Shown here in pieces: positions 1 to 64,000 of a DNA stretch of 64,000 bases. Made by a program: the position numbers and the translations under genes. The notes under the pieces are model-generated. The model was not told the origin of the DNA. It worked only from the letters and a program-made list of their open reading frames with translations, and did not search any database. Each line of letters begins with the position of its first letter. Position 1 is the stretch's first letter. Source of the DNA: a virus; the IMG/VR virus record IMGVR_UViG_3300032046_000005, positions 1 to 64,000 of that record; one strand, 5' to 3'.

Positions 1-105
1 GACGATTGCAAGCATTATTTGGCGAGTTTGAATTTTTGCAAGGCGTGGAAAATGCCTCGTGATGTGTTAACGGTTGATAATTGCAAGAGGTTCAAGAAAA
101 AATGA
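1..105 (+). CDS. 3' end of a small Cys-containing protein (partial)
   Basis: An open frame enters from the left edge and ends at TGA 103-105, leaving 34 visible codons. Three cysteines are spaced widely (C-x9-C-x14-C) among lysines. That resembles the small metal-binding proteins in the rest of this operon, but no family can be named. The stop overlaps the next start codon as ATGA, the usual junction in this genome, which supports it as a real translated gene end. The N-terminus lies outside the window. Confidence 0.6.
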   Translation, partial: DDCKHYLASLNFCKAWKMPRDVLTVDNCKRFKKK

Positions 106-269
106 GTAAAGAAAAAAATGAAGATGAATTTGGAAAAATGTTGAAAGGAGCAATTTCTTGTGGCATGCAAGGAAATAGAATGCATGTGACATATGAAAAT
201 GGGAATGAAAAAAGGTTTGTGTTTGAAGATGGAAAGTGGAAAGATGAGATGGAGTTGATGATGAAATGA
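102..269 (+). CDS. hypothetical small protein, 55 aa
   Basis: I chose ATG 102 because it overlaps the preceding stop as ATGA; a TTG at 81 in the same frame would add seven residues inside the previous gene. The protein is charged. Its C-terminal half looks like two short beta strands (NGNEKRFVFEDGKWKDE). No family is recognised. It overlaps the next gene by ATGA, so the two are probably translated together. Confidence 0.6.
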   Translation: MSKEKNEDEFGKMLKGAISCGMQGNRMHVTYENGNEKRFVFEDGKWKDEMELMMK

Positions 270-508
270 ACGTGGAAAGAGATGAATTAGAAGATTATAT
301 CAAGGATTTGGAAGATAAAGTTGAAATAATGAAGAAAATAAAAATTTTACGAGAAGCTTTAATTGATGGAATTCGAGAAATTTTAAGCGAGAATTTGCCT
401 TTGGATGGAAATGTTCATGAAGATGATAAATTACAAAGTTTTACTTTTAATGTAAAAACGAACGATTATAAATTAGAAATTAAAATTGAAAGTGAAATTA
501 AAAAATGA
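266..508 (+). CDS. hypothetical small coiled-coil protein, 80 aa
   Basis: Acidic protein whose first 45 residues form a likely helix or coiled coil (ELEDYIKDLEDKVEIMKKIK), followed by a predicted strand-rich tail. It starts and ends in ATGA overlaps with its neighbours. I do not recognise the family. The context is an operon of mini-proteins at the left edge. Confidence 0.6.
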   Translation: MNVERDELEDYIKDLEDKVEIMKKIKILREALIDGIREILSENLPLDGNVHEDDKLQSFTFNVKTNDYKLEIKIESEIKK

Positions 509-648
509 ACGAAAGATGTTTTTCTGAATTAGAAAAAGATATTTTTCTTGATATTTTAATGATATTTAGAGAAAAAGTTGAAGATGTTTTTAATAGAAAA
601 TGTATAGAATTTTGGTTAGAACAAAAAAAGGAATTTTTTGGATGGTAA
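505..648 (+). CDS. hypothetical mini-protein, 47 aa
   Basis: A short frame starting at ATG 505 (ATGA overlap with the previous stop) and ending at TAA 646-648, six bases before the HAD gene. It looks helical and amphipathic (LEKDIFLDILMIFREKVEDV) and has two cysteines. Support is positional: it exactly fills the gap between two tightly linked genes. No function can be assigned. Confidence 0.5.
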   Translation: MNERCFSELEKDIFLDILMIFREKVEDVFNRKCIEFWLEQKKEFFGW

Positions 649-654
649 TGTAAA

Positions 655-1212
655 ATGAGCAAGACTTTGTATTTTTTTGATATTGATGGATGCACAATGC
701 CTTCTATTTTTCCTAACGATTTGTTCTATAATACTGATATAGAAAAATTAGATATTATCATAAAAGCATATCAAGAAGCGAAAAGATTGTATTGGGATTG
801 GAAATCAAACGGAACTGGATTATATCCCAACTTCGTGGAATTTTATAAGGAAATTAGCAAGGAAAAACCTGTTATAACTTTCATAACTGGACGGCAAAGA
901 GATATTTTTGGTTGGTTAACACGATGGCAATTAAAACCATTAAATGATATTAATAATTATTATGATGTTGAATATTTTCCAAGCGAACTGAATCACACAA
1001 AACAACGATATATTGATTTTAAAAACGTTAGTATTGGGGAATTAGTACCAACCAAACGGTTTGCAGGTATTTTGAACATTTTTGATGATAACAACGATTA
1101 TTTTCAAGATTTAAAGAATCAGTTTCATTTAGCAAAAATGAATTGTTGTTTAATGAAAAGCAACGAAGATTGGGAATTGATGTTAACGAAACTAAAGAAC
1201 GGAGAGATGTGA
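655..1212 (+). CDS. HAD-superfamily phosphatase-like protein
   Basis: The 185-residue protein shows the HAD motif order. Motif I is FFDIDG at residues 7-12, with nucleophile D9 and D11; motif II is the threonine in FITGR near residue 78; motif IV is the acidic FDDNND near 143-148. Such enzymes use an aspartyl-phosphate intermediate and Mg2+ to dephosphorylate small molecules or nucleic-acid ends. The large segment between motifs I and II would hold a cap that sets substrate choice, and it cannot be read from sequence. In viruses similar proteins act as nucleotide phosphatases or 3' DNA/RNA phosphatases; that role is inference here. It lies 1 base from the radical SAM gene, probably co-transcribed. 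Confidence 0.75.
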   Translation: MSKTLYFFDIDGCTMPSIFPNDLFYNTDIEKLDIIIKAYQEAKRLYWDWKSNGTGLYPNFVEFYKEISKEKPVITFITGRQRDIFGWLTRWQLKPLNDINNYYDVEYFPSELNHTKQRYIDFKNVSIGELVPTKRFAGILNIFDDNNDYFQDLKNQFHLAKMNCCLMKSNEDWELMLTKLKNGEM

Positions 1213-1213
1213 A

Positions 1214-1984
1214 ATGAGAACAAAAGGGACATTAGAATGGGCTGATTCAAATATCAATTGTTATTATGGATGTTCAAATGATTGTGTTTACTGCTACTCA
1301 AAAAGAATGGCGTTACAATATGGAAGAATCAAGTTAGAAGATCAGTGGAAAAAAATGATTCCCAACGAGAAAGCGATAAACAAGCAATATAGAAAAAGAG
1401 AAGGAAGAATCATGTTTCCAACTTCACATGATATTACTGAATATTCTTACGATAATTGTATTATTGTACTAAAAAAACTATTAAAAGTAGGTAATGAAAT
1501 ATTGATTACAACAAAACCCAATGACGATTTGATGTTTGATTTAATGGAAACTTTAGATAATTGGAAAAAACAAGTATTGTTCCGGTTTACAATAACATCT
1601 TTTGATGACGATTTGTTAAAGAAATATGAACCAAATGCTCCTGATTATGAATCAAGATATATGAGCATTTATAATGCGTTTGAAAATGGATGGAAAACTA
1701 GCATATCAATTGAACCATTTCTAGATAAAGATCCAACTTATTTAATTACAAGATTTTTTGATATGGATGATGGAGGAGTTGATATCATAACTGATACGAT
1801 ATGGCTTGGTGTCATGAGTGGAATTGTTCCTGAAGAACTAAAAGTTAATTACACGAAAGAAAATCTTGTTTTGATAACCAATAAAATAAAAAAATTACCA
1901 GGAAAAATACGATCTAAGATTCGATTTAAGGATTCAATTTGTAATTTATTACATTTAGAAAGCAATAGAATCATAGAGGTTTGA
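1214..1984 (+). CDS. radical SAM protein, SplB-like
   Basis: 256 residues. The C-x3-C-x2-C cluster at C20, C24 and C27, followed by Tyr, is the [4Fe-4S]/S-adenosylmethionine site of radical SAM enzymes. An extra Cys (C16) precedes it. The context GTLEWADSNINCYYGC resembles the spore-photoproduct-lyase-like COG1533 group often seen in phages. The rest fits a partial TIM barrel: MFPTSHDITEYS, then ILITTKPN, then ISIEPF. Substrate unknown; nucleic-acid repair or modification is plausible from the SplB relationship but not shown. It starts 1 base after the HAD gene. Confidence 0.8.
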   Translation: MRTKGTLEWADSNINCYYGCSNDCVYCYSKRMALQYGRIKLEDQWKKMIPNEKAINKQYRKREGRIMFPTSHDITEYSYDNCIIVLKKLLKVGNEILITTKPNDDLMFDLMETLDNWKKQVLFRFTITSFDDDLLKKYEPNAPDYESRYMSIYNAFENGWKTSISIEPFLDKDPTYLITRFFDMDDGGVDIITDTIWLGVMSGIVPEELKVNYTKENLVLITNKIKKLPGKIRSKIRFKDSICNLLHLESNRIIEV

Positions 1985-1987
1985 AAA

Positions 1988-2245
1988 ATGGAAAAATTAA
2001 TTCAATATAGAAAAAAAGACTTGTTAAAGCAAACAGAAGATAAAAAGGGAAAATGTTGTGTATGTGGACACGATTTAGAACATCACATTGACGAAGGAAC
2101 GCATTGGAGATGTCATTCGACTGCAAGTGATTGGTTTCAATGCGAGTGTAATCTTTCAAAAGAACGAGCTGATAACGATATGAATTATTACGACGAGCAA
2201 AGGAGATTGATTTTGATGTTTGAACAAGAAGGATTGATAAAATGA
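1988..2245 (+). CDS. zinc-finger mini-protein, 85 aa
   Basis: Contains KCCVCGHDLEHH, then HWRCHS and FQCECN, giving cysteines and histidines enough for one or two zinc sites (C-x2-C at residues 24-27, later C-x-C). The ends are basic and helical. It overlaps the next gene by ATGA. Probably a nucleic-acid- or protein-binding accessory factor; no precise family. Confidence 0.65.
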   Translation: MEKLIQYRKKDLLKQTEDKKGKCCVCGHDLEHHIDEGTHWRCHSTASDWFQCECNLSKERADNDMNYYDEQRRLILMFEQEGLIK

Positions 2246-2457
2246 GCGAAAAAGAAAAACTTCCAAAATTACATTATTTTGAAGAAAGAAAAGCAGATCC
2301 TAATGATATATTTTTGAACATATCAATAATGCAAGGATATGTTCCAAAAGAATGTTTGCTTGGTGGACAATTGGTATTTGGTTTAGTAAGTGATGGAAAA
2401 GATCCTTGTAAAGGATGTATGGGACCAAGAGATGTTTGCAAAGGAAGAGTAAAATGA
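2242..2457 (+). CDS. small Cys-containing hypothetical protein, 71 aa
   Basis: The C-terminal quarter carries DPCKGCMGPRDVCKG (C-x2-C-x6-C), with one earlier Cys in KECLLGGQ, so a single metal site is likely. The N-terminal part is unremarkable. ATGA overlaps on both sides put it within the same translational chain. Family not recognised. Confidence 0.6.
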   Translation: MSEKEKLPKLHYFEERKADPNDIFLNISIMQGYVPKECLLGGQLVFGLVSDGKDPCKGCMGPRDVCKGRVK

Positions 2458-2633
2458 GCAAAGAAAAAGAAACAGATTGCACTTGGTGTAAGTGGTATGG
2501 AGGATTTGACGAAGGAGAAGGAGGATGTTCTGAAAGCTATTGTAGTTGTAATGATACTCAAAACGATTGTAAAGGAAGCGATTTTCCTGAATATGAAAGG
2601 CATTGTCCATATTTTGAAAGTAAATACGATTAA
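2454..2633 (+). CDS. Cys-rich mini-protein, 59 aa
   Basis: I chose ATG 2454 (ATGA overlap) over an upstream in-frame ATG at 2415 that would lie inside the previous gene. Eight cysteines in 59 residues (TDCTWCKWY, GGCSESYCSCND, NDCKG, RHCPYFE) suggest two bound zinc ions or another metal cluster. The CTWCKWY start and HCPYFE end resemble short phage proteins of unknown role. Confidence 0.6.
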   Translation: MSKEKETDCTWCKWYGGFDEGEGGCSESYCSCNDTQNDCKGSDFPEYERHCPYFESKYD

Positions 2634-2653
2634 AGATCAAAAGGATTGAGAAT

Positions 2654-3196
2654 ATGATGATATGGAGTTTAGATAATGTAATTTTGAAAAAGAACGAGAT
2701 TGATGATATGCTTGATAAAATGGATAATGCAGAAGAAATTGAATTTAATTATCAAAACAAATTTATGATAAAAGGATTATTTAAATTGAGAAAAATGTAT
2801 AATGATAAGAAATTAGACAACGATTATATGTTTATTGAAAGATTAGAAATTGAAAAAATAAACATTAAAGAAATAAATATGAGTAAGTTAGTTAGAAAAC
2901 ACGAATCAAGAAAAGATTGTATTGAATGTAATGAATTTGATAGAACAAAATATATAGATAAATATCCCAAAAAATGCAAGTGTGGAGGATTCATTCATCA
3001 TGAACTTGAATGCAGAGGATGGGATAGAACTTCATTTTCTTGGTCAAGTCATATAATTAAATGTGATAAATGTAATACAATAATGCGGTTTGATATTGAT
3101 ATAGGATGGGAATGGGAAGATGATTATGATAATTATGAACTCCAATATTTTAAAGCATTAAAAAGATTTAAAGAAAAGAGAGATAAAAACGATTAA
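2654..3196 (+). CDS. hypothetical protein with C-terminal zinc ribbon, 180 aa
   Basis: The N-terminal 90 residues are charged and probably mixed alpha/beta. Cysteine pairs follow: DCIEC near 90, KCKCGG near 116, and IIKCDKCN about 25 residues later, so a four-Cys zinc ribbon is formed by the CKCG and CDKC knuckles. A very acidic, aromatic tail (GWEWEDDYDNYE) ends the protein. ATG at 2654 and ATG at 2657 are both possible starts. Function unknown. Confidence 0.6.
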   Translation: MMIWSLDNVILKKNEIDDMLDKMDNAEEIEFNYQNKFMIKGLFKLRKMYNDKKLDNDYMFIERLEIEKINIKEINMSKLVRKHESRKDCIECNEFDRTKYIDKYPKKCKCGGFIHHELECRGWDRTSFSWSSHIIKCDKCNTIMRFDIDIGWEWEDDYDNYELQYFKALKRFKEKRDKND

Positions 3197-3219
3197 AAAT
3201 TATAATGAGTTGAAAATGA

Positions 3220-3423
3220 ATGAAAATTCAAATAAATTACAGAAGAAAAGATTTTGATAACGGATTAGAAGAGTTTGCATTTAGAGTATGGATTGAATCA
3301 GAAGATTTGGTAAGAGGATTAACTAACAATGAAAAAGAAGAAATGTTAAAAGATTTGTTGAAAGCAATGCCTATTGATTTGGTTGATATTATATTACAAG
3401 AGAAATTGAAACGACCTGATTGA
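3220..3423 (+). CDS. hypothetical small protein, 67 aa
   Basis: Likely beta-strand start (MKIQINYR) and two helices (NNEKEEMLKDLLKAM, LVDIILQEKL). It ends 3 bases before the helicase start, so it is probably co-transcribed with it. No family recognised. Confidence 0.55.
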   Translation: MKIQINYRRKDFDNGLEEFAFRVWIESEDLVRGLTNNEKEEMLKDLLKAMPIDLVDIILQEKLKRPD

Positions 3424-3426
3424 ATA

Positions 3427-5118
3427 ATGTTAAATGATATAAAGCTATATTTTCCAAAACCAACATTTAGACCAAACCAAGAACAAATTTTGAAGGATGC
3501 GTTCAACGAGCTTGAGAAAGGAACGAAAGTAGTGATTATTGAGGGTCCGACTGGATTTGGGAAGTCTCCAGTTAATGTTGCAATTGGGAGAAAGTTCAAG
3601 CCGGCGTTTTACACGACACCACAAGTCAAGTTAGTGGAGCAATTGAACAACGATTTTGGTCAGAAGGGATTAGCGATTGATGGTTGTAGTTCAAGCGATA
3701 TAATGGCATTGTTGGGGAGAAAGAATTATATCTGTAAGTTATCAGGAACGAGTTCAGACGAATGTTATGGAAGAGAAGAAGGATGCTCGAAAGAAGAGAA
3801 ATGCACATATTGGAAACAAAAAATGGCTACTAGAGAAGCAGATATAGCAATTTTGACGTTTGCAATGTTGATCGTGAATACATACTTGCCAGAAACGATG
3901 GGTTTTCCGAAGCGAAAGTTATTGATAATAGATGAATGCCATGGACTTGAAGGACAAGTTGCGAGCATGTTTGCTGGATTCACGATAACTCCAGGAGCTT
4001 TTAGATACGATGGAAACATTTACATGGATTGGGAGATATTTTTGAGAAAAGTTCCAAGATTTGAGAAAGTTAAGAATAAATACATACTTGCAAATGATTA
4101 TAAAGAATTCATAACTGAAATTGGGAACATTTATGAAGACTTTTTTAGAGTTATAACACAACAAAAAGACAAGATTTCGCAAGGTTCGCAAGATAAAGTT
4201 GCAAACAAACTCAAGCAAATCGAATATCTCGAACAATCGATAAAGAACGATAGAAAATGGATAATTAATTTGACAAAGGAACACAATCAAATAACGAGAA
4301 TAGAGTTTAAACCTATTGATGTTGACTACTTTTTACAAGAAAAAATATGGTCTCAAGCTGAACAATATGTGTTAAGTTCAGCTACGATTCCATTTCGATA
4401 CAATGTTGAGAAATGGCTCAAACGATTAGGATTAAAGAACGAATCATATGCATTTTTATCAGCTCCGATGTCGTTCCCGATTGAAAACCGACCGATTTTG
4501 AGAACATTTATGGGGGGAGAAATGACTTATGGAAACGAAAGCATTAACTTTGATTCGAACGTGGAGAAATGCAGAGAAATCATTGAACAACATCCCAACG
4601 AACGGGGAGTAATACATTCGGTTAGTTTTGAAAGAGGAAAGAAAATTGCTAAGGCATTAGATGATGAAAGCATATTTTTACATGAATACCAATACAAAAA
4701 AAAAACAAATAAGAACGAAGAAGAAAACGGAGAAAAAGAAGATATTATAAACGATTGGCAACATTCACACAAGTTAATTTTGATATCGCCATCTGTATTT
4801 GAAGGTGTGGATTTGAAAGACGACATGTGCAGATATCAGATTTTATTTAAGGTTCCATATCCAAATACAGAAGATGGAAGAATCAACTATTTAGTAACCG
4901 AGAAAAAAGATTGGGTATGGTATATGAACGAAACGGCAAAAACAGTAATACAAATGTATGGAAGAGCTGTAAGAAGCGATATTGATCACGCGACATTCTA
5001 TATTGTTGATGGAAGCTTTAATAAGTTATTGAATAATAAAACAGTAAAGTTTCCTAAGTGGTTTCTTGAAGCTTTAGATATTAAAGAACTAACAATTGAC
5101 GATTATTTTAGCAAATAA
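3427..5118 (+). CDS. XPD/DinG-like superfamily 2 DNA helicase with Fe-S-type cysteines
   Basis: 563 residues with the full helicase set: Walker A GPTGFGKS (40-47), DECH box (169-172), SAT motif (318-320), a motif V-like SPSVFEGVDL (455-463) and motif VI QMYGRAVRS (509-517). Four cysteines between motifs Ia and II (C103, C113, C120, C126) match the position of the 4Fe-4S cluster in XPD, Rad3 and DinG. These enzymes unwind DNA 5' to 3' and use the cluster domain to wedge the duplex. The protein is shorter than cellular XPD/DinG (about 650-720 residues) but appears complete. A role in viral replication or recombination is likely. The stop codon lies just before the methyltransferase ATG. Confidence 0.85.
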   Translation: MLNDIKLYFPKPTFRPNQEQILKDAFNELEKGTKVVIIEGPTGFGKSPVNVAIGRKFKPAFYTTPQVKLVEQLNNDFGQKGLAIDGCSSSDIMALLGRKNYICKLSGTSSDECYGREEGCSKEEKCTYWKQKMATREADIAILTFAMLIVNTYLPETMGFPKRKLLIIDECHGLEGQVASMFAGFTITPGAFRYDGNIYMDWEIFLRKVPRFEKVKNKYILANDYKEFITEIGNIYEDFFRVITQQKDKISQGSQDKVANKLKQIEYLEQSIKNDRKWIINLTKEHNQITRIEFKPIDVDYFLQEKIWSQAEQYVLSSATIPFRYNVEKWLKRLGLKNESYAFLSAPMSFPIENRPILRTFMGGEMTYGNESINFDSNVEKCREIIEQHPNERGVIHSVSFERGKKIAKALDDESIFLHEYQYKKKTNKNEEENGEKEDIINDWQHSHKLILISPSVFEGVDLKDDMCRYQILFKVPYPNTEDGRINYLVTEKKDWVWYMNETAKTVIQMYGRAVRSDIDHATFYIVDGSFNKLLNNKTVKFPKWFLEALDIKELTIDDYFSK

Positions 5119-5119
5119 T

Positions 5120-5980
5120 ATGATTGAATATGAAAATAAAATTGTTTTAGGAGATTGTTTAGAAATATTACCTCAACTTCCTAATAAAATATTTGATTTG
5201 ATTATCATAGATTTACCATATAATCTTAAAAAAGATTTTCAAAATGATAATTTTTCTTCTTTTGATTTTAAAAAATTATTAAAAAAATGGATGAAAGAAA
5301 TCATATTAAAATTAAAAGAAAATGGAAGTATTTATATTTTTATGGGTCATGATTATAAAGAATATTTAAGAAGAATGTTATCAAAACATTTAATATTTAA
5401 AAGAGAATTGATTTGGTGGTATAAAGATTATGGAATAAAATGGGGAAAAGGAAATTATCTTTCTGAATTTGATTCTATTCTTTTTTTTGTTAAATCTGAT
5501 AATTATATTTTCAATTCAATCAAAAGGGAACCTTCTAAATCTACATTAAAAAGATGGAGTAAATATGCTGATACTGATGGTTTTATTGATTGGAAATATT
5601 TACCTCCATATCATAAAATAAAATATAAAACAGAAGAAAACTACAATAAAAATGGAAAATGGAATATAAATGTGGGCAAACGAATGGGAAATGTTTTTTG
5701 TATTCCTAGAGTTTCAAGAGGTAATAATCCAGAAAAGAAGTTTGGAAACCATCCAACCCAAAAACCGGAAGCATTGATAGAAAATTTCATAAAAGTAAGT
5801 TCTAATGAAAATGATTTAATAGGAGATTTTTTTATGGGTTCGGGAACAACTTGTGTAGTTGCTAAAAAATTAAGAAGAAAATATTTTGGATGTGAAATCG
5901 AATCAAAATATTGTGAAATAGCAAAAAAAAGATTGAATGATATCAATGTTTATCAAAACATAACTAAATTTTTCAAATAA
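5120..5980 (+). CDS. DNA methyltransferase, beta-class (N6-adenine or N4-cytosine)
   Basis: The catalytic motif IV DLPY (31-34) precedes the AdoMet-binding motif I FMGSG (238-242), the beta-class order. The NHPTQKP block (about 210-216) is the usual motif X-side signature of this family. The region between 80 and 200 would be the target-recognition domain. I chose ATG 5120 directly after the helicase stop; a TTG at 5096 in the same frame overlaps the helicase. It is one of four DNA methyltransferase genes here, of which one is broken, and probably marks viral DNA against host restriction. DLPY rather than DPPY is a mild variant. Confidence 0.85.
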   Translation: MIEYENKIVLGDCLEILPQLPNKIFDLIIIDLPYNLKKDFQNDNFSSFDFKKLLKKWMKEIILKLKENGSIYIFMGHDYKEYLRRMLSKHLIFKRELIWWYKDYGIKWGKGNYLSEFDSILFFVKSDNYIFNSIKREPSKSTLKRWSKYADTDGFIDWKYLPPYHKIKYKTEENYNKNGKWNINVGKRMGNVFCIPRVSRGNNPEKKFGNHPTQKPEALIENFIKVSSNENDLIGDFFMGSGTTCVVAKKLRRKYFGCEIESKYCEIAKKRLNDINVYQNITKFFK

Positions 5981-5986
5981 AAAAAG

Positions 5987-5996
5987 TTTATATATA
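5987..5996 (+). promoter_or_regulatory. archaeal TATA box, leaderless promoter
   Basis: TTTATATATA, centred about 26 bases before ATG 6018, so transcription should begin at or next to the start codon. It lies in the short gap after the methyltransferase gene. Confidence 0.6.
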
Positions 5997-6017
5997 CAAA
6001 ACAACTATATATTATAT

Positions 6018-6419
6018 ATGATAAATATGAATAATAAAAAATCATACAAACAAAAATTAGCAAAAGAATGCTTAAATAACAAATGGTATTCAATTGACCT
6101 TAGACTTGATAAATTAACTGAAGATGAAAAAAGAAATGATTTAAAATATCATCTTCATATAATTGGAATATTTAATTGCTGTGCTTTTTGTGATGATGTG
6201 GAATTTAGAAGCCATTTTAACGATAGTATGAAGTGTTTTGATATGTGTGATTTTTGTATAGTAAAAAGAAAATGTATTAGAATGATTAAAAAGATTAATA
6301 AAAATGCAAGTATTAAAAAAGGGAATGTTGAAAAAGTAAAGAAATGTGTAAAGAAAACAATTAAAACATTAGAAAAAATGGCAGGAATAAAAAATGATAA
6401 AAAAAGCAATGGAACTTGA
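6018..6419 (+). CDS. Cys-rich zinc protein, 133 aa
   Basis: A central cluster has CCAFC, then KCFDMCDFC and KRKC, giving eight cysteines with two CxxC pairs, typical of a double zinc site. The C-terminal 45 residues are strongly basic (KKGNVEKVKKCVKKTIK), which suits nucleic-acid binding. The start at ATG 6018 fits the TATA box; ATG 6027 is the alternative. First gene of a new transcription unit. Function unknown. Confidence 0.65.
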   Translation: MINMNNKKSYKQKLAKECLNNKWYSIDLRLDKLTEDEKRNDLKYHLHIIGIFNCCAFCDDVEFRSHFNDSMKCFDMCDFCIVKRKCIRMIKKINKNASIKKGNVEKVKKCVKKTIKTLEKMAGIKNDKKSNGT

Positions 6420-6570
6420 AAAGAGAATTGAAAATCTCGAAAAGAATCAAGAAAGACTAGAAGATGTTGTAAAATCAATTATAAACGTTTGCCTGCTTGG
6501 ATTTGATCATTCGATCAAAAACAAGGAAGTAAACAAGTTAAAGACTTTCTTGAACGAAGTGAAAAAGTAA
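6394..6570 (+). CDS. small coiled-coil protein, 58 aa
   Basis: Frame from ATG 6394 (or in-frame ATG 6409) to TAA 6568-6570, overlapping the end of the preceding gene. The first 30 residues form a heptad-like helix (MELEKRIENLEKNQERLEDV). Its stop overlaps the next ATG as TAATG, which supports translation. Function unknown. Confidence 0.55.
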   Translation: MIKKAMELEKRIENLEKNQERLEDVVKSIINVCLLGFDHSIKNKEVNKLKTFLNEVKK

Positions 6571-6992
6571 TGGATAGACGAGGACATCTAATAGCTTCAG
6601 AATTTATTTTGGTCATGTGCTTATGTGTATATTTGATAATTTCATTAAGGGAATATGGAACTTACGGTGTTTTCATATCAACAATCTGGTCAATTGGAAC
6701 ATATTTATTTGGTTGCATATTACCAGATTTTGATCATCCAAATGTTCAAGAAAAAATGATTGTGATAAAGTGGTTAAAGAACATTACAAAACATAGAGGT
6801 CATTGGCACAGTTTAGTTGCCATGAGCGTGTATGGAGCTTTGATACTTTATGTGATGTGGTTGTTTCAAATCGTGTTTTGGCAATTTCCGGTAATTTCAG
6901 GAATGCTTGGTTTCTTTAGTCATTTGGTGGAAGATGATTTGAACAGATACAAGTTAAAGAGCAAGCCGGAAAGGGGAGTTAAGGTATGGTGA
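6570..6992 (+). CDS. membrane-bound metal-dependent hydrolase, YdjM/DUF457-like
   Basis: 140 residues with about four hydrophobic segments and the metal-ligand pattern of the YdjM (LexA-induced inner membrane hydrolase) family: RRGH near residue 3, LPDFDH near 52, KHRGHWHS near 74 and FFSHLVEDD near 112. These His/Asp residues form the presumed metal site on one face of the membrane. Phages and archaeal viruses carry it often, but the substrate is unknown; a phospholipase-like role has been proposed for the family. It starts on the last base of the previous stop. Confidence 0.7.
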   Translation: MDRRGHLIASEFILVMCLCVYLIISLREYGTYGVFISTIWSIGTYLFGCILPDFDHPNVQEKMIVIKWLKNITKHRGHWHSLVAMSVYGALILYVMWLFQIVFWQFPVISGMLGFFSHLVEDDLNRYKLKSKPERGVKVW

Positions 6993-7037
6993 TTTTAAAC
7001 GATTGAATACAGTATCGATCAAATAAGTAAAAAAGAA

Positions 7038-7184
7038 TTGTTTAAAGAAAACAGAGAATTGAAAAAAGAAATACAAGAATTACAAAACGAAAATTATAAC
7101 ATCAAAAAACAAATGAAAGAATTACAAAACAGATATGATATTGAAATAGCTAGTAAACCAATTGTAAAAACGAGAGTAATGTAA
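7038..7184 (+). CDS. leucine-zipper-like mini-protein, 48 aa
   Basis: The frame ends at TAA 7182-7184 and overlaps the next ATG (TAATG). There is no ATG; TTG 7038 is the best start, and the frame is open back to about 7007. The product is nearly all coiled coil with two repeats of KELQN (ELKKEIQELQNENYNIKKQM). Start uncertain. Confidence 0.4.
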   Translation: MFKENRELKKEIQELQNENYNIKKQMKELQNRYDIEIASKPIVKTRVM

Positions 7185-7333
7185 TGAGATGTAAAGAATG
7201 TGTTCATTTAACTGAAGACAAGACAATATACAAGAGACCTTGGTGTTTGCTTGATGGTAATGATGTGTTTGATAAGAATCAGATATGTTCAATTGATGTA
7301 AAAAATTACGAAATGAGGAATAAAAATGGTTAA
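7184..7333 (+). CDS. zinc mini-protein, 49 aa
   Basis: Begins MRCKECVHL with a later WCLLDG and QICSID, so four cysteines (C-x2-C, C, C) could hold one zinc. The same layout recurs in the mini-proteins at 9449 and 11018. It overlaps both neighbours by a few bases. No characterised homologue is known to me. Confidence 0.55.
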   Translation: MRCKECVHLTEDKTIYKRPWCLLDGNDVFDKNQICSIDVKNYEMRNKNG

Positions 7334-7487
7334 AGTAGTTGTTGAAATTTACACTGATCTTATAGGAAAACTTGAAAAAATAGGACAAAGTGGCAAAGCA
7401 AGTTCAGGATATAGACAAGATTTTCAATTTTGCTTGATAAAAGCAATTGAAGAATTTATAAAGAAATATGAAAATGAAGTGAAATGA
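7326..7487 (+). CDS. hypothetical small protein, 53 aa
   Basis: ATG 7326 to TGA 7485-7487, overlapping the previous gene by 8 bases. Sequence MVKVVVEIYTDLIGKL, a short Gly/Ser loop, then a helix (LIKAIEEFIKKYENEVK). It has the size and strand-helix look of a small regulator, but no family match can be claimed. Confidence 0.5.
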   Translation: MVKVVVEIYTDLIGKLEKIGQSGKASSGYRQDFQFCLIKAIEEFIKKYENEVK

Positions 7488-7490
7488 AAA

Positions 7491-7988
7491 ATGAACATGA
7501 AAGGTATAAAAACAAAAACAATAAAATTTGAAAACATAAAGTTAGAAAATAAAGAAGCAAGTGTATTGTTTCATGCAATGGAATTGAATTATGAAGAAGG
7601 TTTAAGAATACACTTAAACAATCAACATGGTAATGTGAAATCGTTAATAGGTAGAAAAGTGTTTGATGGATGGATATTCGATGAAATCATGTTTGAGATT
7701 GAAGACAAAGAAGTTGATGATAAAACAAAATTGAAAGAACTTGAAGATAAATTCATAAAATGTGAAAATAAAATCATTTATATGAATAATAAATTTAATG
7801 ATGACATAATTACTTTAGCAAAAAATCAAATTGGTATGAATCAACAAGGTTTATGTGTAAAAGTTGATGATTTGAATAGAAAGTTAATATCACAATTTGA
7901 TGCAATAAAAAATATTAATGCAAATATTGAAAAAATTTTTAATAACATATCAAGTATTGAAGATGATATAGAAGATTTGGAGGATTGA
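7491..7988 (+). CDS. hypothetical protein with C-terminal coiled coil, 165 aa
   Basis: The first 80 residues look globular (FDGWIFDEIMFEIEDKEVDD). From about residue 82 onward long heptad-rich helices are interrupted by a short loop. It ends in a very acidic tail (SSIEDDIEDLED). An oligomerising or scaffold-like role is possible; not recognised. Confidence 0.6.
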   Translation: MNMKGIKTKTIKFENIKLENKEASVLFHAMELNYEEGLRIHLNNQHGNVKSLIGRKVFDGWIFDEIMFEIEDKEVDDKTKLKELEDKFIKCENKIIYMNNKFNDDIITLAKNQIGMNQQGLCVKVDDLNRKLISQFDAIKNINANIEKIFNNISSIEDDIEDLED

Positions 7989-8028
7989 TAGTAAAACGAT
8001 AAATGATAAAGAAACAAAAGAACTGAAG

Positions 8029-8370
8029 TTGAAACTATACAAGGAAACGCTTGAAAAGAAATGGATTCCTTTTAGCAAAGGATTGCAAGAAGGCAAATGT
8101 GTTTTTTGCGAAAATGCTATGGAAAGAGGTAGAAAGATGTGTGGGAACAACGATTTTTTTTCTTGTAATTATTGTTTGTGTAATCTAGAATTATGTAATG
8201 AATTTAATGACAATGCTTTATATCAAAAAATTGACTCAATGTTAAATAGAATATATGCAGATTTACAATATTTAATATATATGGAAATGTGGAGAAAGTA
8301 TTCTTGGTTAATGATCGAAGGATTGAAAAGAGAAATCAAAAAAACCGAAGATGAATTAATAAATGAATAA
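8029..8370 (+). CDS. zinc-finger protein, 113 aa
   Basis: No ATG is available; TTG 8029 is the best start. Two CxxC-type pairs occur in the middle: KCVFCENA, then a single Cys in KMCGNN, and FSCNYCLCN. The C-terminal half is helical with a hydrophobic stretch (LQYLIYMEMWRKYSWLMI). It overlaps the next gene. Function unknown. Confidence 0.5.
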   Translation: MKLYKETLEKKWIPFSKGLQEGKCVFCENAMERGRKMCGNNDFFSCNYCLCNLELCNEFNDNALYQKIDSMLNRIYADLQYLIYMEMWRKYSWLMIEGLKREIKKTEDELINE

Positions 8371-8551
8371 AAAAAGAAGATGTTATAATTGCAAAAACGA
8401 AGATATTTGTTTTTTTTATAAAGATGTAACAAATTATTTTATTAAAAATTCGCATTTAATACAACAAATTTTTGAAATTGGTTCGTATCAAATAGCGTTA
8501 TTATGTAAAAAATATGAAGAAAGAAAATATGAAGGAGAAAACAATGAGTAA
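8363..8551 (+). CDS. zinc mini-protein, 62 aa
   Basis: N-terminal RRCYNCKNEDICFFY carries C-x2-C-x5-C, with another Cys in LLCKKYEE at the end, a spacing close to the mini-proteins at 7184 and 9449. Probably one bound metal. It overlaps genes on both sides in the ATGAATAA style. Unknown role. Confidence 0.55.
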   Translation: MNKKRRCYNCKNEDICFFYKDVTNYFIKNSHLIQQIFEIGSYQIALLCKKYEERKYEGENNE

Positions 8552-8891
8552 ACAACATATAGAAATTAATGGGAAAATATATCCGTTATGGGAACAGTTT
8601 GTTATTAACAAAAACGAATGGATAGGAGGAATCTTACGAGATTATGGAGGAGGATGTATGGGAAGCGATTATTATGAAGGAATAATAACCAATATTATTC
8701 TTGATCCTAATGGAGAAGAAGATGCTTTCTTTAGTGTTGAAAGTAATGATTTTGGTTGTGGATTTAGCGTTAAAGTTGGAGGATTTGTTGGCAAACCTGA
8801 TGGATTAAATGGAGATATTTTCTTTAGTGGATATTGTGGACATACTTGGTCTATTGAAAAAAAGAAAAAAGAAAATGAGGTAAAAAAATAA
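8544..8891 (+). CDS. hypothetical protein, 115 aa
   Basis: I chose ATG 8544 because GGAG stands about 8 bases upstream; an in-frame ATG at 8514 lies inside the previous gene. The protein is glycine-rich and probably all-beta (FGCGFSVKVGGFVGKPDG). The core begins IEINGKIYPLWEQFV and the C-terminus is lysine-rich. Family not recognised. Confidence 0.6.
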   Translation: MSKQHIEINGKIYPLWEQFVINKNEWIGGILRDYGGGCMGSDYYEGIITNIILDPNGEEDAFFSVESNDFGCGFSVKVGGFVGKPDGLNGDIFFSGYCGHTWSIEKKKKENEVKK

Positions 8892-9211
8892 TGACTGAAG
8901 AAACAAAAAATCCAAATTGTCCATCGTGTGGACGAACGCTTGAATCTGATGATACAATATGGGAAAAGAAGAAACGATACGACGATTTTTCGAAGTTGGG
9001 AAAGCCAATTCCAAAAGAACTTGAAGGATTTGAACAAAAGTTGCCAATTCCGGCGAAACATTTGTATTTATGTTTGAATAAGGAATGTCCAAGAAAGTTT
9101 CAAGCGAATCAATATGTAATGGGAATTGATAAGTTGATGATCGAACACGACGAAAAAATAAAAGAACTTGAAGAGCGGTTATTAAAACTTGAAAATATAA
9201 ACAAAAAGTGA
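8891..9211 (+). CDS. zinc-ribbon and coiled-coil protein, 106 aa
   Basis: Four cysteines in two knuckles (NCPSCG near residue 10 and CLNKEC near 58) form a likely zinc ribbon, followed by a coiled coil at the C-terminus (IKELEERLLKLENINKK). This is the build of small viral nucleic-acid-binding or adaptor proteins. The start overlaps the previous stop (TAATG). Confidence 0.65.
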   Translation: MTEETKNPNCPSCGRTLESDDTIWEKKKRYDDFSKLGKPIPKELEGFEQKLPIPAKHLYLCLNKECPRKFQANQYVMGIDKLMIEHDEKIKELEERLLKLENINKK

Positions 9212-9215
9212 TAAA

Positions 9216-9452
9216 ATGACTAAATTTGGTATGGTATTTGACACTCTTGAATTACGAGATAAACTTGAAAAGATAAAGGTGTTGATGTCGTTTTCAAAAG
9301 AAGGAAACAATATATTGGATAAATGTGTTGAAATATTGAAGAAAGAAAAAAAAAATGATGGCGTGAATCGTTCGGTTGTGGCTGAAATGATGGTTCGAAT
9401 GCTTTATGAACAATTAAATCAAGATAAAAAAATAATGGAGGAAAAGAAATGA
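9216..9452 (+). CDS. hypothetical helical protein, 78 aa
   Basis: Almost entirely helical by eye (LRDKLEKIKVLMSFSKEGNN, then SVVAEMMVRMLYEQLNQ). The second half resembles the two helices of a ribbon-helix-helix regulator (NRSVVAEMMVRMLYE), but the preceding strand is not convincing. ATGA overlap with the next gene. Confidence 0.5.
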   Translation: MTKFGMVFDTLELRDKLEKIKVLMSFSKEGNNILDKCVEILKKEKKNDGVNRSVVAEMMVRMLYEQLNQDKKIMEEKK

Positions 9453-9610
9453 TATATTTATCAAAAACAGATGATTGTGTGTTTTGTGAATATGTAAACA
9501 TTTGTAATCCAAGATTTGTAGGAAATGATGATGTTGGAGATTGTAAAAAGAGAGTACTTCAATCTATAAAACTTGCAATCGAAGAAATAAATAGAAATAA
9601 ATTACCATAA
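9449..9610 (+). CDS. zinc mini-protein, 53 aa
   Basis: DDCVFCEYVNICNP plus a fourth Cys in GDCKKR gives C-x2-C-x5-C-x12-C, matching the mini-proteins at 7184, 8363 and 11018. It is the last gene of the block that begins at 6018, followed by an AT-rich promoter gap. Confidence 0.55.
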   Translation: MIYLSKTDDCVFCEYVNICNPRFVGNDDVGDCKKRVLQSIKLAIEEINRNKLP

Positions 9611-9624
9611 AAAAATAAAAAAAC

Positions 9625-9632
9625 TTTAAATA
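9625..9632 (+). promoter_or_regulatory. archaeal TATA box
   Basis: TTTAAATA in an A-rich gap, about 42 bases before ATG 9670. Predicted transcription start near 9655, leaving a short leader that holds GAGATGAT as a weak ribosome site. Confidence 0.5.
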
Positions 9633-9669
9633 GTAAAAAAAATTAAATATAAATGAGATGATATAAATA

Positions 9670-10044
9670 ATGGGATTTTTTAGAAAAATGATAGAAAAGG
9701 CATATCAACAAGGAATTGTAGATGGACGATTGCTTGAAAATGAATATAAGAAAGGATTTGTAGATGGTTGTGCATTTTCGAAAGAAATAATGTCAAAACT
9801 AACAGATAATAAAGAAATAAAGGAAATAAGAATTGAAAAAGAAATCATTCGAGAAAAAACATATGTACAACCACGACCAATTGAGATACAGCCTTGGATA
9901 CAATGGAAATATAATTATACAGGAACAAGATTGGACACTTTAATAAATAAAGGAGATATAACTACAAATAATAGTAAAAAAATAACAAATTATTCTACTT
10001 GGAAATCACCTAATGATTATGAAATACAATACTTGGTTGATTAA
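9670..10044 (+). CDS. hypothetical protein, 124 aa
   Basis: The N-terminus has two similar helices, AYQQGIVDGRLLENE and EYKKGFVDGCAFSKE, an internal repeat built on G-[IF]-V-D-G. The C-terminal half is low-complexity Thr/Asn/Lys. First gene after a TATA box. Function unknown. Confidence 0.55.
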   Translation: MGFFRKMIEKAYQQGIVDGRLLENEYKKGFVDGCAFSKEIMSKLTDNKEIKEIRIEKEIIREKTYVQPRPIEIQPWIQWKYNYTGTRLDTLINKGDITTNNSKKITNYSTWKSPNDYEIQYLVD

Positions 10045-10046
10045 AC

Positions 10047-10406
10047 ATGGACAATATAATAATACGACATTGTGTAATAACAAGCAATTCGAATCTTGAT
10101 GTTGATACATATCCTTTTATCGGTTATTTAACAGAAAAATTTGAAAAGTTTATTAATAAATATAATGTAGATTTTATGTGTTATACGATTGGAACAAGTG
10201 GAAAATTTTCAACTGTCGCTGTGAATCATCCATTTGACGATTTTATACCGAAAAATGCTGAAGATATTGTTAGAGGAAGGATTTTAAGAATGCAAGGATT
10301 GCTTCGAAATAAAAACGGAGTAATGAGAAAACAATATCCTCAATTTGAAGAAAAAAATGAAGAATTAATAGAAACAAAAAAATATTTACATGTTAGTGAA
10401 TTTTAA
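10047..10406 (+). CDS. hypothetical protein, 119 aa
   Basis: Mixed alpha/beta sequence (IIIRHCVITSN; VDFMCYTIGTSGKFSTVAV) ending in a charged helix. It lies 2 bases from each neighbour, so it is part of a tight operon with the RyR-like gene. Not recognised. Confidence 0.55.
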   Translation: MDNIIIRHCVITSNSNLDVDTYPFIGYLTEKFEKFINKYNVDFMCYTIGTSGKFSTVAVNHPFDDFIPKNAEDIVRGRILRMQGLLRNKNGVMRKQYPQFEEKNEELIETKKYLHVSEF

Positions 10407-10408
10407 AC

Positions 10409-10690
10409 ATGACAAACTTGAAAAAATTTGAGAAAATACAAGAAAAAGAAGCAACAAGAGAAAAACGAATTTTGCCAATGAAAATAGAATCCTTGGCAAA
10501 AATATTACATGAATCAGGACGAGAAGCCGTTTTAACAAATAAAGTTGTTAAGAAAGATGGAGCACCTTTAGGACAAATCAAGTTCATTGAATGGGATCAA
10601 TTAAGCGAAGATGCGAGAAAAGGAAGGAGAATTCAAGCGCAGTATTTGCTCGAACGATTTATAATTAAAAAGAAAAAAATATCAAAATAA
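10409..10690 (+). CDS. small protein with RyR-domain-like segment, 93 aa
   Basis: The segment from about residue 25 (IESLAKILHESGREAV, later IEWDQLSEDARKGRR and AQYLLERF) resembles the RyR domain of phage and bacterial proteins, where a helix with HE-x2-R is followed by W-x2-L and a second helix. In phages these small proteins have no firm role. The match is by pattern only. Confidence 0.4.
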   Translation: MTNLKKFEKIQEKEATREKRILPMKIESLAKILHESGREAVLTNKVVKKDGAPLGQIKFIEWDQLSEDARKGRRIQAQYLLERFIIKKKKISK

Positions 10691-10706
10691 AAAAAGGTTT
10701 GAATAA

Positions 10707-11018
10707 ATGAGCGAATTAGAAAAAGATTATCAGGAAATGATAAGAAAAATTAGAGCAGAAATGTGGAAAAACATAAATCTTGAATTTAACGATTTATTGA
10801 AAGAAACAAAAGAACGGAACCAATGGCATGAGAATGGAAAATGTTATAAATGTGGAGGAAACATTTCAATTTCATACAACGAAAAATATCCAAAAAGCAT
10901 GTATGTTGTGATGACTTGTGAAAAATGTGGAAAAGAAATATTCAATGATGCTCCTTTTGATTATTATTTTGCTCCTATTATTAAAAAACTACTAGATATT
11001 GCAGGTGTGAAAAAGTAA
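10707..11018 (+). CDS. zinc-ribbon protein, 103 aa
   Basis: N-terminal helix (ELEKDYQEMIRKIRAEMWKN), then a four-Cys ribbon made of KCYKCGG and TCEKCGK. These are spaced about 25 residues apart as in classic zinc ribbons. Likely nucleic-acid- or protein-binding. The stop overlaps the next ATG (TAATG). Confidence 0.6.
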   Translation: MSELEKDYQEMIRKIRAEMWKNINLEFNDLLKETKERNQWHENGKCYKCGGNISISYNEKYPKSMYVVMTCEKCGKEIFNDAPFDYYFAPIIKKLLDIAGVKK

Positions 11019-11167
11019 TGACTAAAGAAACCGAAGAGAACGAAATTCCTTGGTGCTTAGATTTCATACGAACAACAGGAAAATGCATGTGGTTAGGTGG
11101 ATTTTGTAGAGATTATAATGAAAGTAATAAAAATGAATGTATAGTAAAAAAGGAATTGAAAAAATAA
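11018..11167 (+). CDS. Cys-containing mini-protein, 49 aa
   Basis: ATG 11018 (overlapping TAA) to TAA 11165-11167, itself overlapping the next ATG. Four cysteines (WCLDF, KCMWLGGFCRD, NECIV) could bind one metal. Same general type as the mini-proteins at 7184 and 9449. Confidence 0.5.
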   Translation: MTKETEENEIPWCLDFIRTTGKCMWLGGFCRDYNESNKNECIVKKELKK

Positions 11168-11607
11168 TGAAGGAAAACGACAAACGATATTGGTCAAGAG
11201 TAGTTTCGATGGTTATAAACAAAATATTGTTTGATTTGATGAATGGAGATATTAATATTAACAATTTTAATATATCTACAGGAAATTTTTATAATGATGT
11301 TGTATATTTAGAAGAATTAATTGATTATTTAAGAAATTTAAAAAAGAAAATAAGAAAAAAAGCAAAAAAAAAAATTAAACAGTATGGAGGTAATGAAATG
11401 AAACAAGTATGTGAATTGATCGAAACAGGAATATACCAAACTTTCAATGTCAATAAAAAAACAACCGTTAAAGATTTGATGAAAGAGTTGAATCTTGAAG
11501 CATGCGAAACATTGAGCATTTTAGTAAACGGAAAGAAAGTTGATTCTGGTTTCGAAATCGACACGAAAGATGAAGTTGTTATCATTCCAGCAATTAAGGG
11601 AGGATGA
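11167..11607 (+). CDS. helical domain in frame with a ubiquitin-like domain (possible fusion)
   Basis: As sequenced, one frame of 146 codons runs from ATG 11167 (TAATG overlap) through an 11-base A run at 11364-11374 into the ubiquitin-like region. The first 77 residues are helical and end in a very basic stretch. If the A run were one base different, the upstream frame would stop at TGA 11399-11401, overlapping ATG 11398 in the ATGA manner typical here. So this may be two genes, a true fusion, or a slippage site. The upstream part is not recognised. Confidence 0.55.
   Translation: MKENDKRYWSRVVSMVINKILFDLMNGDININNFNISTGNFYNDVVYLEELIDYLRNLKKKIRKKAKKKIKQYGGNEMKQVCELIETGIYQTFNVNKKTTVKDLMKELNLEACETLSILVNGKKVDSGFEIDTKDEVVIIPAIKGG
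11398..11607 (+). CDS. ubiquitin-like beta-grasp protein (ThiS/MoaD/SAMP type) with C-terminal Gly-Gly
   Basis: The 69 residues from ATG 11398 match the size and pattern of ThiS, MoaD and archaeal SAMP/Urm1-like proteins. There is a first strand pair, the helix TVKDLMKELNLE, then SILVNGKK and the end EVVIIPAIKGG. The terminal Gly-Gly is the residue pair that E1-like enzymes adenylate for sulfur transfer or protein conjugation. GGAGGT lies 6 bases before this ATG, so it can be made on its own. No E1, JAMM protease or thiamine/molybdopterin gene is seen nearby, so a host E1 would be needed. Family call is strong; role (modifier or sulfur carrier) is open. Confidence 0.75.
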   Translation: MKQVCELIETGIYQTFNVNKKTTVKDLMKELNLEACETLSILVNGKKVDSGFEIDTKDEVVIIPAIKGG

Positions 11608-12626
11608 TTTCAAGAATGACTTTAATAACAAGTGATGATATTAAAGAATATAAGAGAAACAGTTGTTGTTCTAGCATGACTGGCAAACAAATCAAGAAAT
11701 ATAAAGATGAAAAAAAGAAAGAAAGTAAAGAAAATATAACGAAAGTGATATCAACTTCAAATATTCGAAATGATGAATTTTATAATTATTTTGAACATCA
11801 TGCATATCCTTGGCAAAGATTTAATACTTCTGATGTATTAGATGCTTTTCTTAATGGAACACAAGCATTTGCTCAGAGATTTGGTTTTGGATTTGTAAGA
11901 CAAGAAACTGAAGAAGAGCAAATGAAAAAAACTAAACTAAACTTAGAACATCAACATTTTTGTAAGAAATGTAGTAAAGAAATAAGTTACTTTCACGCTT
12001 TTGAAATGGGTTTTTCTATTAAAAAGAAGGAATTAAAATTAATTCCTTATTCTAATAAAACTGAATATGAAAAAATGCATCAAAAATTATACAAGCAATT
12101 TCAAGAGAAATTTGATAATTGGTGGACAAATAACACGATTCAGTTTCTATGTTGTGATTGTTATGACTTAGCAATTGGTTTAGAACAAGATCGAAAAGAA
12201 CAATTAGACAAATTTAAACAAACGATAAACGATTTAAAAAAATATGGCTTTGAAACGGTTGATTTAGAGTTTTTCTTGAACGACTTTCGGAATCAACTAG
12301 AAAGCAATTCATTGCCTAACTTTTTTGAATTGCCTGATTTGAAATCAGAAATACTTTATACACGTGGTTGGAGGTCAACTTCGATAATATATGATGATGT
12401 TCCTCAAGAAACATATGGAGGAATTCCTTTAAATATGTCAATTGGATTTTCAAAAGGAGGAATTGTAAGCAAAGAAACTTTACAATTAATTACTGAACAT
12501 GGACATGATACAATAGTTCCATTAGAAGTTTCTCCTAGTATTGGATTTGCCATAGATAAAGGTAATGCTAAAAAAAATAATAATAATGAAGAACATAAAA
12601 ATTTTGTTAGATATAGATATGTTTAA
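11604..12626 (+). CDS. zinc-finger protein with tape-measure-like C-terminal motif, 340 aa
   Basis: Residues around 115-200 hold HFCKKCSKEISYFHAFE and, after about 55 residues, FDNWW then FLCCDCYD. This is a split zinc site shared with the gene at 25533. Near the C-terminus FSKGGIVSKETLQLITEHG then IVPLE resembles the GG-[LI]-V-x-PTL-x-GE-x-G-x-E-x-V-PL signature at the end of phage tape measure proteins, including the one at 47291 here. The rest is charged and helical. Starts in ATGA overlap with the ubiquitin-like gene. Function unknown; possibly virion-associated. Confidence 0.55.
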   Translation: MISRMTLITSDDIKEYKRNSCCSSMTGKQIKKYKDEKKKESKENITKVISTSNIRNDEFYNYFEHHAYPWQRFNTSDVLDAFLNGTQAFAQRFGFGFVRQETEEEQMKKTKLNLEHQHFCKKCSKEISYFHAFEMGFSIKKKELKLIPYSNKTEYEKMHQKLYKQFQEKFDNWWTNNTIQFLCCDCYDLAIGLEQDRKEQLDKFKQTINDLKKYGFETVDLEFFLNDFRNQLESNSLPNFFELPDLKSEILYTRGWRSTSIIYDDVPQETYGGIPLNMSIGFSKGGIVSKETLQLITEHGHDTIVPLEVSPSIGFAIDKGNAKKNNNNEEHKNFVRYRYV

Positions 12627-12639
12627 ATGATATAAAAAA

Positions 12640-12648
12640 TTTATAATA
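12640..12648 (+). promoter_or_regulatory. archaeal TATA box for the PCNA gene
   Basis: TTTATAATA lies 39-47 bases before ATG 12687, with AAAAGGAAAAAT as a possible ribosome site just upstream of the start. Confidence 0.5.
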
Positions 12649-12686
12649 ACAATAAATAATTAAATAAAACAAAAAAAAGGAAAAAT

Positions 12687-13502
12687 ATGGCATTTAAAAT
12701 AAAATTAAACAACGGAAAAATGATGAAAGGAATCATTGAAACTCTTTCAGCAATAATAGACGAAACAACGATTAAAGTTACACCTGAATTTTTTAAAATT
12801 GAAGCGATGGATCCAAGCCGAATTTGTTTGTTGCAACTCACGATCAAAAAAGAAAACTTTGATGAGTATAAATGCGATAAGGAATCGCTTGTTCCGTTAA
12901 ATTTGAGTGATTTTGATAAGATCTTGAAAAGGTTGAGTGCAAATGAATCTTTAGAACTTGAAGGCGATGAAAAAGATAATAAAATCAAGATAAAAATGCA
13001 GAAAGAAGGAACAAAACGACCAAGATCCTTTAGTTTGGCATTATTAGATATTGATCAAGAAAATGTTCCGTTTGAAAATCTATTCAAGATAGAATATCCT
13101 ACAAGAATAGAAATGAAAACACTTGTTTTAAACGAAGCAATCAAAGATGCGGAAATTTATTCAGAAATTCTAACTCTAAACGCAAAACCTGATGTTTTAC
13201 GATTATCTGCATCTGGGCAAATTGGAGAAATGGAATATCAGATCGATAAAGACGATTTAATTAACTATAAAACTGAAAAAGAAGAAAGTGGTCAATATTC
13301 TCTTACATTTCTAAAGGGAATCATGAGATTGAGTTCAATAACGGAAAACTTTAATATTTCCATGAAAACTGATCATCCGATCAAACTCGTATTCACGTTA
13401 GAAAATGGAGCAGAATTGAATTATTTTCTAGCTCCACGAGTAGAAGAAGCTGAAACATCAGATGAAGAATCAAGTGCATTTGCTGATGATTTCAAAGAAT
13501 AA
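12687..13502 (+). CDS. pcn: PCNA-like DNA sliding clamp
   Basis: 271 residues, close to the 245-265 of archaeal PCNA plus an acidic tail. The two-domain fold is visible: FKIKLNNGKMMKGIIETLSA, then FKIEAMDPSRICLLQLTI (the conserved D-P-S-x-I-C/V-L strand near residue 45), and in domain 2 GEMEYQID and the end NYFLAPRVEE, where the clamp's PIP-box pocket lies. PCNA encircles DNA and tethers polymerase, ligase and nucleases, so the virus supplies its own processivity factor. The acidic Ser/Asp C-terminus (about 15 residues) is an extension beyond the usual end. It has its own TATA box and a terminator-like hairpin after it. Confidence 0.9.
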   Translation: MAFKIKLNNGKMMKGIIETLSAIIDETTIKVTPEFFKIEAMDPSRICLLQLTIKKENFDEYKCDKESLVPLNLSDFDKILKRLSANESLELEGDEKDNKIKIKMQKEGTKRPRSFSLALLDIDQENVPFENLFKIEYPTRIEMKTLVLNEAIKDAEIYSEILTLNAKPDVLRLSASGQIGEMEYQIDKDDLINYKTEKEESGQYSLTFLKGIMRLSSITENFNISMKTDHPIKLVFTLENGAELNYFLAPRVEEAETSDEESSAFADDFKE

Positions 13503-13528
13503 TAAACAATAAACTTTAATAATTAATG

Positions 13529-13567
13529 GTTCATTAATAATATAATGAACTTTAAAAATCTTTTTTT
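13529..13567 (+). terminator. hairpin plus T-run after PCNA
   Basis: Perfect 8-bp inverted repeat GTTCATTA (13529-13536) and TAATGAAC (13543-13550) with a 6-base loop, followed by CTTTTTTT ending at 13567. Fits a transcription terminator closing the PCNA unit before the homing endonuclease gene. Confidence 0.5.
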
Positions 13568-13606
13568 ATGTTTTTATGTATTAAATAAAATTCAGATGAT
13601 TTTTTG

Positions 13607-14887
13607 ATGAATGAATCAATTCAAATATCAATGGAATATTTTACTAATCCATATGGATATATTTACGAAATTAGAAATAAAATTAACGGTAAAAGATATA
13701 TTGGGCAAACTACAAGGAAAAACGGATTTAGATGTCATTGGAAACTAAATACATTGTTGAAGAATTATGAAGGGAGCATTCATTTATATAATAGTATAAA
13801 AAAATATGGAATAGAAAATTTTGAAAGAAAAATTATTGATAGAGCATTAAGTAAAGAAGAATTGAATGAAAAAGAAGAATATCACATTCAAAAATATAAT
13901 ACGCTTAATTTTAATTATGGATATAATTTAAGACATGGAGGAACTTCTGGTAAAATAACTGATGAGATAAAAAAGAAAATGAGTGAAGGAGTAAAAAGAT
14001 TTTTTTTAAATGAAGAGAATAGGAAAAAACAAAGAGATCGAGTTCGAAGAGGAGAAAATCATCCATTTTTTGGAAAACATCATTCGGAAGAAACTAAAAA
14101 AAAAATAAGCAATAAATTAAAAGGAACACATATTTCAGAAGAAATTAAACAAAAAATAAGTAAAAATTCAAAAGGGAAATCTAAATCTGAAGAAACAAAG
14201 AAAAGAATGAGTAATGCGCAAAAAGGAAAACCACATTTTTGGAGCAAAGGAAAACGTTTTTCAGAAGAACATAAACAAAAAATATCACAAGCTAAAAAAG
14301 GAAAATGTCGTTCGAATGAAACAAAAGAAAAAATTAGTATGATATTGAAAAAATATTATGAAGAATATAACAAAAAGTATAATTTTACAAGAGAATATTT
14401 ATATGAACAATACAACGTTTTAGAAAAATCTATGGATCAAATTGCAAAAGAAAATAATTGTACTCATAAATTGATTAAAAAAAATCTTATAAAATATGGA
14501 ATAGAAATTAGAAATAAACCATCAAAAAAAACTAAAGAAAAAATCAGTAATTCGTTAAAAGGAAAAAGACGAGGTAAAGAAAATATGTTATATGGTAAAC
14601 ATCTTTCTGATGAACACAGAAAAAAGATTAGTGATTCATTAAAAGGAAAAAAACAAGGTAAAGAAAATCCAAACAATAAATTCTTTTTTATAAAAGAATA
14701 TTTAAATGAACAATATTGGAATTTAAAAAAAACAACAATAGAAATAGGAAAAGAGAATAATTGTAGTGGTAGTGTAATTCAATATTGGATGAAAAAATAT
14801 AATATTTATAAAAGATCAAAATCAGAAACTAAAAAACTATTAGATGAAAAAAGAAAAAGTGATTTAAATAATGGAAAAAACTCTTAG
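13607..14887 (+). CDS. GIY-YIG homing endonuclease with NUMOD3 repeats
   Basis: The N-terminal nuclease shows GYIYEI and RYIGQT (the GIY and YIG strands), the catalytic Arg in FRCHW and a downstream Glu in the LNEKEEYH helix. After residue 145 come six or more NUMOD3-type units (G-K-x-x-SEETKKKIS) that bind DNA. Two helix-turn-helix-like units, YLYEQYNVLEKSMDQIAKE and YLNEQYWNLKKTTIEIGKE, each end in a KYGI/KYNI strand. It is free-standing rather than within an intron: it sits between PCNA and the primase and overlaps the primase start by 17 bases. ATG 13607 follows an in-frame TTG. Presumably a selfish element that cuts virus genomes lacking it. Confidence 0.85.
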   Translation: MNESIQISMEYFTNPYGYIYEIRNKINGKRYIGQTTRKNGFRCHWKLNTLLKNYEGSIHLYNSIKKYGIENFERKIIDRALSKEELNEKEEYHIQKYNTLNFNYGYNLRHGGTSGKITDEIKKKMSEGVKRFFLNEENRKKQRDRVRRGENHPFFGKHHSEETKKKISNKLKGTHISEEIKQKISKNSKGKSKSEETKKRMSNAQKGKPHFWSKGKRFSEEHKQKISQAKKGKCRSNETKEKISMILKKYYEEYNKKYNFTREYLYEQYNVLEKSMDQIAKENNCTHKLIKKNLIKYGIEIRNKPSKKTKEKISNSLKGKRRGKENMLYGKHLSDEHRKKISDSLKGKKQGKENPNNKFFFIKEYLNEQYWNLKKTTIEIGKENNCSGSVIQYWMKKYNIYKRSKSETKKLLDEKRKSDLNNGKNS

Positions 14888-17798
14888 AGAAAAAATCATA
14901 GAAAAAGTAAATATTTTAGATGTTTATCCTTACAGTTCAACTCTAAAAAACGATAGAGGGGTATGTGAACTAAAAGGACAAAACACATACTCTCCATCAT
15001 TCGTAGTATATGATAATAGTAGTTGGAATTGTTTTTCGTGCGGACGAGGGGGTTCCGTAATAGATTTATATTCACATCTACACAACATTTCGTATCGTGA
15101 TTCTATTCTTGAACTTGCTCGTGAATACAAGATTGAAATTTCAGAAGAAGAAAAAGAAAAACTTTCAAAACTTGAAGAAATAAAGAAATGTTTCGACTAC
15201 TTCACTACAATTTGCCATAAGAACCTGAAACAATCAGAATACTACGAAAAAATCAAGGAAAAACGGAAGTTTTCTGATGCGTTGATGAACGAGTATCGAA
15301 TAGGATTGTTTGACGAAAGCATTAAAAACGAAATGGAAAGAAAGTTTGACAAACAACTTCTATTTGATGCGGGAATTTTGAACGATAAGGCAAATTGGTA
15401 TTTTGGCAAGCGAATCGTGTTTCCATATCTCAATTTGAGAAAAGAACCAGTATATTTTATATTTAGAAAAATTGACGATTCTCCTGATTTCATGGAAGCC
15501 AAATACGTGAAACTCCATAAAACTTCGTTTGTTCAAGAAGAGTTGTTTGGCATTGACTCAACTGCTAAGTTTAGAGACAAACCGTTGATAATAACAGAAG
15601 GAATTACCGATGCTTTATCGATTATTGATTGTGAATATCCTTGCATATCGCCTGTTACTATTAAATTTAAGAACATGGATACGAGCAATATATTGAACTA
15701 TGCAAAACATTTTGAAAAAGTGATTATCATAAACGATACTGATTTGAACGAAAAAGGACAAGAAGGAGCTGAGAAAAGTTTACAACTTTTACTCAAAAAC
15801 AACATTAATGCGTTTGTATTATTGATTCCAAATCCAGAAAATAGAGAATCGGTTGATTTGAACGATTATATTTCAGAATTTGGAAAAGATAAATTTGAAG
15901 AATTACTAAAAACTGCAAAAGAAGGTTTTTCATATTTTTTGGATAATATAAACAAGGATAGTAAACAAGAAGAAATTATTTTTGCATTATCGCTGATTCC
16001 AGAAAAAGACATCAAGAAAAAATCTGATGTATTTGCTACAATAACAGAAAAAACAAACAAGCGAATGGGAGTTCGAGGATTGAATGCTTTGTATAAAATG
16101 GTAAAAGATCAAGAAAAACAGAAAGAAAAACAAGAGGAAAAATCTTATGATGAAATGTTTGGAGTTGAAAGAGATAAAACATTAATATTTAAAACAAGAA
16201 TAAATAATATTGTAATTGAAAACAGAACAACTGGAGTGTTTAAAATAACTGAAGGAAAAGAATATGATAAAAACGAACAAATTATAAAACATCCAATTAT
16301 TTTAATAAGTAAAATGAAACACCATCTTAACGAATATTTTACTTATGATTTCAAAGGAGAAAGACATGTTACAGAAACAATATCAACCATGATTTCTTGT
16401 ATCAAGAATTATGTTGTTGGAGGAGAAACTACAAAGGAATTAATCCGGATATTAATTGACGATCAAGGAAAAGAATTGCCAGAAAAAAAATGCAAGGTTA
16501 TTCTTGGATTTGATAACGGATGGATTTTACCTTTCATAGAATCTGATTATAGTATATTAACAATTACTGATTTTCAAAGAGATGTATATGAAAAAGCAAA
16601 CAAATTATTAACAGAAAATGTTTTTTCTTTTGAAGAAATACGAGAAAAATTAATACGATTTATTGATTCAATTCAAATGAGAAAAGATAAACTTGTAATG
16701 ATAGTTGGTTGGGCAATGGCTTCCGTGTTCAAATTACCCATTCTTGAGTATTTCAATCTATTTCCAATGCTATTATTAACAGGAGATCCTCAAGCTGGTA
16801 AAACCTATGCTGTGAAACCGTTTGTTGTTGATTTTTACCGGATATGGACAAATTATTTCATTGGAAGTGGATTAGGAACTGCTGCTAGACTTGAAGATAT
16901 ATTGTCAACATCTACATTTCCTATTCAGATTGATGAACTTAAGGAAGTAAAAGATGTATTGATTGAAATATTGAAAGGAACATTGACAGGCATTCAAGAG
17001 TTCATGAGAAAATTGAACGTGATTGAAGGATTTAGAAAACCAGAAGTTGTTCCATTTGCTATTACTACGAACGATCCTCCTACACAGTTTTTAGATCCTG
17101 CCTTGAATTCAAGAATAATAACCATTGACTACGATAAATACGAGAAAATAACTGAAGAATATGAATGGGTTGAATTATACGACGAAATCAAGAGAATAAA
17201 CTTGTTTTATTATTTATACAAGCTTACAGAAAAATGGGATAATGCAATGGTCATAAACTTGATAAAAATCATAGAAAAAGACTGTCCTCATTTTTCGGAC
17301 GATTCACGATTGAGAAAGAAATACATTATTATCATGTTAGGTTTACACATATTTAGACTTACATTTAACATTGATTTGATCGATTATTTGAATCTTGAAT
17401 TGTTTAAAGAATCTGGAAAAATCATGAGTTTGTCGTTATTAGACCAATTCAAATTCTTTTGCAAGAGAGCGATGGAGTTTAGAGACGAATTCGTGGAAAA
17501 ATATACTGATGCGCAAGGAAACGAACGAACATCGGTTGTAAGAGGTTCTGGAACATCGTTCATAACTTGCAAGTTGGAAAAATACGAGTTTGCAGATGGT
17601 AAGTATTATGTTTTCACTCAAGATCATTTGCGGGACTTTAACACGTATGCTCAACCAAGCCAAAAATACAAGATGCGACCATTAGTGACAATGTTGCTCG
17701 ATGCACTAGACGATAAAACAATAATACAATATGACACTTATAGATACAAGGGGAAATCAGAACGCGTGGTGAGAATTAATATAAAATGGTTGGAATAA
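14871..17798 (+). CDS. primase-helicase (DnaG-type TOPRIM primase fused to P-loop helicase)
   Basis: 975 residues. The N-terminal zinc region has C32, C54 and C57 in the CHC2 arrangement with the PSF strand, but the expected His is Lys35. TOPRIM core: Glu243 in IITEGITDAL and DTD 289-291 in IIINDTDLNEKG. The C-terminal half has Walker A GDPQAGKT near 638-645, a probable Walker B in QIDELKEV, and near 740-755 ITTNDPPTQF then SRIITIDYD, as sensor and arginine-finger regions of a ring helicase. It would lay primers and unwind DNA at the viral fork. Codon use becomes AT-poorer in the N-terminal part. ATG 14871 lies inside the end of the homing endonuclease gene. Confidence 0.8.
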   Translation: MEKTLREKIIEKVNILDVYPYSSTLKNDRGVCELKGQNTYSPSFVVYDNSSWNCFSCGRGGSVIDLYSHLHNISYRDSILELAREYKIEISEEEKEKLSKLEEIKKCFDYFTTICHKNLKQSEYYEKIKEKRKFSDALMNEYRIGLFDESIKNEMERKFDKQLLFDAGILNDKANWYFGKRIVFPYLNLRKEPVYFIFRKIDDSPDFMEAKYVKLHKTSFVQEELFGIDSTAKFRDKPLIITEGITDALSIIDCEYPCISPVTIKFKNMDTSNILNYAKHFEKVIIINDTDLNEKGQEGAEKSLQLLLKNNINAFVLLIPNPENRESVDLNDYISEFGKDKFEELLKTAKEGFSYFLDNINKDSKQEEIIFALSLIPEKDIKKKSDVFATITEKTNKRMGVRGLNALYKMVKDQEKQKEKQEEKSYDEMFGVERDKTLIFKTRINNIVIENRTTGVFKITEGKEYDKNEQIIKHPIILISKMKHHLNEYFTYDFKGERHVTETISTMISCIKNYVVGGETTKELIRILIDDQGKELPEKKCKVILGFDNGWILPFIESDYSILTITDFQRDVYEKANKLLTENVFSFEEIREKLIRFIDSIQMRKDKLVMIVGWAMASVFKLPILEYFNLFPMLLLTGDPQAGKTYAVKPFVVDFYRIWTNYFIGSGLGTAARLEDILSTSTFPIQIDELKEVKDVLIEILKGTLTGIQEFMRKLNVIEGFRKPEVVPFAITTNDPPTQFLDPALNSRIITIDYDKYEKITEEYEWVELYDEIKRINLFYYLYKLTEKWDNAMVINLIKIIEKDCPHFSDDSRLRKKYIIIMLGLHIFRLTFNIDLIDYLNLELFKESGKIMSLSLLDQFKFFCKRAMEFRDEFVEKYTDAQGNERTSVVRGSGTSFITCKLEKYEFADGKYYVFTQDHLRDFNTYAQPSQKYKMRPLVTMLLDALDDKTIIQYDTYRYKGKSERVVRINIKWLE

Positions 17799-19271
17799 TG
17801 GAAGAATATAGAAATAAAGTTTTTAATATTGATTGCAGAGAAGGTTTGAAATTATTACCTGATTCCTCAATTGATTGTGTTATCACATCACCACCGTATT
17901 GTTATTAAAAATAACGCGGAATGGTTTTTGAGGGATTATAAAATAGAACCATCGATTTGGGATGGAGATCCAAATTGTCAACATGATTGGGATATGAATA
18001 TTATTATAGAAAAAAAAGGTTCTGGATCTATGTATGGAAGAATTGCTAATGAACAAGGAATTGAATGTAAAACCTCTTCTGCATTTAATAATATTTCTAA
18101 AAGAAAAGAAGGATTTTGTTTGAAGTGTGGAGCTTGGAAAGGAGTTTTAGGATTAGAACCTTCGTTTGAATTGTATATTAAACATTTATGTGATATTTAC
18201 GATTTGGTATGGCGCGTCCTAAAACCAAGTGGAATAAATTTCGTAAATTTAGGAGATTCTTACAATGGAACAGGTGGTGGTCATAAGTTTGAAAATAGAG
18301 AATCGTATAAAAAATATAATCCGAATATAAATTATTTTAATGAAGGAAAAAATGACAAATCATTATCTCAAAAATGTTTGTTAATGATTCCATATCGCTT
18401 TGCCATTGAGATGTGCAATCGGGGTTGGATATTACGCAATGTCTTGATTTGGCACAAGAAAAATTGCATGCCCTCAAGTGCAAGAGATAGGTTTACAGTA
18501 GACTTTGAACCAATGTTCTTCTTTACTAAATCAAAAAGATATTGGTTTGACCAAGACGCAGTAAGGGAAAAATCAGATAAAAATAGTGGTTGGGTTAAAC
18601 AAAGAGAAAAAGGAGTTGATAATATAACTCCTTATCAGACAGAAGGAAATGGAAAATGGGCTAAACCTAATATTGAATGCAATCCAAATGGAAGAAATAA
18701 AAGGTGTGTGTGGACAATCAACACGGTTGGAAATCCAGAAGCACATTTTGCTACATTCCCTTTAAATTTAGTGAAGCCAATGATTCTTTCTGGATGTCCA
18801 AAAGAAGTTTGCAAGAAGTGTGGAAAACCAAGAGAAAGAATTATTGAAACTGTTAATCAAGAACAAATATCAAAAGAAAAATACAATTCTAAGTATAATT
18901 CTAATTATGGACAAGAATTACAAGGTTTTGTAAGAAATAATTCTATTAAAAATCAACGAGATTTAAGTAGAATTGAATCTAAAAAATTATTTTTTAACGA
19001 TATTAAAAAACAAAAAGAATATATTAAAAAAATTCACGACAGTAATACTGGAAAACCTAAAATATCTAAAGGTTGGTCAGATTGTGGTTGCAACGAAGGG
19101 TTTAAACATGGAATCATGTTAGATATATTCGCAGGCACGGGAACGACCTTGCTTCAAGCTTGGGAACTTGGAAGAGATTATGTGGGTTTTGAAATTTCAA
19201 AAGAATATTGTAAAATGATCGAAAAACGATTAAAAACTACACAAAATAAAAGAATGGATGATTTTTTTTAA
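17798..19271 (+). pseudogene. DNA methyltransferase split by a 22-base insertion after its TSPPY motif
   Basis: From ATG 17798 (overlapping the primase stop) the frame encodes 36 residues ending TSPPYCY and stops at TAA 17906-17908. The rest continues one frame over from about 17922: WFLRDYKIEPSIWDGD, a KCGAWKGVLGLEP block, NLGDSYNGTG, a Cys4 knob (CPKEVCKKCGK) and the AdoMet motif DIFAGTGTT near the C-terminus. Removing bases 17900-17921 restores the family signature TSPPYWFLRDY exactly. Beta-class order suggests N4-cytosine or N6-adenine methylation. Either dead, or rescued by frameshifting or bypass, or a variant among genomes. All other motifs look intact. Confidence 0.8.
17900..17921 (+). 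repeat. 22-base hairpin insertion inside methyltransferase
   Basis: The insertion begins TGTTATTAAAAATAAC and ends GCGGAA. It contains a perfect 6-bp inverted repeat, GTTATT (17901-17906) and AATAAC (17910-17915), around a 3-base A loop, and brings two TAA stops into the original frame. The borders are ambiguous by one T. I noticed no second copy in the window. Confidence 0.7.
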
Positions 19272-19825
19272 TGAAGTTCAAAACAATACTTATAGATCCG
19301 CCTTGGGAATACGATGATAAACTAGATGACACAAGAAAGAAACCTTACAAAACACTAACAATTTATGATTTAGCCAATCTACCCATCAAGAAACTTGCAA
19401 ACGATGATTGTCACTTGTTCTTATGGACTACAAATTCTTTTCTTGAAGAAGCATTAAAACTTTTGAAATGTTGGAGTTTCAAGTATATATGTGGTATTAC
19501 TTGGTTGAAAAGAACAAATTCAGGCAAGTTGTGGTTTGGAATGGGACATTATTTCAGAATATGCACCGAACATTGCTTGTTTGCACATCGTGGTAATGTG
19601 AAACTTAAAACTAAGAATACAAGAAACATCATTGATGCAAAAAAACCACAAAATCATCATGCTGCCAAACCAATCGAAATGTATGATTTGATCGAGAAGA
19701 ATTGCTATCCTCCATACTTGGAATTGTTTGCTACAAGTAAAAGAAACGGTTGGACATCATTAGGATACGAGATTAATCAGAAAGATATCCAAGACGAATT
19801 GCAAGAATTGATTAATAACTTATAG
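19271..19825 (+). CDS. MT-A70-family adenine N6-methyltransferase
   Basis: 184 residues starting ILIDPPWEYDD, where DPPW (9-12) is the catalytic motif of the MT-A70/IME4/M.MunI-like family. It is followed by FLWTTNSFLEEAL and, near the C-terminus, HHAAKPIEMYDLIE and LELFATSKRNGWTSLGYEI (the AdoMet-side F-A-R/S-x-x-x-G-W strand). It transfers methyl from AdoMet to adenine N6, in phages usually in DNA. The start overlaps the stop of the broken methyltransferase by one base, so the two formed a unit. Confidence 0.85.
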   Translation: MKFKTILIDPPWEYDDKLDDTRKKPYKTLTIYDLANLPIKKLANDDCHLFLWTTNSFLEEALKLLKCWSFKYICGITWLKRTNSGKLWFGMGHYFRICTEHCLFAHRGNVKLKTKNTRNIIDAKKPQNHHAAKPIEMYDLIEKNCYPPYLELFATSKRNGWTSLGYEINQKDIQDELQELINNL

Positions 19826-19857
19826 AAGTATAAGATTTGAAAGATTCGTGAGATAAA

Positions 19858-19865
19858 TTTAAATA
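19858..19865 (+). promoter_or_regulatory. archaeal TATA box
   Basis: TTTAAATA 40-47 bases before ATG 19905, in the gap after the MT-A70 gene. It would start a transcript near 19888. Confidence 0.5.
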
Positions 19866-19904
19866 GTATTGATTGTTTATAATCTTAATATTTGATGTTT
19901 TTGC

Positions 19905-20165
19905 ATGAATGAAAAAAAAGAATTGGTTGATGTTTGTGTTGAGAAATTCAAAAAAGCAAACGAAGTGTTTGATTTTTACATTAAACCATTGCAAGGAATC
20001 GTGCGAATAAATAAAGAATGTAGAGACTTTTACTTGTCGTATTTAACAAAAACGATCAAGCATTTACAAGATACGATTGATTCCTTGAGATTATTCAAGA
20101 AAGAAATCAAACAAATTGACTCAAATGAAAACAAAAACAACAATGAATTGGTTTCAATTAAATGA
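19905..20165 (+). CDS. hypothetical helical protein, 86 aa
   Basis: Nearly all alpha-helix (LVDVCVEKFKKANEVFDFYI, then YLTKTIKHLQDTIDSLRLF) with a polar Asn-rich tail. First gene of the unit leading into the metallophosphoesterase and ParB-like genes. Not recognised. Confidence 0.55.
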   Translation: MNEKKELVDVCVEKFKKANEVFDFYIKPLQGIVRINKECRDFYLSYLTKTIKHLQDTIDSLRLFKKEIKQIDSNENKNNNELVSIK

Positions 20166-20174
20166 ATGTGAGAA

Positions 20175-20960
20175 ATGTATAAAATGAGTGATAATGAAAA
20201 AGTAATAAAATATACCATAAAAACAGAATCAAATAAAGACGCGTTATTAACTTGTATTGGAGACATTCATGCGGGACACGAATGTCACGAAAATAAAGAA
20301 GCAAAAGAGTTTTTTAACAAGATAATGGATTGGACTCTTGAAAATAAAGTATGGGTATTTGGAATGGGAGACTACATAGAAGCTGGAACTAAAGAATCGT
20401 GGGGAACTTTCACACAAAAGAAGTTTGCTTCTGAACAATTACGAGACATGATCGAAGCGTTCAAACCAATCACTAAAGAAGGAAGATTGATTGGCATGTT
20501 GGAAGGAAATCACGAGCGAAGGATACGAAACTTGACTGGTTTTGATGTGACTGATACAATGTGCGTTATGTTAAATGTACCATATTTTAGAGCTGGTAAG
20601 TTAGTGGAAATAACTGTAAAAAACGGAAAAAAAGAACAAAAATATCCGTTTTACATATCACATGGAGGAACTTCTGCTATTACAACTGCGGGAAAAATTA
20701 ACGCGATAAAGAGAATGTCAACGATTGCTCCTTTTGCTGAAATTTACTGCATGGCGCATACTCACACGTTATTACATTCCGTGGATGATGGATACGATAA
20801 CACGGGCAACTTGATTCCAAAACATTACATTCTTACAGGTTCGTTCATGGTTCATTGGAATAGTTATGCTCAAGAAAAGGGATATGCTCCGAATAGGATG
20901 GGATCACCTAAAATCAAGTTGCATGTGAACGAACACAGAGTTTCGGTTAGCGAGGCGTGA
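20175..20960 (+). CDS. calcineurin-like metallophosphoesterase
   Basis: The motif series of two-metal phosphoesterases is complete: GDIHAGHE near residue 32, GMGDYIE near 62, GNHERR near 113, SHGG near 161 and AHTHTLLH near 197. Such enzymes cleave phosphomonoesters, cyclic nucleotides or DNA ends (Mre11/SbcD are relatives). At 261 residues this is a stand-alone catalytic domain. ATG 20175 or ATG 20184 may start it; the second gives MSDNEKV. Neighbour of the ParB-like gene with a GTGA overlap. Substrate unknown. Confidence 0.8.
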   Translation: MYKMSDNEKVIKYTIKTESNKDALLTCIGDIHAGHECHENKEAKEFFNKIMDWTLENKVWVFGMGDYIEAGTKESWGTFTQKKFASEQLRDMIEAFKPITKEGRLIGMLEGNHERRIRNLTGFDVTDTMCVMLNVPYFRAGKLVEITVKNGKKEQKYPFYISHGGTSAITTAGKINAIKRMSTIAPFAEIYCMAHTHTLLHSVDDGYDNTGNLIPKHYILTGSFMVHWNSYAQEKGYAPNRMGSPKIKLHVNEHRVSVSEA

Positions 20961-20962
20961 AC

Positions 20963-21853
20963 ATGGAAGAGGACAAAATATTATATTTGAATACGAACGA
21001 AGTATATCCAGATCCAAATCAACCTAGAACGATAAAGCCAACTCTGGAAGAAATCGAAGGCATGGCTCAATCAATTATTTCGGTTGGACAAACAAGTCCA
21101 ATAATAGTGCATCCGAAAGACGAAAAAGGATACAAGATACAAGATGGCGAATGTAGATGGAACGCGTGTAAATCGTTGAATGTGAAAGTAAAAGCGATTG
21201 TGAAGAAAATCGAATCGGAAAAAGAATTGATGGAATTACAGTTCATATCGAACGAACAACGATTTGAACATAATTTTCTTGATAGAGAAAAGTTCATTAC
21301 GAAAATGTGGGAATCTGGAAAGTATAATACATATACTGATTTAGCTAAAGTGATAGGAAAAAGCAATGCGATTATTTCTAATAATTTAAAATCATATAAA
21401 ATTAGAAGAGAAATAGAAAAAAATAATATTAATACTTTGTCTTTGTCAACTTCTCTTTTGTTAGAATTTGATAAATATCCTATTGAAACTCAAAAAAATG
21501 TTATTGATATGTATAAACGAGGTATAATTAAAGAAAATGGAATTAGAACAAGTTTATTTGAATTAAACAAATCTAAATTTATAAATAATAAAAAAAATGA
21601 TCCAAAAGAAATGTGGGAAAATATAATTGTTAATATAAATAGATCATTTAATATGAATTTATTATTATATTATAATGATGAAAAAATAACTGATTCTTAT
21701 TTTTTTCTTTTACAAACTGCTTTATTTACTTTATATCAACAATTAAATAATATAATTAAAGAACCAAATTTTCTAGAAGAATATAAAAAAAAAGCTTATG
21801 AAATACTTAAAAATTTTCAGGAAAATATCAATAAAAATTTAAAAAATAATTAA
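20963..21853 (+). CDS. ParB/Srx-domain protein with HTH
   Basis: The N-terminus has the ParB/sulfiredoxin fold signature (YLNTNEVYPDPNQPR, then QDGECRWNACKSLN, the G-E-x-R-W box). A KorB-type helix-turn-helix follows (YTDLAKVIGKSNAIISNNL). The last 120 residues are helical and AT-rich. Phage versions bind DNA or act as nucleases or CTPases; partition or regulation is possible. GTG 20957 overlaps the previous stop and is an alternative start six bases upstream. Confidence 0.75.
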   Translation: MEEDKILYLNTNEVYPDPNQPRTIKPTLEEIEGMAQSIISVGQTSPIIVHPKDEKGYKIQDGECRWNACKSLNVKVKAIVKKIESEKELMELQFISNEQRFEHNFLDREKFITKMWESGKYNTYTDLAKVIGKSNAIISNNLKSYKIRREIEKNNINTLSLSTSLLLEFDKYPIETQKNVIDMYKRGIIKENGIRTSLFELNKSKFINNKKNDPKEMWENIIVNINRSFNMNLLLYYNDEKITDSYFFLLQTALFTLYQQLNNIIKEPNFLEEYKKKAYEILKNFQENINKNLKNN

Positions 21854-21857
21854 TAAA

Positions 21858-22463
21858 ATGGCATCAAAAGGACATAAAGTTTCTGAAGAAACAAGAAAAA
21901 AAATATCTGAAACAATGAAAGGACATAAAGTTTCTGAAGAAACAAGAAAAAAAATATCTTTAGGAAATAGAAATAGAAAAGTTTCTGAAGAAACAAGAAA
22001 AAAAATATCTTTAGGACATATAGGAAAACATCTTTCTGATGAACATAAACAAAAAATAAGTGAAAGAAATAGGAACAATAGAAATAGATTAGGAAATCAT
22101 CTTTCTGAAAAACAAAAAGAAGAAAGATTGTGGAAAAAAGAAGAAAGATTAAAGAAAATATCTATAAATAATAATATATTTAAAATTGAATATATAGAAA
22201 AAACATTTCTTAAATTAGGTTTGTTGTTATTAGAATCGGAATATATTTCTAGAGTAACTCCTATGCGATATAGATGTTTGAAATGTGGATATGAAGGAGT
22301 AAAAAAATTAAAGAGTGTTGTTTTAAATCAAGATTGTCCTATATGTGCTCGAAAAAAATCAAATGAGAAAAAAAAAAAAATATGGCAAAAATATCGAGAA
22401 ATTAAAATGAATATGAATCTCGAAAATCAAAGTAATAGTTATTTGCTACATGAAAACCATTAA
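21858..22463 (+). CDS. NUMOD3-repeat DNA-binding protein, endonuclease-related remnant
   Basis: Four tandem NUMOD3 units of 17 residues (KVSEETRKKIS three times, then HLSDEHKQKIS) open the protein. Next come a helix and a C-terminal zinc knuckle (YRCLKCGYEG and CPICARKK), as found next to some homing nucleases. There is no GIY-YIG or clear HNH catalytic site, so it looks like the binding half of a homing endonuclease or a trans-acting relative. It begins 4 bases after the ParB-like gene. Confidence 0.65.
   Translation: MASKGHKVSEETRKKISETMKGHKVSEETRKKISLGNRNRKVSEETRKKISLGHIGKHLSDEHKQKISERNRNNRNRLGNHLSEKQKEERLWKKEERLKKISINNNIFKIEYIEKTFLKLGLLLLESEYISRVTPMRYRCLKCGYEGVKKLKSVVLNQDCPICARKKSNEKKKKIWQKYREIKMNMNLENQSNSYLLHENH
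21870..22072 (+). repeat. 51-base tandem repeats inside the NUMOD3 gene
   Basis: Three near-identical DNA units (GTTTCTGAAGAAACAAGAAA at 21879, 21930 and 21981) plus a diverged fourth, spaced exactly 51 bases. The near-identity at DNA level suggests recent duplication. Confidence 0.7.
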
Positions 22464-22537
22464 AATATTATGTAGAGTTTTTGGAGTTTCTCTATAAAAA
22501 AACTTCATATAATTAATCAAAAAAAGGAACGAGAAAA

Positions 22538-24013
22538 ATGAGCGTTTGCAAGGAATGTCAAGCCAAATTTCAAGAAATCGTTCAGATTTGCGAGAAGTGT
22601 GGTTCAGATGACATTGAAGTTGTTAGGAAAACGAAGAAAGAGATCGTTCGTTTTGCAGGCGGAGAACATTCGTTCTATGATCAAAATGATGTTGATTCTG
22701 ATTCTGAAGATGAGAATCATTTTCCATATTATACTCCAGTTGATGATTTTTATTCAAATCCAAACGCAAGAAAATCACTTGAACAACTAAAAAAAGAAAC
22801 ACCATTCGTTGCAATAACTTCTCCAAAACAAAACGTAGAATTTTTCACACCAAACAAAACAACTAACGATGGACGCCACGAATTACCAAAACTTGGATAT
22901 GGTGATTTCATTGACGAAGAGTATGGCAAACAGTTAATGAATATTGGCAAACAATGGAGAGAAACAAAAGAACGAATTAAGAAAGAAGAGGAAGAAAAAG
23001 CATATGCTAGAAAAAATCCATTTTTCAAAATACCTGAAAAAGAGAAAAAAATAGGAAGATTAAGAGAATCATTGCTTTCATTAGGAATATCAACAACATT
23101 GAAACATGGACAATGGGAAAGAGTTTACGATAAAAAATGTAATGGAAATGGCATTTTTATAGGAGCTGGTGTTACGATCTATGGAGAAAACGAACAAGAT
23201 ATTGATTTATGTGGAGAAGGAGAATCATTGTTTGGTTTTGTAATGGGATGTTGTCCACAATTAGAACAGATTCCTTCTGAAGGATATTTTTACAACGATT
23301 TTGATAATCCGTTTTATGACAATCAATATGTTCAAGTAGGAAGTCCGACAATAGGAAATGTCTGCTTGGTTGTTTCACGAATTGGAGTTTCATTCAGAGT
23401 TGGAGATAAGTTAAAGTGTGTAGATGGCATGTTTGAAGTTGTTCAACCAGACGATGAGTATCAAATGGTTGCCATGGAAAGCGTGAATGGATACCCAAAT
23501 ACTTGCAAGTATTTCTATGCTAAGTATATTGGAAATGGACATGTTCCGATGTTAAAAAACAATATATTTCCTACTCAACTAACTTTTGAAGAAAGATATC
23601 CAGAATCGAATAAATATACTCCACCTGAACCGTTGAAAAAAATTGATGATTTTTTTAATAAAACGAAAAAGAAAAAAATATTAATAAAAAATATGTATGA
23701 AATTAGCTTATATCGATGGAACCGATTTGTAGAAAGAAAAGTAATTCACATTCCTTGTCCCTTTTGTATCGATTCTGGTTATTATTATCAATCGAATAAA
23801 TATTGTTGTGAATATAAGTGTAGAATTAATCATAAAATTTGTGGAAATAAAAATTCGTTGTATGAAAAATACTCGAAAACAGGTAATAATAGAAAAGCAA
23901 AAAAATATGCAAAAAAAACTATAAAATTGATTAAAAAAGAAATAAAAAAAATCAATAAAAAAGAACTGAAAAACAATAAAGATAAAAAAATTGATCTTAT
24001 AAATTGGATGTGA
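22538..24013 (+). CDS. zinc-finger protein carrying a copy of the virion decoration domain
   Basis: 491 residues in three parts. Residues 4-21 form a zinc ribbon (CKECQ and CEKCG). Residues about 178-332 are clearly homologous to the whole protein at 53862-54353: shared blocks are LGISTTL, HGQWERV, DIDLCGE, FGF, DNPF, KLKCVDG, FQMVA-like QMVAMES and KYFYAKY. The last 110 residues have another Cys cluster (IPCPFCIDSG, YCCEYKCR, KICG) and a lysine-rich tail. So a probable capsid accessory domain has been built into an early-region nucleic-acid-binding-like protein. It could be a DNA-bridging or packaged virion protein. Confidence 0.65.
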   Translation: MSVCKECQAKFQEIVQICEKCGSDDIEVVRKTKKEIVRFAGGEHSFYDQNDVDSDSEDENHFPYYTPVDDFYSNPNARKSLEQLKKETPFVAITSPKQNVEFFTPNKTTNDGRHELPKLGYGDFIDEEYGKQLMNIGKQWRETKERIKKEEEEKAYARKNPFFKIPEKEKKIGRLRESLLSLGISTTLKHGQWERVYDKKCNGNGIFIGAGVTIYGENEQDIDLCGEGESLFGFVMGCCPQLEQIPSEGYFYNDFDNPFYDNQYVQVGSPTIGNVCLVVSRIGVSFRVGDKLKCVDGMFEVVQPDDEYQMVAMESVNGYPNTCKYFYAKYIGNGHVPMLKNNIFPTQLTFEERYPESNKYTPPEPLKKIDDFFNKTKKKKILIKNMYEISLYRWNRFVERKVIHIPCPFCIDSGYYYQSNKYCCEYKCRINHKICGNKNSLYEKYSKTGNNRKAKKYAKKTIKLIKKEIKKINKKELKNNKDKKIDLINWM

Positions 24014-24023
24014 ATTAGTAAAA

Positions 24024-24797
24024 ATGAATAATATATTAGAATTATTTTCTACAGAAGTTGGAAGCAGGATGTGGCGCATGGAACACGAGCATTCTGATTT
24101 TGATCGAAACGTTGTATATGTAACGGATTCTAGAGAATTCTTGTTAGGAGAAAGGATGCAAGGAAAACAAGTTCAAAACAAAGAAGAAAATACCGATTAC
24201 ACGTATTACGAAATAGGAATGTTGATTAGAGGTTTGATGTCTGGAAATGTAAATTATCTATGGACAGTCATGAGTCCAATTTGCTTAGAACAATATAGAA
24301 CTTCGTTTACCGAATTGCGAGATGTTGTTTCAACAAACTTGAGCAAGGATTACTATCGTTCGATTAGTGGATTTGCTTCACATAACATGTATCATTTCAT
24401 TACGGGAGAAACAAAATCAAAAGAAATAAAAGAAATACAAGAAAAACAAAAAACTGGACCACTTGTGTTAGGAGAACAGTTCAAATTAGTTGAAGAACAC
24501 GTGAAAAGACAACAAAAAGCTACACGAGAAATTGATAGAGAATCGTTATTGTTCAAAAAGAAATTGAATGTTATTGGAAGAACGTTGAAGTTTGGAATTA
24601 ACTTGTTATTATGGCATAAGGCAATGTTTGAAAAGGTTGATATTAAAGACGAAAAAGAACTTTATGACTTGAAAAACGAACTTGATAAAGCGTATGTAAA
24701 TTGTACATTACCTGAAAAACCAAATCCAGAACCTTTTGAAAAGTATCTGATTAAATGGAGATTGCATAAACTAAAGAAAGATGGGTTGATTGAATGA
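24024..24797 (+). CDS. predicted nucleotidyltransferase, YcgL/COG3541-like
   Basis: The start VGSRMWRMEHEHSDFDRNVV fits the pol-beta nucleotidyltransferase motif G-S-x(n)-S-D-x-D, with the two catalytic acids in SDFD. A later TDYTYYEIGMLIRGLMSGN matches the helix after the third acid in the YcgL-type family found in phages and bacteria. The C-terminal half is helical. The transferred group is unknown. ATGA overlap with the next gene. Confidence 0.65.
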   Translation: MNNILELFSTEVGSRMWRMEHEHSDFDRNVVYVTDSREFLLGERMQGKQVQNKEENTDYTYYEIGMLIRGLMSGNVNYLWTVMSPICLEQYRTSFTELRDVVSTNLSKDYYRSISGFASHNMYHFITGETKSKEIKEIQEKQKTGPLVLGEQFKLVEEHVKRQQKATREIDRESLLFKKKLNVIGRTLKFGINLLLWHKAMFEKVDIKDEKELYDLKNELDKAYVNCTLPEKPNPEPFEKYLIKWRLHKLKKDGLIE

Positions 24798-25021
24798 GAT
24801 TGAACAAAGAAGATTTTAACAAACTAGATGAATTAATAAGAAAAATAGGATTTGGAAGCTATTATGATTTGATCGAATGTCTGAAAATGATTCTTGATAA
24901 CATGCATTTGAACGTGTTAAAAGATAAACCTATATTGAATGGTAAAATAAAAGAAGAAATAGATTTGCATGTATTAATTAATTTGATTTTAGAATTGCAA
25001 AGAAGAGATGTGAAAGAATAA
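24794..25021 (+). CDS. hypothetical helical protein, 75 aa
   Basis: Helical throughout (EDFNKLDELIRKIGFGSYYD, then LHVLINLILELQRR). Translationally coupled to the nucleotidyltransferase by ATGA and 1 base from the next gene, so a small partner is possible, as in toxin-antitoxin-like pairs. No family recognised. Confidence 0.5.
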   Translation: MRLNKEDFNKLDELIRKIGFGSYYDLIECLKMILDNMHLNVLKDKPILNGKIKEEIDLHVLINLILELQRRDVKE

Positions 25022-25022
25022 A

Positions 25023-25301
25023 ATGTCAAAAGCAAAAAAATTGAATGACGATGAAATATTAGACTTGATAATTAATAGGCTGTCATCAAAAAAAGCAAGT
25101 AATAATAAAATATATCATTATGAAAAGAAAGCGAAAAAACTATATAGAATGTGTAAAAAACCACTATTTTTAAAACTAAAAGAATTATATTTGAAAACAA
25201 AAATAAAGATCACGAATCAATGGAAAATATTAACATTTAGAAAGAAATATTTAACACCAGAAATAAAAAAAGAATTAGATATGTGGGATAAAGTTGACTA
25301 A
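25023..25301 (+). CDS. hypothetical basic protein, 92 aa
   Basis: Very lysine-rich (about a quarter Lys) and helical (LNDDEILDLIINRLSSKKAS, then LYRMCKKPLFLKLKELYLK). The charge suggests nucleic-acid contact. It sits in a tight run of genes. Not recognised. Confidence 0.5.
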   Translation: MSKAKKLNDDEILDLIINRLSSKKASNNKIYHYEKKAKKLYRMCKKPLFLKLKELYLKTKIKITNQWKILTFRKKYLTPEIKKELDMWDKVD

Positions 25302-25536
25302 AGAAGCAAAAGAAGTTAAAGAATGGAAATATACTATAATTGCCGTATGCATGGAATGTGGAGAACAAGAATTCAAAGGACAAAAAAGATATATGACTAA
25401 GATCGAAGAAATTGAAAAAAAGGGAAGAATGAGTAATTATGCAAGAGTTTTTGGTGAATTTAGGTTTGTTTGTAATAAATGTGGAAGAATGATAAAAGTG
25501 AAAACAAAAGAAATAAAGGAGAAATGGGAAAAATGA
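25294..25536 (+). CDS. zinc-ribbon protein, 80 aa
   Basis: TTG 25294 overlaps the previous stop and is the only reasonable start. Two knuckles, VCMECGEQ near residue 18 and VCNKCGRM near 62, give a C4 zinc ribbon around a basic hairpin. Its stop overlaps the next ATG as ATGA. Confidence 0.55.
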   Translation: MTKEAKEVKEWKYTIIAVCMECGEQEFKGQKRYMTKIEEIEKKGRMSNYARVFGEFRFVCNKCGRMIKVKTKEIKEKWEK

Positions 25537-26348
25537 GCGAAGATGGATGGATTGATTGGAATATGAACAATGAAACAATAAATTGGAGTAGATCTAAACA
25601 TAAAAAAGACAAACATTTATGTTATGAATGTAAAACCAATTTGAATTATGAACATGTATTTGAATATGCTTTTCATGATCATTTATTTAACTTGAAAAAA
25701 CAAGGAATAGATATAATAAACGATGTTGATATTCAATCTGTAAAAAACGATTTTAGAGAAACGTTTGATAACTGGTGGCAATCTGATGTTATAAAATTTT
25801 ATTGTTGTAAATGCTATGAAAATAGTAGTGAAGGTAAAGAAAAAGAAGAACAACGTTGGTTAGAACGAAGAAAACAAATTGAAACAGAAAATCAGGAATA
25901 TTGTTCGATGTTAAAACAAAATTTGAATTTGGAAGATGTTGAGATAATTGCCGGAGGAATGGGTATGGATAACAATTTAGAATCATTTAACGATTATTAT
26001 GCAACTTTAAACAACATGAGAATCAAATTAGAACAAAAAGGATGCAAATCACCTTTTACAATAATTTCGGATCATTCAACAAAATTATATGCAAGCATGG
26101 AATATCACATGTGCCAAATTGCCATGGAATATGATGTAAACATAGAACTTGATTCGATGTATGATATTGCAAAGAATGAAGGTTCAATATTAAAGATTGC
26201 AGTGAACGAACAAGAATTCATTGAATCGAGAAAGTGGATTAAAGAATGGTTGATTGACGATTCAATAATGAAAGGCGAGAACGATTATCGCTTGATGTTA
26301 ACCGATGGAAAGTTTGGAATCGTGACAGGATGGTTGACTTTGACTTAA
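25533..26348 (+). CDS. zinc-finger protein, paralogue of the 11604 gene
   Basis: I chose ATG 25533 (ATGA overlap) over an in-frame ATG at 25479. Residues about 28-110 share the split zinc module with the gene at 11604: HLCYECKTNLNYEHVFE, then FDNWW and FYCCKCYEN, about 55 residues apart. The following region is helical with conserved-looking acidic patches. The C-terminal parts of the two genes differ, and this copy lacks the tape-measure-like motif. Function unknown. Confidence 0.55.
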   Translation: MSEDGWIDWNMNNETINWSRSKHKKDKHLCYECKTNLNYEHVFEYAFHDHLFNLKKQGIDIINDVDIQSVKNDFRETFDNWWQSDVIKFYCCKCYENSSEGKEKEEQRWLERRKQIETENQEYCSMLKQNLNLEDVEIIAGGMGMDNNLESFNDYYATLNNMRIKLEQKGCKSPFTIISDHSTKLYASMEYHMCQIAMEYDVNIELDSMYDIAKNEGSILKIAVNEQEFIESRKWIKEWLIDDSIMKGENDYRLMLTDGKFGIVTGWLTLT

Positions 26349-26349
26349 T

Positions 26350-27747
26350 ATGCCAAAACTTAGAGTTGGAATAGCATCGATTGGAGGTAAGTTTAGATTG
26401 GTAAATACAATTCTTAACTTTGTCCCCTATCATGAATTTTTCTTGAGTTTGTTCTGTGGCGCTTGTTGGGTTGAAATTAATCAACCTCGTTCGAGATATG
26501 AATGTTGGAATGATAGAAATTCGGAGACAATTAACTATTTATTGATGGTAAGGCAATATCCAAAAGAATTTGACGAGATGAAGCAAGGAGTGTTTGGTTT
26601 AGTGAGTCAAGAGATTTGTAATAGGATTGTAAGAGGGGAGATAAAACCTCAAAATAATCTTGAGAGAGGATTTCTGTTTTATTATTTAAACAAATTGACT
26701 TTCGCTGGAGATGTTAAGAAGATTGGTGATGATGCTCATTATTCAGGCATACAAAATCCTTGCATTAATTCGATACGCGAAACAGACTTGGAGAAAGCGA
26801 AAGAACGATTTGATGATAATGTTCACGCGAATTATGGAGGATTAGGAACTGGAGTTATGGGAAGTAAAGAAGGAAGGTTTCCTCGCAAAAACGATGTCGA
26901 ACAAGCTAAAGATGAATACAAAACAAAAGGATACGCTGGAATGAACCAAAACAGAATTGATTCAAAAGAAATCGAAAAAGCCAAGTCAACTTATCGAGGT
27001 ATTGTACCAGATGGTTCGCTCGTAGGTTTGGAAGATTTTAACGCAGAAAAAACAAAAGCATCATATACTGGAATCAACAACACGAGAGCATTGGGACCGT
27101 CCGGAAACAAGCGAGATCGTGCAAAATGGCAACAAGAGTTTCAAGAGAATGCTGAAAATGCAAATTATCGAGGTATTGCAGAAAAAGATGGTTTAACCGA
27201 AACTACTTCGAAACAATACCAAACAGTTTCACACGAATCAGTATCAGGATATAAGGGAATTAATCCAATCGTGACGAGACCATATACGAATTTTGATCGA
27301 GGTTTACTCACTCCACTACAACCTGAAGCGATCGAACGATTGCGGTTCGTGAACATAACTTGCTACGATTTTAGAAAGGTGTATAAATTGTTCTATAAAG
27401 CATTTTACGAACGAAAAGGACTTTCGAAAGAATGTTTTATATATGGAGATCCTCCTTTTCCAGGAAGCGAGCATTATTATGGAAACTTGTTCAAGAAAGA
27501 AGACCACCAAGATTTAATAGACTTGATGTTAAAAACTCCGTTCAATTTCATGTTAAGTATGGGAGGAGAATGTGAAATGTATCTCAAACAATTGAAAGAT
27601 TGGAACATCGTGCCTCTAAAGGTGAAATATAGCATGGATGCAAACAACCAATACGATCGGAACGAATACCTTATCATGAACTATGAGATAAAGAAATCGG
27701 CAAAAATGACAAATAATTGTCAAGGAAATATTACCAAGTTTTTTTGA
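26350..27747 (+). CDS. Dam-like adenine-N6 DNA methyltransferase with a repeat insertion
   Basis: Alpha-class order: the AdoMet site IGGKFRLVNTILNFVP plus LFCGAC (35-39) comes first, ECWNDRN (51-57) follows, and catalytic DPPF (367-370, usually DPPY) is near the end. Between them, from about 130 to 310, lies a large insertion with seven degenerate units centred on Y-x-G-[ILM] (HYSGI, NYGGL, GYAGM, TYRGI, SYTGI, NYRGI, GYKGI). Classic Dam is about 280 residues; this is 465. The insertion sits where the target-recognition domain would be. The C-terminus ends NITKFF. Probable role: sequence-specific adenine methylation of viral DNA. Confidence 0.7.
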   Translation: MPKLRVGIASIGGKFRLVNTILNFVPYHEFFLSLFCGACWVEINQPRSRYECWNDRNSETINYLLMVRQYPKEFDEMKQGVFGLVSQEICNRIVRGEIKPQNNLERGFLFYYLNKLTFAGDVKKIGDDAHYSGIQNPCINSIRETDLEKAKERFDDNVHANYGGLGTGVMGSKEGRFPRKNDVEQAKDEYKTKGYAGMNQNRIDSKEIEKAKSTYRGIVPDGSLVGLEDFNAEKTKASYTGINNTRALGPSGNKRDRAKWQQEFQENAENANYRGIAEKDGLTETTSKQYQTVSHESVSGYKGINPIVTRPYTNFDRGLLTPLQPEAIERLRFVNITCYDFRKVYKLFYKAFYERKGLSKECFIYGDPPFPGSEHYYGNLFKKEDHQDLIDLMLKTPFNFMLSMGGECEMYLKQLKDWNIVPLKVKYSMDANNQYDRNEYLIMNYEIKKSAKMTNNCQGNITKFF

Positions 27748-27756
27748 GATGATGAA

Positions 27757-28485
27757 ATGAACTTAGGAGAACGAATAAAAAATTATTATGAAAACCAATG
27801 GAAGTTCAAGTTGCCCATGCGAATGCCCATAATCGTGAGAATTGATGGTAAAAACTTTCACACTTGGACTAGAAAACACCAATGTGTAAAACCATTTGAT
27901 CGTGAATTGATGAAGATATTTGACGAATCAGCCGTGCATTTATGTTATATGATTCCTGACGTTCAATTTGCTTATTTACAATCGGACGAAATCAATTTAT
28001 TGATTCATAATTACAAAACAATTGAACAAGAAGCTTGGTACGATAATAACTTGCAAAAGATTGTTTCAATCATAGCAAGTACATATAGTAGTTTGTTTAA
28101 TTTTTTATACTTTTCAAAAGACTTTTACGAATTAGCGTTTTTTGATTGTAGAGCGTTTTGTTTGCCAGAAAATGAAGTTGTTAATTATTTTATATGGAGA
28201 CAAAAAGATTGGGAACGAAATTCGATTCAAATGTTGGCAAGACAGTTTTATAGTCATAAGGAATTGAACAACAAAAAACGAGACGAAATTCACGAAATGT
28301 TGTTTCAAAAGAACGTGAATTGGGCAAATCTTTCTACTCAATTGAAAAACGGAAGATGTGTCGTGAAAAGGGATGATAAATGGATTGTTGATCACGAAAT
28401 ACCTATATTTACTCAAGACCGTGAATATGTGGAAAAATACTTGAAAATTGAAGATAATGATTTTAATAAGTTGGTAAATGTTTGA
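27757..28485 (+). CDS. Thg1-like tRNA(His) guanylyltransferase / 3'-5' polymerase
   Basis: 242 residues with the Thg1 hallmarks: RIDGKNFH (28-35, metal Asp30), QSDEINLL (SDE 76-78, the second carboxylates), DCRAFCLPENEVVNYFIWRQ (about 130-149) and NSIQMLARQFYSHKEL. The family adds nucleotides to RNA 5' ends. Eukaryotic Thg1 adds G-1 to tRNA(His); archaeal and bacterial Thg1-like proteins repair 5'-truncated tRNAs by templated 3'-5' synthesis. No tRNA gene is seen here, so the substrate is probably host tRNA, perhaps damaged by defence nucleases (inference). Nearly full family length. Confidence 0.88.
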   Translation: MNLGERIKNYYENQWKFKLPMRMPIIVRIDGKNFHTWTRKHQCVKPFDRELMKIFDESAVHLCYMIPDVQFAYLQSDEINLLIHNYKTIEQEAWYDNNLQKIVSIIASTYSSLFNFLYFSKDFYELAFFDCRAFCLPENEVVNYFIWRQKDWERNSIQMLARQFYSHKELNNKKRDEIHEMLFQKNVNWANLSTQLKNGRCVVKRDDKWIVDHEIPIFTQDREYVEKYLKIEDNDFNKLVNV

Positions 28486-29059
28486 TATGCATTTTAACAG
28501 ATTAGTAAATATTCAGATAAAAGAAATTAAAGAAAAAACAATAATACATTATCCAGAAGTTGAAGATTTGTGTTATAGAGAATATTCCAATCATAAAAAT
28601 GGATGTCCTAATAAACATAAATGCGATTGGTTGAATATACCATCTTTTGATATATTATTAGATTGTGGTAAGTTCAACCATTTTTACTTGGTATATGCTG
28701 AATTTGATTTCAAAATATATTTAGAATTGAGAAAAAAAGAACATCCCAAATGGTCCAAGCAACAATTGAAAAATCCATTATATTGGCAAAATTCAGTCAA
28801 AAAATTGTTATCTAGATATATTGATAACTTATCTTTAATAAAAACTGATTATGTATTGGGTTGTGGTTCAGGATTAAAATTGAAACAACAAAAAAGAGTT
28901 GGATCGATGGAAAATTCTTGTATAAATGTTTTTAGTACTTGTCGATTAAATGATATAAAATTAGAAATACATCCTAAAAATAAGATATATCTGGTTTGTT
29001 TATTATGTTCAAAAAAATCATTAATTCTTAAAACAATTTTAGATTATGTTGAATTATAG
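28478..29059 (+). CDS. Cys-containing putative metal-binding protein, 193 aa
   Basis: The start region has LCYREYSNHKNGCPNKHKC, followed by FDILLDCGKFNH and a conserved-looking stretch in which a Tyr/Phe-rich strand leads to KIYLELRKKEHPKWSKQQ and NPLYWQNSVKKLL. Later YVLGCGSG and INVFSTCR. The Cys layout suggests an Fe-S or zinc site. It resembles uncharacterised viral and archaeal proteins I recall only by pattern. It overlaps the Thg1-like gene; ATG 28487 is an alternative start. Confidence 0.5.
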   Translation: MFDMHFNRLVNIQIKEIKEKTIIHYPEVEDLCYREYSNHKNGCPNKHKCDWLNIPSFDILLDCGKFNHFYLVYAEFDFKIYLELRKKEHPKWSKQQLKNPLYWQNSVKKLLSRYIDNLSLIKTDYVLGCGSGLKLKQQKRVGSMENSCINVFSTCRLNDIKLEIHPKNKIYLVCLLCSKKSLILKTILDYVEL

Positions 29060-29351
29060 AACAAGAGAAGAAATATTCAATAAAACAATGGTCTTAATAC
29101 GAAAATTCTTGTATTTTGTATTAAGATTAGATATTCATAAGAAATATGAAAAATATAAAAAATATGCAAAATATGGTTATATTCCTCTATTATCTTATGA
29201 TCCAATTGGTAAAAATTACAGGTTTAATTGTTATTGTTTAGAATGTCCAAATAATAGTAATGGATTGTGTAGAACATTATTTTATAGAATTCCAAAAAAA
29301 ATTCTTCACGAATTTGATGGAGATAATATTTGCAAGAATTATTGTGGATAA
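29046..29351 (+). CDS. Cys-containing small protein, 101 aa
   Basis: The N-terminal half is basic and aromatic (KKYEKYKKYAKYGYIPLL). The C-terminal half has FNCYCLECPNN, GLCRTLF and NICKNYCG, six cysteines able to hold a metal. It overlaps the previous gene by 14 bases and is the last gene before a T-rich gap. Unknown. Confidence 0.5.
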   Translation: MLNYRTREEIFNKTMVLIRKFLYFVLRLDIHKKYEKYKKYAKYGYIPLLSYDPIGKNYRFNCYCLECPNNSNGLCRTLFYRIPKKILHEFDGDNICKNYCG

Positions 29352-29358
29352 TATAATT

Positions 29359-29384
29359 TAATTTTTTTTTCTACTTTTTTTAAT
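29359..29384 (+). terminator. T-rich archaeal terminator
   Basis: Long T tracts (ATTTTTTTTT, then CTTTTTTTAATTTTC) directly after the preceding stop, the usual archaeal termination signal. The next promoter follows at once. Confidence 0.45.
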
Positions 29385-29391
29385 TTTCATA

Positions 29392-29402
29392 ACATTTAAA
29401 TA
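29392..29402 (+). promoter_or_regulatory. extended TATA box ACATTTAAATA
   Basis: ACATTTAAATA, identical to the elements at 33561 and 39244. Predicted transcription start at about 29425, where a long hairpin begins. Confidence 0.55.
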
Positions 29403-29424
29403 CTAGCTTTCATTTATCATTAAT

Positions 29425-29484
29425 GTTAAGCATAAGAAGTTCCTACTTACAAAGTCTTGAAAACTGAATTACTTCTCGCTTAAC
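29425..29484 (+). promoter_or_regulatory. 5' leader hairpin ending 2 bases before the start codon
   Basis: Outer stem GTTAAGC (29425-29431) with GCTTAAC (29478-29484); second stem GAAGT (29436-29440) with ACTTC (29471-29475). The 30-base apical region could form a small inner ACTT/AAGT stem. The fold would span the whole predicted leader and end just before ATG 29487, with no clear ribosome site left free. Confidence 0.5.
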
Positions 29485-29486
29485 AC

Positions 29487-31412
29487 ATGATTTTTATGAA
29501 ATCAACAATAAGACTTTTTAAAGCAGTTCTAATAAAAAAGGAAGGAACAAAAGAGAACAACAAAAATATTCTCGATAAAACCATTCCTTATGGCTTTATT
29601 CTTTCTCCTGAAGTTGTTTTTAATTATTCTGAAAATGAATTGAACAACATAATAAATGTTGTCAAGAAAGAATTAATAATATCAGGAGAACAAATGAATG
29701 CAAGTTTTCACAAATCTTGGGAAAAAGTAGCAAATGTAAGTATCGAACAACTCGTTCTCGAACAACTCGTTCATTACTTTACTACTTATGGATTTGAAGC
29801 GTTAGGAATTTATAATGAAGAATCGGTTTATGTTCCAAGTGAAAAACTTGAAATTCCAGAAATTGATGTTGAAGGGTTTCGATTTATAATCATTAAGGGA
29901 TACACGAAAGACGAGTTGAAAACAAAACTTAACACTTTTTTGAATTCTGGTATTGCATTGAAAGAAGAAACCATGAACGATGTGTTAGATGTTGCTACAT
30001 ACCTTGAAATCAACGAAAAAGACATCAAAACTGTTAAAAATAGAGAGATAAAAACCAAACTATACGATTATTTCAACTTATTTCCTGAAAATCCTATTGA
30101 ATTTTTACAGTATTGCATATATAAAGCTACAAATCAAACTTTATTGATTAAAAATAGAGAAACAGTATCAAAAATAAAAATCAATGATAATCTCAACATT
30201 CTTTCTTTGTTTTCTAGATACAAGCAACATTATGGATTTGAACGATTGGCTGAAATATTTTATAGGTTTAAACCCATTTTTCTAGCGTTTCGAACAAATA
30301 GCATGTTGAAAGTTCATATGAATAGAATTCGTAGATTAGCCAAAAGATACCACGATCCAATGAAATTGGACTTTCTTAATAATGTAACTTCAGAAATAAA
30401 AAAATATAATACTTTAGATATTATAGAACTAGAAACTGAATTATCAAAAGTTAATACCTTTAGAAAAATAAGATTAGCATATGCTTTGAAATATAGAACT
30501 CAATATCACGATTCAATTCTTTACCAAATCCGAAATGGTAAAGGATATGCAACTGATTTTTCTCAATATACTACAATTTTTTATGAAGAAGTTTTATCCA
30601 TAGTTCTAGATTCAATTATTGAAGACATCAAACATAATGTCAAAGGCAAGAAAATTTATATTCCAGACTTCATGAACTATGCATTACCTTCAACAGAAAA
30701 ACAGTTTGTTGGAAACTTCCCTTCTGGATCGTTTGTTTCAATACCACACGATATGATCGTTGGTATTCATTGGGAAAATGTCAATCATGATAGAATAGAC
30801 TTGGATTTGTCAATGATATCTCCTACAAGCAAAATAGGTTGGGATCGGTTGTATAGAACAAACGATAGAACCATATTATTTTCTGGAGACATGACAGATG
30901 CTCCAACTCCAAAAGGAACTTCAGAATCGTTTTACATTCGAAAACAAGTTCCAAATTCTTTTATCATGTTTGTTAATTATTTCAATTTCAATTCTGATGT
31001 GAAAGTTCCGTTCAAAATTTTTGTGGCAAAAGAACAAGCTAAGGTTGATATTCAAGACTTTGTAGATAGACCATCTCGAAACTTCATGGTTAATCCCAAC
31101 AACATCTTGTTTTCCATTCCTACATCAATTGATAAGAAACAAAAAATAATTGGACTGCTTACAGTACAACCCAACGAATCTCGTTTTCACTTCGTTGAAA
31201 CCTCAATTGGCAATTCAATTACAAGTCGCAATACAACTTACAACAATCACGCTCAAAAATATCTTCAAGATTTTTATAGTAATCCAATCTCTTTGAATGA
31301 TCTCTTACAAAAAGCAGGAGCAGTTATTGTTCCAAACCAAAACGATGCAGATATTGATCTTTCGGTTGAAAAAATCGAAAAAGATACTGTTCTCAAACTA
31401 TTTCAAAAATAA
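29487..31412 (+). CDS. large protein with C-terminal TerD-like domain, 641 aa
   Basis: ATG 29487 or in-frame ATG 29496. The C-terminal third resembles the calcium-binding TerD fold of tellurite/stress-response proteins: HDRIDLDLSMISP, then FSGDMTDAP and a strand with FIMFVNYFNFNSDVKVPFKI. The N-terminal block IPYGFILSPEVVF, SFHKSWEKV and QLVHYFTTYGFE resembles uncharacterised bacterial and phage proteins that carry TerD-like ends. The middle is helical and basic (MNRIRRLAKRYHD). No signal peptide or membrane segment. A stress or defence-related role is inference. It is expressed from its own promoter with a folded leader. Confidence 0.45.
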   Translation: MIFMKSTIRLFKAVLIKKEGTKENNKNILDKTIPYGFILSPEVVFNYSENELNNIINVVKKELIISGEQMNASFHKSWEKVANVSIEQLVLEQLVHYFTTYGFEALGIYNEESVYVPSEKLEIPEIDVEGFRFIIIKGYTKDELKTKLNTFLNSGIALKEETMNDVLDVATYLEINEKDIKTVKNREIKTKLYDYFNLFPENPIEFLQYCIYKATNQTLLIKNRETVSKIKINDNLNILSLFSRYKQHYGFERLAEIFYRFKPIFLAFRTNSMLKVHMNRIRRLAKRYHDPMKLDFLNNVTSEIKKYNTLDIIELETELSKVNTFRKIRLAYALKYRTQYHDSILYQIRNGKGYATDFSQYTTIFYEEVLSIVLDSIIEDIKHNVKGKKIYIPDFMNYALPSTEKQFVGNFPSGSFVSIPHDMIVGIHWENVNHDRIDLDLSMISPTSKIGWDRLYRTNDRTILFSGDMTDAPTPKGTSESFYIRKQVPNSFIMFVNYFNFNSDVKVPFKIFVAKEQAKVDIQDFVDRPSRNFMVNPNNILFSIPTSIDKKQKIIGLLTVQPNESRFHFVETSIGNSITSRNTTYNNHAQKYLQDFYSNPISLNDLLQKAGAVIVPNQNDADIDLSVEKIEKDTVLKLFQK

Positions 31413-31437
31413 TTTTTTTCTTTTTTTTAGTTTTTTA
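31411..31437 (+). terminator. T-rich archaeal terminator
   Basis: Three T tracts (ATTTTTTTC, TTTTTTTTAG, TTTTTTAA) immediately after the TerD-like gene. The TATA-like TTTATAAG that follows at 31441 is only about 12 bases from the next start codon. Confidence 0.45.
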
Positions 31438-31456
31438 ACATTTATAAGTGAATAGT

Positions 31457-32317
31457 ATGAAAATAGGATTGTATGATGTAGATTCGAAAATACCAAATCT
31501 TCCTCTCATGAAATTAAGTGCTTGGCACAAACAAAAAGGAGATCAAGTAGAAAAATATTCTCCTTTATTTCATTTTTCATATGATAAGATTTATGCATCT
31601 AAAGTTTTTTTTGATTCTAATAAAGGTTATTTGAGAAACGATATGATTATAGGAGGTTCTGGATATAATTTAACTCTAAAATTATCTCATGAAATTGAAC
31701 ATATTTATCCTGATTATGATTTATATAATTGTAAGCATGCAATGGGATTTATAACACGTGGTTGTATTAGAAAATGTGGTTTTTGTATTGTTCCTAGAAA
31801 AGAAGGATATATAAGAAAAAATGCTGATTTATCTGAATTTTGTAAAGAACAAGAAAAAGTAATGTTGTTAGATAATAATATTTTAGCATATGAAAATCAC
31901 ATGGAAGAATTAATAAAATTACAAGATTCTAATAAAAAAATAGATTTTAATCAAGGATTAGATATTCGATTAATTAATGAAGAAAATGCAAATATTTTAA
32001 GAAAAATTAAGATATGGAAAAGCATTCGTTTTGCTTTAGATGATCCAAAATTAATTCCTATTGTTGAAAAAAAATTCGTGTTGTTAAAAAATTTAGGATT
32101 TTCAACATCAACTTTCTTTTTTTATGTATTAATTGGATATAATACAACAGAAAAAGAAGATTTTGAACGAGTTGAATTTTTAAAACAATACAAATGCTCT
32201 ATTTTTATCATGCCATATAAAAAAACATTTTATACTCAAAAATTTGCTCGTTGGGTTAATAGAATGTTTTATAAGTATGAAACTTTTCAAGAATATTTAC
32301 AAGGGAAAAGAACCTGA
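31457..32317 (+). CDS. radical SAM protein with B12-binding-like N-terminus
   Basis: The C-x3-C-x2-C cluster in FITRGCIRKCGFC is the Fe-S/AdoMet site. It is preceded by KIGLYDVDSKIPNLPLMKLS and IIGGSGYN, which fit the Rossmann-like N-terminal domain seen in cobalamin-type radical SAM proteins, though no B12-binding His motif (DxHxxG) is clear. After it come IDFNQGLDIRLINEENA and FYVLIGYNTTEKED, typical barrel strands. A phage/archaeal version of unknown substrate. ATG 31457 was chosen over GTG 31448 because it gives MKIGLYD. Confidence 0.75.
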   Translation: MKIGLYDVDSKIPNLPLMKLSAWHKQKGDQVEKYSPLFHFSYDKIYASKVFFDSNKGYLRNDMIIGGSGYNLTLKLSHEIEHIYPDYDLYNCKHAMGFITRGCIRKCGFCIVPRKEGYIRKNADLSEFCKEQEKVMLLDNNILAYENHMEELIKLQDSNKKIDFNQGLDIRLINEENANILRKIKIWKSIRFALDDPKLIPIVEKKFVLLKNLGFSTSTFFFYVLIGYNTTEKEDFERVEFLKQYKCSIFIMPYKKTFYTQKFARWVNRMFYKYETFQEYLQGKRT

Positions 32318-32350
32318 TTTTTAACTTGTTATATTTATTCATTTTAATAT

Positions 32351-32364
32351 ACATTTTAAAATGT
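32351..32364. promoter_or_regulatory. 14-base perfect palindrome, possible operator/TATA
   Basis: ACATTTTAAAATGT reads the same on both strands and contains a TATA-like core about 60 bases before ATG 32417. It could be a promoter with an overlapping regulator site; the virus encodes several ribbon-helix-helix regulators. Confidence 0.4.
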
Positions 32365-32390
32365 TCTTGACTTAATAAAATAGTTTATTT

Positions 32391-32415
32391 TCTATGTTTT
32401 CTATTGTTACATAGA
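32391..32415 (+). promoter_or_regulatory. 5' leader hairpin next to the start codon
   Basis: Seven-base stem TCTATGT (32391-32397) and ACATAGA (32409-32415) with an 11-base loop, ending 1 base before ATG 32417. Same placement as the leader hairpin at 29425. Confidence 0.45.
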
Positions 32416-32416
32416 G

Positions 32417-32785
32417 ATGAGTTTTGTAGCAAAGAAAATTCAAAACGAGATCCAAACGAGCAATTTAACAAGCGAAATACTTGATATTTTGAATTGTTCA
32501 AAAAATTTGTTTTTCTCAGCAAAAAGCGTTCGTTTTGAATATTTCAAGAGAAATGGAGTGTTGTTGAGAGGAAGATCGAATTCTTATAACAATATTTACA
32601 ACGATCAACGATTACGAACGGTTTTGGGAGTTAAGATTGGGCATGTCACGCGAAAGTTGAATAGATTAGGATACATTGAACGCGTGAATCGAAACGTGTG
32701 GAAAAAAATCAAGATAATCGATCAAAACGATGTAATGTTATATGGTCTAAAAGAACGAGATGATTTAAATGTCGCTTGTAATTAA
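32417..32785 (+). CDS. winged-helix-like DNA-binding protein, 122 aa
   Basis: The segment RLRTVLGVKIGHVTRKLNRLG then YIERVNRNVWKKIK looks like helix, recognition helix and a beta wing. The preceding SEILDILNCSKNLFFSAKSV supplies the first helices. Probably a transcription regulator or DNA-binding accessory. It overlaps the HNH gene by 17 bases. Confidence 0.5.
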   Translation: MSFVAKKIQNEIQTSNLTSEILDILNCSKNLFFSAKSVRFEYFKRNGVLLRGRSNSYNNIYNDQRLRTVLGVKIGHVTRKLNRLGYIERVNRNVWKKIKIIDQNDVMLYGLKERDDLNVACN

Positions 32786-33122
32786 CGATATGATCGAGAA
32801 TAGTAAGGGGAGAAAAAAAGAAATCTTGCTTGAATTAAAGAAGTTGAACTTAGATGCTTGGGTATTCATGCGTTTGAATTGGCGACACTATAAAGAAAAA
32901 TACAACGATCTTCAACAAACTGATATTTGGAAAGATGCTAGAAAATTACTTGTAGAATATTTCACATATGATAACATTTTCACATGTGGAAAATGTGGTA
33001 AAGTGATGGATTACCGATATTGTTCTCTTCATCATAAATTATATGTTGTCGAGGAGTGCTTTACTCCTGAACATGTAATGTTTGTTTGTTCAGGTTGTCA
33101 CGAAAAAATTCATAATAAATGA
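32769..33122 (+). CDS. HNH-type nuclease-like protein, 117 aa
   Basis: The C-terminal half has the HNH/treble-clef pattern: FTCGKCGKVM, then CSLHHKLYV and VCSGCHEKIHNK. The two CxxC pairs hold zinc; the HH pair and final His are the likely catalytic and metal residues. In phages such small HNH proteins sit near packaging genes or act as homing nucleases; this one is in the early arm beside a winged-helix gene. Active-site assignment is by pattern. Confidence 0.65.
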   Translation: MSLVINDMIENSKGRKKEILLELKKLNLDAWVFMRLNWRHYKEKYNDLQQTDIWKDARKLLVEYFTYDNIFTCGKCGKVMDYRYCSLHHKLYVVEECFTPEHVMFVCSGCHEKIHNK

Positions 33123-33149
33123 TTTTTGTTTTTTACTTGAAAACATAAA

Positions 33150-33157
33150 TTTATAAA
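33150..33157 (+). promoter_or_regulatory. archaeal TATA box
   Basis: TTTATAAA 60-67 bases before ATG 33217. The leader contains a 4-codon ATG...TGA frame (33198-33212) that includes the likely GGAG ribosome site. Confidence 0.4.
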
Positions 33158-33216
33158 CGAATGAAAATATATATATATTAACAAAGTAGTAAAATAAATG
33201 GAGACGATATGACATT

Positions 33217-33501
33217 ATGACAAAAGTATATTTTATTGATGGAAAAAAACTTGATCTTGATTCTTCAGAATGGGAATTAATCTATTCTGATGGTCGATGG
33301 TCGAGTAGAGGAGTTAATCTTTACTTTCGAAAGAAGGATAACAAGTTCATCTTAGAAAATTGGACAAATTGGCAAGGAGAAAATAGTACGATTGAATTAC
33401 TTGATTCAAAAGGAGTACTTGAATTTTTAACGAATGAACCTCATCCTGCAAGAGCAAATGAAACTATTGAACAATTAGGACTTAAAATAGAAGAGTTTTA
33501 A
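33217..33501 (+). CDS. hypothetical protein, 94 aa
   Basis: Looks all-beta at first (TKVYFIDGKKLDLD, WELIYSDGRWSSRG, FILENWTNWQG), with a short C-terminal helix. It stands alone in its own transcription unit with TATA box and T-rich end. No family recognised; a small moron-like gene is possible. Confidence 0.55.
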   Translation: MTKVYFIDGKKLDLDSSEWELIYSDGRWSSRGVNLYFRKKDNKFILENWTNWQGENSTIELLDSKGVLEFLTNEPHPARANETIEQLGLKIEEF

Positions 33502-33517
33502 ATCTTAACTTATTTTT

Positions 33518-33540
33518 TTTCTTTTTTTCTTATAAACTAA
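33518..33540 (+). terminator. T-rich terminator
   Basis: TTTTTTTCTTTTTTTCTT shortly after the stop at 33501, before the next promoter. Confidence 0.4.
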
Positions 33541-33560
33541 CTTATTTTTTACCAAACAAA

Positions 33561-33571
33561 ACATTTAAATA
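33561..33571 (+). promoter_or_regulatory. extended TATA box ACATTTAAATA
   Basis: Same 11-base element as at 29392 and 39244. Predicted transcription start near 33595, about 40 bases before ATG 33635. Drives the recombination gene block. Confidence 0.55.
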
Positions 33572-33634
33572 TTATAATACTTTTCATATTATTAACAATA
33601 TTAATATTATTTAAAATATGAAATGAGGTAAAAA

Positions 33635-33778
33635 ATGATAAAACATATTTTAGTAAAGGAAAATATCCATAGAGTAATAAAAGCAGCAGCAGGGAAGTAT
33701 GATTGCACGCTTGGAAAAGTTATAGAGAAATTAATCAATAAAGAAATTGACTTATCAAGTGAGATGAAAAATGCCTGA
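33635..33778 (+). CDS. ribbon-helix-helix regulator-like mini-protein, 47 aa
   Basis: ATG 33635 to TGA 33776-33778, preceded by GAGGT. The sequence fits strand (IKHILVKEN), helix 1 (HRVIKAAAGKYD), turn and helix 2 (TLGKVIEKLINKEI), the minimal RHH/CopG fold. As first gene of the recombination operon it could control its own promoter. It overlaps the next gene by 8 bases. Confidence 0.55.
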   Translation: MIKHILVKENIHRVIKAAAGKYDCTLGKVIEKLINKEIDLSSEMKNA

Positions 33779-34337
33779 AAAAAAATGGACAGATAACATA
33801 AATTCTAATGTTGCAAAGGAAATTGATGAATATGTAAGAGGTAAATATGAACTTACAGACGATGAAATTAATACTACAATGCCTAAAGTTGTGGAATTTT
33901 ATAACAAGCATCCAGATGATAAAGATGTATATAGAGATTCAAACGGATGCATTTTGTTGATTCAGACGCCAAAGGTTATTGTAAACGATAAAAATGATGT
34001 AGTGAACAAGTTAATGCCTTTTGATTCCGAATATTCGAAAGACCAGAATTTTTTGCTTAAGGATTGCAAGTTTAGAATTAATGGAGATACGAAAACGATT
34101 GGTTTGTTTGCAACAAAAGAAAAATGGACGCTTATTGAAGGAATTTACGATAAAACTGCATTTATAAAAGTTCCTACATTGACAATGCGATATAAAAAGC
34201 TTGGAGAAAAAGACGATAAAATCAAACCAATGGCATTGAGTAAATTCTTGCAACATTACAAGATAAAATCGCTTGATGAGATTCCAAACGAGTGGTTTGT
34301 TTACTATTCTGCTAACATTACTCAGGTGATAAAGTAA
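33771..34337 (+). CDS. hypothetical protein of the recombination block, 188 aa
   Basis: The N-terminal 60 residues are helical; then a strand-rich part (GCILLIQTPKVIVND; FRINGDTKTIGLFATKEKW; FIKVPTLTMRYKKLG) could be an OB-like barrel. Position directly before a RecA-like ATPase and a nuclease suggests a single-strand DNA-binding partner, but no motif proves it. Confidence 0.5.
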   Translation: MPEKKWTDNINSNVAKEIDEYVRGKYELTDDEINTTMPKVVEFYNKHPDDKDVYRDSNGCILLIQTPKVIVNDKNDVVNKLMPFDSEYSKDQNFLLKDCKFRINGDTKTIGLFATKEKWTLIEGIYDKTAFIKVPTLTMRYKKLGEKDDKIKPMALSKFLQHYKIKSLDEIPNEWFVYYSANITQVIK

Positions 34338-34339
34338 AA

Positions 34340-34846
34340 ATGTCTAAATGGGAAAAAGGATTGACTATCAAGATTGATGACATGTTTGGAGGTTCTAAAG
34401 AAGATAAGAAAGAAGAACCGAAAAAAGAACCTGAGAAATCAGAAAAAGCATCAGATGAAGACATAGAATTGGTAAGATTGGGAATAGTTCCTGAAATAAT
34501 GGATGCGTTTAGAAAAAAATACAATAGAAATGTTTTTTATACTGGAAAACTCACGAAAGGAGCTTTCGAATGGTATTTATTGAATGCAAAAAAAACTGAT
34601 TTGAAATCAATTGAAAGAGAAAAAATACCTTCTGAATTCAAGACATTATTAGAAAAAACATTAGGAGAAGAAAATGCTTACTTGTTAAAACAGATTGAAG
34701 ACGAAAAAGCATATGGTAAAAAGATGCGAGAAGCGTTGATTTGGCTTTATGAATTTATGAGCGACGAGATGAAATGTGGTCTTTCTAATGCTATAACTGA
34801 AGATGATATAAAAAAAGTAACTATAATTAAAGAGATGATTGATTAA
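34340..34846 (+). CDS. hypothetical protein, 168 aa
   Basis: A lysine/glutamate-rich linker (residues 18-40) separates a short N-terminal piece from a helical C-terminal domain (IVPEIMDAFRKKYNRN, then MREALIWLYEFMSDE). The stop overlaps the ATPase start (TAATG), so the two may work together in recombination. Not recognised. Confidence 0.5.
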   Translation: MSKWEKGLTIKIDDMFGGSKEDKKEEPKKEPEKSEKASDEDIELVRLGIVPEIMDAFRKKYNRNVFYTGKLTKGAFEWYLLNAKKTDLKSIEREKIPSEFKTLLEKTLGEENAYLLKQIEDEKAYGKKMREALIWLYEFMSDEMKCGLSNAITEDDIKKVTIIKEMID

Positions 34847-36180
34847 TGGGAGATTTGTTAGAAAGAATGAAACAAAAAGAACAACCAAAAAAAACATCTA
34901 AAGAAATCATTGAAGAACAAATGAAAGTAATGACTATTCCTATTGATGTAAAAGCATTTAATGAAAGAGCTATGAACAAACCAATTTTAGATCCTTTTGC
35001 AAAAGCAAAACAAACTAAACCAACAATTGAAGAAAAAAAAGAACTTAAAGATCGAATTACACTTGCTAATTCAGATGGAATAGATGCAATTCATGTATTT
35101 GAAGGAAAAGAAATATTTATTCGTTATCTTCCTCACAATACTTGCATGGTTTGTAATAAAAACGAAAGATTTGTATGTGGAGAATCAGCAGGATGTCCTG
35201 TATGTGATAAACTTATGACTGAACAAGAATATCAAGAGTTTGAAAAAAAAATTCAATCTGAAAAACCTAAAATGTTAAATGTTTTTGCTGAAAGTAAAAA
35301 AAAAGAAGAAAAGATCGAACAAAAAGATGTTTTTGTTGAGAAAAAAACTATTCTACCACAGCAAACAAGCACATTTGATTTCAAGACACATCCCATCATT
35401 GCATTATTATGGGGATACGATGGAACAAGTAAATCGGAACAAATCATAAAATTTGAACCTAGAAAAGACACGTTGATATTTGATTTGGAAGATAAACTAA
35501 GACCTCAAGCATCAAAATTAAAATTTCCTCAAGAGAATATTATTAATGCTCGAAAATACAACGAAAAATACAACATTAATGGACCAGATACTTTAGATGC
35601 AATTAGAAAAATCATAGATGAAGTTAAGGAATGTAAAAGAACAGATTCTGGAAGATTTAAAAACATAAAATCAGTAGCAATTGATGGAATTTCAGACATT
35701 AGACCTTATGCTGAACTTGAATGGCTTGAAGAACATCCAGAAAGAAAAAGACCAATGAATGCAGGAGATTGGGGAGAAATCAATGATAAGGTTAGGGATA
35801 TTTGTTTTTCGATGATTAACATGGGAATTGTAACAAACACGAACATATTTTTCACGGCACAAATTGGTTATGATTACAACGAGAAAAAAGAAATTCCAGA
35901 ATGTAAACCGTGGATATGGCATAACATACAACACAAGTTCAAGTTTCGAAGAGATGATGATAATCATCGATTTTATGCGTATTGCGAAAAGAGTTATTAC
36001 GATCCTTTTTTTGATATTGATTTAACCGATTTTTCGAGTGAAAGAAACGAAAAACCCTCGCTTTTGAACATGTTGCAAGATCCTGAGTTGCTAGAAAAGC
36101 ATAAACAAAAATCAGTTGAAAGTTTGAAGGAAATCAGTAAAAAAAAACTTGATAATGTGTTTGGAACTCTAAACAAATAA
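34846..36180 (+). CDS. Sak4-like RecA-superfamily ATPase with zinc region
   Basis: 444 residues. The core from about 180 has Walker A GYDGTSKS (190-197), TLIFDLEDKLRP, Walker B SVAIDGISDI (D280) and FFTAQIGYDYNEK (motif 3), the order of phage Sak4/AAA_24-type recombination ATPases. Cysteines C100, C103, C111, C117 and C120 upstream make a zinc region not found in minimal Sak4. The family promotes single-strand annealing or strand exchange with a single-strand DNA-binding protein. Next to a Cas4/RecB-like nuclease, this forms a recombination module. The C-terminal 60 residues are a charged helix. Confidence 0.65.
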   Translation: MGDLLERMKQKEQPKKTSKEIIEEQMKVMTIPIDVKAFNERAMNKPILDPFAKAKQTKPTIEEKKELKDRITLANSDGIDAIHVFEGKEIFIRYLPHNTCMVCNKNERFVCGESAGCPVCDKLMTEQEYQEFEKKIQSEKPKMLNVFAESKKKEEKIEQKDVFVEKKTILPQQTSTFDFKTHPIIALLWGYDGTSKSEQIIKFEPRKDTLIFDLEDKLRPQASKLKFPQENIINARKYNEKYNINGPDTLDAIRKIIDEVKECKRTDSGRFKNIKSVAIDGISDIRPYAELEWLEEHPERKRPMNAGDWGEINDKVRDICFSMINMGIVTNTNIFFTAQIGYDYNEKKEIPECKPWIWHNIQHKFKFRRDDDNHRFYAYCEKSYYDPFFDIDLTDFSSERNEKPSLLNMLQDPELLEKHKQKSVESLKEISKKKLDNVFGTLNK

Positions 36181-36212
36181 ATGTTTTTTTTAATTTTTTT
36201 AATTTTTAATAA
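36180..36212 (+). terminator. T-rich tract after the ATPase gene
   Basis: TTTTTTTTAATTTTTTTAAT directly follows the ATPase stop. It may end some transcripts before the nuclease genes. Confidence 0.35.
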
Positions 36213-36222
36213 GGTAAAAAAT

Positions 36223-36402
36223 ATGAAAATATATATAGAAATGAAAAACAATTGTTATGTTTTTACGATTTATAATGATAATTATTATAAAGAAATTTAT
36301 AATTTTATATTAACTGAAGAAGAATTCATAGATTTTTATGTTCAAATTGAAAAAATCCAAGATTTAAGAATTAATAAAATGATAGAGAAATCGAAAATAT
36401 GA
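36223..36402 (+). CDS. hypothetical small protein, 59 aa
   Basis: ATG 36223 follows AAGGT; an in-frame ATG at 36181 lies in the T-rich tract and is unlikely. Strands MKIYIEMKNNCYVFTIYND, then a helix (EEFIDFYVQIEKIQ). ATGA overlap with the nuclease gene. Not recognised. Confidence 0.5.
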   Translation: MKIYIEMKNNCYVFTIYNDNYYKEIYNFILTEEEFIDFYVQIEKIQDLRINKMIEKSKI

Positions 36403-37328
36403 TTGAAATACAAATACCTAAGAATTTTGATGTGAATGCTTTTGAATGCCTTCATGAAGGATATGAAGCAGATCTTAAGAAAGGAAACAACATCATTGGA
36501 GCTTCTGAAATTCCATATGGTATGAAAAAGATCGTGATAAAGAAATTGAAAAGTATTGATGATGATACTAATTTTGACAATGAAGGAAACGCAAAAATGT
36601 TGGCAGGAAAGATGTTTGAAGATGCCGTTTGTAAACCTAATGTTTTGGCTAATTTGATTGGAAAAATTAATCAACAATTGAACATCAATCCCAAAAGTAT
36701 GGGAATAGGTTTGAAAGTATCAAAATTAGTAGAAATAGAACCTGGATATTTTTTCAGAATAAGTCCAGATATTCTTACTAATTATTATATTATTGAAATA
36801 AAGACAACGGGAATTTATGCAAGGGAATGGATAAAAGAATTAGCATCACATCAAGTGGCACAGTTGAATGCTCAATTGGGAGTTTTCAACATTGATTTAG
36901 GATTCATATTGAAGGTTAATACTCGTTGGGAACAAGCAAACATAAAAGAAACAGACGATTATTGGAAAAAATTATGGGATTCTTACGGATACTTGATTCC
37001 TTGGAGATTTAATAAAGAACTTTACGATAAAATGATTGAACGATTGATAATTGTAATTGATCACATAAAAGAGAAAAGATGGGATGATGTGCCTTGTCCT
37101 GAATTTCCTTGGGAATGTTATTATTGTAATGAAAACATACGAAAGATATGTGGTAAGGAAGAATATCAATGTTCTGCTCCAAAATGTTATAGGAAAATGT
37201 ATGAATATCCTCGCGAATTAGCTAGAACATTTATCGATTTTCCTCAATGTGAAAACTGTTTCGTGAAAGCTAATCCACATTCAAAATATGCAAAATATAA
37301 ATATTTGAATTACAAGGATAATGAATAA
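36399..37328 (+). CDS. Cas4/RecB-like PD-(D/E)XK nuclease
   Basis: 309 residues. The nuclease core has Glu74 in GKMFEDAV, PD at 123-124 in RISPDILTN and EIK at 133-135 in YYIIEIKTTG, then HQVAQLNAQLGVF (the Q-x(n)-Y/Q helix of the RecB/Cas4 group). The C-terminal third is rich in cysteines (WECYYC, KICG, YQCSAPKC, QCENC), which may hold an Fe-S cluster as in Cas4 plus zinc. It probably resects DNA ends for recombination with the neighbouring ATPase. No cas1/cas2 or repeats are present, so a CRISPR role is not indicated. Confidence 0.7.
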   Translation: MIEIQIPKNFDVNAFECLHEGYEADLKKGNNIIGASEIPYGMKKIVIKKLKSIDDDTNFDNEGNAKMLAGKMFEDAVCKPNVLANLIGKINQQLNINPKSMGIGLKVSKLVEIEPGYFFRISPDILTNYYIIEIKTTGIYAREWIKELASHQVAQLNAQLGVFNIDLGFILKVNTRWEQANIKETDDYWKKLWDSYGYLIPWRFNKELYDKMIERLIIVIDHIKEKRWDDVPCPEFPWECYYCNENIRKICGKEEYQCSAPKCYRKMYEYPRELARTFIDFPQCENCFVKANPHSKYAKYKYLNYKDNE

Positions 37329-37983
37329 ACACATGAACGCAAACAATAAAAATTGTGTTAATATATCAATTTCTACTCAACCAGATATAATTGATCGGAT
37401 TAATAAATATACAACATATAAAACAAACAACAAATATGCAACAGGAGCAAGCGTGCATTTACCAAGATTTCAAACGAATTATTATTCTGATGTTCCTAAA
37501 GGAGATAAATCGGTTGTTTTTACTAGAATAATAGATAAATATCTTAAAAAATTAGAAAAAAAAGATTTCGAAAAATTGTTTTTATCTAGAAGTGAATTGA
37601 TACGAATGGCAATTACGGACGATATGTTACAACCAATGAGAAAACAAGCATTAACGGAATATTTTAAAGAACAAACATCAAATGAATGTTTATTAAAAAA
37701 ATTTCTTGAATTGTTTCCTTTCCCAATAAGAAAAAGAAAAATGAATTATAACAAACACGTGATATTAGGCAATAGATATCATCCTAATGGTTTGTGGAAA
37801 AAAAATCACGATAAACACGATTTAGAAAAGTTTCAAAGGTTTTGCATAATTCGAGACAAGTTAAAAGATCGAGTTTCTGAAACGGTTTTAAGAAACGATT
37901 TTGAAAAGTTTAACAAACTTTATCAAGACGGAAAAATAGACGATTTAAAACTTTACGATCAACAAAATGAGACGATTAAATAA
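37321..37983 (+). CDS. ribbon-helix-helix-like DNA-binding protein with insertion, 220 aa
   Basis: The strand CVNISISTQPDIIDRINKY and the helix FLSRSELIRMAITDDML are the parts of an RHH domain, here separated by about 70 residues. The C-terminal half is basic. Overlaps the nuclease gene by 8 bases. A regulator or DNA-binding accessory is likely; the split architecture makes the call uncertain. Confidence 0.4.
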   Translation: MNKHMNANNKNCVNISISTQPDIIDRINKYTTYKTNNKYATGASVHLPRFQTNYYSDVPKGDKSVVFTRIIDKYLKKLEKKDFEKLFLSRSELIRMAITDDMLQPMRKQALTEYFKEQTSNECLLKKFLELFPFPIRKRKMNYNKHVILGNRYHPNGLWKKNHDKHDLEKFQRFCIIRDKLKDRVSETVLRNDFEKFNKLYQDGKIDDLKLYDQQNETIK

Positions 37984-38235
37984 ATGATAGATGAAAAAAA
38001 GAATTACATGAAAGTAATAAAAAAAGAAGGCAATATAATCGTATTTGAACACGATTTAACTGAAAAATATGACATGTTTATTGAATTAGGATATGCGTTT
38101 GTAGAAAACACGAATTTAGATGATAAACATTCTTTTGACTTGATTTGTAATGGAGGAACATATTGTTCGCCTGGATATAACTTTCCAATACCAGATGCTA
38201 AAAAATTAAAGATTACAATAGAAGTTTTGAAATGA
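37984..38235 (+). CDS. hypothetical protein, 83 aa
   Basis: Compact alpha/beta sequence (KVIKKEGNIIVFEHDL; FDLICNGGTYCSPGYNFPIP) starting directly after the previous stop. ATGA overlap with the next gene. Not recognised. Confidence 0.5.
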   Translation: MIDEKKNYMKVIKKEGNIIVFEHDLTEKYDMFIELGYAFVENTNLDDKHSFDLICNGGTYCSPGYNFPIPDAKKLKITIEVLK

Positions 38236-38468
38236 TAAATAATATTAGAAAGAAGATGAGTAAAATGAACGATTATGAATTTACCATGTCATTTAGAATA
38301 AAATGGACTCCTTTCAAAAGATGTGACGAATGTTATAAAAGAAAAATTACGAGTTCTTTATACGAAATTCACGACAATGGATTGAATGCTCATATTGATG
38401 CATTTGTTTGTTTAAAATGCACAAGAGAAGCAAAAAAAAGAGCAAAAAGTGAAAATGAAGATGATTAA
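38232..38468 (+). CDS. zinc-knuckle protein, 78 aa
   Basis: Two pairs, RCDECYKRK near residue 31 and VCLKCTREAKKR near 60, make a C4 zinc site; the tail is basic then acidic. An internal ATG at 38256 is an alternative start. Function unknown. Confidence 0.5.
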   Translation: MINNIRKKMSKMNDYEFTMSFRIKWTPFKRCDECYKRKITSSLYEIHDNGLNAHIDAFVCLKCTREAKKRAKSENEDD

Positions 38469-38469
38469 A

Positions 38470-38787
38470 ATGGAATTAAGAAAAATAAAAATCATAACTC
38501 TATGCGGATCTTCTCGATTTGAAGATGATTTTCATAGAATAAATTCAGAATTAACGCTTGAAGGAAACATTGTATTATCGCTAGGAGTGTGGAGACATCA
38601 ATATAAAAGAGAATTGTTTAAAGAAGAAACGGATTTGTTAGATTTATTGCATTACATGAGAATAGACATGTCGGATGCTATTTATGTGGTGAATAAAGAT
38701 GGATATATGGGAGAATCAACAAAGAAAGAAATAATGTATGCTAAAATGAAAGGAAAAGAAGTATATTATATGGAGGAAATTGTATAA
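38470..38787 (+). CDS. nucleoside 2-deoxyribosyltransferase-like protein
   Basis: About 105 residues with the fold signature of the nucleoside deoxyribosyltransferase/DUF4406 group: a first strand and loop KIITLCGSSRFEDDF, then MRIDMSDAIYVVNKDGYMGE (D-x-A-x-x-x-x-N-x-x-G-x-G-x-S/E) and a helix TKKEIMYAKMKGKEVYY. The family cleaves or transfers the N-glycosidic bond of nucleosides or nucleotides, so nucleotide salvage or signalling is possible. ATG 38470 was preferred over ATG 38449 within the previous gene. Confidence 0.65.
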   Translation: MELRKIKIITLCGSSRFEDDFHRINSELTLEGNIVLSLGVWRHQYKRELFKEETDLLDLLHYMRIDMSDAIYVVNKDGYMGESTKKEIMYAKMKGKEVYYMEEIV

Positions 38788-38788
38788 T

Positions 38789-39187
38789 ATGGAAGATTTA
38801 AGATTTTACATTATAGTAAGAACTGATGTTGCATTTAGTATTGGAAAACTACTAGTTCACGTAGGACATTTATGCAGTAAATTAGCAAGTGATTTTTTGT
38901 TTGAATTAGAAAAAGACGATGAAACATATTTGGATCTTCTCAAACGATATACAACATGGTATGGAAATGGAACAACTCAAACCAAGATTGTTTTGAAAGA
39001 ATATGGACTTGAAGATGTAATGTATTACTACGAAAAAGCAAAGCAAAAGAAATTTCCTGCATATTGCATAGAAGATGCTGGATTCTACGAAGTTGAAAAA
39101 GGAACAGTTTTAATGGTTGGAATTGGTCCCATTTCGAAAGAAGAAGCAAAAGAAATTGGATTAGATACGTTGAAACTTTACAAATAA
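38789..39187 (+). CDS. pth2: peptidyl-tRNA hydrolase, Pth2 type
   Basis: 132 residues, close to archaeal Pth2 (about 115-120). Matches run along the whole length: FYIIVRTDVAFSIGKLLVHVGHLC (VVR-x-D-L-x-x-x-x-GK-x-A-x-Q-x-x-H region), TKIVLKEYG, AYCIEDAGFYEVEKGT and LMVGIGPISKEE, ending LDTLKLYK. The enzyme frees tRNA from peptidyl-tRNA drop-off products. The usual AQ before the His helix is VH here, a modest change near the active site. ATG 38789 was chosen; an upstream TTG overlaps the previous gene. With the Thg1-like gene it points to tRNA upkeep during infection. Confidence 0.85.
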   Translation: MEDLRFYIIVRTDVAFSIGKLLVHVGHLCSKLASDFLFELEKDDETYLDLLKRYTTWYGNGTTQTKIVLKEYGLEDVMYYYEKAKQKKFPAYCIEDAGFYEVEKGTVLMVGIGPISKEEAKEIGLDTLKLYK

Positions 39188-39196
39188 TTTTTTCAG

Positions 39197-39223
39197 TTTT
39201 TTCTTTTTTTTTTTAACATTTTA
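39197..39223 (+). terminator. T-rich terminator after pth2
   Basis: TTTTTTCTTTTTTTTTTAAC beginning about 10 bases after the stop, before the next promoter. Confidence 0.45.
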
Positions 39224-39243
39224 AACTTTTTATAGAAATACAA

Positions 39244-39254
39244 ACATTTAAATA
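39244..39254 (+). promoter_or_regulatory. extended TATA box ACATTTAAATA
   Basis: Third copy of the 11-base promoter element. Predicted start near 39278, 11 bases before ATG 39289. Confidence 0.55.
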
Positions 39255-39288
39255 TTCACATTCATATATATTTCTTAGTGATTTTGAT

Positions 39289-39543
39289 ATGAATTCTAAA
39301 ATGAATACTTATTTGAATGTTATTGTCGAAGAATTATTGTTTGCAGAAGTTCACGATGATAACGAAAATTTGAAATGGCTTCGATGTGAACTTACCATTC
39401 AATTGCAACCAATACTTATTAATAACATGTTTGAAAATGCTCTTCGAATGGTTAATAGTGATATATTTAAGATGAAAATGAAAGAAGATTTACAAAAAAT
39501 AAGAGAAGAATTAAATAAAGAGAAAAAGAAAAATGTTAAATGA
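39289..39543 (+). CDS. hypothetical helical protein, 84 aa
   Basis: Helical throughout with a charged coiled-coil end (KMKEDLQKIREELNKEKKKN). First gene of the last rightward unit; overlaps the next gene by 11 bases. Not recognised. Confidence 0.5.
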   Translation: MNSKMNTYLNVIVEELLFAEVHDDNENLKWLRCELTIQLQPILINNMFENALRMVNSDIFKMKMKEDLQKIREELNKEKKKNVK

Positions 39544-39799
39544 ACCAAAAAAAATATCGTGTTGTAAGAAATGTGGAAAACCTTTAACTCGTTTAGAATC
39601 GATTGAACGAGGTATGGGTCCAATATGTTTTGGAGAAAATTACAAGAAATCAACTATTAAACGCGAAAAAAAGACATCTTCAAAAAGTAAGAGAAATATA
39701 CGAAGAAAAAAAACTATTGAAAAAAACGATAAAAAACAATTGAATTTAGACATTTTTTTATTTGATGATGAAATAAACAAAAAAAGAAGTGAAACATGA
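39533..39799 (+). CDS. DUF6011-like zinc-finger protein, 88 aa
   Basis: The N-terminal SCCKKCGKPLTRLESIERG then MGPICFG matches the small zinc motif C-x2-C-G-[KR]-x-L-x(n)-S-x-x-R-G-x-G-P-x-C that decorates many phage DNA-binding proteins. A very basic linker (KREKKTSSKSKRNIRRKKT) follows. Likely binds nucleic acid. ATGA overlap with the next gene. A related finger occurs in the head protein at 56958. Confidence 0.65.
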   Translation: MLNEPKKISCCKKCGKPLTRLESIERGMGPICFGENYKKSTIKREKKTSSKSKRNIRRKKTIEKNDKKQLNLDIFLFDDEINKKRSET

Positions 39800-39987
39800 A
39801 AATGGTTGGTAATCAAAATTCAGGAAGAAGATCGATCTTCAATAATCCAATTGATGTTCGATTTCAAATGGAAAAAGAAGATGTTGACAAGTTAAATGCA
39901 ATAGCAGAGAAATACACTAAAAACAATCGTTCTGAATTGATAATGAAAACATTAAAGAAGATGATTGATAAATATGAGTCTAGATAA
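39796..39987 (+). CDS. ribbon-helix-helix (CopG-type) regulator, 63 aa
   Basis: The strand IDVRFQMEKED, helix DKLNAIAEKYTKN and helix RSELIMKTLKKMIDKYE form a textbook RHH domain, with a basic Gly/Arg N-terminus (NQNSGRRSIFNN). Probably a dimeric operator-binding repressor. Overlaps the last rightward gene. Confidence 0.7.
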   Translation: MKMVGNQNSGRRSIFNNPIDVRFQMEKEDVDKLNAIAEKYTKNNRSELIMKTLKKMIDKYESR

Positions 39988-40270
39988 TTTTTTGAACGAT
40001 GTTTTTGGTAATACGAGTGAAAATGGACGAAATAAACAAAAAATTGAGAAAACAAAACAACAATATAAAAAACAAGTATCAAAATCAATAAGAATATCAG
40101 AAAGCGATTGCAACGATCTTATTATAGCATTAAATTACGCTATTAATTCGATTAAAAATAAAGATGATGTTAAGAAATGTGTTATAAATTCAACAAGATA
40201 TGAATTTTTTCTCCGATGGACAAAGATTCGAGAAAAATTTAAAAAAATAAAAGAAAATAAAAAAAATTAA
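39974..40270 (+). CDS. hypothetical basic protein, 98 aa
   Basis: ATG 39974 (an upstream ATG 39965 is also in frame). Basic, helical in the C-terminal half (LIIALNYAINSIKNKDDV then FFLRWTKIREKFKKIKE). It converges on the leftward genes; its stop overlaps the stop of the 40267 gene by a few bases. Not recognised. Confidence 0.5.
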   Translation: MSLDNFLNDVFGNTSENGRNKQKIEKTKQQYKKQVSKSIRISESDCNDLIIALNYAINSIKNKDDVKKCVINSTRYEFFLRWTKIREKFKKIKENKKN

Positions 40271-40509
40271 TTTATAATTGTAGATTCTTTCTTTGCTTTT
40301 GCTTCTTTTAATATTGAAACAGCTTCTCCATTTCTTCGTAATGCGGTTAACATTGTTGCTATAGAAACAAACATGTATGGAGTTATAATCCAATTATTTG
40401 CCGACCACATTGCTAAAAATTCAAACAATGCAATTAGAAACGAAAATAATAATGTTCCATAACTGATTTCAACATTTGCATCAATTTTGATTTTTTTTGA
40501 TAAATCCAT
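40267..40509 (-). CDS. small membrane protein, 80 aa
   Basis: Two hydrophobic segments (YGTLLFSFLIALFEFLAMW and ITPYMFVSIATMLTAL) separated by a short loop, with a charged C-terminal helix. Last leftward gene. Size, membrane hairpin and position after the tail genes would suit a holin-like or lysis accessory, which is inference only. Confidence 0.55.
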   Translation of the reverse strand: MDLSKKIKIDANVEISYGTLLFSFLIALFEFLAMWSANNWIITPYMFVSIATMLTALRRNGEAVSILKEAKAKKESTIIN

Positions 40510-40568
40510 TTTTCATCTTTTTCGTGCGATTTTATATTAATTGTATATTTTTTTGACTATTATTCTTA

Positions 40569-40910
40569 TTATTTCTTTTTAAGCAATTCAAGTTCTTTTT
40601 CTAGTTTTATGATAGTATCGTTTGATTCTAGTATTCGATTGAACAAATATGCAACAATTGCCATTATATAAAGCGACAACATTACATATCCAATAGTAGA
40701 TGCAACAAGCAAAAAATCTCTTACAACATAAAATATTGAACTTTCACCCACGCCACGAGCCATGTAAAGAGTAATGACATAAAGCATTAATTCTATTGAT
40801 ATATACATCATTGCTAGAGCTAATAATTGAAAATTCTTTTTACTACTTAGTTTATACCAAGTTTTATGCTTTTTTTCTTTTTTTGTTGTTTCTTCTTTTT
40901 TTTCGCTCAT
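40569..40910 (-). CDS. small membrane protein, 113 aa
   Basis: A very charged N-terminus (EKKEETTKKEKKHK), two long hydrophobic segments (LALAMMYISIELMLYVITLY and FLLVASTIGYVMLSLYIMAI), then a coiled-coil tail (DTIIKLEKELELLKKK). Together with the genes at 40267 and 40919 it forms a three-gene membrane cluster. Function unknown. Confidence 0.55.
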   Translation of the reverse strand: MSEKKEETTKKEKKHKTWYKLSSKKNFQLLALAMMYISIELMLYVITLYMARGVGESSIFYVVRDFLLVASTIGYVMLSLYIMAIVAYLFNRILESNDTIIKLEKELELLKKK

Positions 40911-40918
40911 TTATTTCA

Positions 40919-41806
40919 CTAAATGTTTTTTACACTATTCATTGCTTTGATTTCTCCATTAATCTTTGCTTTTTCAGTTGTTAAGACGTTGATTTGAGTT
41001 TCTACTGTTTTTGAAAGATCTTTCAAGTTGTTTTTATGAATTTGTTCTTCTGTAAATGTAGATCCTGAAGGAGCTATTTTTATTACATTGTTATTATTAC
41101 ATTTAGTTAAGTCTAATTCGTAATAGACATGAACTCCTTCAATGATGAACATTTGCAAGAGATCAAGTTGTGCTTGAATTTCAGCTTCTGTATTAGGAAC
41201 TAAACATTTAAATACAGCCATCAAGAATTTAATGATTCCAATCATTTGAGAACTTAAAATAACCATTATTACAGCTATGCCAGAAATAACGATTGCATCG
41301 ACATACCAAACAAAAAACCATCCTTCGTTTATTGCTAATATGTTATATACAAAATATCCCCATATGATGAGAATCTGATATACTGTGAGATGTCCATTTG
41401 GTAATTTCTTTAATAAATCCCATAACCGATCCATTTTTGTTTTTAATGTTTCTTTACCATCAACAATCTTGTTGAAAAGATCTACTATACTTACCCATTT
41501 TGATACGGCATCGTTTAGAATTTGTCGTATGAGAGTTTGTTTTGATATGGTTGGAATTGTTGGATTTGTTAGAATATCATAAGTTCGTGTGACAACTGGT
41601 TCTAAATCTCTTAGATCTTCAGCCAATAAACATATTATCGTATAAAGAGTACAAGCAGCAGATATTTTTAACATTATCGATGGATCTAAGTTTAACATCG
41701 TTGATATTGTAATAAGAATCGCAATGTTTGTTGCTAATGTGGTTAAAGCTCCGGAAAAACCAATTTCTCTTTGTTGAATTTTTACTAAACTGTTTTTTAT
41801 AGTCAT
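40919..41806 (-). CDS. multi-spanning membrane protein, 295 aa
   Basis: About four to five hydrophobic segments: ALTTLATNIAILITISTML, LKISAACTLYTIICLL, TVYQILIIWGYFVYNILAI, and a long pair around WYVDAIVISGIAVIMVILSS and IIKFLMAVFKCLV. A polar C-terminal part ends in a coiled coil (LSKTVETQINVLTTEKAKIN). A TATA box lies about 29 bases upstream, so translation is probably leaderless. May act in lysis, exit or membrane attachment; no motif proves this. Confidence 0.6.
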   Translation of the reverse strand: MTIKNSLVKIQQREIGFSGALTTLATNIAILITISTMLNLDPSIMLKISAACTLYTIICLLAEDLRDLEPVVTRTYDILTNPTIPTISKQTLIRQILNDAVSKWVSIVDLFNKIVDGKETLKTKMDRLWDLLKKLPNGHLTVYQILIIWGYFVYNILAINEGWFFVWYVDAIVISGIAVIMVILSSQMIGIIKFLMAVFKCLVPNTEAEIQAQLDLLQMFIIEGVHVYYELDLTKCNNNNVIKIAPSGSTFTEEQIHKNNLKDLSKTVETQINVLTTEKAKINGEIKAMNSVKNI

Positions 41807-41830
41807 GAATATTCACGTGTGTTTGTAATG

Positions 41831-41840
41831 TATATAAATA
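41831..41840 (-). promoter_or_regulatory. archaeal TATA box, leaderless promoter
   Basis: TATTTATATA on the minus strand, centred about 29 bases before ATG 41806. It separates the membrane cluster from the tail genes. Confidence 0.5.
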
Positions 41841-42073
41841 TTTTTTTTGTACTATTTCTTTTATTATTTTTTTTGAAAACATTATGATTTTTTCTTTTAA
41901 ATTAACATTATTTTTTGATAACAACTCTTTCAATTTATTTTTAACAACGAGTCTATAAGATGGACCTCTCGCGGCTTTTACTCTAACTTTATTTTCAAAT
42001 ACTCCTCTATTTTTGTTGTTTTTAACTCAATCTTTAAATAATTGCTTGTGTATATATTATTTGACAATCTTAT
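41841..42073 (-). other. gap between tail fibre and membrane genes
   Basis: AT-rich stretch with no ATG-started gene. On the minus strand a frame is open from 42026 down through the gap (it includes VRVKAARGPSYRLVVKNKLK) and would run into the next gene in another frame. TATTTAAAGA at 42031-42040 could be a second promoter. Whether a short gene with an unusual start exists here is undecided. Confidence 0.3.
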
Positions 42074-42661
42074 TCACGCGTGCCACAAATATACCGCAAA
42101 AAAATACAATGCGCTTGCTCCCTCATTGGCGTCCTTTCCCCAACTCCCCGCCAGCAAGTCTCCAAGCGTTGCGCTGAACGCGCTTGATGTCGTGTATAAA
42201 TATTGATTTCCTACAACATGAATTAAATCGAAATTTATTCCGTTGAAAATGTTTGTATCAGAATAAGTTTCTCCCGAACCAGCTGCGCCTAAATACAATT
42301 TTCCAGAATTAGAAACAATTCCACTATTAACTGTAACTAAAGTAATTTTCCAATCGTTTCTCGTCTCGGGAACGACGAAGTTAAACTGCATGTACGCGTT
42401 CACGTCGGAACTTGCCACGCTCCACGATTCTGCTCCTGCCATCGCGAACCCCTCCATTCCATACATTAAGGTTGGTGATATATAATTATTCATTAATGTT
42501 AATATAGCAACTATTTTGTCGTAAATAGCGTTTTTACTCGGTGCAATTGCAGTAATAGTATCCCAACTTGCCGCGTATGCCGTATCTGATACTAATTGTG
42601 TGAGTAATTGGGACACTTCTTCAAGTTTTCTTTCCAAGTTTTTTATCCTATTTTCTGACAT
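42074..42661 (-). CDS. tail fibre-like protein, 195 aa
   Basis: Short N-terminal coiled coil (NRIKNLERKLEEVSQLLTQL), then SWDTITAIAPSKNAIYDKI, a phrase widespread in phage tail fibres and tail-tip proteins. A Gly/Ser/Asn-rich beta region follows (KLYLGAAGSGETYSDT). Probably a trimeric receptor-binding or fibre-tip protein. It directly follows the large tail protein gene, 9 bases apart. Its base composition is less AT-rich at both ends, hinting at domain exchange. Confidence 0.6.
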   Translation of the reverse strand: MSENRIKNLERKLEEVSQLLTQLVSDTAYAASWDTITAIAPSKNAIYDKIVAILTLMNNYISPTLMYGMEGFAMAGAESWSVASSDVNAYMQFNFVVPETRNDWKITLVTVNSGIVSNSGKLYLGAAGSGETYSDTNIFNGINFDLIHVVGNQYLYTTSSAFSATLGDLLAGSWGKDANEGASALYFFAVYLWHA

Positions 42662-42670
42662 TGATTAACC

Positions 42671-45600
42671 TCATTTTAACTCGAATATCAATCCGTTTGA
42701 TGCTATTATCATGCATTGTTCCGATTTGGCTTCTATCTTTATTCTATCGATGGTAAAAGTGTCTTCTGTTATGGACACATCTGTCGTGGTAAACTTGAAT
42801 GTGAACACTTGTCCAGGTTGTATGAAACCAAGATCTCCTATTTCTGGTTGACAGTCGATCGTGGTTATGGCAGTCGTTCGAGCAATGATGGCATCTGCTT
42901 TTGCATTACATAATGCTGTAGTATTAAGTGTTGCATCTCTTACAATCAATAGAATGACTCCATTCTTTTGTTGGTCTTCTAAGTTAATACCATGTTCTGT
43001 TTCTGATTCAATTCCTATTGATCCTCGAACAATAACTTGATTTACTTCAGAACTTAAGAAATAACCATTAGCATCTTCAATAGGATCAAAGTAAGTAGTA
43101 CCATCATATTGTATCGCTACTAATGTATCCAATTCACCATTGTTATAATACAATTCTCCAGTAGGAGTCAAATACCAAGTAAATGTATCAATATCTTTGA
43201 AATTATCAATTAAAGTTCTCCAAGTCTTGTCTCCTGCTAATGTAAGTGTTCCCATTGCTGTTCCTGCTGTTAAAGTTCCCATCGAAATGTAAGCAATACC
43301 GTTCAAATCGTTGTTCATGTCAGTAATGATCTCGTCAGTCCTTCCTGCTTTCGAACCAGAAGGTTTGACTTGATCCATCTCTTTTGCTGGACTTTCTAAC
43401 CTTACCACTCTTAATGTTCTCGCATCATAAGCTTTTACCAAGCCTTCGAAACACACTTGATCAGGCGTTCCTTTTGCCACATGAAGGTTGTCACCTTCCA
43501 CATAATCGTTATCCCAGATCTCTGCAGGAGCGGAAAGGTATGTAGAATTTGCTACATTTTCTTGACAATCTATTCTTACTTTACTTATATTTGCAACTAC
43601 AGTTCTAAATTCTCCTCCTGTAACTCGTATTGTTTCATTGATATATAAATCAAAAGTATCTGTGGTACAATTGAACGCTACTTTAAAATGATCTAAATTT
43701 CCATCAGTTGGAACTACTCCTACAATTTCTATGGCTGCATTAACAAGATTATAATAATAATATTTATCATTGTCTATTTGTAATAATATTGCCATTGTTC
43801 CAACAGAATCGTAAAAAATGATATTTGTCATATCTGAAGCATCTTCATTTCCCCAATAGAATTCATAGGTTTCTACAGTTTGAACTACTGCAAAATTATG
43901 TACAACATAAGGATCACTTGCTCCTCCATCGTGTGTAACTTTCAATACATTTTTCATGTTATCATATTCATCTACAAGTTCACAACTACAAGTATTAGGC
44001 AAATTAATATCATCAATCCAATCTATGTCTCCAGCAATTGTTATAACTTTAGGCGTTTCGTCGTTAAAGGAGTCTGGAGAGTGCTTATAATACATGGCGT
44101 TTCCGTTTGCTGTATAATATCCAATGAGTTGCATTAACATGTTCTTCGCCACATTAATGTAGTTGCTCCTAAGCAACACCTCAGCAACAGGATAATCCTC
44201 TTTTGGATGGTCAACCCACCACTCCACGATGTAAGGCATCATGTCTTGATACTTGTAAAGCGTTCCAGCGTCTGTTATTAAATAAGTATCCGATATGGCA
44301 ATAATCACATCGTCAAAATCTTGCACGGAAATTAACCATAAATTACCTCTCGATTTTGAGATTTGATATACTTTGTCTTCGGTTAAAGAAAAACCTTTTT
44401 CTGTATTAAATCCTATATCATTTGAGGTATCACAATTACGATCTAGCATTAAAATAATATCATACTCTCCTTTCTTAGTGAATGTGTCACCTCCAATTGA
44501 ATAGGTGCAATAATAATAATCGGGATCATAAAAGAGCGTAAAAGATATAACATCTGAATTGTCGTATGTGATCGTTCTCTTATCGATTGTTGCCGGTAAT
44601 TCAGTTCCTGCACCGCAATCGCAAACTTCTATGATAGTTCCACCAGTATTGTTATAGCACCAGATTTCAACGTTCTCGTCTGACCATGCCCATAAAAAAT
44701 ATGTTTCAGTTGCGGATTTTACCATCATTTGGCTTGCATCGTAAGTTCTCCCAGCTGGAGAGCCCATGTCGTTCGAATGTTTGGCAGAAGTAGTGAGATT
44801 TTCTACATTCAAGAAATATTGTTCGTTCCCGTAAAATCTCACGGTATTGTAAACGCATCCAACTTTGATCTTGGGATAATAATGACATATTACATACATT
44901 TCTTCAAATGTTATAGTTCCTCCCCCAGTAACAGTGGGAGATGTATATTTTATCTGCAAACCATCAAGTTGTGCTTGAGTTATTGAAAGACCAGTCCAAT
45001 GTTGATGTGTCCAACCGGTTGAACTACCAAATTCAAACGTTTTCGTTCCTAACCAAGCTCCTGCATATACATTGACTTGGGCATCGTTATTAGAACATTT
45101 GTTTTTGCCATTAATCCATACTTCAATTTCACTAACATTGGTATTGGTTGGAAGCGTGATTGTATTCATATCAAGTATTTCTACTTCATTTGCAGTAGCC
45201 GTATATATAAATTTATTTGTTGGAAAATCGCCAGTTTCTGCAAGACACGACCAATGTGTGGTTGTATCAGGTGATTCGTCCCAAGTAATTGAAGAATCAC
45301 CATTAGGATGGAAATGTGAAGGAGTAACTTCAGTTCCTTTATTGAATTCTAAATTAACCTGAAAAGTGTCTAAATCTGAATCTATTAACGATAAACCCGA
45401 CCAAGTTACAGTATGCCATGCAGCAGTAGCGGTGGGAGTTATCGTTTTTGATGCAGTTGTTCCAGTTGCAGACCCTGTGACATGAATAGTGCCACCTGTA
45501 GAAGTGTCTGCTTTACAATATATATTTGTAGTTATTTCGTAGATTTCTCCAGAATCGTAAGCAGATAAATCGATTTCAGTAAAGTTAAAATTATCGTCTG

Positions 45601-46033
45601 CACCATCAGTTTGGGTATAAATCTCTTCGGTAAAAGAAGGTGCGGCAGGTGCGTCGTCAACTTCAGTATAATGATTAGCTCCAGTAGATGTCCATTCTGT
45701 CGTTACATCGGGAGCTTCTGGAGTCATTGTTGTTTCTTCTAATGTATATCCCCCCGCCTCAAAGTAATTAACGAACATCGTAGTTCCTATTTTAAAAATG
45801 TCGAACACATCACAATCAGCAAAAGATTTCACTTCTGTTATTGAATCGTCGCTTATTAAGAGAGACCAACAAAAACTCGTCCCGCCGTCGTAGTTACAAT
45901 CTATAAAATAGATTTTATCGTTTGTCCGGTCAAACCAACATCTTGCTATATTCTTAGTTCGTGTGATTATTAACGATTCAGTATCGGTCGAGACTATAAA
46001 TTTATATAATTTCGTTTGATCTATAGAATCCAC
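42671..46033 (-). CDS. large tail protein (tail hub/fibre), about 1120 aa
   Basis: A giant beta-rich protein in tail position. The N-terminal part has beta-propeller-like strands (KIYFIDCNYDGGTSFCWSLL). The middle holds at least three carbohydrate-binding-like jelly-roll units (YDSGEIYEITTNIYCKADT, EFYWGNEDASDMTNIIFYD). The C-terminal 250 residues resemble a tail hub/baseplate domain (TLAGDKTWRTLIDNF, LTPTGELYYNNGELD, LGFIQPGQVFTFKF). It would form the tail tip and contact the host surface. GTG 46033 is the best start, yet the frame stays open and protein-like upstream to about 46156 with no ATG, overlapping the protease gene. Confidence 0.65.
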   Translation of the reverse strand: MDSIDQTKLYKFIVSTDTESLIITRTKNIARCWFDRTNDKIYFIDCNYDGGTSFCWSLLISDDSITEVKSFADCDVFDIFKIGTTMFVNYFEAGGYTLEETTMTPEAPDVTTEWTSTGANHYTEVDDAPAAPSFTEEIYTQTDGADDNFNFTEIDLSAYDSGEIYEITTNIYCKADTSTGGTIHVTGSATGTTASKTITPTATAAWHTVTWSGLSLIDSDLDTFQVNLEFNKGTEVTPSHFHPNGDSSITWDESPDTTTHWSCLAETGDFPTNKFIYTATANEVEILDMNTITLPTNTNVSEIEVWINGKNKCSNNDAQVNVYAGAWLGTKTFEFGSSTGWTHQHWTGLSITQAQLDGLQIKYTSPTVTGGGTITFEEMYVICHYYPKIKVGCVYNTVRFYGNEQYFLNVENLTTSAKHSNDMGSPAGRTYDASQMMVKSATETYFLWAWSDENVEIWCYNNTGGTIIEVCDCGAGTELPATIDKRTITYDNSDVISFTLFYDPDYYYCTYSIGGDTFTKKGEYDIILMLDRNCDTSNDIGFNTEKGFSLTEDKVYQISKSRGNLWLISVQDFDDVIIAISDTYLITDAGTLYKYQDMMPYIVEWWVDHPKEDYPVAEVLLRSNYINVAKNMLMQLIGYYTANGNAMYYKHSPDSFNDETPKVITIAGDIDWIDDINLPNTCSCELVDEYDNMKNVLKVTHDGGASDPYVVHNFAVVQTVETYEFYWGNEDASDMTNIIFYDSVGTMAILLQIDNDKYYYYNLVNAAIEIVGVVPTDGNLDHFKVAFNCTTDTFDLYINETIRVTGGEFRTVVANISKVRIDCQENVANSTYLSAPAEIWDNDYVEGDNLHVAKGTPDQVCFEGLVKAYDARTLRVVRLESPAKEMDQVKPSGSKAGRTDEIITDMNNDLNGIAYISMGTLTAGTAMGTLTLAGDKTWRTLIDNFKDIDTFTWYLTPTGELYYNNGELDTLVAIQYDGTTYFDPIEDANGYFLSSEVNQVIVRGSIGIESETEHGINLEDQQKNGVILLIVRDATLNTTALCNAKADAIIARTTAITTIDCQPEIGDLGFIQPGQVFTFKFTTTDVSITEDTFTIDRIKIEAKSEQCMIIASNGLIFELK

Positions 46034-46118
46034 ATAGTATAAAGTATCAGAATCAACTTCTATGAATAAATGAGTATTTTCTGGAAGATGGGATAATGTT
46101 AGACCAGTTGATTGATAA

Positions 46119-46634
46119 TTATAATACTTGTAACTTGTCGTTAAATCGCCTCGATATTATCTTATACAATCCAACCGTAAAAATGCTCATCATGACTATA
46201 AATAAGAAAATTATTATAGAATAAAACAATTGATAATTTGGATGTAAAAACGATAACATAAACTGTGTACCATCTCCTTTTTCGCTTCCAAACATTAAAT
46301 AGAATAAATTATAAATAATCGAAATAAAGGTTCCTATAAAAAAATCGTAGTTTTTTATAACATAAGAAAGTACCATCATGAATAATCCAATAAAACTAAC
46401 AAATAATACACCACTTATATCTATAAATCGCATATCGTTAGGTGAAATAGAACCAACTTTTTCCCAATAAGTATAAAATGCAGTTAGAGTAAATTCGAAA
46501 TGAAGAAATATATTTTTTGTCATAATAATTGCAATTATGTGTCCTATTTCGTGAATAAAACAATATACAAAAAATAATATAATACAAATAAAATTGATTC
46601 TTACTATTCTTAATATTTTCCTAATTTTGTTCAT
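46119..46634 (-). CDS. M50-like integral membrane metalloprotease
   Basis: 171 residues, about five hydrophobic segments. The zinc site HEIGH (28-32) lies within the first membrane segment, and the partner Asp is likely in GDGTQ (D121), as in site-2-protease (M50) relatives. Such enzymes cleave membrane-embedded helices, often of regulators. It follows an RHH gene with a 14-base overlap and lies between two tail genes, so the pair looks like an inserted accessory cassette. Target unknown. Confidence 0.65.
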   Translation of the reverse strand: MNKIRKILRIVRINFICIILFFVYCFIHEIGHIIAIIMTKNIFLHFEFTLTAFYTYWEKVGSISPNDMRFIDISGVLFVSFIGLFMMVLSYVIKNYDFFIGTFISIIYNLFYLMFGSEKGDGTQFMLSFLHPNYQLFYSIIIFLFIVMMSIFTVGLYKIISRRFNDKLQVL

Positions 46635-46806
46635 TTTTTTCTTTTTCCTCCGCGCTTTTCAGTCCCAATTCCTGCTCTATTTCTGCTTTTATAGCGTTCC
46701 TTGCGATCTCGCTCAAGTTTACCTCTGGATTTAACCTTCTTAATACTTTTATGTCTTCGTAATCCAATGTCAACGCTATTTTTTTATAATTGCGACCACT
46801 TTTCAT
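46621..46806 (-). CDS. ribbon-helix-helix regulator, 61 aa
   Basis: Strand KKIALTLDYED, helix IKVLRRLNPEVN and helix LSEIARNAIKAEIEQEL form an RHH domain, with an acidic tail. Translationally coupled to the M50-like protease gene, suggesting a regulator whose level or target is linked to the protease (inference). Confidence 0.65.
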   Translation of the reverse strand: MKSGRNYKKIALTLDYEDIKVLRRLNPEVNLSEIARNAIKAEIEQELGLKSAEEKEKNEQN

Positions 46807-46854
46807 TATACTATTAATATATTGGTAGGTATTTATGTTTATCGTTTTAAGAAG

Positions 46855-47289
46855 TCACCCGCATTGTTCTAATAGCACGCCATCAATTTTCCAATATTGC
46901 GTTTCTCCTTCTACTTTTCCTCCTCTTTTCAACCCATTCTTAGCGATTGCCATCGTGAGCGAACTTGCGTCTGCTCCAGCATTGTAAAAATGCACCACGT
47001 TAGTTCCTCCTGTATCTCGATATATCGAAACAGTAAAACCTCCTGCGTCGTGCCAATCGATTAAATAGTGTTGAAAGTCGTACCAATCTTGGTGCGATTC
47101 AAGAAATATGCCTTCTGCAAGCACGTTCCAAAACCGTTTTTCTAAATCATAGAACATGTGTCCTCCTCCCCCATAATGTTTAAACGTCGGATCTATGTTA
47201 AGCCAATAGTAGATGTCTTTTACTTTTATTTTCAAGTAATCAGTTCCATCGGTAATCCATAAATATCCTCCAGAAATGTAATCGGTCAT
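46855..47289 (-). CDS. distal tail-like protein, 144 aa
   Basis: Beta-rich sequence (YISGGYLWITDGTDYLKIKV; GGFTVSIYRDTGGTNVVHFY; YWKIDGVLLEQCG), directly after the tape measure gene in reading order, the place of Dit-like or other distal tail proteins. No sequence signature proves the family. It starts 1 base after the tape measure stop. Confidence 0.5.
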   Translation of the reverse strand: MTDYISGGYLWITDGTDYLKIKVKDIYYWLNIDPTFKHYGGGGHMFYDLEKRFWNVLAEGIFLESHQDWYDFQHYLIDWHDAGGFTVSIYRDTGGTNVVHFYNAGADASSLTMAIAKNGLKRGGKVEGETQYWKIDGVLLEQCG

Positions 47290-47290
47290 A

Positions 47291-48253
47291 TTATCTCAAT
47301 CTCTTGAATCGATATTCGTTTCTTTGCATTTCAGCCATTTCTTCTAATAACGCGTTGTTTTGTTCTAATAACCGCAATTGTTGCGATCCTCCGCCTAATT
47401 CTTCGTTTGCTCTTTTATCGTTAAGAGGAATAACTTTTTCTGGTCCAGCTTCTCCTAACATTGCTAATGTGGGTCCTGTTACTAATCCTCCCTTTTGTAA
47501 ATAAGCAAATGTAGGCAATGCTTTTCCTCCAAATGCAGTAATTAGAGTATTCAATGCAGAAATGAATCCGTTAATTATCCATAATATTCCGTTGATTATT
47601 CCTTTGATTGCAACCCAAACCGTGTTAAATACGGTTATTAATCCATTTTTAATCATTATAATAACTCCCCACCAAAAATCCATGCTTAATAATAATCCTA
47701 CAATCATATCAGTTACTTTATTAATTATCGGACTCATTTTATCGAGAGTTTTTATCAACGGATCTAATAAAGGCATTAATGGTATTAATACAGCTCCTAA
47801 AATCTTGAATAATACGGTTAAAGGTATTAATGCAATTTGCATTATCATTCCAACAATTTGTCCTACCAATTGAAATATAGGACTCAATGCAATGAACAAA
47901 TCCATGATTGGTTTCAAAGCCATCATCAAATATGGTAATATAGCTGCTCCCATTATTTCAAACCATGATTTCATGATGTCCCAAATAGCCATCAATGGTT
48001 CTAATGCTATGAGAAGTCCTGAAAAGAGATCTAATAACATTCCCATCGGAGTTATCGACAATCCCATTCCTCCGAGCATTTTGGTTATCCCCTCGGTTCC
48101 TTTTTTTGTTTTTTTATCGCCAAGTTCATCTAAAGTATCATCTAGGGGTGTGAGAGCGTCTGCTAACTTGCCTACTGCAACCGTGATTTCTTCTATTTTT
48201 TCTGCTAAAAAGAAAACTCTTTCGTCTTCAGGACTTATGGTTTCTCCCATCAT
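47291..48253 (-). CDS. tail tape measure protein, 320 aa
   Basis: Long hydrophobic helices (LIALEPLMAIWDIMKSWFEI; IGMIMQ-like repeats) fill residues 65-245. The end KGGLVTGPTLAMLGEAGPEK then VIPL is the conserved C-terminal signature of tape measure proteins. Tail length scales with this protein at roughly 1.5 angstrom per residue, so about 320 residues implies a rather short tail near 50 nm (established rule applied here). It follows the tail chaperone pair, as in lambda-like phages. Confidence 0.8.
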   Translation of the reverse strand: MMGETISPEDERVFFLAEKIEEITVAVGKLADALTPLDDTLDELGDKKTKKGTEGITKMLGGMGLSITPMGMLLDLFSGLLIALEPLMAIWDIMKSWFEIMGAAILPYLMMALKPIMDLFIALSPIFQLVGQIVGMIMQIALIPLTVLFKILGAVLIPLMPLLDPLIKTLDKMSPIINKVTDMIVGLLLSMDFWWGVIIMIKNGLITVFNTVWVAIKGIINGILWIINGFISALNTLITAFGGKALPTFAYLQKGGLVTGPTLAMLGEAGPEKVIPLNDKRANEELGGGSQQLRLLEQNNALLEEMAEMQRNEYRFKRLR

Positions 48254-48586
48254 TTACCTCTTTTCTTTTTTAATATATTTTGGGATTTGTTGTTCTTTTA
48301 GCCATTTATCGATATCTGTATGTGAATATTGAGTGTTAAGAAATGGTTTTTTTGTAACTCCAACTGGAGTTTGAAAATTCGAAGTTCCATCTTTATTTTG
48401 ATATGGTAAATCAGATCTTCTTAATGCATATGTAGTCCAACAATAATTTAACACATGAAAATATGTTTCGAGATCCATTTCGTTTATTTCTTCAATCGAA
48501 AGATGTAAGATATCTCTCATTAGAAATTCTTGATATGGTTCTGGAACTATGGCAGAATCTGGTTTTTGAATACAGTCGCAAAACAC
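48254..48586 (-). CDS. tail assembly chaperone, T-like frame (made by -1 frameshift)
   Basis: There is no ATG; GTG 48586 gives 110 residues, but the frame is open further upstream across the end of the previous gene to the slippery site at 48634-48640. The combined G-T protein would have about 226 residues, with junction SGFLRKELSNAIKEATRVAR, a smooth helix. The body (FLMRDILHLSIEEINEMDLE; LNYCWTTYALRRSDLPY) resembles GpT-type tail chaperones that recruit tail tube and coat the tape measure. Position just before the tape measure supports this. Confidence 0.7.
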   Translation of the reverse strand: MFCDCIQKPDSAIVPEPYQEFLMRDILHLSIEEINEMDLETYFHVLNYCWTTYALRRSDLPYQNKDGTSNFQTPVGVTKKPFLNTQYSHTDIDKWLKEQQIPKYIKKEKR

Positions 48587-48626
48587 TCTCGCAACGCGTG
48601 TTGCTTCTTTTATTGCATTGGAGAGT
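48585..48626 (-). promoter_or_regulatory. frameshift-stimulating stem-loop
   Basis: On the minus strand, 7 bases after the slippery site, ACTCTC pairs with GAGAGT (48621-48626 with 48585-48590). A nested GCAAC-ACGC-GTTGC hairpin (48591-48604) sits directly on the 3' arm. The spacing matches known -1 frameshift stimulators. Confidence 0.6.
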
Positions 48627-48933
48627 TCTTTCCTAAAAAACCTGATCGAAGAGCTTCAGCAAATACTGATATTACTTCAAATATATCGGATTCTAAACCA
48701 ACTTTTTCTCCATCTAGTATCATTGAATTAGAAATTCTCAAGATCATTTTCCAATCTAGATCAAATGGAATCTTTTTTATTTTTTCTTTTGGAATCAAGT
48801 CAGTTATATTTATTTTGTTTTTGATCGCTTCTCGAACTGTTAATTTATCTCGAAAAGTTCTTTTTCCGATCAGTTTTGAAGGCGTTTCAGGTATATTAGA
48901 TTCTTCAATAGCTACCTTTTTTTCTTCAGACAT
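48610..48933 (-). CDS. tail assembly chaperone, G-like protein
   Basis: 107 residues, in the lambda gpG position between tail tube and tape measure genes. Helical, with KLTVREAIKNKINITDLIPK, DWKMILRISNSMILDG and VISVFAEALRSGFLG. The last is encoded over the slippery site T-TTT-TTA. Most ribosomes would stop at TAA 48610-48612; a few slip -1 into the downstream frame. Family call rests mainly on gene order, size and the frameshift signal. Confidence 0.65.
   Translation of the reverse strand: MSEEKKVAIEESNIPETPSKLIGKRTFRDKLTVREAIKNKINITDLIPKEKIKKIPFDLDWKMILRISNSMILDGEKVGLESDIFEVISVFAEALRSGFLGKNSPMQ
48634..48640 (-). promoter_or_regulatory. slippery heptamer T-TTT-TTA for -1 frameshifting
   Basis: TTTTTTA in the exact phase required (codons GGT TTT TTA), 22 bases before the zero-frame stop. 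The -1 frame is open from before this site through the whole downstream chaperone frame. Confidence 0.7.
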
Positions 48934-48964
48934 TTTTTAACCTCTTACTTATTTTGAATAAAAA

Positions 48965-50029
48965 TCACACATCTACATGTTTTATGTAGTTATGAGGACT
49001 TGTAGTTTCGTTTCCTGTCCAACTATACGATAACACGGGATTAGCTCCTGCTACAATTTCGTAAACTGTTTCTGGAGCTTTTCCTCCTTCATCAATTCCT
49101 ATATTTGAAATATTTTTCAAATATGTATTCGTACAAACCAATTGTTTATTTGTTGCGTGCGCTACTGTTAATGGAGCAAGTGTTTTTGTCGAATATCCTA
49201 ACAATGCTTGAGCTATGTTTGTGTCAGTTGTCATTATTCCTTTAAATGTTGCTTTAAAAGGAGGTCTTGGCGCGTCATAACTACTTCCAACAGTAAGTGA
49301 ATTTAACAACCAATTTCGAGTTTTAGGTGTTTCAATTACAATTTCTCCACTCTGTATCGATAATCCTGAAAGATATGTATGTGATATCGTTACATCTTTT
49401 GAAAGAGCTACTTTTGAAGCGATATTATAAGCTTGTCCATCCCATAATGACCATCCCCCATCTGCTCCAGAAACCGCATCATTAAAACTTGCATCGTCAA
49501 GTCCATCGTCCATATCTACTATGTCAGGCGTACTTTCCGTGCATTCTACAAACATCATTGTTGCTTCTTCAATTAATGCTCCAGGTTCAAGAATCCACTT
49601 GTAAGTTGTCAATTCTCCTCCATCAAACAAAAGATTCACATCGTTCGTTCCATCAATATAGCCGTGGTGTTCAATCCATAAATTATTATTTCTATAAGTA
49701 TCTACTGACATGTTAGCTGTTATAACATCATTACTGCCATCCCATGTAGTTGTCAATGTTTTATTCGTAAAAAGCGTTAATAATAAAAACGGATCTCTAT
49801 ACATTGTTCTTATTGTTATTCCATATTCGTCGATCTTATTATCAAATAAGATCTGTGGATCTAGTTTGTTATATAAATGAATTACTTCTTGATCATATGT
49901 CAATAAATCACATTCAAACGATTTCATTGGATTGAATGGAATATGTTTATCAGTTGCTGGAACTCCTCCTTTAAACGTGTCGTTCCATCCCCAGAATGTG
50001 TAACTTCCTACTCCTTTTATATTTCCCAT
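48965..50029 (-). CDS. major tail tube protein, 354 aa
   Basis: Beta-rich protein starting MGNIKGVGSYTFWGWND, with paired strands typical of tail tube folds, an insertion in the middle (about 165-230, Asp/Gly-rich) that could be an outer Ig-like domain, and the C-terminal FKATFKGIMTTDTNIAQALL then LKNISNIGIDEGGK. Gene order (completion proteins, tube, chaperones, tape measure) fits siphovirus-type tails. No sheath gene is seen, arguing against a contractile tail. Confidence 0.6.
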   Translation of the reverse strand: MGNIKGVGSYTFWGWNDTFKGGVPATDKHIPFNPMKSFECDLLTYDQEVIHLYNKLDPQILFDNKIDEYGITIRTMYRDPFLLLTLFTNKTLTTTWDGSNDVITANMSVDTYRNNNLWIEHHGYIDGTNDVNLLFDGGELTTYKWILEPGALIEEATMMFVECTESTPDIVDMDDGLDDASFNDAVSGADGGWSLWDGQAYNIASKVALSKDVTISHTYLSGLSIQSGEIVIETPKTRNWLLNSLTVGSSYDAPRPPFKATFKGIMTTDTNIAQALLGYSTKTLAPLTVAHATNKQLVCTNTYLKNISNIGIDEGGKAPETVYEIVAGANPVLSYSWTGNETTSPHNYIKHVDV

Positions 50030-50107
50030 TTTTTATTTTTTTTTGTTTGATTTTTATATGTTAATTTGTAATATTTAATTTCTAAATCTAATTTTTTTAT
50101 CATAATT

Positions 50108-50470
50108 TTAAGGAATCAAAATAACAGTCATTCGATAAATTTTTTTATTTCGATATATGATTGGTTTTGGATTTTTTATGATTGGTCTATTTGATGATGC
50201 AAGAAAAATTGCTTTTATATCCTTAAATATATTATCTCGATTGGTATTGTTTGATGTGTAAAGTTCTAATTCACAACTTGTTTGTTCGTCATAAATTTTA
50301 ACATTATTGTAAGCATATATGGGTGTTTCATCTATATCTCTTAATGTAATACCTTTATTAATTGATCCTCTTTTTGAAGTTTTTTGTAATACTAATACAT
50401 CAGGAACAGAACCATAATTTGTCCATGTTCCATCTTGTAAGATGGTTTGAACAGATTCAGCGCACGTCAT
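50108..50470 (-). CDS. tail completion-like protein, 120 aa
   Basis: Compact alpha/beta protein: ESVQTILQDGTWTNYG start, strand CELELYTSNN, helix RDNIFKDIKAIFLA and a basic strand pair at the end (KIYRMTVILIP). This resembles tail-terminator/head-tail joining proteins, and it sits between the connector gene and the tail tube gene as expected. Assignment is positional. Confidence 0.5.
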   Translation of the reverse strand: MTCAESVQTILQDGTWTNYGSVPDVLVLQKTSKRGSINKGITLRDIDETPIYAYNNVKIYDEQTSCELELYTSNNTNRDNIFKDIKAIFLASSNRPIIKNPKPIIYRNKKIYRMTVILIP

Positions 50471-50473
50471 GAT

Positions 50474-50836
50474 TTATCCTATATTTCCAACTAATTTATA
50501 TCCTAATAAAACTCCAATTCGATGCAAGCGATCTCGGTCTCGTTCATGTAAATAATCTTTAGGAACATATGTCATTGTATTTTCGCCACGATTTCTTCCT
50601 TCTTCTTCGTCAATCATTAATGATATTCCTCTTCCACATATATTTCTTAGAATTTTAGCATAAGTCGTGCTTGAAATTTCAGTTCCAGTCGTATTACCCA
50701 TCTCGTCATCCATCAATCCAGACATGTCTTCAAGCATATCGTCAAGTCCTGCTTCAGTTGGATATTCTTTATCATAAACTGCCCAACTTGCATATCCTTC
50801 TTTTTTTGCCCACTCGTCTTTGCTGCAATATACCAT
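50474..50836 (-). CDS. head-tail connector-like protein, 120 aa
   Basis: Acidic helical protein: AGLDDMLEDMSGLMDDEMGN, then YAKILRNICGRGISLMIDEE and DYLHERDRDRLHRIGVLLGY, a layout like gp15/gp6-type adaptors that bind the portal ring. Position between capsid genes and the tail completion gene fits. No defining motif. Confidence 0.5.
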   Translation of the reverse strand: MVYCSKDEWAKKEGYASWAVYDKEYPTEAGLDDMLEDMSGLMDDEMGNTTGTEISSTTYAKILRNICGRGISLMIDEEEGRNRGENTMTYVPKDYLHERDRDRLHRIGVLLGYKLVGNIG

Positions 50837-50910
50837 TTTTATTAACTAGAAGCTTTTGCCATTTTTTTTAACTCGAAATATAATGATAATATAATATAAT
50901 TATTTTTTTG

Positions 50911-50962
50911 AAACTAATATGTTAATTTTTTTTAACTAATAATTTGATTAAAATATTAGTTT
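50911..50962. repeat. 10-bp inverted repeat in the gap before the connector gene
   Basis: AAACTAATAT (50911-50920) and ATATTAGTTT (50953-50962) with a 32-base spacer that itself holds GTTAA-TTTTTT-TTAAC (50921-50936). It lies between the accessory gene ending at 50993 and the connector gene starting at 50836 (leftward). May terminate or regulate the switch from head to tail genes. Confidence 0.45.
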
Positions 50963-50992
50963 ATATCATCTTATAACAAAATAAAAAAAGTT

Positions 50993-51397
50993 TTAATTTG
51001 ATTGTTTTTTGATGCCTTTCCCATACAACTTTCTAAAACTTTCAAAATCTGAAATATTGTTTAGAAAGTTATAAAACATCAATCCATTCATGCTTAGATG
51101 TTTTGCTACATCTTTTACATTTACTTTTGGATGTGGTTCTAGATGCATTTTATCTTTCAAATACAAGCATCCCATTGGCAAACCAGCTTTTCCAATTGCT
51201 TCGTCAATCGTAGCACATTCAGGATATATTTTTTTCCGATTTTTGTATTCCTTACATGACATTGTTTTTGTGTCTAAAAACTTGCAGTGTTGGTTATCAA
51301 GTATGATGTTATATCCTTCGATTAACCAACTATGAAAGCAACATCTTCCTCTTAGTTTTGAATTACAGTTTAGGCAAAGATTCTTTTCGTTCTTCAT
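50993..51397 (-). CDS. YkgJ/YcgN-like metal-binding protein, 134 aa
   Basis: Conserved Cys series of the YkgJ/YcgN zinc- or iron-chelating family: LCLNCNSK, RCCFHS, HCKFLDTKTMSCKEYKNR, YPECATIDEAI, then GLPMGCLYL (the L-P-x-x-C-x-Y/L end). The family occurs beside methylases and phage genes; bound metal and role are uncertain. It overlaps the C2H2 protein gene by 35 bases. Its place within the capsid-tail block suggests an accessory insert. Confidence 0.6.
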   Translation of the reverse strand: MKNEKNLCLNCNSKLRGRCCFHSWLIEGYNIILDNQHCKFLDTKTMSCKEYKNRKKIYPECATIDEAIGKAGLPMGCLYLKDKMHLEPHPKVNVKDVAKHLSMNGLMFYNFLNNISDFESFRKLYGKGIKKQSN

Positions 51398-51974
51398 ATG
51401 TATGCGTTTTCATGTGATTTGCTAATCCAGCAGGTGAACCACATTTTTTCTTGCAAACATTACAAATCATATCCTTACTTTTTTCAATCGTTTTTTCAAG
51501 CGTTTTTTTGAACTGTTCTCTGTCTTTTATAAGTTGTTTTTCAAGTTTTTCAAGTTCATCGTTGATTTTTTGTCGATCTTCTTTAAGTTTTTCTATTTTT
51601 TTTGAATACAAATCTCCTGGAATTAACGCGTGTATTTTAGAACTGATTCTGTTTTTTTTATCATGTTCCAATGGAGAAGGCATTTGTCGTTCGTCGTGAA
51701 AGTATGCCAATGCTGTATGAATTGCTCGTAATTCATCTTCAGTTTTTATTTTCAATTCAATATCCAAGTTTTCTTTTCCAATCTTAACGTTTCCTTTTTC
51801 ATTTTCCCATTTTATCTTCACATTTGAATTAGGATAGTTCTTTTCGTAATAATCAATAACTTTTAACAAGAATTCTTTCGCTTCGATATCAAGTTTTTGT
51901 TCTACATCTTCTCGTTCTTTTTGTTTTACTTCAGAAAGCGATGGGATATATTTGTTCGTTTCGTATTTTTCCAT
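51363..51974 (-). CDS. coiled-coil protein with C-terminal C2H2 zinc finger, 203 aa
   Basis: N-terminal alpha/beta part (VKIGKENLDIELKIKTEDEL). A long coiled coil lies at about 120-170 (KIEKLKEDRQKINDELEKLE). The last part is a classic C2H2 finger, ICNVCKKKCGSPAGLANHMKTH, with C-x2-C and H-x3-H ligands. C2H2 fingers are common in eukaryotes and in some archaeal viruses. Likely DNA-binding dimer. Function within the late block unknown. Confidence 0.65.
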   Translation of the reverse strand: MEKYETNKYIPSLSEVKQKEREDVEQKLDIEAKEFLLKVIDYYEKNYPNSNVKIKWENEKGNVKIGKENLDIELKIKTEDELRAIHTALAYFHDERQMPSPLEHDKKNRISSKIHALIPGDLYSKKIEKLKEDRQKINDELEKLEKQLIKDREQFKKTLEKTIEKSKDMICNVCKKKCGSPAGLANHMKTHTYEERKESLPKL

Positions 51975-52075
51975 GTTATCACTTCATTTTTAAATGTTTT
52001 ATATATAATATGATACTAAATGTTATATCAATATTATATAGTTCATTGTTTCTAAAAAAATTAGTAAAAAAGAAA

Positions 52076-52750
52076 CTATTTCATATAAAAAAGATTATGC
52101 GCTTCTGATTGAGTTCTTCTTGGAATATTGAAATATTCCATATTATTTCGAATAGTTGTTTCGTTTGTGTTTTTTAACTTAGCAATTTCAATAGCAGATT
52201 TTTGATTTTTTTCAAGTGTTCTTTCTTTCATATTTTTTTCTGTTAGCCAATATAATTCAATTAATTCTTTTTTTGTGAAATTTACACATTCATTTTGTTT
52301 CATATATTGTAATTTCTTTGATTCTCTTTGAGTTCTTTCTTTCATGTTAAAATTTTTCATATTTCTTAAAATTGTTTGTTTTGTACAATTTTTAATTTTT
52401 CCTATTTCATTGTTTGTTTTCTGATTAATATCTAAAATATTATGTTCCATATTATATTCAGAAATCCAATATAGTTTGATTAATTCTTCTCTTGAAAATA
52501 AAAAGATTTTTTTCTTTCTATCATTATGACATTTATCACATTTTTCTGTATAATCTTTTATATCTCTAGTATATGGATTAGGATGTTTGTTGAATGTCCA
52601 ACTTGTTCTGACTCTTCTTCCACAAATTTCGCATATTCCTTTTCTTGGATAATTTCTATTTAACCATATATGAATTGAATTATTACCTGCTTTATCTCCT
52701 TTCCAATTATGGTGGTTTTCTCTATATTTATATGACTTTTTCTTAATCAT
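52076..52750 (-). CDS. HNH homing endonuclease
   Basis: I chose ATG 52750; the open frame extends upstream to 52861 but that part is a low-complexity hydrophobic translation. The sequence begins ENHHNWKGDKAGNNS, then GICEICGRR, FNKHPNPY and EKCDKCHNDRK: an HNH/treble-clef nuclease core with two zinc knuckles. Two similar helix-turn-helix units follow (REELIKLYWISEYNMEHN and KKELIELYWLTEKNMKER, each ending in an N-E/T-x-x-I-x-N-M helix). Free-standing gene placed right after the major capsid gene, a favoured homing site. Confidence 0.75.
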   Translation of the reverse strand: MIKKKSYKYRENHHNWKGDKAGNNSIHIWLNRNYPRKGICEICGRRVRTSWTFNKHPNPYTRDIKDYTEKCDKCHNDRKKKIFLFSREELIKLYWISEYNMEHNILDINQKTNNEIGKIKNCTKQTILRNMKNFNMKERTQRESKKLQYMKQNECVNFTKKELIELYWLTEKNMKERTLEKNQKSAIEIAKLKNTNETTIRNNMEYFNIPRRTQSEAHNLFYMK

Positions 52751-52885
52751 ATATATAAAAACAACATCATCTAAGATTAATTTGATGATTATAAAATAAA
52801 AATATAAAAAAAAGAAAAAAAATAAAAAAATTAATTTGGTTCTTTCAAACCAATATTTCAATTAATAGTATTGTTAGAATGCTTC

Positions 52886-53857
52886 CTAAGTTAATGTCAA
52901 AGTGCCCGTCCGTTGTATGGCAGTGCTATATCGTTCAATCAAGCGTCCTGACCATATTAATAACCATTCGTAATATGCATTGTTGGTTCCACCACTATGT
53001 TCCATGTGAATCCTAAAAGGATATCCTTGAACTAATTCTAAGGTTGGTACAATTCCTCTAGATCCTCTAGCTTCTCGTTGTTTTGGAGCAATCATTGCCA
53101 TGCGGTATTTAACTCCTGAGTAATCAATGAAGTTAGGACTTGTTTCCCAATTTTGAATGTATTTCTTTTCGAGTATTCGTTGATGTTCAGTAATACCTAC
53201 TGTTGAAAAGAAATGGTTTTCTAATTCAGCGTATTTTTCTGTAGTTAAGTCTGAGAAAATTGGATATTTTGGCAAGTTATGTCCTGCAGTTAGCAAGGCA
53301 TTTTTCATTGTAACAATTGTTGCTAAATAGTCCCCAGCAGTTTGCATGTCATCGTCTCCATCAATTCCTCCAGCAATCGTTGTTCCTCCATTGAATATTC
53401 CAGTGAACTCTCCTTTACCTTTGAAAGGATCCATAGTTGATACTGGATTTTTCATTTCGTCTCCCCAAGCTAAAAATTGATCTACTTGGTTAACCATCAC
53501 GGGAATAGTTCTCTTGACTGTTTCTTTTATCAAATCTCCATTAATCAATTGATTGTTTTTAAATTTATCAACATCTTGTAAGGAAATCTGAACTTTACAA
53601 GCCAAGTAAAGTAATCCAATTGTGGTCTCGCCGAAACGAGGTACGATTATGTTAGCATCGTGTATTGAACTTGACATCTGTGCTCCATCTGGTTTCTTCC
53701 AATCAAAGTATGTGAGTTTATCTATACCTTCTCCTATGTTTCTTACTAATCCATTCGTATTAAAAAAGTTCCATAATGTCGGTTGTACAAGAACGAATTC
53801 CCATACATACTTTTCTATCGTTTTGGATAGTAATTCATTAAACATTTCGCCTACCAT
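52886..53857 (-). CDS. HK97-fold major capsid protein
   Basis: 323 residues, typical MCP size. The N-arm helix (MFNELLSKTIEKYVWEFVLV) is followed by a spine/E-loop region (TYFDWKKPDGAQMSSS; IIVPRFGETTIGLL), the spine helix region (DLIKETVKRTIPVMVNQVD) and a P-domain end (YPFRIHMEHSGGTNNAYYEW, then GRLIERYSTAIQRTGT). Gene order scaffold, decoration, MCP, connectors supports the call. ATG 53857 overlaps nothing and follows the decoration gene by 4 bases. Codon use is richer in G+C than in neighbours, as usual for highly expressed capsid genes. Confidence 0.75.
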   Translation of the reverse strand: MVGEMFNELLSKTIEKYVWEFVLVQPTLWNFFNTNGLVRNIGEGIDKLTYFDWKKPDGAQMSSSIHDANIIVPRFGETTIGLLYLACKVQISLQDVDKFKNNQLINGDLIKETVKRTIPVMVNQVDQFLAWGDEMKNPVSTMDPFKGKGEFTGIFNGGTTIAGGIDGDDDMQTAGDYLATIVTMKNALLTAGHNLPKYPIFSDLTTEKYAELENHFFSTVGITEHQRILEKKYIQNWETSPNFIDYSGVKYRMAMIAPKQREARGSRGIVPTLELVQGYPFRIHMEHSGGTNNAYYEWLLIWSGRLIERYSTAIQRTGTLTLT

Positions 53858-53861
53858 GTGT

Positions 53862-54353
53862 TTAGTTCTTCACCCATCTGGCATAAAAGTATTTTCGAGT
53901 AGCGCTTGCACCTGTTACGGCTTCTAAAGCAATCATTTGAAAGTTATCGTTTGTATCTGCAACGGCAAACACTCCATCAACGCATTTGAGTTTATTCCCT
54001 TTCGCAATTGTAGTATTCGTTTCAGATAAAACAAGAATATCTATTCCTTGTTTTGGAACTCCTACACGAATCCACGAATTATCAGCAAAGGGATGATCAT
54101 AGTCTCTATAAAATATTCCAGTTGCATCAATTGTTTCTACTTGTGGCATATATTGTAATGCAAATCCAAAAATAGCTTCATTTTCTCCACATAAATCGAT
54201 ATCAGATTGTCCTGCTTCGCCATATTCTGTCACAGCCATACCAATTGCTATATCAGAACCAGTACATTGTCTATCAACCACTCTTTCCCATTGTCCCTTA
54301 TAAAGTAAAGTACTAATTGCTAAACCTATAAGAGTCGTTCCTAATGATACCAT
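53862..54353 (-). CDS. putative capsid decoration/head protein, 163 aa
   Basis: Beta-rich protein with GQWERVVDRQCTGSDIAIGM, DIDLCGENEAIFGF, RDYDHPFADNSWIRVG and KLKCVDGVFAV, placed directly before the major capsid gene. This is the slot and size of capsid-stabilising (DUF2190-like or gpD-like) proteins, and the turn-strand repeats fit. The first 17 residues are hydrophobic (LGTTLIGLAISTLL) and could be a membrane or packing segment. The gene at 22538 carries a full homologous copy. The decoration role is inferred. Confidence 0.55.
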   Translation of the reverse strand: MVSLGTTLIGLAISTLLYKGQWERVVDRQCTGSDIAIGMAVTEYGEAGQSDIDLCGENEAIFGFALQYMPQVETIDATGIFYRDYDHPFADNSWIRVGVPKQGIDILVLSETNTTIAKGNKLKCVDGVFAVADTNDNFQMIALEAVTGASATRKYFYARWVKN

Positions 54354-54359
54354 TTTTTA

Positions 54360-55562
54360 TTATGCCTCTAGAAAGTAACGTTTTTTCATATCATCTGCCA
54401 TAGATTTGAAGTCTTCTTCCTTTAATTCCGGTTCGATAAGATCTTCAGTATCTCTTTTGATTGCCATTTCAAATCGTTTTTCTAATTTTTCTAGTTCTTG
54501 AATCGAATCGTTTTTCAACTCTTCTACAGGAATTTGAAAATCGTTAGAAATTCTTTTTACGATTTCTTGTCGTTTAGCTTCTTTTTCTTTAGTTTCTTTT
54601 TCGTCAACTTTAGCCTTGAATGCAAGAAAGTCTTTTTTGAACGAATCTAATTCTTTATCAGCTTTTTCTTTATCAGCTTTTAAGGTTTTTAATTCTTCAT
54701 ATTTTGATTTCAAGAAATCGTATTCTTTAGCGCACACTTCAACAGTGTCACCTTTTTCTTTCTTTTCTCCAGGTTTTTCAGTTTCTGGTTCTTCCTCTTC
54801 TTCTTCCTCTTCTTTTTCAGGTTCTTTTTCTTCTTTAGTCATGTCTTTCTTTTCAGGTTCTTTTTCTTCTTTAATATCGCTTGTATTCGTATTTTCTGAT
54901 CCTTGTTTTTTCATTTTACTTTTCACTTCTTTCGCACACTGCTCCCTAGACTTTTTGGTTTGTTCCATGCATTGGGAAATTCTTCGTTCCATCATTGCCG
55001 TGGAACCATCCGGTTTAGTCTCGGAAGTTTGTGTCATTTCGAAATCCGTTTTACTTTCGCCTTTTGTTTCATTCTTAATAGCGTTTGTTTCGTTTTTACT
55101 CAAATTCGAATCGTCAACAATTCCATCTATTTCATCAAGCAACATGTCATCGGTAAAGTCTTTCTTACCTCTCATTGTCTTGAAAGCTTTAGCAAGTTTT
55201 GCTTTTGCTTGAATTGATTTACTATCTGAATTCAATCCAGCTTCTATGCATTTATCGCCTACTTTACCATCCTTTCCCATCAAACCTTTCGATTTACACC
55301 AAACTCTAAACGAACCTGGTTCTTTTACGGTTTCAGAAGGCAATGTTTCAGATTCAGAATCTTCGGAATTATCTTGTTCGTTCTCGTTAATAATATTGCT
55401 CAAATCTTTAGTTTCGATCACATCATCAGATTGACAATTGCAATCTTCAGTAGTATCTTCTTTCTTGAGATCCAACTTGTATATTTCATCGTCTTTGTCA
55501 ACATAGTAAAGATCGTTCTCTACTTGGTAAAAACGATGTTCTGAGTCTTTTACTTCAGACAT
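54360..55562 (-). CDS. acidic scaffold-like protein, 400 aa
   Basis: Extremely acidic and charged, with a poly-Glu run (about residues 255-262) and a C-terminal coiled coil (KADKEKADKELDSFKKDFLA) after residue 285. A small conserved-looking block sits at about 83-130 (FRVWCKSKGLMGKDGKVGDK). Composition, coiled coil and position between the protease and the decoration/capsid genes match internal scaffolds that are digested during head maturation. The end MADDMKKRYFLEA resembles peptides in neighbouring head proteins. Leaderless promoter just upstream. Confidence 0.6.
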   Translation of the reverse strand: MSEVKDSEHRFYQVENDLYYVDKDDEIYKLDLKKEDTTEDCNCQSDDVIETKDLSNIINENEQDNSEDSESETLPSETVKEPGSFRVWCKSKGLMGKDGKVGDKCIEAGLNSDSKSIQAKAKLAKAFKTMRGKKDFTDDMLLDEIDGIVDDSNLSKNETNAIKNETKGESKTDFEMTQTSETKPDGSTAMMERRISQCMEQTKKSREQCAKEVKSKMKKQGSENTNTSDIKEEKEPEKKDMTKEEKEPEKEEEEEEEEPETEKPGEKKEKGDTVEVCAKEYDFLKSKYEELKTLKADKEKADKELDSFKKDFLAFKAKVDEKETKEKEAKRQEIVKRISNDFQIPVEELKNDSIQELEKLEKRFEMAIKRDTEDLIEPELKEEDFKSMADDMKKRYFLEA

Positions 55563-55581
55563 TTATTTTTTGTCTTTTGGT

Positions 55582-55589
55582 TATTTAAA
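55582..55589 (-). promoter_or_regulatory. archaeal TATA box for the scaffold/capsid genes
   Basis: TTTAAATA on the minus strand, centred about 23 bases before ATG 55562, so the message would be leaderless or nearly so. Confidence 0.5.
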
Positions 55590-55632
55590 ACAAATAGTAT
55601 ATTGTTATAAATAGATAATAATTTGTTTATAT

Positions 55633-55764
55633 CTAATAGATTAATTGATTTTTTTTGTTCTTTTTTTCGTTTGAAATAGATTTTTTCAAGTTACAAAGAT
55701 CTTTTTCAGTTGTATCAAGACTTTTTTCGATTGAATCTCGAATCGTTATTTCTTGTTCGCGCAT
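55633..55764 (-). CDS. coiled-coil mini-protein, 43 aa
   Basis: ATG 55764 to TAG 55633-55635 with a TATA-like TATTAATATATTTATA directly upstream. Charged helix (MREQEITIRDSIEKSLDTTE) then a lysine-rich tail. Fills the gap between protease and scaffold genes. Unknown. Confidence 0.4.
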   Translation of the reverse strand: MREQEITIRDSIEKSLDTTEKDLCNLKKSISNEKKNKKNQLIY

Positions 55765-55809
55765 ATAAATATATTAATACTTTTTTTAATCTAATATTTT
55801 TATTATTGA

Positions 55810-56646
55810 TTAATTATTAATGGTTTTTTTTACGCTTACAACACACGGTATGCCATTAGCGGTCGAGCAGCGATCCAAATCGGCGTTGGAGAGCGAAATT
55901 GCGAGGTGATCCAAATAAAGGATTTTCTGAATTCCGTTTTCAACTTCATCCTTAAACCCAATGCTCACATTATAACCACCTCTTTTCGGATTGAGTAAAT
56001 CTGTTACTTCGGCTATGTTTTTAAACATTACAACATCTCCATACATTACTTCTTTTTCATCATCAGGAGACCAGTTTGCAGCATAGCCAATGACTTCTGC
56101 AGCGTGGGCATTTTTTTCTATTGATCCTTTTAATGGAATATAATCAGTTTTTCCAAATACATCTTTGATATTATTCCATTCTTTCTTCAATATTATTTTT
56201 TGTCCGTCTTTTGTGTATTCAAATTCATTTGCTCGTGTAAGAATTCCATGTAAAACTGTGAAGTCCTCGTTCATTTTCTCGTTGAAGTCTTTCGTGATGT
56301 CGTTGAACGTGTCAATTTCAACGAAGTCTTCGGTCATATTATCAACGAAATCTTTTCTTGCACATTCGTCTCTACAAATTTCTTGTAAATCGCTCAAGAA
56401 ATGTGTAAATTCTTTTTGTAAATTTAGATCATTTTTAATTTCATCCCAATCGAGATGAAGTAAAGTATCATTATATACATCTATCGTTTCTCTTAAATCT
56501 TCAAGAAATATTTTGCTTTCTCCTCTCACATGTTCTTTTACTGAATGTTCGATTCCTTTTTTTGATGTTCGCTCATATTCAGAAACAGGATAATCTTCAG
56601 TAAAATCATTAATATTTCCAATGCATTTAGCGATTATCTTTTTCAT
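55810..56646 (-). CDS. prohead maturation protease, DUF2213-like
   Basis: 278 residues. The C-terminal half has GYAANWSPDDEKEVMYGDVV, YNVSIGFKDEVENG and YLDHLAISLSNADLDRCSTA, matching the strand-Ser and DHLA-type His region of phage capsid maturation proteases (DUF2213 group). N-terminally it has helices rich in the phrase N-D-[FI]-T-[EK]-D (INDFTEDYP, FNDITKDFN). Such proteases cut scaffold and capsid arms inside the prohead. Catalytic His is likely in DHLA and Ser in VSIGF; not proven. Last residues are basic. Confidence 0.55.
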   Translation of the reverse strand: MKKIIAKCIGNINDFTEDYPVSEYERTSKKGIEHSVKEHVRGESKIFLEDLRETIDVYNDTLLHLDWDEIKNDLNLQKEFTHFLSDLQEICRDECARKDFVDNMTEDFVEIDTFNDITKDFNEKMNEDFTVLHGILTRANEFEYTKDGQKIILKKEWNNIKDVFGKTDYIPLKGSIEKNAHAAEVIGYAANWSPDDEKEVMYGDVVMFKNIAEVTDLLNPKRGGYNVSIGFKDEVENGIQKILYLDHLAISLSNADLDRCSTANGIPCVVSVKKTINN

Positions 56647-56647
56647 A

Positions 56648-56767
56648 TTATTTCATTACACTGTATATATTATGTGAATTATCAGGTTTTTTCTTTATGC
56701 ACGATCTTCCTTCGTAATGAACTCGACCACATTTTCTGCATTCTTTTTTTATTGTTGCTTTTTCCAT
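56648..56767 (-). CDS. zinc-knuckle mini-protein, 39 aa
   Basis: ATG 56767 to TAA 56648-56650, 1 base before the protease start. CRKCGRVHYEGRSC looks like a C-x2-C...H...C zinc knuckle. Very basic. Its fit between two genes supports it. Confidence 0.5.
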   Translation of the reverse strand: MEKATIKKECRKCGRVHYEGRSCIKKKPDNSHNIYSVMK

Positions 56768-56821
56768 TTTTACATCTTCATTTTTTTGTTAATTTTTAAA
56801 TGATTTTTAATTACTAATAAT

Positions 56822-56974
56822 TTAATTCTTTTTATCTTCAACATCAACAATTCTTGCAATTCCCATCTTGACTAATTGTTGAGCTTGTTCTTCAGTAATA
56901 TCTTTTTCAATTATTGCTGAATCAAAAAAGATTTTATCGTTTTCTTTAAACTTGATTTCAATTATTCTTTTCAT
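56822..56974 (-). CDS. hypothetical mini-protein, 50 aa
   Basis: ATG 56974 overlaps the end of the large head protein; stop TAA at 56822-56824. Two strands and a helix (KRIIEIKFKENDKIFFDSAI; EEQAQQLVKMGIARIVDVED). Unknown function. Confidence 0.5.
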   Translation of the reverse strand: MKRIIEIKFKENDKIFFDSAIIEKDITEEQAQQLVKMGIARIVDVEDKKN

Positions 56975-59360
56975 ATTTTTTCATTCTTTCTCTAAAAAAT
57001 TTACTTATTTCCGGAAAGTATTGGTATTGTTTTTTATTTTCTTTCCAACTTTCCCAAATATATAAAGGTTTTTTTACTTCATAATATCGTTTAAAACTTT
57101 CAGCAAACAATTCTTGAACATCGTTAGCTTCATATCTCAATCCTTCAGCCATATTTTTTTTATATTCGTATTCAAAACTTCCTTTTTTATCATCTGCTTC
57201 TTTTTCCCAAATATCAGCATCATGTAACATTATTTTTTTGTATTTTTTATGAATGCTTTTAAAGATTTCTTGATCGTGCAGAGTTAATCCATACCAAACC
57301 GAATGTCCAAGTTCGTGTCTAGTAGTTGATGGCATTGCTTTTCTGTTTAATATTATATTATTGTTTCCAATCAAATAAACTCCTTCAATATCGTTATATT
57401 TTCTAGTCCAACCAACTTTTTTATATGCTTCTGGAACTTTTCCATTGTCATCTTTCATATTTGGGTCATCAGTTATTTGGTTATAAACTCTTACCTCATT
57501 TACCATTGCTTTTAATCGAAACGGAAAACTTCTGATTGTTTCGTCAATTACTCGAATTTCCCAAGGATCTCTCGTTAAATCTATGTTTTTATCAACCTTC
57601 AAACTTAATTCTGATTTTTGGTAAGGTTCGTCTGAAAAATAACCTTTATACAATATTGCATTCAATTCTTCTGGAGTATAATATTTTGGTTTAGGAGGAT
57701 TTCTAATCTTGTATAAATGTTGCCTTCCTACGGTTGAATTGAACCAATGATATGATTGACAAAATGTGCAAAAATATTTACGTTTCAAATCTTCGGTTAA
57801 ATCGTTAAAATCATTCAATTGCAAAACATTGAATTCATGAAAGTCAATGCGGGGCAATCCCAACACTCCTCCACCAGTTCTAAATCCTTTAATCTTCATT
57901 TCTCTCATTCCTTCTCTTGCTTGAAGCCATTTTTCGACTCTTGAACCAATGTCGGGATTTTGAGTTGGATTAGGAGTTGTTCGTTTCATTTGTCTTACAA
58001 TTTCGTCAAACTTCTTGACTCTTGTAACGGGAACTCGATTCGAAACCGTGTATGGAACTAATGATGCTGTTGTTCCTCCAATCGTTTTAATTTCTGGATG
58101 AAAATATGCGGGACCTAATTTTGATGATGTTACTTTTTCTCCTGCTTGATGTCCTCTAAGATTTTTCCACACCCAACGACCAGGAGAACCGCTTTTAAGA
58201 AGGGATTTCCACGCTTCTTCTGCTACTTCTGGAGATTGGAATTTATATCGATATGTTCTTTGAGGAGTTAACCCTTTTGGGTGAAATTGAACAAGTAATT
58301 CGTTATTGAATTGTCCTCCAGCTTTAACGTTTGTACTTGAAACAGGAGTGAGTTGTTTTGTGTATTTTTCGAGGTTTTCTAGTATTTCTCCTTGAATTTC
58401 AGCGCCAGTTTCTGTATTGGTTAACGAAAATGGAACAGTTATACTTTGAACTGGTCCAACTTCAAATGCTTCCTCGCCAAGTTGTGATCGAATCGATTTA
58501 CCAACGGTCGTTCGTTTAGCTCCAGAAATCATTGCACTAGGAGTTCCTTTCTTCAAACCTCTTATGTCTTCAGTGAAATCGTTTATTGTGTCAAATGTGT
58601 TTGCAATGTCTTCTAATGTTTCGCTTAATGATTTAGGTAAGGGATAATCTTCAACAAAATTATAAGCAATTATTCCTTTTTTGAGATAATAATCATTAAA
58701 TGTTTTTGAAGCAAATGCTTTATCAATAACAAGAGTTGGAATATTCAACAATCTTGCTAAAGTAATATCTCCTCTTCGTAAAAGATCAATATCTTTCCAA
58801 TCTTTTCTGGCTTTTTCTTTTACTGAAATAATTAATGGACTAATTCTTTTTGAACTTTCTATGATATCATACTTATCTCCATAAAATTCTTTCAAAAATA
58901 TATCTTTATCTAATTTTTCAATTTCTTTTATTAGATTTTCAGCAACTCCTTCAAAAGTTTCTGGAGGCAAATCTTTTATATCAACTTGTTTAGATAAAGT
59001 AGGAATTCCTATTGATTGTAAATAACAATCAAAACCTATAACTCCTATATTTGTTTCAAGAGCTTTTTTTAATTGTCTTCCACAAATTTCACATTTTGCG
59101 TGATATTCTTTTTTTATGATAATTTTATTTACTTTTATATTTTGTTTATTCTTTATAAGTTCTTTGTCTTTTTCAACTTTTTCTTTTTTATATTCTTCGA
59201 GTTTAATGATTTTGTTCTGTAATTGATTATGTAAATGTTCTTTACCAACATCAGAATCAAAGTAATGATTAGACTTGCAGATGTTACAAAAATATGTATT
59301 CTTGTTATCTAGAGCAATTTCTCCAATGCTTTCTAGATGTATTGGTTTATAAACTTTCAT
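56958..59360 (-). CDS. large head-associated protein with zinc fingers and HELGH metallopeptidase domain
   Basis: About 800 residues from ATG 59360. Two zinc fingers of the type YFC-x-[IF]-C-x-S-x-H (NTYFCNICKSNHYFDSDVGK near the start, KRKYFCTFCQSYHWF near 550) and a DUF6011-like finger (KCEICGRQL then GVIGFDC). The C-terminal domain carries HELGH near residues 682-686 in MPSTTRHELGHSVWYGL, with downstream DVQELFAESFKRYY giving the third ligand Glu, a gluzincin-like or lethal-factor-like pattern. It may be a minor head or ejected protein that processes targets during assembly or entry. Overlaps the previous gene by 14 bases. Confidence 0.55.
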   Translation of the reverse strand: MKVYKPIHLESIGEIALDNKNTYFCNICKSNHYFDSDVGKEHLHNQLQNKIIKLEEYKKEKVEKDKELIKNKQNIKVNKIIIKKEYHAKCEICGRQLKKALETNIGVIGFDCYLQSIGIPTLSKQVDIKDLPPETFEGVAENLIKEIEKLDKDIFLKEFYGDKYDIIESSKRISPLIISVKEKARKDWKDIDLLRRGDITLARLLNIPTLVIDKAFASKTFNDYYLKKGIIAYNFVEDYPLPKSLSETLEDIANTFDTINDFTEDIRGLKKGTPSAMISGAKRTTVGKSIRSQLGEEAFEVGPVQSITVPFSLTNTETGAEIQGEILENLEKYTKQLTPVSSTNVKAGGQFNNELLVQFHPKGLTPQRTYRYKFQSPEVAEEAWKSLLKSGSPGRWVWKNLRGHQAGEKVTSSKLGPAYFHPEIKTIGGTTASLVPYTVSNRVPVTRVKKFDEIVRQMKRTTPNPTQNPDIGSRVEKWLQAREGMREMKIKGFRTGGGVLGLPRIDFHEFNVLQLNDFNDLTEDLKRKYFCTFCQSYHWFNSTVGRQHLYKIRNPPKPKYYTPEELNAILYKGYFSDEPYQKSELSLKVDKNIDLTRDPWEIRVIDETIRSFPFRLKAMVNEVRVYNQITDDPNMKDDNGKVPEAYKKVGWTRKYNDIEGVYLIGNNNIILNRKAMPSTTRHELGHSVWYGLTLHDQEIFKSIHKKYKKIMLHDADIWEKEADDKKGSFEYEYKKNMAEGLRYEANDVQELFAESFKRYYEVKKPLYIWESWKENKKQYQYFPEISKFFRERMKKYEKNN

Positions 59361-60939
59361 TATCTCGTAAATTTCCCACACGAATCATTTTCACTTTCTT
59401 GAAATCTTTCTTATTTTTTGGTTCGAGAATCGTTTGAACCTTGAACTTGCCGTTCACGCGACAACCAACTGCTTTTTTACCTTTTCCAATGTTGAATGTT
59501 CGATATGTACCTTCTTCACATTCAGAAGGATCAAACTGTTGTTTTCGTATGAAGTTTTCAGTTTCGTGAATTTTTATCGTGTCTTTTGCAAATTTATGTT
59601 TGGCTCTTTCCTTTTCTTCCTCATATTCCATTTTCTGATGCTGTTTATGAGTTTCTTTATCAAGTTTTTCAAATTTTTTAGTTAATTTTGGATTATGGAC
59701 AATTTCTTCTTTTGTTTCTCCTTTAATTCCTTGTAATTCGTTCATTTCTCTTTCCAATTTCTTGATTTCGTGAATCAATCGAACTCTTTTTTCTATTTTC
59801 AAGTTTTTAGCTTTTTTGATTCTTTCATAATATTTAGCAAATGGAACGAGTGTTTTTTTCTTATGCGCTATGATATCCATCAAGATCATTATCAGTTCTT
59901 TAAGAACACTCTTAATGTTTGGATCGTTATCAGATAAGTGTCGTAATGTATCAACGCGTTTGTTAACTGCCTCTTGTTTTCTTTTCACGCGATAATTTTT
60001 CCATTCTTGATCTTTTTCTTTCTTTATTGATTCTTTTTTTGGATGTTCTTTATTGTGTTCTGATTCTGCTCGTTCTCGTTCGTATCCGGTTTGTTCGATC
60101 AACTTTTGAACTCCTTTTTCGCGTTCAGAAAGTTCTTTTTCTTTCTTGGTTGGTTTTTTAGGTTGTTTTGGTTCACTTGGTTCTTTCTTAATTACTTTCT
60201 TTTTCTTTACTTTTTCTTCTTTCAAGCCTTCGTAAAACTTTTTCTTGCTTTCTTCTTTTTCTCGTGGCGTTCTTTCCTTTTCCTTGTTTGCTATAAAGTT
60301 CTTAATTGCCTGTGCTTGAGTCTCTCCTTCGTTCATGCACACGTGTGTTCCTCTTATGGTTATCCAGTTGCATTTCGATGCGTCAAAATCTGTTTTTGAT
60401 TCAAAAACATTATTGATTTGCCATAAATTATTTTTTGGTAATTTGATTTTTGAAAATGCTTTAAATATGACTGCATATCTTATACTATCTTTATCTTCAT
60501 CTACTTTTTGAAATTCAATGTTCTTAATATCTTGTTTTGCAAGTTCATGTTCAAATTCTTCTTCATGACCTTTATCAATCCACACATCAATTTCTGTTTC
60601 TTTAAGTTCTTTTTTTTGTTTAACCAACTGTCTTTTTTCTCGTTGTTTTTCGAGTATTTCTCCTGTTTTTTCCCAAGACTGTTTCCATTCTGGTTGATTG
60701 TATTGTTCAAGTGATTTTTGACTCTTGTTCAAATGTTCTCTTCCTTTTTCAGAATCATAAAAATGATTGCTTTTACATATGTTGCAATAATAAGTATTTT
60801 TATTATCTTCCACAAAATCCTCGTCAAGATCCTTGAACACTTCCTCAAGCAAATCGCGCTCGTCAAAATCTGGATGTATTTTCTTTAATTCGTTGTATTT
60901 CCGAATTATCGTTTCGTGTTTGAAATCTGTTTCTAACAT
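59347..60939 (-). CDS. lysine/glutamate-rich head-block protein with zinc finger, 530 aa
   Basis: Starts with an acidic helix (FDERDLLEEVFKDLDEDFVE), then the zinc finger NTYYCNICKSNHFYDSEKGR then EHL near 45-70, shared with the 56958 protein. Beyond residue 220 it is a long, highly charged helical region (KKVIKKEPSEPKQPKKPTKK). The C-terminal 60 residues are compact (GTYRTFNIGKGKKAVGCRVN). Could be a DNA-binding or internal head protein delivered with the genome. It opens the head block after an inverted repeat. Confidence 0.5.
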   Translation of the reverse strand: MLETDFKHETIIRKYNELKKIHPDFDERDLLEEVFKDLDEDFVEDNKNTYYCNICKSNHFYDSEKGREHLNKSQKSLEQYNQPEWKQSWEKTGEILEKQREKRQLVKQKKELKETEIDVWIDKGHEEEFEHELAKQDIKNIEFQKVDEDKDSIRYAVIFKAFSKIKLPKNNLWQINNVFESKTDFDASKCNWITIRGTHVCMNEGETQAQAIKNFIANKEKERTPREKEESKKKFYEGLKEEKVKKKKVIKKEPSEPKQPKKPTKKEKELSEREKGVQKLIEQTGYERERAESEHNKEHPKKESIKKEKDQEWKNYRVKRKQEAVNKRVDTLRHLSDNDPNIKSVLKELIMILMDIIAHKKKTLVPFAKYYERIKKAKNLKIEKRVRLIHEIKKLEREMNELQGIKGETKEEIVHNPKLTKKFEKLDKETHKQHQKMEYEEEKERAKHKFAKDTIKIHETENFIRKQQFDPSECEEGTYRTFNIGKGKKAVGCRVNGKFKVQTILEPKNKKDFKKVKMIRVGNLRDNESL

Positions 60940-60971
60940 TATAAGTGTAAAATTTTAACAATAAAATATTT

Positions 60972-61016
60972 TAATGATAATAAGTAAGAATATTGAAACT
61001 AATATTTTTATCATTA
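60972..61016. repeat. 9-bp inverted repeat between the sugar cassette and the head block
   Basis: TAATGATAA (60972-60980) and TTATCATTA (61008-61016), separated by 27 bases and covering the stop codon of the 61014 gene. In leftward transcription it could end the sugar cassette message. Confidence 0.4.
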
Positions 61017-61850
61017 GATTGTTTCATTATTTTTTTCAATTTCTTTCAATCGATTGCATAATGGTTGATTTTTGTTCAATACAGACGAATATACTTGCCA
61101 ATTTCGTTCAGAAGGATTGATTGGAATCATTATAGGACGACCAAACGAGGGAAAATTCAAGAAATCTAACATTTCGTTGAAAGTTGATATTGTATAATTG
61201 TTCAAGTCTTCTAATCTGAATTTCTTGCATCTTGGATCGTTAATTTCTTTACCATATACAAGTTGATAATGTTCTTCAGTTTTTCTCATTGCAGTTTCTC
61301 TTTGTTCTCCAGTCCATTCTACATTAAAGTATAATTCATGTGCTTTTATCATTGTATCGTGATCTCTTTGAACGATTACAACTCTATCGTATTGATTTTC
61401 ATCTGGATCTTTTTTGTTTAAAAGTGCTTGAGGATCAACGTTATATACATTATTCCATTTTTTAGGCAATGGCAATCGGTTTCTTGTAGCGATCAAAGCA
61501 GAAATTTCGGTATTTTTTTTGGTTACGAATTCGATTGGAATGCCAAACATTGATTCATGAATATTGCTCAAAATTTTAATGATCCAACTGATTCCACACC
61601 TTTCTTGACTTACAAAAATTGTGTTGAGTTCATAAGGAAGCTTATTATTTAACTTTGGAAGATATGGTTTAATGTAATCTCTTCTCAAGTATAAATAATT
61701 CTCTTTTGAAATCCAATTATGCAATCTACATTCTAAATTAACACATTCTACATCAAAAAACAATTCTCCATTGCTATCAATTGCTTGTTTCAATAATAGA
61801 GGGTTTAATATTTCTCCACAATTTTTACATTTCATGATATAACACTTCAT
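61014..61850 (-). CDS. sulfotransferase-like P-loop protein, 278 aa
   Basis: The N-terminus has a zinc knuckle (MKCKNCGEIL, later CVNLECRL). The core shows a possible PAPS-site loop FVSQERCGISWIIKILSNIH (in place of the P-R-S-G-T-T-W loop), then DRVVIVQRDHDTMIKAHEL (3'-phosphate strand-helix) and KKFRLEDLNNYTISTFNEML (E-D-L region), the order found in sulfotransferases. The loop is diverged, so activity is uncertain. With the glycosyltransferase and methyltransferase beside it, it may modify a surface or DNA sugar. Overlaps the glycosyltransferase gene by 26 bases. Confidence 0.5.
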   Translation of the reverse strand: MKCYIMKCKNCGEILNPLLLKQAIDSNGELFFDVECVNLECRLHNWISKENYLYLRRDYIKPYLPKLNNKLPYELNTIFVSQERCGISWIIKILSNIHESMFGIPIEFVTKKNTEISALIATRNRLPLPKKWNNVYNVDPQALLNKKDPDENQYDRVVIVQRDHDTMIKAHELYFNVEWTGEQRETAMRKTEEHYQLVYGKEINDPRCKKFRLEDLNNYTISTFNEMLDFLNFPSFGRPIMIPINPSERNWQVYSSVLNKNQPLCNRLKEIEKNNETI

Positions 61851-62583
61851 AATCTCTTTTCATTTGTTCTGCAGTCAAGTTTCTCCATGTAATTTTATTC
61901 TTATTTTCGTTTTGTTTCATTAGTAAATCACGATCAAAAACTTTTGATCCGGCATAATGAATTATATGCGAATCAAATCGATTAGGAGAAAAATATGTTA
62001 TATGATTAAATTTATAACTTAGATTATAAATCTCAAACCTTAGTTTTCTAATCATATAATTTAAATAATCTTGTTCTGGAGTAACAATACCATTTATTTT
62101 TTGTACATTATTTATTTCTTCTATTGTTGTATTAAAGATTTCTTTATGTTGTCTAGAAGCAACTATAACTCCTGCGTTCATATAACCTGATTTCCAATTT
62201 AAATCACCCAAATGTTTTTGTATGTTTATAATTCGTTCATTTCTGTTTGATTCTGGTATTCCTTCATCTTCAAAAATGCCACCAATTTTATTTTCTGGAA
62301 CAATTTCAAATATATTTGGACAATTAGGAGTAATAATAACATCATAATCCAATCTAAGTATCCTATCGTATTTATCAAAAAGTTCATATATTTGATTCTT
62401 TTCAAACAAATTAATATTAGAATAAGTATCAAATGGTTCTATGTTATATTTCATTTGTGTTATAATTTCTAAATGCAAGTTATATTTTTCACAATACTTT
62501 AAAACTGATGGTTTACAAACTTCCCACTCTTTACTTTCTCCAATTACTATTGGAACAACAACATTAACAGGCTTATTTCTCAT
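61825..62583 (-). CDS. GT8-like glycosyltransferase, 252 aa
   Basis: Starts NVVVPIVIGESKEWEVCKPS, then the metal-binding D-x-D in RILRLDYDVIITP (79-81), GYMNAGVIVASRQH, PEQDYLNYMIRK and SHIIHYAGSK, the motif order of GT-A fold family 8 (glycogenin/LgtC-like). It would transfer a sugar from a UDP-type donor. No membrane segment. Probable target: virion protein or host surface glycan (inference). ATGA overlap with the small gene upstream. Confidence 0.7.
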   Translation of the reverse strand: MRNKPVNVVVPIVIGESKEWEVCKPSVLKYCEKYNLHLEIITQMKYNIEPFDTYSNINLFEKNQIYELFDKYDRILRLDYDVIITPNCPNIFEIVPENKIGGIFEDEGIPESNRNERIINIQKHLGDLNWKSGYMNAGVIVASRQHKEIFNTTIEEINNVQKINGIVTPEQDYLNYMIRKLRFEIYNLSYKFNHITYFSPNRFDSHIIHYAGSKVFDRDLLMKQNENKNKITWRNLTAEQMKRDYEVLYHEM

Positions 62584-62735
62584 GTTTTATCATCATTCAA
62601 ATAAAATTTCCCATCTTTTTCTTTCCAACAAAAATGTTCTGGAGGATATTCTTTATTGATTGCCCGATATAAATCTTCTTTATTCCTTATTATTTTTTCT
62701 AGTTCTTTCAATAACTTTCCTTTTTCATTTTTCAT
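62580..62735 (-). CDS. hypothetical mini-protein, 51 aa
   Basis: ATG 62735 overlaps the methyltransferase stop (TAATG) and its TGA overlaps the glycosyltransferase start. Charged helix (KGKLLKELEKIIRNKEDLYR) then a short strand pair (HFCWKEKDGKFYLND). Double overlap is strong support for translation; role unknown. Confidence 0.55.
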   Translation of the reverse strand: MKNEKGKLLKELEKIIRNKEDLYRAINKEYPPEHFCWKEKDGKFYLNDDKT

Positions 62736-63439
62736 TATTTACTACTCCTCGCTGAAAAGTTTGTAAAATCAATCATGTTTGAACCTTTTTCAACAACTAA
62801 AAAATATTCGTAAAATCTAAAAGGTAATTTATTTGTAAAATTTTTATTTGAAAAATCTCCTCGCTTTAAGAAATAATATTCTGACAACATTTTATGATTT
62901 TTTTCGTTTAATTGAGTTTGTAATTCAATTACATCAGTAAATGAATTAGGATGTCCTTTTTTTTTAGCTAATATTTCAGCATTACGAGCTAATTTATCAT
63001 TTCCGAAATAATTTATATTTTTTCCGGTAATTAATAATTTCCCACCTATTTTCAAAACTCTTAACATTTCAGAAAGCGATTTTTCTTGTTCTAAAGCGTC
63101 AAATGTTGCCATGCATATTACACGATCAAAAAAATCACTATGAAATGGAAGTCTTTCTGCTTCAGTCTTTATTATTTCAACGGTATTATCATTTGAATGT
63201 TTTTTTGCTTCATTTATCATTTTTTCTGAAATATCGATTGCATATACTTTTACATCAAGTTTTGAATAATATTGAAACAATCTTCCAAAACCACATCCGA
63301 CTTCCAAAACTTTACCTTGTATGTTTGTTTGGCTAATCATCCATTCAATAACATCATCATTAGGAACTTCTTTTATATTTTTTACTTTTTCTTTCCAATA
63401 ATCGTAATAATTGTTCCAATATTCTTCTTTACTATTCAT
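62735..63439 (-). CDS. class I SAM-dependent methyltransferase, 234 aa
   Basis: Motif I KVLEVGCGFGR (43-53), acidic loop VYAIDISEKMINEA, motif IV-like FFDRVICMATFDALEQ and motif VI LKIGGKLLITGKN. It has no DPPY-type motif, so it is not a DNA-base methyltransferase of the kinds in the left arm. Similar small enzymes methylate sugars in surface-glycan gene sets, which fits the neighbouring glycosyltransferase. Substrate not determinable. Confidence 0.75.
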   Translation of the reverse strand: MNSKEEYWNNYYDYWKEKVKNIKEVPNDDVIEWMISQTNIQGKVLEVGCGFGRLFQYYSKLDVKVYAIDISEKMINEAKKHSNDNTVEIIKTEAERLPFHSDFFDRVICMATFDALEQEKSLSEMLRVLKIGGKLLITGKNINYFGNDKLARNAEILAKKKGHPNSFTDVIELQTQLNEKNHKMLSEYYFLKRGDFSNKNFTNKLPFRFYEYFLVVEKGSNMIDFTNFSARSSK

Positions 63440-64000
63440 GTAAAACCCTTCTTTTTATTGTATTAGAATCAACATCTAAAACAACGATTTCAGTCATACC
63501 ATTATCTGTATTAGAAGCAATTCCTATTTTATCTATTGCTTTTTTAGGAAGCGTATAAAAATCAAAAGTGAAAGTCCACCAATTATCACTACGATAATCC
63601 AAATTTTGCCAAATGTATTCACCAGATTTAGTTTTGATTGCAAGAAAAGGTTGAGTTCCAAATATGTTATTTTCTGATATTACATTTAATCTTGAAGAAT
63701 CAAAAGTAAGACTGAATTTGGGAGGGTTTAAATTGGTCGTGTTTGTGACATTTCTTATTCCTTCATTGGCATTACAATATCTAAATTTAACATCTGGATA
63801 TTCTCCTGATACAATTCGTATCATATTTTGTGTTCTATTAATTTCCTTTTTCATATTTCTATAATCGTGATCAGCAAACGAAATCAAGGTTGGTAAACCT
63901 TCTGAAGCTCGTTTGAATCCATCTCTAAAATCATTAATTGAAATTTCTTTTACTCTCGCTTCCATATTCAAACATCTTGCAATCAAACGATGACAATTTC
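63432..64000 (-). CDS. hypothetical protein of the sugar cassette (5' end outside window)
   Basis: The frame is open to the right edge with no forced start (in-frame TTG 63986 and ATG 63965 occur), so the gene probably begins beyond 64000. The visible part has an N-terminal helix (VKEISINDFRDGFKRASEG) and then a beta-rich domain (FSLTFDSSRLNVISENNIFG; YIWQNLDYRSDNWWTFTFDF). That resembles a carbohydrate-binding-like sandwich, perhaps attached to an upstream glycosyltransferase. It overlaps the methyltransferase gene by 8 bases. Confidence 0.5.
   Translation of the reverse strand, partial: NCHRLIARCLNMEARVKEISINDFRDGFKRASEGLPTLISFADHDYRNMKKEINRTQNMIRIVSGEYPDVKFRYCNANEGIRNVTNTTNLNPPKFSLTFDSSRLNVISENNIFGTQPFLAIKTKSGEYIWQNLDYRSDNWWTFTFDFYTLPKKAIDKIGIASNTDNGMTEIVVLDVDSNTIKRRVLHE

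Follow-up and report, generated by a model that had tools for sequence, protein, structure and literature searches.

This locus raises the question of how a viral DNA methyltransferase gene can be interrupted directly after its catalytic motif while everything downstream is preserved. In the window, the whole stretch of 64,000 nt that was analysed, the gene (17798-19271, plus strand, start ATG 17798) reads MEEYRNKVFNIDCREGLKLLPDSSIDCVITSPPY-CY and then stops at TAA 17906-17908; a second in-frame TAA follows at 17912-17914, and from TGG 17922 onwards the gene continues in the next frame, which stays open until the stop at 19271. The insert of 22 nt (17900-17921) falls directly after the catalytic TSPPY of a PF01555 DNA methyltransferase and contains the perfect 6-bp hairpin GTTATT/AATAAC. 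Joining 17899 to 17922 in silico yields an unbroken PF01555 N4/N6 methyltransferase of 483 aa that carries TSPPYWFLRDY, IWHKKN, a Cys4 knuckle and FAGTGTT. An earlier note on this DNA had described the insertion, the hairpin with both stop codons and the intact downstream part, which does not resemble ordinary decay, and all of these observations hold. The homing-type nuclease it had noticed nearby is also present, as a GIY-YIG/NUMOD3 nuclease upstream of the methyltransferase (13604-14887). Its claim of a base-exact insertion is correct as to precision, but three placements (17900-17921, 17901-17922 and 17902-17923) lead to the identical product because TG is present at both ends of the insert.

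We propose that the 22 nt are very probably an archaeal-type bulge-helix-bulge (BHB) pre-mRNA intron, which is spliced out to restore the methyltransferase. In detail, a BHB would form in the transcript around the insert. EndA, the tRNA-splicing endonuclease of the host, would then cut each bulge between nucleotides 2 and 3, and the exons would be sealed by an RNA ligase, either of the host (RtcB-type) or of the virus, so that an active DNA methyltransferase with TSPPYWFLRDY could be made. Cleavage, ligation and the enzymes responsible are what we infer from the DNA sequence. The precise small insertion with a hairpin in an intact gene was thus recognised before, but the mechanisms offered for it fit less well than a BHB intron, and BHB splicing was missing among them because the virus had not been recognised as archaeal.

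Judged by its PCNA sliding clamp, its PTH2 and the BRE/TATA promoters (AAACATTTAAATA) ahead of starts, the virus is a virus of archaea. Only two tRNAs were detected in it, Leu(UAA) and Ser(GGA), with anticodon-loop introns of archaeal size (65 and 60 nt, respectively). As both are intron-bearing, the virus would already need the host splicing endonuclease. A search of IMG/VR for relatives of the virus via primase, PCNA and terminase found none.

The insert and its flanks fold into a central 4-bp helix (CCGU/GCGG) with the bulges AUU and AA(U), the inner hairpin and an outer helix (Table 1). Archaeal BHB introns are cut between nucleotides 2 and 3 of each bulge (PMC2738675), and such canonical cuts would free exactly 17900-17921 and restore TSPPYWFLRDY, with boundaries that are set independently by the homologues; among the three equivalent placements only this one agrees, exactly, with the cut sites. 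The predicted spliced junction joins ...CCACCGTAT to TGGTTTTTG... Compared with the criterion of a 4-bp central helix and two 3-nt bulges on opposite strands, the window has the helix and the 5' bulge, and the 3' bulge is AAU or AA, as U17922 may pair with A17893 and leave only 2 nt. A BHB with 2-nt/3-nt bulges has served as substrate in an mRNA context (PMC8707768).

Table 1. Coordinates of the methyltransferase gene, the predicted BHB elements and archaeal marker genes in the window
Feature	Position	Strand	Remarks
PCNA sliding clamp, archaeal-virus marker	12687..13502	+	
Exon 1, N4/N6 DNA methyltransferase (MEEYRNK...VITSPPY)	17798..17899	+	
Predicted exonic clamp UGAUUCCUCAA, partner UUGAGGGAUUA 17928-17938	17860..17870	+	
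Predicted outer helix, 5' strand ACCA, partner UGGU 17922-17925	17890..17893	+	pair probabilities 0.84-0.98
Predicted central BHB helix, 5' strand CCGU	17894..17897	+	pair probabilities 0.93-1.0
5' bulge AU^U, predicted cut after 17899	17898..17900	+	sequence; canonical cut position
Predicted 22-nt BHB intron UGUUAUUAAAAAUAACGCGGAA	17900..17921	+	junction set by relatives
Inner hairpin GUUAUU-AAA-AAUAAC (the hairpin of the earlier note)	17901..17915	+	
Predicted central helix, 3' strand GCGG, within intron	17916..17919	+	
3' bulge AA^U, predicted cut after 17921	17920..17922	+	sequence, fold
Exon 2 (WFLRDY..., zinc knuckle, FAGTGTT, stop)	17922..19271	+	
PTH2, archaeal/eukaryotic-type peptidyl-tRNA hydrolase	38780..39187	+	

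The BHB conformer lies 0.6 kcal/mol from the minimum, with central and outer pair probabilities of 0.84-1.0; in the minimum-energy fold the inner helix is shifted by one register, and the fold z-scores of -0.7 to -3.9 vary with the stretch chosen. By chance, even a loosely defined BHB is expected at a fixed 22-nt boundary at a rate of 1.2e-4, and the strong form was found at 1 of 231,104 genome positions, the insert itself, and at none in 4 Mb of Markov sequence. Furthermore, the exon helices of the predicted fold contain three of the rarest codons, namely CCG (7% of Pro codons) in the CCGU strand and TCC (4%) and AGG (7%) in the exonic clamp, and their wobble bases form G-C pairs. A genome-wide scan of the record for further frame-restoring BHB introns returned chance-like candidates only.

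The boundaries of the insert are defined by about 150 relatives of the methyltransferase, which read straight through the TSPPY junction. TSPPY(W/Y/F)xLRxY-like continuity was observed in five archaeal-virus/phage homologues, in 75 of 80 relatives from IMG/VR and in 76 of 80 genome relatives, and the 22-nt insert is therefore foreign to this methyltransferase family. Exceptions in the motif include one extra residue in L087 and an insert of 6 nt in L054. The latter and an interruption of 10 nt in L181 were tried as BHB introns at the same motif and gave no good BHB; some interruptions at the methyltransferase motif are not introns. A split-motif pattern, which comprised the TCA serine codon only in the archaeal genomes and TCA/TCT in IMG/VR, had three matches in 398, 295 and 293 genomes of three archaeal phyla, none of them a split methyltransferase.

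A second, unrelated archaeal virus, L210, has a stop-containing insert of 18 nt at the same Tyr/Trp codon junction. Its methyltransferase belongs to the same family as that of the window but to a different clade, and the insert is in frame, unrelated in sequence to the 22-mer and without flanking repeat. Here the predicted BHB is canonical, with the strict 4-bp helix and 3-nt bulges, and is also the minimum-energy fold; cuts between bulge nucleotides 2 and 3 would release exactly the insert and join ...CCCCCTTAC to TGGGGACTT... Scanning this virus for further frame-restoring BHB introns likewise gave chance-like candidates only. At the level of predicted folds, the L210 insert is independent support for a BHB intron in the window, and we regard the BHB intron as probably a real and rare case.

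The alternative that survives best, although improbable, is that a recent insertion killed the gene, that the BHB-like fold is coincidental and that the open exon 2 belongs to a young pseudogene. This would be in line with the solitary copy of the insert, with the interrupted methyltransferases of L181 and L054 that lack a good BHB, and with the status of splicing as a prediction. However, it leaves to chance (about 1e-4) that the BHB cuts exactly on homology-defined boundaries, and it accounts neither for the rare codons within the exon helices nor for the second virus, whose insert at this junction is a textbook BHB. Translational recoding, which is known in Archaea (PMC8211752), could join the two frames by a bypass like that of T4 gene 60 or the yeast mitochondrial byps, or by +1 frameshifting, and the stop codon shortly past the junction and the hairpin in the gap are reminiscent of it. 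Both variants had been put forward in the earlier note, and we consider them very unlikely: a 22-nt hop that preserves TSPPYW from the take-off codon TAT 17897-17899 needs TAT at 17919-17921, where the codon is GAA, and a +1 frameshift would have to occur at TAT TAA, which is no known slippery sequence, and would put seven more residues into a near-invariant motif that is almost never lengthened; none of the about 150 relatives has them between TSPPY and WxLRDY. Moreover, recoding has no need of a BHB geometry, and no frameshift is called for in L210, whose insert keeps the frame.

A sequencing or assembly artefact is hardly credible; the record is metagenomic, but a structured 22-nt insert placed precisely at a codon junction is atypical of errors, and a different data set independently contains an insert that is alike in kind but unrelated. 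Equally little speaks for the tiny mobile hairpin or the reversible on/off switch at the DNA level, both suggested previously: the 2-nt TG repeat flanks the insert and rudivirus ORFs show 12-bp indels (PMC4390879), but no second copy of the 22-mer was present in the 115,632-nt record with up to 3 mismatches allowed, no exact match was present in IMG/VR, the L210 insert is unrelated and lacks a flanking repeat, and a switch fits less well than a BHB intron.

To our knowledge, hardly any BHB introns are known from protein-coding genes. In viruses, earlier suggestions are limited to unproven 12-bp inserts. These were proposed as introns in ORFs of the rudivirus SIRV1 (Peng 2004, cited in PMC2738675 and PMC4390879) and are, like the inserts described here, tiny ORF inserts in an archaeal virus; they are multiples of three, may leave the coding sequence intact and are unproven as to splicing. 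In contrast, the present inserts contain stop codons and form explicit BHBs, and that of the window also shifts the frame. As they carry stops, their removal is required for methyltransferase function.

The closest likeness is to the pre-mRNA introns of cellular cbf5 in Crenarchaeota (16-44 bp; Watanabe 2002; Yokobori 2009; PMC2738675), short BHB or relaxed-BHB introns that lie in a protein-coding gene where a catalytic residue is encoded and that are cut between bulge nucleotides 2 and 3. Splicing of cbf5 was confirmed by cDNA (PMC2738675), whereas here it is predicted, for a viral DNA methyltransferase in which one codon junction harbours two or more inserts of unrelated sequence. Archaeal tRNA introns (11-129 nt) are likewise BHB introns with the same expected enzyme, and the class is found in the virus's own tRNAs; the difference is the mRNA context. 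The lengths of 22 and 18 nt are within both ranges. The 5'-UTR intron of HVO_1309 in Haloferax (PMC7714728) is also a BHB in an mRNA on which the splicing endonuclease acts, but it is cellular and outside the coding sequence. T4 gene 60 and the mitochondrial byps share a short hairpin-bearing gap with a stop inside the coding sequence, whereas take-off and landing codons are unmatched here and a BHB is found instead.

If this is true, two independent BHB introns in coding sequence at one catalytic codon junction would mean that the tRNA-splicing pathway also serves viral mRNAs, and archaeal virus genes that pass for broken may be intact after all. The origin of archaeal mRNA introns and the reason for their position at catalytic sites would become accessible to direct tests that use short RNAs together with purified enzymes. 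More speculatively, and with rather less chance of being right than not, archaeal tailed viruses might acquire tiny BHB introns at catalytic codons of enzyme genes in independent events and so confine the production of active enzyme to the places and times at which the host offers its tRNA-splicing machinery. The introns would then license or time DNA modification in dependence on the host, and recurrence at one junction could reflect an insertion site preference or selection for catalytic disruption. A similar proposal has been made for cellular cbf5.

The start codon of the methyltransferase gene, ATG 17798, overlaps the stop codon of the primase gene (14871-17798), and the upstream frame reads ...CVITSPPY followed by Cys-Tyr-stop. 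From TGG 17922 to 19271, the other 449 codons form an open stretch shifted by one frame, and exon 2 by itself matches PF01555 (2e-34) and the phrog_67 DNA methyltransferase. In silico joining yields a 483 aa product with TSPPYWFLRDY, IWHKKN, a Cys4 knuckle and FAGTGTT, which bears out the earlier note's claim of a precise insertion of 22 nt into an otherwise intact gene. Related viruses also carry the uninterrupted gene that the note had suggested searching for: TSPPY(W/F)xLRxY is continuous in the homologues of Methanobacterium virus Drs3, Methanoculleus virus L4768, Halobacterium phage phiH, Halorubrum tailed virus 29 and a Manatee Spring virus, as well as in 75 of 80 IMG/VR relatives and 76 of 80 genome relatives. 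The 75 include L087, which has one extra residue at the motif; the five not counted are L019, L024 and L048, which differ only at the start of the motif, L092, which lacks coverage there, and L054 (see below). Judged by this comparison, the 22 nt are foreign to the methyltransferase family.

Using the bulge-helix-bulge (BHB) geometry of PMC4090602 and the cutting rule of cbf5 introns, between the second and third bulge nucleotides (PMC2738675), the canonical predicted cuts of the fold around the insert (see table) free exactly 17900-17921, and only this one of three insert placements giving the same protein fits the BHB. With the boundary fixed and the spacing set at 22 nt, the rate of a loose BHB is 1.2e-4 per position, both in this genome and in Markov sequence. 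The strong form has a single occurrence among 231,104 positions, at the insert site, and none in 4 Mb of Markov sequence. The BHB conformer lies 0.6 kcal/mol above the minimum-energy fold, in which the inner helix is slipped by one register, and pair probabilities are 0.93-1.0 for the central and 0.84-0.98 for the outer helix. Larger folds, with z-scores of -3.1 to -3.9, also include an 11-bp exonic clamp (17860-17870/17928-17938); z-scores of shorter or other stretches around the insert are weak (-0.7 to -2.2), so that the energy of the fold does not by itself prove the BHB. Among the codons of the exon helices are three rare ones, TCC (4% of Ser), CCG (7% of Pro) and AGG (7% of Arg), with third bases that form G-C pairs; their choice is post hoc, but no other of the 27 codons around the junction falls below 10%.

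Positions of the predicted fold and of other features; fold positions refer to the window
Feature	Window	Record	L004
Outer helix	ACCA 17890-17893 / UGGU 17922-17925		
Central helix	CCGU 17894-17897 / GCGG 17916-17919		
5' bulge	A17898 U17899 ^ U17900		
Inner helix	GUUAUU 17901-17906 / AAUAAC 17910-17915		
3' bulge	A17920 A17921 ^ U17922		
RlaP-like nucleotidyltransferase	24024-24797		
Thg1	27757-28485		
RNA ligase		98145-99044	
tRNA-Leu(UAA)		79184-79332	15184-15332
tRNA-Ser(GGA)		79342-79491	15343-15490
Likely methyltransferase genes	5096-5980, 17798-19271, 19271-19825, 26350-27747	81275-82042, 110435-111907, 112616-113272	
Promoter examples		87315(-), 95238(+), 104757(+), 113245(+)	

We consider it probable that the insert is a real BHB intron in a viral methyltransferase gene, and infer its splicing. 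Both bulges would most likely be cut by the host splicing endonuclease EndA and the exons then sealed by a ligase; a BHB located in mRNA can be a substrate of the archaeal enzyme (PMC8707768, PMC7714728). As unspliced RNA yields just a 36-residue peptide, the methyltransferase would be produced only after splicing, which may represent either regulation or neutral baggage.

An IMG/VR scan for TSPPY and LRDY 10-40 extra nt apart, with each match translated, returned two further viruses, L210 and L181; together with L054, taken from the earlier list of relatives, three further interrupted genes were examined. L210 (IMGVR_UViG_3300009034_000114, 38,691 nt) is probably complete, because both ends carry the identical sequence. 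Its junction, MDKWINKFHVGDTLEILKQIPYEFVDCIMTSPPY^AGAGCTTAGCTCGAGGTA^WGLRDYSVEGQIGLEE, holds an in-frame insert of 18 nt containing TAG, without which the protein is a complete methyltransferase. At minimum energy, the L210 insert and its flanks adopt a strict BHB with an outer helix of CCC/GGG and beyond, a central helix CCUU/GAGG, the bulges AC^A and UA^U, and an inner hairpin GAGC-UUA-GCUC. With a loose BHB rate of 8e-5 per boundary in this genome, the chance of such a fold is ~2e-4, allowing for the three genes examined. By its major capsid protein (sole match Halogranum tailed virus 1), its terminase (same virus as best match) and its methyltransferase, which clusters with Geothermarchaeota and Diapherotrites proteins (95% SH-aLRT), L210 is an archaeal virus. 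The window methyltransferase falls into a different clade (99%) with Methanobacterium virus Drs3. As the two introns agree in position and layout and differ in sequence and clade, two gains at the same Tyr/Trp codon junction seem more likely than a single old intron common to both clades and lost many times.

The serious rival is a pseudogene, in which the interrupted methyltransferase is no longer functional. The fit of the predicted cuts to the insert boundaries, the codon choice in the exon helices and the second case in L210 make it less likely; L181 and L054 show that the TSPPY motif also suffers interruptions without a BHB. L181 (IMGVR_UViG_3300042991_001167, reverse strand, ~1971) has a 10-nt insert just 3' of TSPPYW, in which no convincing BHB was seen on examination; its IIW motif is followed by an apparent intein. 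L054 (IMGVR_UViG_3300003690_000022, position 2570), a phage of 58% GC, has a 6-nt insert with TGA and reads TSPP-stop-PYWGLRDY. A bypass as in T4 gene 60 and a +1 frameshift, both offered in the earlier note, are made very unlikely by codons that fail to match and by the motif length of the family, respectively, and L210 needs neither, since its insert is in frame.

The window is part of an IMG/VR virus record of 115,632 nt. Terminase and portal mark the virus as tailed. Its archaeal host is indicated by PCNA (sole phage-collection match a haloarchaeal virus), by PTH2 and by (A)AACATTTAAATA BRE/TATA boxes that recur ~25 nt ahead of starts (TTTAAATA: 56 observed versus 40 +/- 7.5 expected). An archaeal promoter is also strongly repeated record-wide as AAACATTTAAATA, ~10-15 nt, an ATATATA-like sequence and the start codon.

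Rfam detects two tRNAs of ~149 nt each. ARAGORN with introns allowed identified them as tRNA-Leu(UAA) and tRNA-Ser(GGA), with introns of 65 and 60 nt in the anticodon loop; its default run without introns found no tRNA and missed both. Group I introns are far larger, and the tRNA introns are of archaeal type. Read by eye, a central helix CUUA/UGAG and a 3' bulge AAA are visible in the Leu intron, and in the Ser intron the central helix is only partial. The virus therefore seems to rely already on the tRNA-splicing endonuclease of its host. RlaP-like nucleotidyltransferase, Thg1 and RNA ligase form a possible viral RNA-repair set; these proteins could contribute to RNA repair, but nothing ties them to the predicted methyltransferase splice.

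The predicted viral intron is of the same kind as those of cbf5, which measure 16-44 bp and lie within the catalytic Asp codon (PMC2738675); PMC7714728 names cbf5 as the sole mRNA BHB intron apart from the 5'-UTR case that it presents itself. For SIRV1, putative 12-bp introns with unproven splicing are cited in PMC2738675, and 12-bp indels are common in rudiviruses and lipothrixviruses (PMC4390879). A search of open-licence PMC papers turned up no BHB intron in a viral methyltransferase.

About seven likely DNA methyltransferase genes, some tested against family models, are present in this one virus; an MT-A70 family member lies directly 3' of the split gene, and one likely viral methyltransferase is fused to a ParB-like domain. 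Finally, two large ORFs of the window, 56958-59381(-) and 59347-60939(-), overlap in different frames and both contain DNKNTY in their N-terminal regions, possibly reflecting a duplication or a frameshift.
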